Shown piece after piece: positions 1 through 42,377 of a DNA stretch of 42,377 nt (its first letter is position 1; every line of letters starts with the position of its first letter). Source of the DNA: Fragilaria crotonensis (lineage: Eukaryota; Bacillariophyta; Fragilariophyceae; Fragilariales; Fragilariaceae). Location of the stretch: positions 1 through 42,377 of the forward strand of contig JAKSYS010000549.1 in assembly GCA_022925895.1 (NCBI GenBank), written 5' to 3'. Under the pieces are notes generated by a model that was given only the letters and a program-made list of their open reading frames with translations, searched no databases and had not been told where the DNA came from. The position numbers and the translations under genes are program-made.

Positions 1-424
1 CTGTGGAGTTGCAGCAGCTGTACTAAATACTCCTAGTTTGGCCTTCAGACTTCCACTCAGGCCAAGGCAGTAAGCAACAGGGAATTGTACCAGTACTACC
101 AACCGAACTACCACCTATCATTGTCTACAGCTTTCTACACTATATGTCATCCTTGACACCAGACCTTGATTGTTTGTGACTATGAATTCTTGATTGCTTG
201 TTTGCATGACTTCTTGATTGTCAGTACCAGTACTTTTGTGCTGGTCATAGTGACTGTATTGCTGGTATGAAAAGCACATCCAGCCACTGCAGCTCACGAT
301 CAATACAGTGATAAATGCACCTTCCATCCTCATTATTGCTGTCATCATGGTCATGATGAGATATCCCTGCCATGTCATTTGGCAGTTTTCCTCCTTCCTG
401 TTCTTCACCTCTTAGAATAGTCTC
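1..424. other. No gene recognised at window start
   Basis: A minus-strand open frame of 96 codons (118-408) is present but has no recognisable motif and sits just beyond the 3' end of the decayed cargo-gene relic. I see nothing else that I can support here. Confidence 0.5.
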
Positions 425-1960
425 TTAGGCCACCTGCCATCGGAAGGTCCATGGGAGACATTTTCCTTCACACAATTTCCTGCAGCACGAGATCAACCAA
501 ACTTTCTCCTTTGCCGCGGTGAAGGTGGCATGTAAGTGATGCAAGCCAGTCCAACCTGAAGCAACCGGTGCTGCATCTGCCTGCCCCATCAGGCAGAGAG
601 ACTGATGCAATGTCACATGACATGCTGTGCGTCCCAGCTTATGGCTGTCCCATGTTAAATCTTCATGGCAATGCCATTATACTCCAAACCTCACAGTCTC
701 CTTTCACGAAAATTGGGAAGGACAAAAACCTGTTCAATGCAAAACCGGGCTTCTCCTCTGTCCACACACTGAACCCCTCAACGCATTTCCAAGGTCCACG
801 CTCACATCAACAATTGTGTATCCCACCCAGAGGCCGCCATTGCAATTCCGACCCATCGGAGTGATGGAAGGGATGAATCGGCTTCCATGTGTTGAACGAC
901 AGACAGCACATCGAGAAAACAGCACACACCAACAGTTGCAAAGGCTGTAAAAGCTCCTTAGTACTGGATGAGGCACCTTACAGTTAGCTGCACCCCAGCC
1001 AACAGTACTCATTCTTTCAAGTAGCACCTGAGTTGTCATCATCCCAACATTCCCCAAGTTCTGTCTTGCCATGCCAACAGGAGTTACCTGCTGATGCAGA
1101 AGAGAGCTATGCTTCACAATTGCTTCAAATGAACCGTCAAAGTCATGCTGGTTCAGATGTCAGTACCACAATTTGTGGGATGCATCAAGATTTCCTATCA
1201 ATGGTGCATGACCCTGTCAGAGCATGTCACAATGATGTTAACAACTCGGTGTTCCTAAGGATCAATTATCCAGCAAGTATCTGGGATGTTAAGCTGCAAG
1301 CATCCTGGAGCCTGGAGCATATTGACAACCACCCACCGGGTGGAATTAGAGTTGACAAGGCACCAATTGCATTCTTGCATGCGGTCAGCATGTGGGCACC
1401 ACCCAAGTCAGAGCCCACAATGAAGTCAGGTGGCATCCAACAAGGGCCTTCATGATCGGCACATTGTGTTTACATGAACACTTCACAAGAAAATGTTGTT
1501 GTTAGGGCAGGATTGTGTACAATTTTCCATGCAAAAACATTCTTGACGGTGGCTACCTTGCACTTGTCATGGAAAGCAAGTGCATCTCTTCACTTATCCA
1601 TCCTTGCCAAACTGGAAGCAAAGTCTGACAGTAAGGGCGCATGCTCTAACTTTAGACGAAACCAACTCATGTCCATGACATTCCGGGAGTCTTCAATTCC
1701 TGACTTTCTGCACCAGTCCCTTGTGGCATAAAACACGCGCCCCCGGGAGGAAGGAGCGAGGCAGGAGAGTCCTGTACCTGTTCTGGTCCTAACATCATGC
1801 AGATCTTCAATTCTTTTGCATGCTGGCACCAAACAACATCATCAAAACCCAAGGTAACAGAAGTACCTTTGATGCAGCAGCCTTTGTTGGCGTGGTTACA
1901 GATCACATCCACCAGGATGAATTCCAAATGGTATGCAGAAACCAATCCATGCATCACTAA
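425..1960 (-). pseudogene. Decayed relative of the transposon cargo gene (oxygenase-like family)
   Basis: Minus-strand translation in shifting frames matches, in order, the protein encoded at 18,634-21,103. Examples: VFYATRDW and MDMSWFRL near 1,690-1,740 match VFYCARER and LDMSWLRL. IPDTCWIIDP near 1,280-1,300 matches LPDTCWIIDP. VGYTIVDVSVDLGNA near 780-830 matches VGYTVDTSVDLGNA. NGIAMKI, then a stop, then HGTAISWD near 640-685 matches the AGLAIKI...GVAVSWD segment, and HATFTAAKEKV near 510-545 matches YGTFTAAKERV. Stops and indels are frequent and substitutions are many, so this is true decay of a diverged paralogue, unlike the single-base shifts elsewhere in the window. The stretch matching the HYD of the intact copy is missing: the relic runs from DLGNA almost directly to GFSVW. 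The 5' end may continue to about 2,500, but matches there are too weak to claim. No terminal repeats were found. Confidence 0.75.
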
Positions 1961-3317
1961 TATGCCGTCAAAGAAGGCAACTGCATGATGGCAGTTGAAC
2001 GATCAGAATCATTGTTGAGTCCAAATGAACCAGCCAAATCATACACAATCCATTGTAAGGGCATGCAACGTTTCTCAACCTTGCCATTCCTTGTCGGATT
2101 AAAACTGCTTCACAAAATGCGGTTGCAAAATTGTGACCAGTGGAACAATTGACTCTGTAAAAGAAGGGGAAGCGATTGAGTGCAGTGCCAACACTTTGGA
2201 CTTGACAAAAGAAATTCCTCTTCTTGTGCTTTTGTTGCATTTTTTGCTGAAATACTTCTTGGCAGGAGGCACTGCCACCACACATGGGTCTTTCACACAA
2301 TAGTAAACCACAAGAAAAGAGACACATTTTCCCAACAACAAACCCTGCTTTTCAGCATGGATATCACCAAGCAGCAAGGACACCTCTGTGCTTTCAAATA
2401 ATGGTTGGTTGAGCACTATGCTGTTGGACTGTACATTGCAGAGCAATCTGTCGCCACCGCAAGTTGTTTCCACGAACTCATCCCACATCGGAAGCCTTGG
2501 CACCTACACTCACTTGGAGTCATGCAACAATTTGATCAAAGATGATCCCAATGTGGTGGACATTGCAACAATAAGAAACAAAAGATGAAAGCATGTTTCG
2601 GATCATATACTATTGTCAGGCTCCTCATCCTGATTGTGTTGGGTGATCATTTTTGTGCTGTGCTTGGACTGTTCCTCCTCCACATGAGATTTTTGCAACT
2701 TTATTGTTGTATGATTCCTGAAATGCTACACACCAACTTAATCACAATGTCATTAGCATAGTGAAAGATGTGTTTCTTTGTGAAAAGTTTTGTTCTTCAC
2801 AAGGACAAACATGGACATGGATGATGCGGTGATTGGGCGTATGCATTATGACAATTGTCAAATTCAGACAAATGGAATCGACTACAGTGTATCTGCAATG
2901 GGGTTGTACTTGTGCTAAACCTCACTGAGGGTTAAGACATCAGAACAGAAATGTTTACGCAACAGAACATCACCAAAGTAGACTTGCGACGGTCTTTTCT
3001 GGTGGCAGTGGTGGTACTGAGTGGGAAACAAGCCAGGATGTGCATGAATGCTTTCACTATTGCATGGAAGCATCATCGGGATACTACTACCTTTGGCCTG
3101 GTGGTAGTGAGCGAGTTGAGTGTCAAGGAAGGAAGTCCCAGTCGGTTGAAAAACGTAGGCAAAGGTCGGACAGTGACCTCAGCGATGCCATCACGGTGTT
3201 GACGTCACTGGCAGAGGCACGACGTCCGGCCAAGGCAAATGATGGTACATCGGCGGCCACCACGAACAAAGAGACAAAGTGATTCCTTGCAGGGGGGGGG
3301 GGGGGGCGACAATGTAA
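1961..3317. other. Non-coding or unrecognised; contains a 15-base G run
   Basis: No convincing gene. 1,961-2,503 on the minus strand could be the decayed N-terminal part of the cargo-gene relic, but the match is marginal. A plus-strand open frame at 2,951-3,202 has no recognisable domain. A run of 15 G lies at 3,292-3,306. The region lies between two transposon relics and is probably old transposon debris. Confidence 0.4.
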
Positions 3318-3700
3318 ATGATGATCACAGTGCTTGAGGATGTTATCAATCCGGTTCTTGTTTGCACAAAGAAGGGACTGCCAACAGCGGCAGATGTCAT
3401 GAAGACTGCTGCAACAAAGTTGGGAATGATGGTTGTTTCATACATGACAGCTTACAGGGCTCTAGGCTATGAGACCAGAAGCATGAGGAATGCAGTCATG
3501 AAGAGCTTCAAGAATGGTCCTTCCATTTCTTGAGGGCATAGAAAGAAGAAATCCTTGTTCTGTGATTGGGTAAAGTGGGGAGGATGACATGAAACTTGTC
3601 AATCTCCATGTATTTCCTGGCATGATGAATGTGGCGCTGAAGTTTATTTGGCCGTGGTATCGTTGGATGCTGCAAATCTACTAATAAGTGAACACATAGG
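3318..3700 (+). pseudogene. Mutator-like (MULE) transposase fragment
   Basis: The plus strand encodes a stretch ending VSYMTAYRALGYETRSM, then, one frame over, LPFLEGIERRNPCSVIG, and farther on YLAVVSLDAANLLI. Order and spacing resemble the N-terminal part of MULE transposases: a helix with 'YxxAxRA', then 'l..yl..i...NPGS', then the segment following the first catalytic Asp ('l.Av.lDaNn'). Frames change at least twice and stops intervene, so this is a dead fragment of about 0.4 kb. No terminal inverted repeats or 9-bp target duplication were found. The assignment rests on motif order only. Another DDE transposase family is possible. Confidence 0.45.
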
Positions 3701-4863
3701 GACTCAGTATAGAGCATCAGTCCTTAGTGGGCGGTGCAAAGACATCTTCCCCCTTGGTCAGCAGGGAATGAGGATAGGTGCTTTGAATTGTTGAAAACAA
3801 AGGCAAGTCCAATCATTGATGATAAGGGATATGGTGACACAGACACAGATGGCATTGTCAGACCACCATTCCTTTTCATTTTGGACAGAGACAAAAGTCT
3901 TAACAAAAATTGAAAGCAGATTTCCCCAACAAGAAGTACAAAATGATTTGCACAAAGCACATTGACGAGGCAAGCGAGGTTTGAAAGTTTGGAGGCAGTG
4001 AGCAAAGTTTGTCTGTTCATTAGCTAAAACATTCTCAACATGGACTGCAAGCCTTATGGTCGGACCTTACAACCACTTGTACCTGGTACTGTAATGTTTA
4101 TTTAGTAAATTACCGCATGGCAGTTTGGTCTCAGAACTCAGAACCTTTACCATATGCATGGTAGTGGCATGCAAGTATGGAATAGTACCAAAAATACTCC
4201 GTATGAAAAAATCTCTATGTTCACTCTTCACTTGCAGGGAGGTCTGGCCCAAGCACGCTTCTGGGGGTAAACGGTAAATTTGAGGCCATAGAAATGTGCG
4301 TGCCAGCCTGGGGCTGGCTGGCATGAAGCAGAGTTTTTAGAATTGGTGTTGATCCATTGAGCCGGCAAGGTTTTTCATTGTCAGCAGATATTTTTTTGTC
4401 ATCATATTCTGTCAGTTATCAGCAGCTTTGTTTTTTGTCAGCAGATTTCTCAAGTCAGCAGTCTCTTATTTTTTCAACATAATACTTAGAGGGAGTCATC
4501 GCTATCACTTGATGGCACTTTTTTTGTCACAATCACCTTTTGTGTAATCCAAGCAGATTTTTCAGGAGGTTTCCATCATCAGAAGTTTTTCTTTCTAAAC
4601 CAGACTTTGTCGTCACCCGATCCTGTTTTTGTCAGCAGATTTGTTTTCATTAGCAAATGGTGTTGCGTATGTCATCAAAATTCAAAATTACGTTCGTGCC
4701 TGCTTATTCATTTTTTGCCAGCCTGTTTCTTGACGGAAACATTTTCTCCCCCGGCCGGCGCGAATTTTCATCACAATCAAAATTGCATTCCGTTGGCGAG
4801 ACGGCGAGACCCCGGCCTGGCATGATTGGAGAGTACTGTAGAGGAAAAATGCAAAAGAAGTGT
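3701..4863. other. No gene recognised; GTCAGCAGATTT-like degenerate repeats at 4,370-4,650
   Basis: No supported coding region. Between about 4,370 and 4,650 the plus strand repeatedly shows T-rich runs followed by GTCAGCAG or TCAGCAG, at least five times with irregular spacing. This may be a degenerate satellite or simple T-rich composition. Minus-strand open frames at 3,724-4,020 carry no motif I recognise. Confidence 0.4.
4845..4856 (-). terminator. Pol III terminator of tRNA-Arg
   Basis: On the minus strand two T runs (T4, then T5) lie 8-20 nt beyond the tRNA 3' end, which is the usual RNA polymerase III stop signal. Confidence 0.6.
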
Positions 4864-4935
4864 AGACCGACACGGGACTCGAACCCGTAACCTTCTGTTC
4901 CGAAGACAGATGCTCTGCCATTGAGCCAGCCGATC
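4864..4935 (-). tRNA. tRNA-Arg (anticodon UCG)
   Basis: A 72-nt minus-strand sequence folds as a full cloverleaf. The acceptor stem GATCGGC/GTCGGTC has seven pairs, two of them G-U. The D stem is GCTC/GAGC. The anticodon stem TCTGT/ACAGA carries the loop CTTCGGA, giving anticodon TCG (Arg, reads CGA and CGN). The variable loop is 5 nt, and the T stem ACGGG/CCCGT has loop TTCGAGT. The internal promoter boxes are intact (TGGCTCAATGG-type A box, GGTTCGAGTCC B box). CCA is not encoded and there is no intron. This is a nuclear pol III gene lying head-to-head with the UROD gene, whose start is 219 nt away. Confidence 0.95.
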
Positions 4936-5153
4936 ACATCGCAATGATGTGCAGAAGTCAGTTACAATTCTGAGAAGTGATTTTAAAATATTAATATGCT
5001 GTCAATACTTGAAAATGCAATATTGGTTGTCACTTTTGAGAAAGATCCATTCCAAGTGTAAGCTGTGTGTGACGTATGCCCAGGCCATCACATGGAGGAT
5101 GGCGGGAATGGCGGAAAGGAACATACCCAGGCCATACCGACCCTCCCAGCGGC

Positions 5154-6523
5154 ATGCGTCTACCCATTGCAGTCTTGGCGTTGGCCCAAGTTTCGGGCTT
5201 TGTTGTCCTCAGCACCCTTCCTTTGTTACGAACAAGGTCTCATTGTACGCTGCGATTTCGTTGGATTTGGGGAGTTTCATCGCAGGACTCGTACTCGAGC
5301 CCAGAACGACCCAAAAATGATTTAATGATTCGGGCAGCGGCGAGGACGTCGAAAGGACACCCGTTTGGTTGTTCCGTCAAGCCGGTCGTCACCTTCCAGA
5401 ATACAAAGCCTACAAGGACGAGGTTGGTCGGAGCTTTCTGATATGCTATCTTACCCAGAGGTAAGCCATGATTAATTGGGTTTCGGCTGCCTGCGAGTTC
5501 CAAGCCGACTATCCTATGTCTCCTCAATTCGTTGCTGACCACATTCGCTTCCAGGATGTCGCTGAGTGCAATGCAGCCAATTAGAAGGTACGATCTTGAT
5601 GCAGCCATTTTGTTTTCAGACATCTTGGTCATCGCGCAGGCGCTCCAGATCGATGTCATCATGCCTGGTGGCGTTGGAATCCAGGTGCCGAACCCTTTGG
5701 CTGAGCCTCTGGAGGTCGAGCACCGCATTCCCAAAACCTCAGAAATGACTACAGAGTATGTCGATGCTATGTTAGGCTACGTCATGCGCAGTGTGAAGCT
5801 CATTCGAGAGAAAATGGCCGAAGAAGGCATCGACATCCCGCTCATTGGATTTTCAGCTGCCCCCTGGACACTCCTATTTTACATGGTCGGTGGCTCTTCT
5901 AAGAAAAACACGGATATTGGTATGAAGTGGCTGAAGGAGCACCCTGCAGAGTCGACTCGTCTCTTGGAAACCTTGACTAAAATTGTCATCAGTACATGTC
6001 GGCCCAAGTCGAAGCTGGAGCTCACATGTTACAAGTCTTTGAGGCCATGGGAATGATGATTGAGGAACAGGAGTTTAACGATTTTGCTCTGCCTTGCCTT
6101 GCAGCTATCGCCAAGGAAATTAAGTTCCGTTTCCCAAATGTCCCGCTAATGGGATTTGCTCGCGGGGCTAGCCACGCAAATGACAAACTTGCGGCACTTG
6201 GTTACGATGTTGTCACCATTGATGGTTCTGTAGATCGAAGCTCCATAAGATCTGTTCTCGGTGAGAACGTGCCAATCCAGGGCAACTACGACCCAGCAGA
6301 GCTGATTGTTGCCAACGGCAAAACCGTTGAAACTGTCAAAGCGACTGCTAAGGAAATGCTGGAAGAGCTAGGAACCCAGCGTTTGATTGCTAACCTGGGA
6401 GAAGGTTTGGGGGGTCAAGAGAGCCCTGACTTGGTCAAGGCCTTTGTCGACGCCATTCACTCCGAAAGCACATCCATGATTGCTGCTGAGGCTGGGTTCG
6501 CCCCTGAAGTTGTAGAGGCATAA
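5154..6523 (+). CDS. Uroporphyrinogen decarboxylase, plastid-targeted, with four apparent frame shifts
   Basis: This enzyme of haem and chlorophyll synthesis removes four acetate carboxyls from uroporphyrinogen III. The chosen ATG begins [18 protein letters not shown], a hydrophobic signal peptide ending in a Phe-containing cleavage motif typical of bipartite plastid import in diatoms. Then come [24 protein letters not shown] (active-site Asp), [11 protein letters not shown] (active-site Tyr) and [15 protein letters not shown]. Exon 1 is 5,154-5,460, a 94-nt GT-AG intron is 5,461-5,554, and exon 2 ends at 6,523. The frame shifts near 5,340, 5,441, 5,570 and 5,990, each equivalent to 1-2 missing bases. 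Adding five bases gives 427 codons including the stop, the expected length with a presequence. Substitutions look conservative and there are no other stops, so consensus errors are more likely than a pseudogene. The conserved NLGHG histidine is Glu here (NLGEG), so this may be a specialised paralogue. Confidence 0.85.
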
Positions 6524-7853
6524 TGTTGTTTCTATCAGCCTGTTTTGGTCGAGATTCGTTTGCATATTTAAACTTCTGCCATAGGTCGCCTAAATGGATT
6601 AGTACAAACAGGACAATCTGACATGGTATTTTGTTGCGTCTTCCTTGCTCGAAAATCTGGTGGAAGGCATGATGTCGATCCTCGTGTTACCCATGCCATG
6701 GGGTATCGATCGTGAAGCCTTATGATTCGATCTGCAGTGTATCTACGGGTCCGATTAGGTTTCACCAACGTGACGTCAGCGCGTACCAATCAGGATGCCC
6801 TCAGTATGTTACTAACCTAATCGGATCTTTTGAGTACTGGAGTACAACGTACTCTACTGTACCTCTGTACTGATGTAAAACGTACCATGTACTGTACCTC
6901 TGTACGGATGTACAACGTACTATGTACTGTACCTCTGTACTGATGTACTCCGAGTACGCTACCGGTAGTATTCATACTGGTTGGAACGTAAATTGTAGTA
7001 CATGGGTACTTGTACCTTTTTTCTCCAGGTTGAACGTACACTTGCTATATGTATGCATATAACGAAGGAATCCGTCGGTTACTCGAGTGTTTCATACTAC
7101 TATTTATCAGTAGGATTCTTTTCTACTAGTCTTGTTACCATGGTAATGACCTCTGACCACGTCGTTCTTGATTACTCCTACAAGATTCCCAACAAACTTC
7201 CATTCAGACATGTCGAACTGGATTACTTAGTGTCGAAGAATTCACAAGTGATGGTACAGAACTCCTGGAGTGCTTCCGCCCTTTCGACCTATAAACCATG
7301 TGAGACTCGAGAACGAAAATGACCTCGGATGTGTTGACTGTCTTAGAGAAATGCCAATTCTTAGTTTTTGGTGGATGACGAAGCAACGACATCTTGAAAC
7401 TTGCAACGATTCTCTCACCGAAACGTGTGACCAGGTCATACGTGTGTAATTAGTAATTAGGGTTCAGTGTGAGAAAACAAGTCGTACTACGTACTACGGA
7501 GTACTCCAGTAATCCAGTACCTGGTAGCGTGTACAATCATTGACTTGCATACTTGCATAGTATTCTGATAAGAAGGGTACCTGGTACGTACTCCGTGAAC
7601 CTTCGTTCGCGAGGTGTCCATGTGTCAATTTCCTATGTGTCTGAAGTACGGCTACTAGTAGAGTCAACCGAACGTTTCGAGGTGGATCAAATAAGATGGA
7701 CTACCAGATGCAGGCAAAGGGCCAAGTAGAACGAGCTCAACTCGCCAGTGGTATTTAGTATTTACCCTATTAGTTCACATACTTTTCAGTCGATAAACAT
7801 GACTTCCACGTTTTCGTGCCTACGGCACTAGCTCGGATCATCGCTCCACGATC
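6524..7853. other. Intergenic, GTAC-rich, with tandem repeats
   Basis: No gene is supported. A plus-strand open frame of 106 codons (7,002-7,322) lacks any motif. The sequence is crowded with GTAC and near-palindromic CTAGTAG/TACTGTAC strings and includes the tandem repeat at 6,849-6,951. Confidence 0.5.
6849..6951. repeat. Three tandem copies of a 33-35-bp GTAC-rich unit
   Basis: Units at 6,849-6,881, 6,882-6,916 and 6,917-6,951 share the core TGTACCTCTGTACNGATGTA. Copies differ at few positions. Confidence 0.85.
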
Positions 7854-8935
7854 CTAGTTGATGGGGAATCCATGTTGGTCCAATCGAATTACATCCTGTT
7901 GTTGTCTTTGCTGTTGGCCGTGTCGGTTGGGATCGTAGCCCATGGCCCGGAGCGCTTGATAGGCTGCCCTTAAAACAGTCTCTTCATCTTGATTCCGCTG
8001 TGCAGCATTCATGATGGCGTGCAAACCGCCAGCATTGGCGATATCCAGATGGTTCTCCGCAGACGCCGCCAAATTCGCCAGGGCCGTGCAACCGCATTGT
8101 TGCACTCCCACAATGTCAGGATGGTTATTCATCGCCTGCACGACAGTGTTGATGCCCCATGCTCTTTGATGGCCTCGCGATTGAACTCGTTGAGTGCGAG
8201 ATTCTGCAGTGCTTCACAACCTGATTGTTGGAGACGCTGTGATCTTGGAAAGGAGGCCATGGCGTGCAGTAGGGTTGAGATGCCACCCACTCGGCCAATG
8301 GCTGCGGAATTCTCGTCATCCCAGGATTGAATCCAAAGCTTCTCACACCCCTTCTCTTGAATCCTGCGTTCGTTGGGGTAGCGCCTCATTGCTGAGAGAA
8401 TTTCCAGGAGATCACATCCTTCGTTGTCAAAGTTACGTAGAGTGTCCTCAACAGCAGGATTACTAACTGTCGAGGCGTCTGCTGCGGAGGCATTGGAGCC
8501 AACATAGTCCGGTCTTGAGCTCCCGGGGTACGACCCTGCGGATGATACAGTATTGATCGACCTCGTGGACCGGAAGGCTGCGTCCATGGTTTGTATGGGT
8601 TGGTGACTGATGGGGTAGCAGAACAGACAACGGCCTCTGTGTACTTCATAATCCACTGTGAGAGGAACTTTCCTCAATTGCCCAGTCTGATTGTCTATTC
8701 TGAATTCATGCGTCTGCACCCCGCATTCGCTGCATCGTCCCTTCCGCTCCCTATCTCTTTTAAGAGAGATGTCGCCATCTGACGCTACAGATTGGCCACC
8801 ACCGACGCTGCGATACGCAGCGCGAGGGTTGGAAGAGAAATTGTGACCTGAGTGGTGCGATCCGGACCAGTTTGAGGCGTGGGACCTCTCATCATTGTCA
8901 TCATCCATGTTAATGTCAGGTACGAAATTTGGCAT
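7854..8935 (-). CDS. Armadillo-repeat protein with N-terminal Cys/His motif, one apparent frame shift
   Basis: About 360 aa once one missing base is allowed for near 8,155, where a run of four G should be five to join EHG to GINTVVQAMNN. The N-terminal 70 residues are Ser/Asp-rich. Residues about 68-107 hold CSECGVQTHEFR ... GRCLFCYP, a putative zinc-binding CxxC...CxxC module. After a Ser-rich linker the C-terminal half carries about four armadillo-like helical repeats (GCEALQNLALN, GCTALANLAAS and relatives, each followed by a small-residue turn and a hydrophobic helix). Armadillo repeats bind other proteins, and the partner is unknown. The Gln-rich tail ends at residue about 360. The start at 8,935 is the first Met of the open frame. 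Specific function cannot be inferred. Confidence 0.75.
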
Positions 8936-11761
8936 ACTCTTGATTCGTAAATGATTTTGAACTGAAGTTTCCCTCCACCAGTGGCAAGATGCAATGCTTA
9001 GTGAAAATGATGCAGTGGAGTTGGCAATCAGTTGTAGCAGGCTAAATCACGACGGGACAGGGCCACGTAGAGACGTGGGCAGGTTCACGAGTATGCTCGG
9101 CGTAGGTGCTCACCGTAGGCAGACAACAGAACTATTGCACCGACTACTCGAACAAATCCCGTAATGACCGTTCAGTTGCCGCTACAGCTTCTGCGATGAG
9201 TCTTCTGACTTGGTGGATAGGCTTGACACGACAAGAGGTGCGAGCGGAGGTGAAGACGACGTATTGGAAGATAAGAAATATGTTGACTTGCGTTTTTGTG
9301 CAACCTACTGTATTCCAAGTGTGTTACCAACCTCCCTGCAGTCAAACGAATTATGGGACTGGCACGGTCCAGAGAATGGTTCACGACGGTCGTTCTGGTA
9401 CTTTTCCTACAGTTGGGCCTCCGACCTCCCTCACTTGGCAAAGCCGCTCATAGCCGTATCCCTCTGGGATTAGGCAGTCACGAACCCTCATTCAATACTT
9501 TATGTCAGAAGGCCTTGCTGTCCTCATGGCCACTGGGTGTCATTCTATCTTACGAAAATAGACTAATAGCATATCACCGTAGCATGGACGAGGATATCCT
9601 TTAAAACTCCGAAGCACAGAACACCTACAACAAAATTGTACCGATGGGCATGCGTCTAAGCAAATTTTCAGGGCCCCTTCCGAGACCATCGATGTCCGAG
9701 TTAACATTTTTTATTGGCTACGACACAATTATATCTGATTATCTAAATACGCATAGGGCGTTGAGAATTTTGATTTCTGGAGCTGGCGATGCTTCAACTT
9801 ACTGTAGGCGAGTGCCGTTCAATGGCGTATAGAGTTCATTTCATCACCCATCACGCAAACACGGTGGTCGGCACTTTTCAGGTCCATGACCGTCTTGTTT
9901 CCAGCCTCAACATGCCCGCATAGACGCTCTTGAGACCACTGGTCACGTGTACGTAATAATAGTATTAGTATCAGCACTCTTTACCCTGTATCATACTTGT
10001 ACTGTACAGAGCTCTGTACTCTGTTCTCACCGTCTAACAACTGCCTGTTCTGCAGTACCGGAATAATGTGATGTCGGATCGCCGCATTTCATCGCTGTCT
10101 CAAAGATCAACAATCGTTATAATTTACACAACTTGGATGAGAGCATCGATAAACATCTTCTAAATTTTTAATGATTATATTCCTGCTCACAACCGCCTAA
10201 ACTCAAGCGTTTCCATTCGGGCGCATGCATTTTTATGTGCACGTACTACCTTGTACCTGTACCGTTTCGCTTTTCCAGCAAACCATTTATGGAGAACACA
10301 ATTCCTGAAATCCACTAAACGCTGCATAGTGCATAGTGCATAGTAGCTAACTTCAATACTCCGAATACCTGACACGGCCGTAGTAGTTCTTAATACTATA
10401 CGTACTCGTACCTTAGATAAGATCATATGATAGGCTGTAATGAAGGACTACCGGTAGTAGTACTACAGTAGTCTGTCGCGCTAACCCGTGCACTGAAAGG
10501 CCAGTACGCTACAACCGCTACAGTAGTTAACCTGAATCCGTCAAACATGTCTAGCTAGAGTGTAGCAATCACGTCACGGTATTAGCTACTCCCAATACTC
10601 CGAGGATAGACCACTAAACACTCAACTCTCTGAAACAGGGTTCATTGGTACTCCCTGGGACCTGGTACCAGGAACTATTCGTCAGATGATCCACGCACAC
10701 CCGGCGCAACCACTCCACCACATCTCATGAAGAGAAAGCTAACAAACGCGATCAAGGAGATCCCTCCCCCAAACATGTGATCAAATAGAACAAGGAACAC
10801 ACGAGAAACACCTCAATTTATTTCCTCATCACAGCATAACCATGACCCTCATTGGCCTCCTCTCGTATGACAAATCTCTCTTGTAATGCAGGATTGCAAT
10901 GTTGAAGTAGACCTACGTTTGCCTGGTTGCACTTCTTGACAAAAGCACGCCTTGCAGCTTGCTGTCACAATTAACAAGTCATCAAGCGGATCACACTAAC
11001 AATGTCGCCTCGCAGGTTTCGTTTTGGTACAGGTGAGACACGGCAGAGCAATGCTTCGGGTAAAAGCTAGGTCACTAGTAGCTCTACTAGAGCGGTAGTT
11101 TTATGCATACGTTTGAGGGACAAGCACTTTCAGTAGTAGGTCAAATTGTGATTGCTGTGAAACATGGGACTGGAACATTAGAGCACCCGGAGTTACGAAT
11201 CCAAACATGCCAAATGTTTGTGGCGTACGACTCCAATCGCGCCGATGATATGCGCTCAACCCATGAGATTACTAACATCATATAAATGCTCAACCGCGAC
11301 GGGGGGCATATTGACACGCCGATGAGGGGACTGCTTTCGATAATACTGAACAACAACAAGGAAAATTGACAGCAAGTGTGGATTCCAAGTGGTTCGATCG
11401 AACGAATACGATAAGCGTGAATGAAGTACAATGAATAGTACACCGAGTACTTGTATGCAGGAAGGGACGTTGCACTTTTTCATATGCACCTCTACATAAG
11501 GAAAAATAAGGCCCAACCAGTATTCGAGAGCGACGGTGTTTTTTTGCTTTTGATCGTGATTTTTTGGTTGGGCTGACTACTGTAGAGTACCGCTTCGTGT
11601 TGGGCATCACTATGAAACATTTGAGTAGGCGCACATGTTGCTGTGGCCTCATTAACGTTGTCGCGTGGCAAGGGAAACCACGGCGGAAGGAAAATTTTAG
11701 CATGTACCAACTGGATCATCATTGCATCCGTTATGCATTCCCTTTCCTAGGTAGTTCACGT

Positions 11762-11803
11762 GGGCAATGGGCAATGGGCAATGAGCAATGAGCAATGAGC
11801 CAT
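11762..11803. repeat. Heptamer tandem repeat (GGGCAAT/GAGCAAT) x 6
   Basis: Three GGGCAAT units, two GAGCAAT units and one GAGCCAT unit run without a gap. Confidence 0.9.
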
Positions 11804-11999
11804 CACTTGCATCCGACCTCCGACTGAAAAATGATTCATCCGATTAAAGCTGATTCGTGATTCACAGGAGCTGTCACCAGTCGCCACGCACGTACTACTA
11901 GTAGTACGAGTACTAGTACTCCGAGTACAAGTGGTTGATTTTCAAAGTCTGGTCGAAGCCGTGCAAGGTGGCTTTCACAGTACCAGGGTACATTACCTA

Positions 12000-12005
12000 C
12001 ACACT
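12000..12005. repeat. Target-site duplication of the copia element, left copy
   Basis: CACACT directly precedes the left LTR and is repeated directly after the right LTR at 28,157-28,162. Copia duplications are usually 5 bp, so the leading C may be chance. Confidence 0.8.
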
Positions 12006-12476
12006 TGTTGAGATGTTCCAGATCTCGGCAACAGTACTTACACTTCCGGTGCGCAGTACCACGGTATTCCTACCAGCTAGTAGTTTGACAACACTATAAA
12101 CCCTTGTTTGTTTTCCTCTCTGCAATGTTGTGACTACTTTAGATTACTCCTATCAATCCTCCCAGACCTCTTGGTCTTACCAAATTGATCTTGCTTCTTG
12201 GAAGTAACCTTCTTAGCCTTGTTCTTCACCTCAATCCATGCATCTTCATTAATTATATTTCTCGCACCGTTGATTCCTTTCGTTTCGATCGTACCAGTCA
12301 ATCTTGCATGTTGGACCTCATCCGTAGGAATTCGTATTCCATTTACGAATCCCGAATAAATATTCTTGAACGAATCTTCCAGATTCCGCACGACTGTCGG
12401 TCGTGCGTACTGCACTGTCATAGCAGTCCCGTTTCCACTGCTACTGTCGCTTGTCAGCAAACGCTTATCCTCGACA
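12006..12476 (-). repeat. 3' LTR of the copia element (471 bp)
   Basis: Appears identical to the right LTR over 461 bp, then differs by a 2-nt indel (CTTATCC here, CTTCTATCC there) before the shared TCCTCGACA end. The last 114 codons of pol (stop at 12,134) are encoded inside this LTR. Confidence 0.93.
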
Positions 12477-15125
12477 TCCTCCCTCCAACATTCAAGATTC
12501 CCATTCCTGATTCTCGCTGCATGCTTCGTGTGCAATTTCTTGGGGCAGTTCTTATTCAGTATGTCCGCCGAGTTCTCTTCCGATCGCACGAACTGAACCT
12601 TTAAATAACCTGCTTCTTCAAGTTCTCGAATAAAGTGTGCTCTGACGTCAATATGCTTCGTCCTTGCTCCAACGTGTTGATTCTTCACTAGATAAATCGC
12701 TCCCAGATTGTCTTCGTAAACACGCCCAACCAATTTCTCTTCTTTCGGGTATCTCATGACTTCGTCCAATAGCATCATAATAAACTTGTTCTCACATGCT
12801 CCTTTCGCCAGGCTTATGTACTCAGCCTCCGTACTTGACAACGTAACCACATGTTGAGTTTTCGACTCCCAGTTCACCAACGTACCACCAAGTGTATGTA
12901 GCCCGGACGAAATGCTCTTGCGGTCATCAATGTTCTTCGCGTAATCCGAATCAACAAACGATATGGGCCTCAATTCCTTCGGTTTCCTGTACGCTAAACC
13001 TTCATAGTACCTCGCCTTGATATGTCCCACTAAACGCTCTAGTGCTTTCCAGTGCTCGTCACCTGGATTAGACAAATGTTGCGCCAACTCTCGTGCAGGA
13101 TTCGCCAAATCAGGTGCCAGCTTGGTCATCAAATACATAATCTTGCCAACAATCGAACGGTACTCGGTCATTCTCACAGGTTCTCCCTTGTTCTTGCTTA
13201 GGAATTTGTTTGGATATCCCGGGGTCTCAGCTTCCTTGATACTCCTTCCCACACTCGTCTCGAATGACTCAACAATTTCGTCCTCCAATTTTGTCATACT
13301 CGCAACAACGTAGCTCTCACCGTTATCGTCAGTTTTCCAGTCGTACCATACTCCAAGATGCTTCTTCAAACGTCCCAAGTCAGAGATATTGAACCGTTTC
13401 TTAAGTTCCGACTTAAACTTCTCAATTGTATCTTTCTTTCCAGCAAGTAAAACGTCATCCACGTGTACCACTGCCATCAGAGTCACTTTGCCTGCTGTAT
13501 TCTTCCAATAGTAAAGGCACGGATCAACCAGACTCTGTATCATCTTCATGACTTGCGTCAAGTATCTGAACAATGTCTTCATGAATAGGCGCGGAACGTC
13601 AACTCCTCCATACATAGGTCTCGTCAGCTTGATACAAAACTTCCTCCGTTCGTCTTCCGTGATAAATCCTAGTTCAACCATTCCTTCTGGCCATTCAGCA
13701 AATACTTCTCTGTCTGCTTCAAGTTCCGCATTTAGGAATGCTGCTTCGATGTCAATCATTTCCATGATCCAACCTTTGCCCTGCCGGTACACTGCAACTG
13801 CAATTGTAGTTCGTACTGTTGTGTCTGTTGCAACCGGCGAGAAAAACTCAGTGTAATCCACTCCTGGGATCATGACGTAGCCCTTAAGTACGATCCGACT
13901 CTTGTATCGCAATGACCCATCTTGCTCTTCCTTGATCTTAAATATCCATTTCACAGGTATAGGCTTGCGTCCTTTCAGCATCTCTCTGGGAAACTTCTTC
14001 CAGGCATCACGTGACAGAAAATTGTTGATTTCCACAATGGCTGACGGTTTCCACTTAATTCCGTTCTTCCCATCCATCGCCTTACGAAACGTTTTCGGCT
14101 CTCCAGGATCCGATGATAAAGTCGCATTGAATGCAACTTGGTCCGTTCTACTTCGTGTTCGTACTCCAACTTCGTCGTCCTCGATTCTGATTGGTTCATC
14201 AATTCCAAGTCTCTTCATTTCGTTCTCCAGTCTCGTTACGCTTCGTTGCGGCCTCTCGGTTTGATCAATTTCGTCAACTTTGTCGTTCGTTTCGTTCTCC
14301 GCCATTTCTGGAGCATTTTCTCTCTGAGGAAGCTCAGGTAAGTCCTCCTCTTCCACACGCTCGTTGCTGTCATCAGTCTGGACCGAACGCGAGTCGTCGC
14401 TGTCGCTTTCGTCTTCAATAGCGGCAGCATCGTAGGTTTTTCGAATCTGGTCGTCGCGGTCGTCATCGCTTCGTTCGTCGATTTCTCCATCGATTCTCGG
14501 TCGTTCGTCGTCGTTGAAAATCGCATCCGCGTGTATCCTCCCTGCTGCAGACAATGGTGGGCTCAGAGAACGTTGAACGACGGCGAGTTCTTCGTCATAT
14601 TCGGGGATCAAGTGAAGTTCCTTGCTTGCGACCTCCTCTTCTTGCTCAATTGGTGCCTCCTTCTCGTCCAAAATCAGCTCAGGGTCGAAGACCTGAGTTA
14701 GGGTCAGTCTGATATCGTTGGCCGCGTTCGTCACGTCGGCCCAAACATGCACATCACGTGTTTCCACGACCTTGCTTGTTACTGGATTGTACATACGGTA
14801 CACATCCCTGGCATGGTTTTCACCATAGCCAATCATCACCATGGGGGAACTCTTCTCCTTGAACTTCCCCTTCATGGTGGCCCTGTTTGTAACATAGCCA
14901 ACCCTCCCAAACTGGATCAAATGAGGATAGATGTTGCTCTTTTCACCATAGAATTGCTCGTCCGGAGGTACTGTACTGCGTGTATTCGGTAGCACATTAC
15001 CCAGTAGTGCAGCGGTCTTTGTCGCTTCCGCCCACAACTTCGCTTGCATCTCTTTTGTCCATGCTGCGGCAATCATCATAGCCAACGCACGCTTCGCATC
15101 TCTCGAAAACATCCGTTCCACGACA
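12134..15125 (-). CDS. Copia polyprotein, C-terminal part: end of integrase, reverse transcriptase, RNase H
   Basis: About 997 codons continue the frame broken at the transposon. They begin VVERMFSRDAKRAL, so the integrase catalytic Glu (in VVER) lies here, apart from its two Asp partners at 25-26 kb. After an acidic linker come the reverse transcriptase signatures KWIFKIKEEQDGSLRYKSR and VVHVDDVLLAG (catalytic DD). RNase H follows with FVDSDYAKNIDDRKS and TLSSTEAEY, and a C-terminal segment with KHIDVRAHFIREL, usual for copia elements. No internal stops or frame shifts are present. Without its start codon and N-terminal half it cannot be made as a normal polyprotein. Its last 114 codons run into the LTR. 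Confidence 0.95.
12477..12486 (-). other. Polypurine tract of the copia element
   Basis: On the minus strand GGAGGGAGGA directly abuts the 3' LTR (which begins TGTCGAG in that direction). This is the expected position and composition of the plus-strand primer for reverse transcription. Confidence 0.8.
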
Positions 15126-15127
15126 CC
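15126..15127. repeat. 2-bp target duplication (CC/GG) left of the nested transposon
   Basis: The same dinucleotide is at 25,165-25,166. Removing one copy with the insert restores the integrase frame ...QHNG|VVER exactly, with 5,451 nt (3 x 1,817) in total. Confidence 0.8.
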
Positions 15128-15151
15128 CATCAGAAAGCACTATATGGTGAG
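15128..15151. repeat. Left terminal inverted repeat (24 bp)
   Basis: Matches the reverse complement of 25,141-25,164 at 18 of 24 positions, perfectly over CATCAGAA at the outer end and ATGGTGAG at the inner end. Confidence 0.8.
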
Positions 15152-15505
15152 GCAACAATTAAATGTTGAGAAGACACACAATACTGTTCATTAGTTCTTG
15201 GAAGTCACATGTAAATGGTTACATTCCCCATATATCTTATGATGTCACCGTTAAACGTATGTATTGAACATATTAATCACAATTATTGTTGATAGTCACT
15301 TAATACATTGTGTGTTTCTCGCCATTAGTTGTATCGCATCGGACATTATATTGCATGTATGTAAATTCAAAGTTAGATTGAATGTTATGAAGTCGCCATT
15401 GGTTTTTTTCTCCTAAGCAATGTATTGTTGGGGTTCCAATGTTTGTAGGGACTAGTAACTCATCAATGGCGGTGTCGAAATATACTAATTTAGTAAAAAT
15501 GTTCA
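15152..15505. other. Left subterminal non-coding region of the transposon
   Basis: AT-rich and without a gene. It lies between the inverted repeat and the 3' end of the acidic-protein gene and is a plausible site for transposase binding, as in other CACTA elements. No tandem array is visible. Confidence 0.5.
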
Positions 15506-17282
15506 CTACTCATCATTCAAATCCCACGCCGCTCGAATATAGCGTGGTTGCAACATGCTGGCTGACCCTTCAACGGCAGTCGGTTCATCACTTATTCTCC
15601 CTCCTACCTTCTTCCTGTTTCCCTCTTTAATGCAATAGTTTAGGAACTCCTTTTCCACTGCAGCAGCCTGCGGGCAAGCCCTGTCCTCAACAACCAAGTC
15701 GTACAGCTCATTAAAGCGCCTCATGCCGGCATGACTCCATCCGCCATATTTGCAGGTCCCACTATTCTGAACGGTATACTTTCCCGAATTACTTTCTTTC
15801 CGCTTTGCTCCGATTGTCCTGCCTGTGCACTACCCTGTTTCGTCCACTTATCTTGGTAATTCTCGTACATTAGTAGAGCAAATGCCTCGTCGCTTACTGT
15901 GACCAGCTTGTCACTGCTACCCGTCATCGTTGCCTGTGAGATCAGTTGATATTGCTTTTGAACATTCCACACTCGTTTTCCAACCACACAGGACAAGAAT
16001 TCGCCAAAGAACCAAAACGCAGCCTCCTTTTCACGTTCGGTTTTTGCCCGCCTGAGCGTACACAACTCCTCGATGGTGAACAATTCCTTGCCCTTCTCTT
16101 GGAATTTGGGCATCGTTTCCTCCACCACAATCTTCTTTCCCGCCGTCTCGCATGTACTCCTCTTTGCATTCAACGACTCATTGAAGACACTTTCGTAAAC
16201 CACCCGATACATCAAGCGCTTGTCCTGTGGGACCTTTTCATGCCTCATCACCCAATCCATCGCCTCTCGTAACATGTCATCATTGCTTATAAATTTAATT
16301 TTTCGAAACACCTTTGATGTAACGAATGCCTTAACCCGTTGTGTCGCATACTCTTGCTGATTCCTCCTCGATTCACTTTTGGACATGCCACGAATTGGTA
16401 CGTCAAGGTTCACAACAGCGGACTCACCATTTTCTTTCCTCCCGGAACTCTTGCGTTGCATGCTTAGTGTACTAGTCGAACTTGCGCGATTGTTCCTGTC
16501 CTCATCCTCCACATCCTCGTCATAAAGTCTCCTCTGTATCTTTGAGCGTCGCGGAGGAGTCTCTTCGTGGCTTGTTGCACTCGCATAGTCATCTTCTCTG
16601 TCCTCATCCTCCACATCCTCGTCATCAAGTCTCCTCTGTATCTTTGAGCGTTGCGGAGGAGTCTCTTCGTGGCTTGTTGCACTCGCATAGTCATCTTCTT
16701 CATCGGCGTCACCTGCTTCTTTCTTATCTGCGCAATCATCATCATCATCATCATCATCATCCTCCAAAACCTCTACTACGGCTGCAATTGTAGGGTTCGG
16801 AACGACGCGGCCTGCAAAAAGATTTCCATCATCGTCATCGCTCGGGTCAGATTCATTTTCGTAAGATGATGACGATGATGATGATTTGTGTAACTTGGGC
16901 GCTCTCACTGGTTTTCTGGCTTTTCCTGTCATCTTCTTCCTTTTCACGGCTCCTTCCCTTGACGACACGAGTGTTAACTTCCTTGGTTGTTCAAGAACAT
17001 CGTCCACATCGTTCGATGAGACTTTAGTTTTCTGCCTTCGTTGATCACGATTATTGTCCACCTCCTCCACTTCATCATTGCTGTCGACGTCGTCGCTGGC
17101 AACGTCAATTTTGGGGCAGGTTTGGTCGCAATTCTTTTCCCAGTCGACTTTCTTCTCGCTACACTAGTACTTTTCCTTACCTTTCCGTCTTCTGTCCGAC
17201 GTTGTTCCGTCGTGGAGACTTTCTCACTTGTCCTGTTGACCTTGTTCGTGGTGAGCCTGTCATGGTTTGTCCAACAACTCAA
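15506..17282 (-). CDS. Acidic, Ser/Lys-rich protein of the transposon, unknown function
   Basis: About 592 aa if two single missing bases are allowed for (near 17,110 in an A run and near 15,728, where the residues PA should run into MRRFNELYDLVVEDR). With them the length is an exact multiple of three. The N-terminal half is low-complexity: basic stretches, a poly-Ser block, a run of nine Asp codons (CAT repeats, 16,735-16,761) and two tandem 34-aa copies starting EDDYASATSHEETPP. The C-terminal half looks globular: KAFVTSKVFRKIKF, AMDWVMRHEKVP, FTIEELCTLRRAK, KEAAFWFFGEFLSCVVGKRVW. It resembles no enzyme I know. The acid/basic mix suggests a DNA- or chromatin-associated accessory protein, but that is inference. 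It is divergent from the cargo gene across a 1.35-kb spacer with TATA-bearing repeats. Confidence 0.65.
16496..16699 (-). repeat. Two tandem 102-bp units inside the acidic-protein gene
   Basis: Units 16,496-16,597 and 16,598-16,699 are nearly identical and encode two 34-aa copies that differ at about two residues. The exact multiple of three keeps the frame. Confidence 0.9.
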
Positions 17283-18633
17283 GTGAAGCCAATGAAAACA
17301 ACTAGAGAAGCAGAAGAGCGATGAGTTGTGTTTGTTCCTTTTCTGTTTTGCGATTCTATGGTATCAATAATGGTGTTTGCTGCACAAATTATTGTGGCAA
17401 AGTCCCATTCAAACAGTGAATGCGAACCCCCTCAAATGTGCATACGTATGTATTGTATACTCAAAAGTGTAGTTGAATGCTTTAAAAATGCATGTGCATC
17501 GTTTGAATAAACGAGATATTGCTCGTGTAACAGCAATATGGCTTCTATGTAAGAATATACGGTTCAGTTTAAGCGTATAGGGCATGGTCAGTCGTTTTCA
17601 ATATTTGGGTGTTCCTCACGATGCAAGGCAGGACTTCGCTCTGGTACTGTATCTACGCGTGTGCGTGCGTTGAAGTGCACGTGCACTTCGACACTCCGAA
17701 TCAACGTCCTCATATTACGCATAGAGTAACAGAGACTATGATTTTAATACTAATGAACTTGTACATTTGACATGTGTGTTGATATATATATACAAATTAA
17801 CAATTTAATAGTGCGTATATATATATAAATGCACTCTACCAGTGCATGTGTGCGTTGGACATGTGTTTCTCCTTAAATGTAATCACTGTGCTCATGTGTG
17901 TGTTTATACTATTCGTATCCTTGTTCTTATATAAAAGCACTATACCAGTACTTGTGTGCAATGGACATGTGTGTAACTCGCTAAGTATTATGATGGTGCT
18001 CAAATGTTTATAATATACTATTCAAATGCGAATATTTATATAAACTAACCGTATCAGTACTTATGTGCGCTGGACAGGTGTGGTCCTCGCTAAGTATCAT
18101 GAATAAAAATTTCTGCGGTATGTTTTGTACAGTGCTTTGTTGTAAGCAGCTTGAAGACATTTAGAAATAGATTTTTCAATCGTTTCTGCATTGAAGTCCC
18201 AGGTTAATCCTGGGATAGCTTTCCACTGTAAAATGCATAGTAAAGTCAGTTCGCATTTTCCCTTTTTCGGATACACATGTATTTCGCATCTGCAATGCGG
18301 TATGTTTTCTACGCCATTTGTTCGTAGAACAAATTCACTCCAATTCGACGACAACAACACACCGTTTGTTATTGCTTTTTCTTGGCAATGGCAAGTTATT
18401 GTTGTTGATTGTCGCTCTGGTATCGCTGTTGTTGTCGACTGTCGCGGCGTGAACGTTCTCTTTTTGTTCTTTCGTAGTTGACGTCGTTCCCTGCCATCCA
18501 GTGGGTTGAACGACGCCTGCGAAGGAGCAACACGAGAACAGGATCGCTGGTTTTGTCTACTGTCGCGGCGTGAACGTTCTCTTGTCGTTCTTTTGTAGTT
18601 GACGTCGTGCCCTGCCATCCAGTGGGTTGAACG
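17283..18633. promoter_or_regulatory. Spacer between divergent transposon genes, with repeats and TATA-like motifs
   Basis: AT-rich in its left part. It contains about three tandem 106-109-bp units, each starting TATATAAA, and a 121-bp-period duplication that runs into the cargo gene's start. The divergent flanking genes make it a likely bidirectional promoter (inference). A minus-strand frame of 184 codons (18,097-18,651) has no stop but also no recognised motif, and part of it is simply the reverse of the repeat. Confidence 0.5.
17822..18110. repeat. Tandem 106-109-bp repeats each opening with TATATAAA
   Basis: Units start at 17,822, 17,928 and 18,037. Shared blocks are TATATAAA, CAGT(A/G)C(A/T)T(A/G)TGTGC, TGGACA(T/G)GTGTG and CGCTAAGTAT(T/C)ATG. 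The third unit is truncated. Confidence 0.8.
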
Positions 18634-18660
18634 ATGCCTACGAAGGAGCAAGACGAGAAC
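18438..18660. repeat. Direct duplication (102-bp units, 121-bp period) over the cargo gene start
   Basis: Units 18,438-18,539 and 18,559-18,660 start ACTGTCGCGGCGTGAACG and end CGAGAAC. The second contains the gene's ATG. The first has ACG at the same place, so only the inner copy can start translation. Confidence 0.9.
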
Positions 18661-21103
18661 TTTATGTCGTCCAGTCGACGTAATAAGCGCAGTATAGCTA
18701 ATAAGAAGCGAACGTCGTCTTGTGCGACAGGCTTGCGAAACCTTGGGGCGTCAGCGAAGGAGAAGCGATCATCGTCTTGTGCGACTGACGGCAAAAATGG
18801 CGTTTGTCACAATGGCCAGGATGACATCCACGCTGATGGGAATAATGGAAAGGAGGATGATGACTTGGTATTTGAGGTTGATAGCGATAGCGATCAGGAT
18901 GATGACTTGTTGTTTGACGTTGATGGCGATAGCGATAATGAAGGCGATGTTGGTGGCTATGACGGTCCATGCTTGCCGAATCGACCGGAGCGCAAATTCC
19001 TGCCGTCGCAGAGACAAGCTATGCTATTGCTGTCGATGGCGGTGCCTCCTGAGGATAGAGCTCACTTCAAGGAGCGCTATCATGCCTTCGCGACTGGGAA
19101 GGAGACATCTCCGTGTCCCCTGGCTGGAACGACGCGAAAGGTATGCAACACTAACGTTGCTTGGATAGCCGCTGCATACGGATGCGACTTCGTACACCAA
19201 CTACAATGCGCGGCTGACATGTTCCCATTCTCTGGGATGGAGTCATGCTTCCTCAGCGAGATCTACGTCATGGATGTCATCCTCAATAGATCGCCTTTGA
19301 TGAAAACCGAACCAAGTGCCGAGCTTCCAACAAAGAAGGCTGCTTCATCGGTGGTGGGGTGAAGATGATGTCCTGTTGGTCAGATCATACCATGAAGACG
19401 ATCTTGATGATAAGAATGATTTCAAGTTTCGCACCATGATACTCTTCTTGCCTCAATGTGGCGTTTTCTACTGTGCCAGAGAGCGTCGCAAGGAGGATGT
19501 CGGTGTGGCTAAAACACATGTGGCCCTGGACATGAGCTGGCTTCGCCTTGAGAGGAGCACCGACAGTAATGGGAAGGTGTCGTACACCTTCGGCAAGGGA
19601 GGGTATGTCAAGCGATTTCATATGGAAGAACCAAAACAATTTCGGTACCTGGAGTACCGTGGCTATTCATGTGGGCGATTTGACGAATTCGTTGACCGTG
19701 TTTCGGCATGGCGAATTTCCTTGAACCTCACGAAGGATTTGCAGCAGAATCGGGTTGTCTACAGGGTGGAACAATGTCGGGACAGCGACGGCCCGAAGAT
19801 GGCACCTGATGTCTTCGATGGTTCATGGCATCCCGACATCCCACGGGAATATCTGGCGGTAGAATACAACCAACGCCTTGCAGTTGCGAACAGTGCAAGG
19901 CGGGACGGGCGTCACTATGCCGAGGGGTGTCATCACTATCGTCTGCCGGACACGTGCTGGATCATCGATCCGGCATCTGAACACTTTGTCGACATCATGG
20001 TGGACCTACCTTGCCTTGGTCAGCAGAGGAATCGGCAGTCGGTCATCATGGTGAGGAATGTCAACTTCCTGACTGACGATGGGGGTGAGGATCTTTTGGA
20101 TGCGATGGCTTGTATTACAAAGCATAATAAGGCCTTGAGACTTGCAAAGAAGAAGGGTGCAGCGAGGTCCAATGCTGGTGATTACGGCACCATGCATGCG
20201 ATTGGAACTCATGTGCACTTGGATGGTGTCACCACAAGCGCATACAAGGCAAATGAGGCTGTGGGTGAGGCTCTCCTTAGGGAAATGGTCGTCTCCCTCG
20301 CAGTGATTGGGAGGTGTGCCTTTCCTCAGGTATATGCTGTGATCCGCGACACTGAGGGGAATTGTGGTCTCCATCCTGTGGTGCCGATGGATGGTGAGGG
20401 TGGACGGCGAGTTGGATACACTGTCGACACGAGTGTCGACCTGGGAAACGCTTCTCATTATGACTTCAACGATGCCTCTCAAGGTTACAGTCAGTTTTTG
20501 GAAGACATTCCTGGAAAGGGAACGAACTGGTATCTTGTGATGCCCAACATCCATGGACGTCGTCCTGGTCCCAACTCGACCTGGGTCCCCTTTGCTGGCC
20601 TTGCTATCAAGATCACGAACGGAGTTGCCGTAAGCTGGGATGGTCGAGATATCCGACACTGTACGTCGGTGTCGGAACCGGATGGTCCCCCTGTTGAAGG
20701 GGCCGCTGGTGATTGGGCTGGAAGTGTGCGACATACGGAGAATCATCTGTATGGGACGTTTACTGCGGCAAAGGAAAGAGTGGTTGACGCCGGGAGGAAG
20801 ATGTCTGCTGCTATGGCTGTGGATCGTCCTGAACGCCCCAATCCTGCAGCTGCTGCCATTGCCAGTGGTGACTTGGAAGAGTCAAGCATGCCAGCGACAA
20901 GTGCCAAGAAGAGGAGGAGACGACAGAAAGTTAGGAAGAGATCGCGGCGGAGGCATTCTCATGTTGCTTATGAGGCTGCTGACGATAATGACGATGATGA
21001 TGATGAGGATGATGGTGGTGTGGTGCCGAAGTTTACTGAACCCTTGTTGCCTGTGGAAAGTCCCCATGCTACTACATACCGAATTCCGAAGATGATCCGG
21101 TGA
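18634..21103 (+). CDS. Transposon cargo protein, candidate 2-oxoglutarate/Fe(II) oxygenase-like
   Basis: About 822 aa with one frame change near 19,361 (GTGGTGGGG then TGAAGAT; one extra or two missing bases in a G run), joining AASSVVG to EDDVLLVRSY. The first 110 residues are basic then acidic and look disordered. A conserved region follows with PSQRQAMLLLSMAVPPEDR, AWIAAAYGCDFVHQLQCA, LDMSWLRLE and YRLPDTCWIIDP. Near the C-terminus are VDLGNASHYDFNDAS (HxD at 20,456-20,464), TNWYLVMPNIHG, FAGLAIKI, VSWDGRDIRHCTSV (His at 20,657-20,659) and YGTFTAAKERV. An HxD, then hydrophobic strands, then a distal His about 65 residues later is the layout of double-stranded beta-helix 2OG/Fe(II) oxygenases, but a distal Arg is not obvious. 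The tail is basic (KKRRRRQKVRKRSRRR, a likely nuclear signal) then poly-Asp. The fold assignment is inference; the protein may instead be an unclassified nuclear factor. Confidence 0.65.
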
Positions 21104-21130
21104 AAACACTTTTAATAGCAAAGATGACAT

Positions 21131-24100
21131 CTACCTTCGCTGTTTCTTCCGTGTTTCATGTGACCTGATGGCAACAATATCAACTTCGGATTCGTCGTCG
21201 TCATCCGACTCATCATCACCTTCATCATCGTCGTTGTCATCCTGATCTTCATCATCATCCTCGTCTTCATCATTATCCTCGTCTTCATCATGATCACCAT
21301 CTCTTTCATTACGAACCTTCACTTCGTAATCCTTCTCAAAAGTTGGTTTATGCCTGTCTTTGTGGCAGCTTGTGATCATGGTGTCCCACGCTGATGCCCA
21401 CTCTTCTTTCCTTAGGAAGAGGAAGAGGAAAGACTCGTCTTGTTCACGAACAGTGGGGTCAACATCGCGAATTCCAATCGTTGGTCCCACGATGTTTCTG
21501 ACGTCGATCAGATATAAAATCGGGTATGTTGCTTCTTCATCGTGGTACCACATCTTGTAACGCCCAATCATGGTGTTGCTGTCCATTCTGGTGTTTTCCT
21601 CGTCGATGGCAAGGAATGAGTGCACCAGTGCATACACGCCAGCTTTAATGGGTTCTTGTCCAACTTCGGGATGTTGATCCTCGTGATCGGAGGCAGGTCT
21701 CGCAAGTCAATGAACGTGTGGATGAAGGCTGGGAGGGGATGGGGATACTTATAGTTTGGCCACTCGACCATGGCGTGGTCATGCCATGGTTGACCGTCAT
21801 AGATGCTTGGATGGGCCCTGTATTTGTGTCCCTCAGCGGAGATGAACTCTGTGCTACACCGAAGCTCCCCATCCCCTGTATGGGGCAAACAATACGTTGC
21901 AAGGTAATGCATTGCCTTCCCCTGCAGGGAGTCTCCATGGGGATGATCCCCTGGATACTTGCGAAACCACTGGAATGATGGACGTGCATCGCCAAGAGGC
22001 CATGAGATCGTGAACCTCCGGCCGCCAAGCTTCCACTTATCTGCTGATGTGTTGCTGTCCTCTGCCGCTGCTGACCTTCCCCTCGCCATGCTGGCGTGGT
22101 CGCATTCCATGTCATAAACTGCTGACGAAATGGCGAGGTTCTCTACATATCGTTCTGCCGCTTGCTTCGTGAAAGTCTTCGCCCTTTTTTGTGTGTTCCG
22201 GGCTGTCATCTTGGAAAGTGGTATGTGAGCAGATTCAGCGTAGGCACTGTTCACATTCTCGGGCACACCATGGTCCAAAATATCTTCGCAAATGTGTAAC
22301 ACCAGATGATTCTTGATCGTGTTGTTTCCCATTCCAGTTTGTCGAGGACAGATGTTTGCAACATTGCGCATGAGCCACTGGACTGCGTATTTGGACTTCA
22401 CGACTTGATGCCTTGGCATTTCCGGTTGCTTCATCCACTGGTGCCACTGGAGGAGTGACGACACGGCCAATATCCAATCCGATACATGGCATTCGAAGCG
22501 GAGATTGTGATCGGGATGGGTGGGGATGCTCTTCGTTGCCTTGCTCTTCGCCTTCTTCTTCTTTGCCTTGCCTTCTGGCTCCCCCGCCTTCTTCGCCTTG
22601 GGCTTCATGTGGTTCACCTTCGTGTGCTTCGCCATCACCTTCTTGGGGGGCTTCTTCTTGGTCGGGAATATGTTCTTGAATGAGGTGGTATGAAGTGCAA
22701 ACAACTTCACCAGGAGGCATCCAGTGATCTCGTGACCCATGAGATTTGTACCAGATGAGAAGCCCTTGGGAAAGTTCATTCTGGGGAGGTCACGATCACT
22801 ATGTCTTGACAATTGTGTGCCAATTCTTGCACACAGCGCGTCATAACGTTTCACTGCCACAGAATTTTGCCCCCGCTTGGGATGCGAACGCTTCGAGGCA
22901 GTACTTGAACCAACCTAGCGATACAAGGTGCAACATCTCACCAGGGCATGCGCCAAAAATTCCGCGCTCATTGTGTGATCCGAAACGAGCCCTGCCAAAG
23001 CCGTTGCGCAGATAGTTTTGTGACATGTCTTTGAGTGCGTTCAGGTTTGCGGTGGCACCTACTTGACTTACAGCTGAGTTGGCACCAGCGATTAATCGGT
23101 TTATGGCTGCTGGTTTCCTGTGGTTAAACTTTGCCTTCGAGTACCCTGATAAACGTGTGGGGCATTCGCAAACACGGCAAAGCTGCTTGACCTTTTCAAA
23201 TCGGGCAGTGTAATGCCCACAGAGGCGATCGTGTCCTCGGTATCCCCAATGATGAAGGGAATATAGGGTGCAGCACCACTGGATACACTCTCTCGTTGTA
23301 ATGGAGATTCCACTTGAATCCGTGACGTTGGAGGTCAAGGTATCCCGATACTTCGAGGATGAACTCAATCTGAAGGTGCATCTTGTTGAGTAAATATGTT
23401 GCCCATGGCAAACCTGGGAGTGGTTTCAGGGGTACACGGGCAATCACGCTGCCGTCAGGCAGGTATGGGCGCGGTGTAACAGTATCAGGAACACCGCCTT
23501 GCATCTTGGTTTGGTGTGCAGGGCTGCTATGACAAACATAACCAAGAATTCGCATTGCGGTGTGCTTGAACGAACACTGTGCTTCAGAAGACCATGGGAT
23601 ATGGTCAGTGGCTCCATTTGAAGCCTACCGTAAGTGTCGACCTGTGTCTTGTCCATGGCCACGATTGTGGGTAAAATCATATCGACATCTGGATTTTTCA
23701 CGAGGGCTTCGTATGTCTTTCGGTAGCACTGTCCTGTGTTGATGTCACCAATCATCGATGATTTGGGGGGACCAATGAAAGGATCCTTTTCTGGCGAATC
23801 GAATAGGTAGTTTTCATCACGATTCAGCAAAGGGCAGGAGAGTAGGGATGCGAAGACTTCCCTGGCATCGAAATATATCATTGGTACTGTCCTCCTGGAG
23901 TAAGGGAGGTAGAACAACTTCTCCTTCGGAATCAATCCCTTCATGTTGTACCGACAATACAAGTTATGGACAACCTTGCGGCGAGAAGGTTGGCAGTCGG
24001 GATGGAATATGTGACCCTGGCCATTTGCCTTTGCAGCCCAATTGAGAATGCCTGAAAAGGCTTTCAGTGGCGCTTTAGTTCCTTCAGTAGATGCAATAAC

Positions 24101-24571
24101 TCTATATGTACCTTTTCTTCACCAGAGAACCTGTCCAAACCGAATGGATTCAATCGTAACTCCTGCATTTCCTCGTACAAGTCCAAAATGATCCCATCAG
24201 GGATCTCATTGTCCTCGCTCTCATCCTCTGATTCTTCACTGCTGTTACATACAGAGACATCACCATCAGACATCATACCAAAGTCGTCATCAAACCCTTC
24301 ATTGTTATGGTCATCAATTGGTTTGTCAACTGTTGTTCACGCCTAGAATTTTTCTTGATTGTCCTGCACCAGCGGTATCACATTCCTCGTTGCAATCTGA
24401 AGCATCAGGTCTGTGCACGTCATCAAGAACTCCGTTGTTGACCATATCTGATGGCAAGCTATCGTAGAAAGCGGCACAACGTGCATTCCAAGAAAGGTGA
24501 CTGGACAGTCGATGGAAAGCTGCATTGCAACATGCACAACGAACACTACCACCAGTTGGCACCGATGACAT
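21131..24571 (-). CDS. Plavaka/CACTA-like transposase, frame broken by about six or seven small shifts
   Basis: This is the enzyme that cuts and rejoins the transposon, nuclear by inference. Read in order across frames it begins MSSVPTGGSVRCACCNAAFH with HLSWNARCAAFY (zinc-finger-like). An acidic linker follows, then FSGILNWAAKANGQG, SRRKVVHNLYCRYNMKGL, VPMIYFDAREVFASLL, MILPTIVAMDKTQVDTYGRL (probable first catalytic Asp), RILGYVCHSSPAHQTKMQGG, LCGHYTARFEKVKQLCRVCE (Cys motif), GIFGACPGEMLHLVSLGWFK, WILAVSSLLQWHQWMKQPEM and GVYALVHSFLAIDEE. It ends in a long Asp/Glu tail. This order (DxT, 'RILGY', 'CRVCxCP', 'HxxxLG') is that of Plavaka-type transposases. Shifts lie near 24,340, 24,070, 23,555, 23,260, 23,215, 22,865 and 21,650. 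Restored length would be about 1,150 aa. The 3' end is 27 bp from the convergent cargo gene. Consensus errors are likely, but real inactivation is not excluded. Confidence 0.75.
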
Positions 24572-25140
24572 GAAAGCAGTTCTTGAAAGTCAAAAGTGAA
24601 TCGATGATTGTGAAAAAAACCATTTATGTGACTGGACAAATACAATTACAAGAGTGAATACTTAACAGCAAAACGTTTGCAAGATACATACTTCGTGTGA
24701 AACAATGACATGAAATTTTGAGTGGGTACAAAGCATGGTTACACATTTAAACTTTACGTTCAGTGGAAAATTTTAAAGCGCGCAAGATCCAAATCAAATG
24801 GCAGAATTGGCGGTAAAATATGCGCACAATCGCCGGTGCATGTCGTTAAATAAGAAAATAAAATGTAAAATTACAATCCAATGTTCCATACTACATCACA
24901 AATGTCCAAAACGAACAGCAAAAGTTATCAAATATTGCATCTATAAAATGTAAAATTTATGAACAAACCTTCAATGTTGCTTGAAATAAGAAGACATGCC
25001 GATATCTAGCTACGCATCAGTACATATGCCCCATACACGTGTATGATTTACCTATGTAAATGTCAGTTATAACAATAATATTGTTAAAAGCAACCATATT
25101 ATCACCATTAACTGCCTAAATCTCGCCATGTAAAGGAAAG
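24572..25140. other. Right subterminal non-coding region of the transposon
   Basis: AT-rich, with no gene. In the 90 bp next to the right end, read inward, the motifs ATGGTGAG, ATGGCGAG and ATGGTGAT recur at about 15-25-bp spacing, and ATGGTGAG is also in the left repeat. CACTA elements typically carry such subterminal transposase-binding repeats. It also includes the likely promoter of the transposase. Confidence 0.55.
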
Positions 25141-25164
25141 CTCACCATTACGCACCTTCTGATG
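25141..25164. repeat. Right terminal inverted repeat (24 bp)
   Basis: The reverse complement begins CATCAGAAGGTGCG and pairs with the left repeat at 18 of 24 positions. Confidence 0.8.
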
Positions 25165-25166
25165 CC
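25165..25166. repeat. 2-bp target duplication right of the nested transposon
   Basis: CC on the plus strand (GG in integrase sense), the partner of 15,126-15,127. Confidence 0.8.
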
Positions 25167-27623
25167 GTTATGTTGTGGCGTATGAGGGGCAGTGTACTCC
25201 AACTGTATCCCGTACTCTCCTTCGCAAATCTTACGTAGCTCGGACATATGTTCACCGGCATTGTCGCACCGAAGATACTTCACAGGCTTTCCAGACGCCT
25301 TCAACTTGTCCAATAAGTCCTTCAGAACTTTTGTTATGACGTTTTTCCTGGCGCCGTAGAAATCCCACGACTTTCTCGTTTTGTCATCCACAAACTTGAA
25401 CCAATAGCGTGACCCCATGACTGTTTCCGAATAAGGGCCGCTCGTGTCCATGTAAAGTCGTTCTCCCGGATTGTCCGCTGTCACCTTAGTAGTTTTGTTC
25501 GTTCTCTTTTGGGTCGCCTTCGCTCGTGCACATCCGTCGCAAACGGACATTTTTCCTGTCGCAATAATTTCGAGCGCCTTCAGCGTTTCTCGCACCACTC
25601 TCTCCGTTGCGTGACCGAATTTTTGATGAGCTTCATTGATGTCCATGTACTGTTTTCGCTCTTTCTTCTCCATTTCTTCGTCTTTTTCGACAATTCCTTC
25701 GACGTTAAACGCCTTTCGTTCTCCTTTGACACGAGATGCAATCAGATACGCCATTGCGTCCGAACCCGTTTCGAATTCAAGCATCTCCCGCGACTCATTA
25801 AAAATCTTTGATCCTTCTTTTCCAGCCACAAACTCGTTTCCTTTCTCTGTAAGTCGGCCAACACTTATCAAATTCTTCGCAAATCCCGGAACAACCATCA
25901 CATCTTCCAACTTCAGCTTCTTTCCTGAGCTTTTCTGTTCCAGGGTCAAATCTCCAATTGCAATTGCTTTCATGGTTTCATTGTTTCCAACTCTGACATG
26001 TTCACCTTCAGTTGCTGTCTTCAAGTTAGTCATCATCTTGGTGTTAATGGAGACATGAGTTGTTGCTCCAGAGTCAACAAGCCAACTTTCATGCCCACTC
26101 TCAGTAACAGGAGACATGAATTTCCTTGAATTAGTAGCAAAAACTTGCTCGTCCCACATCCACTCTGCACCTTGACTCGATTTATCCATCCGGTACTCAG
26201 GTTCCTCTTGCTCCTCGTTAGTAAACTCAGTGTTCTCGACCTTTTCTGCAGCTTCAGACTCTCCTGTCTTGCTTTCCTCATAATGAATTTTGTCTTCCTT
26301 GTGATCGATGACTTCCTCTCCAGCTTCGGGCTCCTGCGCCTTGCTTTCTTCATACTCCAGATCGTCTTCTGCGACATCTTCAATTTTCTCTTCAGCTTCG
26401 TCTTCGTCATCTTCGTCGTCACTCGTTTCGCACATATCAGCCCAACTCATAGTATTTGACTTCTTCTTCTCCCTTCGAACTTTCACCTTGGCTTGCTCGT
26501 CGCCTCTCGGTTTCCACTTAAACTCTCGAATGTCCTTCAACACTGCTCTCTTCGTATTGTTGTACTCAGCAATCTCCTGCAATAACTCCATTGCAAACTT
26601 GTCCGTGTCAAAGTAGTAGTCCTTCGTAGACTCTACGTTCCTCTTGACGTCATCCTCCCGGCTCTCAGCTCCTCGGATTGTCATACCAACAAACATACCG
26701 GACTCTTCCTTCTTTGGACATTCCTTCGCGATGTGCCCGAAAGCTCCACAGTTGTAACATTTGACCTTCAATTTTGCGTTTTCTCGTTCTCCGTTGTTAT
26801 TGTTGTTGCTGTTCGTTCGGCATTCTCTTGCACGATGGCCTTGCTTCCCACACTTGTTGCACTTGCCCTTGAACGCACGCCAGCCTCCTTTTCCGCTTGA
26901 TGTGTTGAGCGCCAGGTGCTTGCCTTTCTCTCTCTCTTTTCCTTCTTGATTTTCGCGAGCTTGCCGATTTTTGAACGGCTCAACAAACATGTCGTAATGG
27001 CCCAGGATCTCGGTTATAAAGTCCTTGTGGGTGAAATCTTTCGACCCAATCTTGCCATTAAGCGAAGCAATTACAGACTCGTACCTTCGTTTGGGCAATC
27101 GCGCCAAAATAGTCGCTTCCATCTGCTCGTCGCTGCGCCTCGTTCCATTTTCGCATTTTTTGACCTCCCGATTCAATCGCTCCATCTCCATGATCCAGAG
27201 GTGAGGATCGTCCAAATCCGACTTCATGTAACACTTCTCCAACTTGGTCGTTGCCTTCACCAAGTCCCTTGTCTTCTTCGAATCGTAGCGGTCCTTCAAC
27301 GCTTGATACATCGCGAACGCAGTTTCGTGAGATTCTATGATTGCGAACGCGTCCCCTCGACAGGACATGATGAGGAAATGCTTCGCCTCGTCGTCTTGGC
27401 GAATCAGCTCTTCCTCTTCGTCGGTTCGTTCGGCCTTTATCGCCATGCTCGGCGACACGCGGTCCTCCAAAAGTGCGCGCTTGAAACCTTTCGTGGCGGC
27501 GAAGACCTCGGCTTTCATGAAAAATTCGCGGGGTTCCATTCCCCCTTTCGTAGTGTCCGTCCCACTGAAGGGAATCACTTTGATCGACTCCAGGGTTGCT
27601 CCAGCCTTCCTCGCTTCGCTCAT
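25165..27623 (-). CDS. Copia polyprotein, N-terminal part: gag, protease, most of integrase
   Basis: This starts at MSEARKAGATLESIKV and is open for 819 codons until the nested transposon, after which the frame reads into the insert's terminal repeat and stops. A gag domain of the copia UBN2 type occupies residues about 20-220. Two zinc knuckles, CNKCGKQGHRAREC (255-268) and CYNCGAFGHIAKEC (289-302), bind RNA. An acidic linker follows, then an aspartic protease with LVDSGATTHVS (DSGA at 517-520). The integrase has the HQKFGH...CDGCARAK zinc region, Asp in YMDTSGPY, Asp in LRCDNAGEH, and ends at TPQHNG. The third catalytic residue (Glu of VVER) is 10 kb away past the insert. A gag-protease product could still be made. 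There are no other lesions. Confidence 0.95.
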
Positions 27624-27683
27624 CCTTGCGTAGTCGTCTCTCGTTGGACCTTAACTTCCCACAAACAATCGTTTTTAAAAACG
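27624..27683 (-). other. Copia leader with perfect 14-bp palindrome at the primer-binding position
   Basis: Between the 5' LTR and the gag start codon lie 60 nt. The first 14 (27,670-27,683) are CGTTTTTAAAAACG, a perfect palindrome directly next to the LTR. This is where the tRNA primer-binding site should be, but no TGG-type initiator-Met complement is visible. Confidence 0.6.
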
Positions 27684-28156
27684 TGTTGAGATGTTCCAGA
27701 TCTCGGCAACAGTACTTACACTTCCGGTGCGCAGTACCACGGTATTCCTACCAGCTAGTAGTTTGACAACACTATAAACCCTTGTTTGTTTTCCTCTCTG
27801 CAATGTTGTGACTACTTTAGATTACTCCTATCAATCCTCCCAGACCTCTTGGTCTTACCAAATTGATCTTGCTTCTTGGAAGTAACCTTCTTAGCCTTGT
27901 TCTTCACCTCAATCCATGCATCTTCATTAATTATATTTCTCGCACCGTTGATTCCTTTCGTTTCGATCGTACCAGTCAATCTTGCATGTTGGACCTCATC
28001 CGTAGGAATTCGTATTCCATTTACGAATCCCGAATAAATATTCTTGAACGAATCTTCCAGATTCCGCACGACTGTCGGTCGTGCGTACTGCACTGTCATA
28101 GCAGTCCCGTTTCCACTGCTACTGTCGCTTGTCAGCAAACGCTTCTATCCTCGACA
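27684..28156 (-). repeat. 5' LTR of the copia element (473 bp)
   Basis: See 12,006-12,476. It contains the same pol tail codons (27,812-28,138), here without function. The LTR promoter would read leftwards, away from the neighbouring plastid-protein gene. Confidence 0.93.
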
Positions 28157-28162
28157 CACACT
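28157..28162. repeat. Target-site duplication of the copia element, right copy
   Basis: CACACT, identical to 12,000-12,005. Confidence 0.8.
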
Positions 28163-28267
28163 GCACACCATATCTCAGCCGTCGCAACTGTCGACTCGCT
28201 GCAGACGTTCAACGAATTGCTGCGCATTGTGTACGTCGTTTAATCTTCTGGTCTACAAACGGAAATC

Positions 28268-28603
28268 ATGTTGCGACTTCTGAACATTGCCCTCGCGATA
28301 ATCATCCTCACAGTCACACATGCCTTCACAACACCATCGAGGCACTCTACTTCGTCGTCGGTGAGCACGACGGCTGTCGGTTTGTTTGGATTCTTTGGCA
28401 AGGACGAGCAGAACACAAAGGGCGCTATTTCCAAAGGAGGTAGGAAGAACAAGTCGAAGGAAGACGAGCCGAAGAAGCCTTTCATCTTTCTTTATGGAAA
28501 ACCTCAATACGACTGGGTTAATAACAAGCCCATGGAGAAGAAGGCAGCTGCAGAGCACACCTGGTTTACCAATCCAAGGTCCGCCAAGACAACGAAGAAG
28601 TAA
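28268..28603 (+). CDS. Small plastid-targeted protein, unknown function
   Basis: 111 aa. Residues 1-19 are a signal peptide (MLRLLNIALAIIILTVTHA) followed by FTTPSRHSTSSS. The A-F junction with a following Ser/Thr-rich stretch is the bipartite plastid-import signature of diatoms, where Phe at +1 is decisive. The mature part is small and basic: GLFGFFGKDE, GGRKNKSKEDEPKK, PFIFLYGKPQYDW and HTWFTNPRS. I recognise no enzyme family, and a structural or complex-associated role is possible. No intron is needed. The copia element lies 112 bp upstream of the ATG, probably in the promoter or 5' leader, so expression may be altered. It is convergent with RecQ, the gene ends being 213 bp apart. Confidence 0.75.
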   Translation: MLRLLNIALAIIILTVTHAFTTPSRHSTSSSVSTTAVGLFGFFGKDEQNTKGAISKGGRKNKSKEDEPKKPFIFLYGKPQYDWVNNKPMEKKAAAEHTWFTNPRSAKTTKK

Positions 28604-28816
28604 AGCAGAGTATTGGGATTTATCATGTCCATTCCTTACCTACTAGGAGCCACAGAATCATATAGAAGACGCTTCATGGCAGATGATTAGTATGTACTCA
28701 TAGAGGCAGCAATACAGGAACCAGGATGTAGGCAGATCGGTGGCGAAGATATATGGAGATTCTGCTGCCGACAGTTGGTGTATTCAATCACCCGCCAAGG
28801 GAAACTCAATGGAATT

Positions 28817-31800
28817 TCAAGGAATATCGATAGCGCTGAAGTCCACATCGGTGTCGAACTCATCAAACGATTCGACGTAATCATTTGCTTTCGGACGAGA
28901 TTTCGACTTAGCACCAGTTGCGACAACTTTGACTTTCTTAGAAGGCTGCTTTTGAGAGACTAGCTCTACCAGCTCTTCCTTCTCAACAAAGTTATTAATC
29001 GCCCGCAGAAGTCGCTCTCCATATTCCTTGATAATGTTTTCTCCCAGGACCCCAAGGCTTGTGAGCTCTTCGTTGGTCGTAGGTACCGTCCAAGCAATTT
29101 TCTTGATGGATTCAGGTTTCATGATGTTCCACGCTAACAGAGAGCAAACAAGTGAGTGAGCATGAGAGGGAATGGGGGGCATCTTGACCAGTACCACTTA
29201 CAGAATACCTTGTTTCCGGCGATTTGTTCTTCTTCCGCCCACATACCAACCAGTCGGTTGATTAGGGCAATGAGAGTTTGTGTCTTGTCTTGGGGTAGGA
29301 GCGACGGAGTCAGCTGCGATTTACTCCCGACCACCCGTGCATCCACTTCCAAATCACCATCCGAGTCAGAGTCCTGCGAACTATTGATAGTCACAAGCTG
29401 CGAGGATTTGAACTGCCTGCTTTTCGTGGCTGTTTTGGCTGGAGTTTTCCTCTTGGTCGCACTTTTCTCTTTTGGCTTGGCAGCCACGTCATCTTTTACT
29501 TTCGCCTTCGCAGACACCTCGTTCGCTGCGGGGGTCTCTTTCGACAAAGCCCTCGGAAAGTCCAGAATGAATCGACGCTGTCGATTCATGATGGAATATG
29601 CCTGCTCACCAAGTGTGACGTAGTCGGAATTAAAGCCCCCAGCATTTTGAACCTGCTCCTCCACCAATATCTTTTCGTAAATCATGGCGTGAGCAATTCT
29701 GTCAATGTCTTTCTTTGGATACTTCTTGCCTGCCCCAACAGCCTGTAGTTTCGACAAATCAAGGAATTTTGTGGCAGTCTTGCTCTTGCTGCCTCGAAAG
29801 AGCTCAGTAACTTGCAGCAACGTGACGCCTCGGCCGCCACGCTGATTTAACATGCTTTGAAGAAGCTGGAGCAATGCCAAGGCATCGTCGGTCAGATCTC
29901 TTGGTTCGGCCACCCTTCCACTTTTACAATTGTCACATGTCTTCTTGCACTTGCTTCGTTCAAAGGTCTCTCCAAAGAATTCGAGCTGCATTGTTCGCCG
30001 ACAAAGGAACTCGTTCTCACAGTATCGCAAGCATGTATACAGCTGATCAATCTTCCTGTTTGTACTTTGACTGTTTGGATTGTTTGACGCCTTGCGAATC
30101 ATTCCTTCAAGAACCTTCTTGTCCTTGTAGGCGTAGAAAAGGATGCAGTCTGCCTTTCCGCCATCTCGACCTGCACGCCCGGATTCCTGGTAGTAATGAG
30201 TGATCGATTTTGGCATGGCGTAATGAATCACATACCGAACATCAGGTTTGTCGATTCCCATTCCGAAAGCTATTGTCGCACACAGTACATTCAATTGACC
30301 ATTGCTCCACGCGTGATGACGACGTGCTCGTTCGGCATCGTCCACTTCGGCGTGATAAAACGAAACGCGAAGGTTGCTACAACTCTTCTCCTTCAATTTC
30401 TCCTGCAGCTTTTCAGACATGCTTTCGCAGTCCTTACGACTCAGACAGTAAATGACCCCAGATTCCTTGCGACGCGCAGCAATATACCCTGCAATTTCAT
30501 CGATACTCTTGGCATCTTTCTTTCTGACTTCGTAGTGTAAGTTGGGACGGTTAAAGGAAGATCTGTAGCGATATTCGTTCGTCATACCCAACGCCCGGAT
30601 GGCGTCGTTCACAACCTTTTCGTTGGCTGTTGCTGTGAGGGCCATAAGCGGCACATTCGGGTACTCGCGTCGTAGTAACCCTAGTTGGTTGTAGTCTGGT
30701 CGGAAGTCGTGACCCCAATCACTGAAAAAGTGTGAGGCATCGTTTCCATGTGTAAAACGCGGGATGTGTGTAGAATCACTTACCTCAAACAATGAGCTTC
30801 ATCCACCACAAAGCGACTTATATGATTCCTTTCGTGTAATTTTTTCAACACAGTTTTGATCAATCCTGAATGCCGTAACTTCTCGGGAGTGATATAGAGC
30901 AGTTTCACCCCGCCATGTGCCGAAGTGGCAAATAAACGTCGTTGGATATCTCTCTGCTCGGTCTCGTAGTCTTGAGCTGAGTTGAGAAAGACCGATTGGA
31001 CGCCAAGCTTGGTCATGCTTTGTACTTGATCTTGAATTAAGGAGAGGAGAGGCGAAATGACGACCGACAAACCTGGACAGCACCAAGCAGGAAGTTGGTA
31101 GCAAAGGATTTTCCACCTCCGGTTGGCATCAAAACGAAGACGTCACGCCCTTTGAGAGCATTCTCAATGACCTCCTTTGACCTGGGCGGAAGGAAGAGTG
31201 CCCGAATTTGCGACGATTCTCAACATGGTGATCTAAGACATCACCGCCCGGTGGAGCATAATTATTAGTCTCATTATTGTTCCAGTTACCTTCGTTGCCA
31301 TCAGCCCATTGAAAAAAATCACAGGCTCCTTGATCAGCTACTGAACACTTGTAGAATTGACGTCCGGCATTAGCTTCCGATCTTGCAGTCAAGAGGCGAC
31401 AAGGCTGATTGTGCGTCGGGCACAAAGGAGCATTGATGTCCATGTGCGCGCCATGGTTGGATCCACATGCAGTGGTAGCAGCGTGATAAGGCAGTTCCGA
31501 GCTCGCGAAGGTGTTATTTCGGTACGCATCAACTTCTGTTAATCGATCATCGTAACGTCCGTCATCAAGTCTCAAATCAGAGGAATGTGTAAAGCTTTGG
31601 TTGCGGAAATTTTCAGCACCGGATTTCGTCGAGAAGTGTTGCTGGAAAGCATCGTCATTTCCGGCAAAAGAGTTCGAGGCTCCAGACGGGGTGTTTCCTC
31701 TGTGTTGAGATTCTCGAGAATATGGATTCTTTAATGGTGGTTGCCGGGCGTATTCGTTGCTTTCTTCAAACGTATTGGACGACTCGAAGGAGGTACTCGC

Positions 31801-32892
31801 TGGCGGCTTTTGAGGCTGACTGTAGGGATTAGCATGAGCTTGGGAGTGTTGCGCGTACAGCGACTGCTGCAAATGCCCAGCACTTTCTCCTCCTCCAGAC
31901 TGTGAGGTATTCGATAGATCAAAGTGATGTCCCCCATTGTTTGCCGCCATGGATTGTGAGGCATTTATTGACGTCCGAGAAGCATCATGACTCGCTTCCT
32001 GCCGAAAAACCCCGTTGTCTCGTGGAAATGGATGCAAGCCTCGATGCGATGGTTTGGGATCGGTGCTGGACTGCACGGTGGAATCCTCGTTGGACAGATC
32101 ACACAAGTCATAAAAAGCTGGTGCTGGAGGAGAAGATGGAAGCGGATAGGACGACGTGCGTCGCGACGTTTGACTTTGATCATTCCCTTTCGGTGTGGCT
32201 TTGGACGGGACAAAACTGATGTCACTGAGCTCACTATTGCGTTTATTCTGGTGGTTCCATCGTTCTGCCACCAACCTGTCAACATCCAAATCCATTAAGA
32301 GGTCATCGACATGATCATCGGGAACATTTTCCTTCCCTTTGTTTTGTTGACGCATGATTTCCAAGCACATGGTTTGTTCTTCTTTCATCGCGGCTTCTTT
32401 TCCGAAGACACGCTGTGCGCAAGCAGGCGAATTGAGTGCGTTCGGCAAGTGCTGACCAAAAACGGCATTGTGATGATTGCGGATGCGACGAGTAGGAGAG
32501 AGAAAGGGTGCAGTTGATGAGGGTGCGTCTGACGATGGATATAGTGACTTTGTCGGAGGCAAATTCAAAGTCTGGCTGTGCAGACGACCCGAGGAATGGG
32601 TGGGAGCACTACTTGTAATTGCACGCTCTATCTGAGCCAGACTCGATGACTGATAGAGGCTATTATGATCTGAGTTGGAGCTCACGAACGTGTATGTCAT
32701 TGATCGCTCCCGTCTTTCGCGCCAGGCACGTTCTGCGAAGCTCGTTCCATCTTGTTGAATGGCATACTCGAACCCTGTTGTTCTTCCACTCTTCGCGTCC
32801 ACAGTCGATTCTGCCTGATCAAGCCAATCACGGTGATGTTGTCTGTTGTTTTGAATAACGGGCATCACTGTCGCTGTCCTTTCTGTTGCCAT
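28817..32892 (-). CDS. RecQ family DNA helicase (BLM/Sgs1-like) with GRF zinc finger, two apparent frame shifts
   Basis: An ATP-dependent 3'-5' helicase that acts on recombination intermediates and stalled forks in the nucleus. Exon 1 is 32,892-30,784, intron 30,783-30,722 (62 nt), exon 2 30,721-29,202, intron 29,201-29,134 (68 nt), exon 3 29,133-28,817. Residues 1-500 are Ser/Gln/Asn-rich and disordered. About 505-548 is a GRF finger (CPTHNQPC...NAGRQFYKCS...CDFFQWAD). The helicase core follows: FGHSSFRPGQ, then the Walker A PTGGGKS, DEAHC, WGHDFRPDY, FGMGIDKPDVRYVIHY and QESGRAGRDG. RQC zinc ligands are ENEFLCRR...CKKTCDNC. A C-terminal HRDC-like segment contains AWTVPTTNEEL. One base is missing near 31,175 and one near 31,106, flanking Walker A. 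With both restored the length is exactly 1,316 codons, so consensus errors are likely. Confidence 0.9.
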
Positions 32893-33479
32893 CGTTGACG
32901 ATGATGATACATGTCGCCGTTACTACTGAATGAACATGGAAACGGCAAGTTGCAAGTTTCAGGTGAAGGTCTACGGCAGTTTAATAGTACGACACCAAGT
33001 ACAATAGTTAATTCAGTATCCTCTATACTCTATACTCACAATACAAGTGTTTTGCATAGTAGATTACCTGGTAGTACTTTGTACCAGCTAGTAGATTACC
33101 TTGTAGTACATGTTTACTAGCATTCGGCGTAGAATGTTGCAATAATTTTGGCGCGCTTGCTTCGTTTGTCTCCTTGTCCTGCCCCCCCTGCCCTTCACAG
33201 ATCACTGCATCATATTTGCGCTGATATGAGATGCATATGTATACTACGACGGTGTAATGTATGCATACGAGAAGGACATTATGTAAAGTTGTAAAGTGTA
33301 TGCTTTTTGTATTTGTATTCGGAGTTGCTGTAAACAATCTGTCGAAGTGACTGCAAGCAAGTTCCGGTGGTAGCTACTAGGGCTATGTGAGCATCTGCGA
33401 AGCTCCTACAAAGTGTTACTGACTTGGGATCTGTCTGTCATTTGGTTTGTGTGAAACTCCTGGTGTAGCTCTTGCCAAA
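32893..33479. other. RecQ upstream region, no gene seen
   Basis: Probably contains the RecQ promoter. TAGTAGATTACC occurs twice (about 33,057 and 33,093), each followed by GTAGTAC-type strings. Nothing else is supported. Confidence 0.5.
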
Positions 33480-34120
33480 TCAGACTTGATGATGCACTGT
33501 AGAGATAACATCAATTGTGCCAAAATTCCTCCACCTCCACCTTCTCCAAGAATCCCAGCAGCACCAGCTTGTTCCAAAGTTCCAACAGCAGCAGCTGCCA
33601 CCGCAACCAATCCTTTGTTTCAACCTTCTTCTCAATGCAAAGATCATCCTGTTGAAGTCAGTTATGCCTGTTGATTGCACCACATGATGAAGAGAAATTT
33701 ATCACAGCAATCTTTGGTTGTCGTATTGTGAACACCACTCGCTCTGGCGGTGCATTTGGTGTCTGGTCAACTTGGCTCCATCTGCATTGCTGATATGGCA
33801 TAACCAGTACAAGCAAATCTGCTGTCAATATGAAGTATCGGCACTCCCAATTCATCCACACTATTGCTCCAAGCTCTGGCTGTAGCATTCTTGGTTTTGA
33901 GAGCAAAAAAGTCTCCACGGCTTTGAAGTTCAACGCTTGTCAAGATATGTTTTGGGAACCCTTGTGTTGCCGTCTTGACAACGCCAATGAATCTCAAGCC
34001 ATTGCAAAACAGCTCATTAGCTGCTCCAACAGAAGCAAAACAAGAATCAGCACACACAAGGCAATTCAAACCAAACCAAGGTGATATTAGATTCTTTCAC
34101 CACCGCCATTGTACCACGGA
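33480..34120 (-). pseudogene. piggyBac-like transposase relic
   Basis: The minus strand, in at least three frames, encodes the C-terminal core of a piggyBac-type (DDE_Tnp_1_7) transposase. ADSCFASVGAANELFCNGLR (catalytic Asp in ADS) is followed by FIGVVKTATQGFPKHIL and LQSRGDFFAL. Then come RWSQVDQTPNAPPERVVFTI with RQPKIA, CGAINRHN (second conserved Asp position changed to Asn-Arg), and in another frame QDDLCIEKKVETKDW. That order (DSxFaS, GvvKTA, rQ.d..p.e.V, iD.HN.xRQddL.lEkK) is diagnostic. Decay may extend to about 34,620, where AC-rich sequence lacks clear matches. TTAA target duplications and terminal repeats were not found. Non-autonomous and dead. Confidence 0.75.
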
Positions 34121-35091
34121 ACAAACTGCTGCTGTTGTCCGCAAAGTCTTCCTACTCAACCTGCTGGCAGGTTTGCTCCTTTAACAAGCTTAAGTTGCAG
34201 CATGACTAGCCCACTTCTTACTCCACATGCCACATTCTGAATCACACAACAACATTCTCAGGCTTTCTATCAGCCAAGTGGCAATTCAAGGTAGTACAGT
34301 ACTAGCAACCTTGCAGCAATTCCCACCAAGCAATGGTATCACCAAGGGTGTAAATGGCCGTGATCATGGTCACGGCACGCTTCTTGTTGGCCAATGGGAC
34401 GGCCTCGACTGCAGTCACCACTCAGTTCATCATGAGCTTTGCCCCTTCGCTGCGCTCCCGTATCTTCAATGGCACTCGCTCAATTGCATTTGTGACATGC
34501 ACCACTTTTGCATGTGCCAACAATGCATCCACCATGAATCAAGGATCCTTGCAACTCATTTTCAGATCAAATGTGTGAAGAAACTGATGAAGAGGACCAA
34601 TTGCATTGTGATGGTCAAGAATTCCCGCGACTGAAAAAAAGGGACGAGGGAAAAAATCTGGCAGCAGAGGAAAAACTGAAATAACTCCGTGTCAACAACC
34701 ACTGGCCAAATGCCACTTCAAACTTCAAACCATGCACCTTTATACTGTTCTTGAGACAATGTCCAAGTTTGGAGTCTGCGGGACGTTGGGCAAAAACGGG
34801 ATGATAAACCCAAATCGGGCGGCTAGACGCTACCGTAGACACTCTGGTAGTAGTGTATCTTACTGGAGTACTGTAGCTTCCGATGGTCCTCTACATGAAC
34901 GGGTACAAGTACTGTAGTATGACATACAGCAAGGCTCGCTTGACTGTTAACGCCTATGCCGGTTAAGCCGGTTATCCTCAATTTCATTTCGATACATTGA
35001 GCATGGAGCATCCATAGACCTCAACCCTCCGCAGACATCCGTGTACCCTGTTGGATGTAACAAGACAGTCCAGCTATATGTGTACATGTAA
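34121..35091. other. Probable rest of the piggyBac relic, then transporter upstream region
   Basis: 34,121-34,620 has the same base composition as the relic but no readable motif. 34,640-35,091 is intergenic with GTAC/TAGTAG strings and probably holds the promoter of the transporter gene. No other gene is supported. Confidence 0.4.
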
Positions 35092-36201
35092 ATGCTTCTG
35101 AAGCTTGCCCGAAACCAATTTCACTACAGACTGCTTCAATATCAAAAGCCGCACAAAATGAGGAACCAGGATGAGACAAAAGACCCTTCAAGGGCCTTAA
35201 CGCTGATCTTGGCGTCGCTATACGTTCTATCCGGGGTGACTCAACCCCTCATCATGACATTGATCAAAGAAGCGGGCATTTCTGATCCACGAGCTCAGCT
35301 CTACATGCTCTTCTACTACCTTGGTCCTGCCAGCGTGGGTCTGTCTGTCAAAACATGGCCGTCTCCTTCCAAGATTGGAATGACGGCACTGATTGCAATG
35401 TTTGACTTGTCCGCGCAAGCCATGAACTACACCGGGAGCACACTAGCAGGTCCCACAATCTTTTCTATTATATACTCAAGTGTCACTGTATGGACTGCCA
35501 TATTTTCCTTCCTCCTCTTGCAACGACGCCTCTCCGCATTTCAGTGGTTGGGAGTGGTCGTTGTCTTTGGTGGACTTTGTATTATGGGTCTACAATCTGT
35601 ATCGCTTGGAAAAGATGTGATACACGGATCACTGCTGGTGTTTTTCGGTTCCTGCATGCATGCCTTGACCTATGTCATGAGTGAGGGCATTATGCACGAC
35701 GATCACGTCTCGATACAAGCCAATTGTGCCATCCAAGGGATTGTGTGTTGCATATCTGTCGGAGCATGGCAATTGATATACACCCGCACTCATCTGGAGG
35801 AGGTGTTGTTGGATCCCCTCCGAGACGCGGGAACGTCCTGGATGCATGCCCTACTTCTGCTTTTAAGTTTCGGACTATCCAATTTTGTGCATTCGCTTTC
35901 ATTCTTCTTTACACTCCGTCACTTTCCCGGTGGCTCCACGTCGGCGGGTGTTATGAAGGGATTGCAAGCCGTTCTTGTGTTTGTCGTTACGTCTGTGGTG
36001 TACTGTGGGAGACTCGGAGGACCAGAAATGTGCTTTTCTTCGTTGAAACTCGCATCGCTCCTCACTGTGGTGTCTGGTGTGGCTGTTTTTGGTCATGCGA
36101 CAGAACAGGCGCGATGCATAAGTGAGGAAGGATACGAAACAATTGTACAACACGAAGAAGGAGAACGGCAACAGCGTTCGTTATTGGATTCATCGTGCTA
36201 G
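35092..36201 (+). CDS. Drug/metabolite transporter superfamily membrane protein (EamA/SLC35-like)
   Basis: 369 aa from the first ATG, or 347 aa from the second Met at 35,158 (MRNQDETKD), which may be the true start because the first 22 residues are basic and not hydrophobic. About ten hydrophobic segments are visible, for example LTLILASLYVLSGV, PTIFSIIYSSVTVWTAIFSF, WLGVVVVFGGLCIMGL, GSLLVFFGSCMHALTYVMS, GIVCCISVGAWQLIY, LQAVLVFVVTSVVYCG and LASLLTVVSGVAVFG. The duplicated five-helix layout and the motif in the fourth helix (TIFSIIYSSVTVWTAIFS, then a lysine/arginine-free loop LLQRRLS) fit the DMT superfamily, whose members move nucleotide sugars or small metabolites. Substrate and membrane are unknown. 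No intron or frame break. The cytosolic tail is acidic (EEGYETIVQHEEGE). Confidence 0.85.
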   Translation: MLLKLARNQFHYRLLQYQKPHKMRNQDETKDPSRALTLILASLYVLSGVTQPLIMTLIKEAGISDPRAQLYMLFYYLGPASVGLSVKTWPSPSKIGMTALIAMFDLSAQAMNYTGSTLAGPTIFSIIYSSVTVWTAIFSFLLLQRRLSAFQWLGVVVVFGGLCIMGLQSVSLGKDVIHGSLLVFFGSCMHALTYVMSEGIMHDDHVSIQANCAIQGIVCCISVGAWQLIYTRTHLEEVLLDPLRDAGTSWMHALLLLLSFGLSNFVHSLSFFFTLRHFPGGSTSAGVMKGLQAVLVFVVTSVVYCGRLGGPEMCFSSLKLASLLTVVSGVAVFGHATEQARCISEEGYETIVQHEEGERQQRSLLDSSC

Positions 36202-37081
36202 TACTAGTCGGCAGCGGCCGCAGCCAAGCAAGTGTGCGCAGGTTGGAGTGGACAAAGCTCCGTTGTCCTGAGAGCGGAGAAACCGCACACCTCAAGGATT
36301 GCCACCTCCCGAGAGTGCCATGTAGAGCTGCGTTTTCTTGGCTTAAGTCTTGTTTTTCATCGTGGTAGGAGTATTTGCTAGTCTTCCAAGATTCCGAGAA
36401 CATTGTGCCCTATTGCATCAGTTAAGGTTCAAGGAGTGGAGTACGCTACCAGCATTGTGCTGCGGGTGGACTTGGTTGCTGTACTACAGATAGTAAAGTG
36501 CACTACTAGGAAGGGGCTCGCAGACTGATCTTCTATTAGTTCCAACCAGTCGAAACGGAGATCGCGCATAATACGCTTAGTAAGTGTGCGTAAAGTCTCC
36601 GGAAACGTAAACTACGGGAGTATATAAGGGCGCCTTTTCATGAGGCATTTGTCGGTATTGCCTTGATGAAGCCTTAGCAAAGAATTGACCGGTTGTACCA
36701 AGACCCCAATTTTTGGGTTTATCTTCATCTAACCAGGACTGTACCCCAATCTGCCTCTGTTGATGAGAGCAACAAATGCTATTGTTGAGAGTGGCAGGTG
36801 TACTCTGAGTACTTAGGGTTGTTGTTTGTTGTTTGACCCGAAGGTGTAGCCGCTTGTTTTGAACTGGAATAGTAAAAGTGAGTACTGTAATGGAACTTGA
36901 GTATTCTACTGTCGTTCGGGTACAAGTAGCCAGTAGAGCCATTGAAAACCAAATTTGACGGTGGGGTGTGGAATCCTGCAGAACGTCAGTATAACAGTAA
37001 AGTCTAGGCCGGTACAGTACCACGAATCAAGGAAAAAGCCTCGTCAAATTATTTGTGATCCCTTGACAACACCTCTTCACC
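36202..37081. other. Intergenic, no gene seen
   Basis: A minus-strand frame of 148 codons (36,577-37,023) has Thr/Gln-rich composition and no motif, so I do not call it. The right part presumably carries the promoter of the next gene. Confidence 0.5.
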
Positions 37082-37967
37082 ATGGTATGGCCCCTCTACG
37101 TCGCCTCGGCTTTGACGCTGCTCACACAAGTCCTTCCCTCAAAGAAAGCTAACGAAGCTGCGATGGTTCCTTCATCGTCTGTGTCATCTGCACGTACTTT
37201 GTTTTATACTGGGATTCGTAAGTTTTGAAAGAAACAACTTGTTGATGGATGCATTTTAGTAGTCGTTGACAGGACTACCGGGATTCCCCAATAATCCAGT
37301 ATTGACCTCTACTATCGACATCATTCTTACTTATCCATGTTTTTTCCCAAATGAAGTGACTGGAATGAGCCTCGGATACCTCCTAACAGCCGAGTTCCAA
37401 AGGCGCCGAATCTGGGAATATTGGCGACTGAAATGGCACAAACGCAACGCTCATGATGATAGCAATGCTGATAATTCCAAATCAATCACTGAACAAAATT
37501 TCGACGGCATTACCATCCAGCCTCTCGTATCGCCACGCTCTCACAGGACAAGTCAATTCCATGTCGACATGCTGACGATACCTCCCAAACGACGACTGAA
37601 GGGGCGTTCTCAAGGGGTGGAATGGTACCACGTAGTTCGGGGGAACATTGTGGTACAGCTAGATGACAAAGAGCTTGACGACAACGGCGACCGACGTGTC
37701 ATTATTGTGATCGATCCGTTTGTGGAACGCACAATTTACAATCCATCCTCCACCGTTTCGGCTGTTGTCTATCGTGCCGCAGATGGAGTAACTAAGGACG
37801 TCAGTGTGGACTCAGAACCGACAACAAATAGTAGGTATAAAGCAGTTGCTGCAATGATGAAGGGCATGTCCGTCAAAGGTGCTACAACTTTCGACTATGT
37901 GTCGTCAATAATTCCCTTTACCAAGAGAAAGAAGGACGAAGGAACACCAGACTCCCTCCTCGTTTGA
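37082..37967 (+). CDS. Uncharacterised protein with N-terminal hydrophobic segment
   Basis: Exon 1 (37,082-37,217) encodes MVWPLYVASALTLLTQVLPS, a possible signal peptide or anchor. A 55-nt GT-AG intron (37,218-37,272) joins ARTLFYTGI to RLPGFPNNPVL in frame. The acceptor was chosen because the nearer AG at 37,259 leads to a stop. Exon 2 ends at 37,967. The total is about 276 aa. The middle contains GMSLGYLLTAEFQRRRIWEYWRLKWHKR, read here as two parts, a short hydrophobic stretch and a basic helix. The rest is a probable beta-rich domain with GVEWYHVVRGNIVVQLDD, RRVIIVIDPFVERTI and VSAVVYRAADG, ending in a basic tail. This layout could be a cupin-like or other beta-barrel fold, but no family is recognised. 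It is convergent with polymerase delta. Confidence 0.7.
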
Positions 37968-38209
37968 ATTCCTGTCCCCTCTTGTCTGTGGTGTAATCCA
38001 GTCACTCCTTCTGTATTGTTTTGCTTGCAGCAAAAGTTCATGCATGGTTATTTACTTCGCCAGAAAACATAACTTTAAAAAATCGGTCTAATTAATCCTC
38101 GAACGATCCTTAACCGGTTGTGATTGCCCAACATTTTCCATTCACAAATACTCCATATCGGACGACACTCCCAGCCCCGACGAGATCCGCTGACACAAAA
38201 ACAACGAGC

Positions 38210-41200
38210 CTACCGCCCAAATTTATTCACCACGTCTTCTGCCAGCCGAATGTCTGCTTGAACTTTTTTCCGTCGATAAAATTGGCAAGCACATCCATCT
38301 CCTGTGCACATGATATCCGAATGGACGGTGCCATGGATGCGTTGGGCTGCTGCCCAGAGGGATGCAAACCGCATTTCCGCTTCGCGCAAAACTTGGAGTT
38401 TTTCAATGTAAATTTCAGACTCGAGGGGAGAACAGTGGGCACAGAGATATCCCTGCTGTTTGGGATCAATGGCCACCTTGCAACCCAAACATGTTGCCTT
38501 TTTGACAGCAAACATGGTAAGACTGCCCTTGCGGGCGGTCGGGGTGGGTATAAAGATTTTTCGGGTGTGGTCACCCTGCAGCAGGGACTTTTCGACATTG
38601 TCAATTATCGGTTCAAAGATTCGAGTAAGTGGTTTGGACAATTGATTCGTCAAATACCATTTGCAATCAATGGGCAGGTTGTTTTCCAAAACATAAATTG
38701 GATCTTCCGCCTTCTCAAAATTGGCTGCTCCTTTCGCACCTGTAATAATCACGTAGGGAACGCGATCTCCCATTTGCGGTGCCGATCCTGGATCACGTTT
38801 CTTCATGCGAGCGGCAAGTTCCACATGGGCCTGTTTCGTCTTGTAATCGTCCTTCTTGCCACCTAATCCCAGTGCGTACTCCGCTCCCTTGTTGAGAGAC
38901 TTGGTTATGACCAAACGAGAAATATCCATTTTGTTTTGAAGCAAATCGGCAATCTGCGATTTGACGTAGCTGATGGCACCGGGCACGTCATTCCCAATAA
39001 TTATTTTATCCAACGAGGTTTGAATCACCTCTCGGACCAAGGCGCAATTGTCGCGACGCACCGTCTCCAAACCCTTTGTGTCCATCTTGTCGTACTTGTC
39101 TGGCTGGGTCCACATGAGACCCGCGTATCGTTTCTTGTTCATCAAAAGATAGGGAAAGTATACCTTTTCGAATTCCAAATCAATGGGCTTGGGGAAAATC
39201 TTTGTACACTCTTCAGCTGCCTTCAATGCCAGAGGAAACGTATCCTTCACATTGTCAGGCCCAAATTTGATCATCACCGAATCCGTGTCACCGTATACAA
39301 CTTGCGCATTGTGTTCATACCCATTGGCAATCGTAAACTGCGTTTCAACAAAATCCTTGGTCTTCTCCAACAGCTGCCTTCCGTACGACGTGACGGAAGC
39401 GGCAATGGGAACGCAGGGCAACTGCCCAACGGTGGCTCCGGTGAAGCCGTAGACAGAGTTGGCCGACACTTTGAGGGCCAATTGGCGACCATTTTGGACG
39501 GCGCGTTCAAAGTCGGTGGTTGCGCTCTTCATGTCCTTCTTTGCGCGCTTGCGGGCGGCCAAGAGTTCTTCTAGAATGGTGGGGAGAATTCCCTTCTTAA
39601 CGGAGGAATGGACAAAGGCGTTGCCATTTTCTGATTTTTTGTAGAGCTTGGGATCAATGTGGGGAACGTCGGCCGGGTTGATCAAGGTTGAGTAGCATAG
39701 GTTGTATGCCTGCATAATCGATGGGTACAGTGAGGCAAAATCCAATGTTGCAATCGGAACTTCATAGTAGGCCTTGATGGGGTCCAATACCGTAGCTCCC
39801 TCGTATCCCTGATCAGCGCCTGCGTTTCCGCTCTTTTGCAGTGTCGGCACCAGCATCTTTTCGTCTCTGCATTTGCGCAAAATCATACTAAACACTTTGA
39901 TTTGTTGTCCTCGAGCAATCAAAAAGGACACTGGGACGCCCGTCACACGCGCCATTTCAACGTAGTTGACCAGAACACACAATTTGTCCATCAATCGCAA
40001 TGGCAAGAGTGCATCCTTCAAGCAGTATACAGCCAATCGATGCCGATCTTCATCACTCCCGTTCTGCAAATCGGAGATGATGGAATGATGCACATCTTCC
40101 TTTTGCTGTCCACCCAGAAATTCAGCACACACGCTGTTGAGAGTATAGGAACTGAGTTTGTGATTCCGTTGCATGTATGGAAGCATATCAAAGACGACCC
40201 GACCGTCAATGGTCGTTTCGACGTTGGCGCGGCGTCCAAATGCTGCGGATTGGAACATGGTTTCTCGCATCTTGGCAAGTCCATTGCGGATGCGACCCCA
40301 TTGACAAAATCCTTTCATTGACTTGCTGTTGTTACTGCCGTGTCTTGCCTTTTTACTGAGTGTTTCGGCGCGATCGAGCAAGTATGGGATATCGAAATTT
40401 TGGACGTTGTAGCCAGTAAGGATATCCGGATCGGCGAGTTCCAAAAAGGCCCGCCATTTCATGAGCATGTCTTCTTCCGTGTCGGAAGTGATGACTTGGG
40501 ATCCCACGATGGGCAAGCATCCCTTCAAGGTAAAGACATTTTGCAACACAAGGGGGTTTCCGTATTCGGTAAGGGCGTTGGCAATCTGAATGACTGGATC
40601 ATGTTCGGCTTCTGGAAAATAACCCTTGCGGCCTTGGCATTCAATATCAAAACTGAGAATACGAAGTGGAGCAATCTTGTTCCACTCTCCTTCAGATTTG
40701 TGGGCCACAACGTCATTGTAGGTGACATCCACTTCGAGCTGCATGATAAGGAAATGTTGTTAGTATATACGTATTGCATGCAAACGAGAAAATGGCTCCG
40801 AGAAGTCCATTCGAGCAGACTCACTTGACAATGCGTCTGGCCGGCACCCTGCCTAATGACATAGGTCTTCTTTGGCAATGTGAGCCATCCAGCTCCCGAT
40901 ATATCTCGATCAATCGAATCTCAATACAAATGGGACATTGCATTCAAAGGCTGCCAATGACGTTTCTGACGAGTGTCCCGGCCATACAATGCCCTGTTCG
41001 AGGACTCGCTTCAACGTGGGCACAAGGGTGGGCATGGCGACATGAATTTTGATAAAACGGTCGTGTTTTGAATTGTATCCCAAGAGGGACGTGCAATCGG
41101 CGACAGGCGTGACGCTAAGGACAAGTTCGAGAGGATGATCCCCGCTTGTTCCACCTCCCCCAACTGAACCACGCGAGGAGGCTTGGAGTAGCTTTGCATT

Positions 41201-41748
41201 GAGGAGGGAGCGGAATCGTGCTAGAGTAGAGGCCGAGGTATCGCATCCGGCGGGAATGGCAAAGTATCCGTAGGGCGTAAAACCATGAAGGAATGCCGCA
41301 ACGGAATTTCCTTGCATTGTGACGCCGTAGACTCTGAGTATGGGAACTTGCGGAGATGTTGTGGCGCCGACGACGTGGGAGGCAGAAGCATTCGGATTTT
41401 GGGTAAGCGGTTTTCCGCCAATGACGTCCATGTCGAGCCATTGGAAACTAAGATCTTGCTCGTTGGAAGTAATCGCGACGGGAGGACGACTCCACTTGGA
41501 AGTAACTGGATCTGGTAGGCGGGGTTTGTCGATATCGTGCTCTTCCTCTTGACTAGTGTGAAGCATTAACAAGTCGTCCAAGTCGTCGCCTTCATCCATT
41601 TCAATCATATCATGTTCAAATTCTGGTTCGTGATCCAGATCGCGATCCCGTTCGTCAATGGCATTGCCACCCCTCCACGAAGGCGTTTAGGCCAATGAAG
41701 TACATCATGGTCAGTGGCGGGAGACGTTGAGCGCTTCAGTGTCGACAT
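38210..41748 (-). CDS. POLD1: DNA polymerase delta catalytic subunit, two apparent frame shifts
   Basis: The B-family replicative polymerase for the lagging strand, nuclear. The start MSTLKRSTSPATDHDV is chosen because one missing G near 41,672 joins KRLRGG to NAIDERDRD. A second shift (two bases) lies near 40,915 between FVLRF and IDRD. Exon 1 is 41,748-40,825, the phase-0 intron 40,824-40,739 (86 nt), exon 2 40,738-38,210. With three bases restored it is 1,152 codons, typical for the family. Exonuclease motifs are LSFDIEC, NVQNFDIPYL and YCLKDALLP. Polymerase motifs are DFASLYPSIMQ (A), SANSVYGFTGA (B) and VYGDTDSVMI (C). The C-terminus has a complete CysA (CLGCK...CAHC). CysB retains CTGDGCACQFYRRKK but lacks its first CxxC: WAAAQRIHG stands where WTQCQRCQG is usual. 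Confidence 0.95.
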
Positions 41749-42377
41749 GAAATCTGGTTTGGCGGACGGCGGTATCTGGCACAGAGCACTTTACTCTCTC
41801 CTAAGTACTATTGATGCAATCTATGATCTGCGCATGCATCCGTGGAGGCAATTTGGCAATACACCTTGCTGTGATTGGTGGACGTATTTGGCGCGCGATG
41901 CCTTTCTCTGATAGTGCGAGGTGCAAGAGAGATTCGAGCTGTGTTGGTGTGACACTTGCGAGTTGCGAGGTTGGACGCAAATGGCGCGCTCCATTTTCTC
42001 AGACAGTCGCAGCTCGCAGCTGAGAACATAGCAAACAATACGCACGTCGTACAATTCACAGAACACCGTGGTACCATTGTACCCGGTACCCGGACCCGGA
42101 CTTCAGTCTACTGTAGTATAGTATGCATACTTTATCTGGTGACACTACAGACTACCAGTACTGCAATGGGACCGCGCTACGGAAATACCGGGCTGTAGGA
42201 CAGACGGGATGTCTGTGACATCCACCTGTGACTGCCGACTTTTTTGAATTCAACCATGAAACTGCATCCTACTCTCCAATTGTACGAGTGCCACGGGAAA
42301 CGATTTTGAATTCGACCACCCGTACCGACGGAGTATGGTGTCATAAATTCATATAACTTCAACAATGAATATAATGA
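41749..42377. other. Upstream region of polymerase delta, no gene seen
   Basis: Probably contains the polymerase promoter. It includes GGTACC/CCGGACCCGG-rich and GTAC-rich strings at about 42,068-42,125 and TTTGAATTC twice (42,243 and 42,305). Short open frames have no motif. Confidence 0.5.

Follow-up and report, generated by a model that had tools for sequence, protein, structure and literature searches.

A Plavaka-type transposon family in the diatom Fragilaria crotonensis carrying a predicted TET-fold dioxygenase gene that also travels in MULE elements

Positions 15128-25164 of a contig from the diatom Fragilaria crotonensis (order Fragilariales) are occupied by a DNA transposon of 10,037 bp. 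The window, that is the whole stretch of 42,377 nucleotides analysed, makes up contig C502 in an assembly of 62.1 Mb and 881 contigs. Of 13 named proteins compared with the loci read from this assembly, two annotated in Fragilaria crotonensis match from end to end (770 of 770 and 379 of 379 residues). The element is one recent copy of a Plavaka (PlavakaB-like) family and encodes a Plavaka-type transposase, an accessory protein (gene 1) and a cargo protein predicted to have the fold of the TET Fe(II) dioxygenases. The cargo gene is not tied to Plavaka; it rides MULE elements too in this genome. The reading favoured here, with moderate confidence, is a Plavaka family with gene 1 and a TET-fold dioxygenase that acts on the methylation of transposon DNA.

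Structure and copies of the element

The features of the element and of the retrotransposon into which it inserted are as follows.

12134-15127, minus strand: interrupted copia retrotransposon, 3' part (RVT_2, E 7.5e-37)
15126-15127, no strand: left target site duplication, CC; a matching 2-bp duplication is present in 7 of 7 two-ended copies
15128-15147, plus strand: left 20-bp terminal inverted repeat, CATCAGAAAGCACTATATGG; identical border in eight full-length left ends
15506-17363, minus strand: gene 1, accessory protein; main open frame 15721-17163
17748-18102, no strand: imperfect tandem repeats (unit about 90-109 bp, likeness 61-75%) in the stretch that separates gene 1 from the cargo gene, whose starts lie head to head
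18422-18660, no strand: a 118-nt stretch present twice in direct orientation (92% identity) at the start of the cargo gene
18634-21103, plus strand: cargo gene for a predicted Fe(II) dioxygenase of TET fold; the window copy has a frame break near 19350
21131-24589, minus strand: Plavaka-type transposase, spread over several overlapping frames in the window copy; Pfam Plavaka match in frame 23447-24118
25145-25164, minus strand: right 20-bp terminal inverted repeat, CATCAGAAGGTGCGTAATGG, like the left end at 14 of 20 positions
25165-25166, no strand: right target site duplication, CC
25165-27650, minus strand: interrupted copia retrotransposon, 5' part (gag, zinc knuckles, Pol_BBD)

The ends, CATCAGAA, have the 5'-CATCA..TGATG-3' termini that define PlavakaB, and the target site duplication, 2 or 3 bp in that group, is 2 bp in all seven two-ended copies. 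The insertion splits the gag-pol gene of the host copia element. Excision of the transposon together with one CC leaves an 1825-aa open frame that runs across the junction; if both CC are kept the frame is broken.

The left end has ten matches in its own genome, eight of them full length with the window counted, and the right end has seven. The left end in C182 is without its first 73 bases, that in C156 consists of the first 90 only, and the contig bearing that in C855, 14,867 bp long, stops about 6.4 kb into the element. In the seven two-ended copies, the window included, the flanking dinucleotides agree in each (CC, TA, TG, TA, CA, TA and AA), an outcome with a chance probability of about 4e-9. 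Gene 1, cargo and transposase are matched in all seven, and in about 3.9 kb around the ends the window shares 98.7 to 99.8% identity with each of the six others. Thus the earlier note's three-gene, 10,037-bp unit with inverted repeats and a 2-bp duplication stands on its borders, the restored copia frame and the seven copies, and the co-occurrence of cargo and transposase in independent copies, which it had proposed to look for, was found. The frames of all three genes are broken in the window copy and more open in some others. The published Fragilaria crotonensis genome is described as assembled from Nanopore plus Illumina reads (PMC9476933), and because of this some of the breaks may be sequencing errors.

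The tandem repeats at 17748-18102 are a possible promoter or binding region; together with the 118-nt duplication they form a candidate regulatory or transposase-binding region. Beyond the retrotransposon the window holds genes outside the element, at 38213-41608 and 29137-32892 (both minus strand), for a delta-type family B DNA polymerase, a RecQ-type helicase and a GRF zinc finger protein.

Transposase and gene 1

The transposase matches PF18759 (Plavaka) with E 8.7e-8 and 32.2 bits, above the curated cut-off of 26.3, which upholds its earlier assignment as Plavaka-type. A CxxC motif was spotted by eye in the translation; PlavakaB transposases are described as having C(2)C and H(3-4)H motifs between the second D and the E (PMC12730594). 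At C872:110523-111251 and about 20 similar places are Plavaka transposases with a stronger match to the later part of PF18759, probably another Plavaka lineage.

Gene 1 extends beyond its main frame, with the C-terminal part in frame 15506-15829 and the N-terminal part starting at some point within frame 16974-17363. The N-terminal part is charged and the C-terminal part helical. The protein matched no Pfam family, and its predicted model, helical in the C-terminal half and of low overall confidence (pTM 0.52), gave no match in a fold search. A search for gene 1 in eight MULE-type or unassigned loci returned nothing below E 0.05. Gene 1 is an accessory protein found with Plavaka; tentatively, it would probably assist the Plavaka transposase by binding DNA ends.

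The cargo enzyme

The cargo protein matched no Pfam family. In a fold search with its predicted model the top 16 rows were DNA-modifying TET enzymes without exception, followed by a gap, and the predicted double-stranded beta-helix core is closest to TET structures. The HxD...H triad that would bind Fe(II) is kept in 56 of the 58 cargo rows that are free of gaps at the three positions (63 rows were aligned, five of them gapped there). The oxygenase-like cargo of the earlier note is thus borne out, specifically as a TET-like enzyme, by predicted fold and not by sequence. With E values up to 1 allowed, the 63 members together matched 17 Pfam families; Tet_JBP (PF12851) is absent from these, and the strongest match of all is that of a single member to TrAA12 (1.4e-6). 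A genome search with PF12851 gave no match, and the control for that search was equally silent. Fungal TET/JBP members of the PE type are likewise described as recognised by structure alone (PMC12730594).

The conserved arginine that usually marks 2-oxoglutarate binding on the final core strand was looked for by eye in the cargo alignment and not identified, so the cosubstrate and the product may differ from those of known enzymes. N704, K714 and R722 are conserved at this strand, K714 and R722 being invariant or nearly so.

Copy C341 has a long open cargo frame, and such frames occur in many families. A 1291-aa version at L072:2765-6637 (contig C829) has about 550 extra C-terminal residues with no Pfam match, parts of which recur in C466, C122, C609, C285, C183 and C265. 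Two different cargo genes lie about 2 kb apart at C873:58500-68300 (L064), with an Ulp1-type gene nearby, and fall in separate parts of the cargo tree.

Association with transposases in the genome

Three cargo queries, with matches merged at 2 kb and matches to the extra C-terminal stretch of C829 left out, identified at least 114 cargo loci in this one genome. The census counts are the matches listed per search and true numbers may be higher; conversely, the merging rule can score one broken gene as two (C482 may be a case), and the members of a near-identical pair, C76/C137 for example, could lie on allelic contigs. A transposase lies within 6 kb of 83 of the at least 114 loci. A Plavaka match was found at 64, where 4.1 are expected (about 15-fold), and a MULE match at 19, where 2.25 are expected (about 8-fold), expectations that assume uniform placement of loci. 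No cargo locus has both within 6 kb and 31 have neither; gene 1 is near eight of these 31.

Order and orientation are also constrained. The cargo gene is tail to tail with the Plavaka transposase at 61 of 64 loci, and in an earlier census of 77 loci it was head to head with the MULE transposase at 17 of 19 and with gene 1 at 30 of 31.

Cargo genes that seemed to stand alone were read in wider context at 13 of the 26 clusters first recorded as cargo-only. Ten have a Plavaka or MULE transposase: a divergent Plavaka transposase in C471, C526, C76 and C137, and a MULE in C87, C131, C532, C16, C32 and C765. In two (C108 and C659) the transposase is of a second type, weakly MULE/SWIM-like, and at the last (C873:62754) the cargo is adjoined only by an Ulp1-type protease gene.

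Seen from the transposase, 102 of 169 Plavaka loci among the matches listed have no cargo match within 6 kb, or 99 after adding three cargo genes read from gaps. Transposase and gene 1 without a cargo match were found together at 36 loci. Six of these Plavaka loci, all with gene 1, were read, and the cargo was present in the gap at each (best fragment E 2.6e-63 or better). After later searches, 60 transposase loci had gene 1 no more than 8 kb away, and the cargo was found at 41 of these. Some Plavaka elements at the loci without gene 1, including the lineage with the stronger PF18759 match, may well be free of cargo. The proposed pairing of cargo with Plavaka is seen at 64 of the at least 114 cargo loci and is not exclusive: the cargo is also in MULEs. 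The outcome that would have told against the pairing, full copies with the transposase only and cargo mostly outside, was not seen: all seven carry the three genes and most cargo loci lie beside transposases.

MULE elements as a second carrier

MULEs are marked by a MULE transposase, long inverted repeats and a duplication of about 9 bp. All of these were found in a family with members in C87, C131 and C532. Its transposase matches MULE (PF10551, 4.4e-9), SWIM (9.3e-6) and Transposase_mut (1.6e-5), and the family also contains an Ulp1 protease gene (4.4e-9) and the cargo gene. In C532 the target duplication is TTTACATTA, of 9 bp; in C87 eight bases agree exactly, and C131 has no readable duplication. 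The C87 copy is as follows.

Contig C87, 151300-161999 (L063, L065): MULE element of about 7.5 kb with MULE transposase, Ulp1 and TET-like cargo; inverted repeats of 483 bp, 98.6% identical

Relatives or fragments of this element were noted in C131, C532, C16, C32 and C765 (also L061/L066 and L038/L067). At C108:107200-116900 (L060) and C659:138000-145500 (L070) the cargo is tail to tail with the second transposase type, which in L060 matches MULE at E 0.007 and SWIM at 0.01 and is unlike the first MULE type.

Evolution and selection of the cargo gene

A cargo tree was built from 37 rows after nine loci duplicating others were dropped, the frame fragments of broken copies being merged column-wise. 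The eight rows from the first MULE type form one clade (100/100). The Plavaka label requires three changes on the tree, and at least two are forced by well supported branches; thus the cargo switched carrier at least twice. The labels of C22 and of the second C873 cargo as first-type MULE rest on a nearby MULE match, and C22 also has a gene 1 match within 6 kb.

Four pairs of distant cargo copies had a computable dS (above 1 and partly saturated, above 2 in two of the four), and their omega is 0.14-0.19; two further pairs were saturated. Purifying selection therefore acts on the cargo between distant copies. Near-identical pairs give 0.34, 0.55 and 0.91, or weaker selection. This pattern fits selection that keeps the genes in active elements and relaxes after insertion.

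Proposed function and alternatives

The analysis shows the exact borders, the predicted fold with its metal triad, the selection and the repeated association with two unrelated transposase superfamilies; the function proposed for the cargo goes beyond these. The transposase would act on the CATCA..TGATG ends and make the 2-bp duplications as the element moves. The cargo enzyme would oxidise a methylated base, most likely 5mC, on the transposon DNA. Such oxidation would weaken methylation-based silencing by the host, and the transposon genes could then be expressed or the ends become usable. Literature support for the methylation step comes from P. tricornutum, where methylation is described as confined to transposable elements (PMC12344493). 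In Fragilaria crotonensis transposon transcripts, not tied to the present genes, are reported to be up at high pH (RNA-seq PRJNA866361, pH 7.7 against 9.2; PMC9732472). CpG depletion was sought in the element and not found (observed/expected 0.89), so the sequence bears no sign of past methylation, though the copies are young. This ratio, the Tet_JBP non-match, the arginine not seen, the weak selection between near copies and the 102 of 169 Plavaka loci count against the model.

The enzyme could instead be a writer, like Chlamydomonas CMD1 or trypanosome JBP, that leaves a lasting modified base on transposon DNA as a shield from silencing or nucleases, or as an end mark for the transposase; this is unlikely, if the most plausible of the single alternatives. 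A role in transposition itself or on RNA or protein, for example hydroxylating the transposase or processing transposon RNA, is improbable. The fold search, in which DNA-modifying TET enzymes alone fill the top rows above a gap, speaks against an RNA or protein substrate, and the company of two unrelated transposases, Plavaka and MULE, against a transposase-specific one.

A functionless passenger gene in decay would accord with the frame breaks in the window copy and several others and with the weak selection in near-identical pairs, yet the low omega of distant pairs (whose dS is above 1 and partly saturated), the conserved triad and the long open frames of many families make this very improbable. 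Least probable of all, and hardly credible, is an ordinary diatom gene family with transposons nearby or copies captured by chance. The 31 loci without a Plavaka or MULE match and the annotation of named relatives just as hypothetical proteins would suit it. Against it stand the exact borders enclosing the cargo in copies within a family, the fixed order and orientation, the enrichment over uniform placement, and the ten of 13 re-read loci with Plavaka or MULE transposases, two more being weakly MULE-like.

Beyond the favoured reading of a dioxygenase acting on transposon methylation, a bolder one is possible and held with less than even confidence: a large diatom radiation, separate from the fungal one, of transposon-borne TET-fold enzymes, with at least two Plavaka/MULE switches, whose altered cosubstrate site may serve to make or erase a DNA mark so far not known from diatoms. 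If this were true, capturing TET genes would be a general means against silencing that DNA transposons of eukaryotes have evolved repeatedly. If the main result holds, fungal transposons are not alone in having captured DNA-base dioxygenases: this happened, or was kept, in a stramenopile alga, whose 62-Mb genome has about a hundred such loci, divided between two transposon superfamilies unrelated to each other. The question of whether transposon-borne TETs aid escape from silencing becomes testable in a culturable, Nanopore-sequenced diatom, and the cargo enzymes, recognisable by fold alone, may serve as DNA modification tools.

Comparison with known systems

TET/JBP genes are described in 11 lineages of fungal DNA transposons, with escape from silencing as the proposed role (Kojima 2025, PMC12730594). 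The main text of that paper is without the words diatom, stramenopile and algae, and MULE is absent from its lineages. A search of the open-licence literature found no report of TET-type transposons in diatoms or in MULEs.

The closest likeness is to the TET-bearing PlavakaB elements described in Agaricales fungi, with CATCA..TGATG ends, 2-3 bp duplications, a Plavaka transposase and an internal TET/JBP-fold gene (PMC12730594), a likeness drawn from published descriptions. The present family differs from them in its diatom host, its HxD motif where the Plavaka-borne fungal enzymes, which belong to the PE type, are described with HxE, its conserved third gene and its many more enzyme loci.

The KDZ elements (Kyakuja, Dileera, Zisupton) likewise join a DNA transposon to a TET/JBP dioxygenase. 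Their transposase is unrelated and their duplications are given as 7 bp in Kyakuja and 8 bp in Zisupton (PMC12730594), whereas here they are 2 bp; membership in KDZ was rejected on the duplications and the Plavaka transposase. The earlier note had taken the fungal pairing as one with KDZ. KDZ elements do carry TET/JBP genes, but the pairing is not limited to them, since TET-bearing Plavaka elements are described in the same source.

The VANDAL elements of Arabidopsis with VANC are similar in that a transposon encodes its own anti-silencing factor, by proposal in the present case; VANC, however, is described as a sequence-specific DNA-binding protein and not a dioxygenase. The enzyme itself resembles TET2, NgTET, CMD1 and CcTET, of known structure, in predicted fold and HxD...H triad, and differs from them in its sequence identity of about 10% and its lack of a Pfam Tet_JBP match. 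Compared with these systems, the new features are the host lineage, the MULE carrier, the HxD motif, the conserved third gene and the number of loci.
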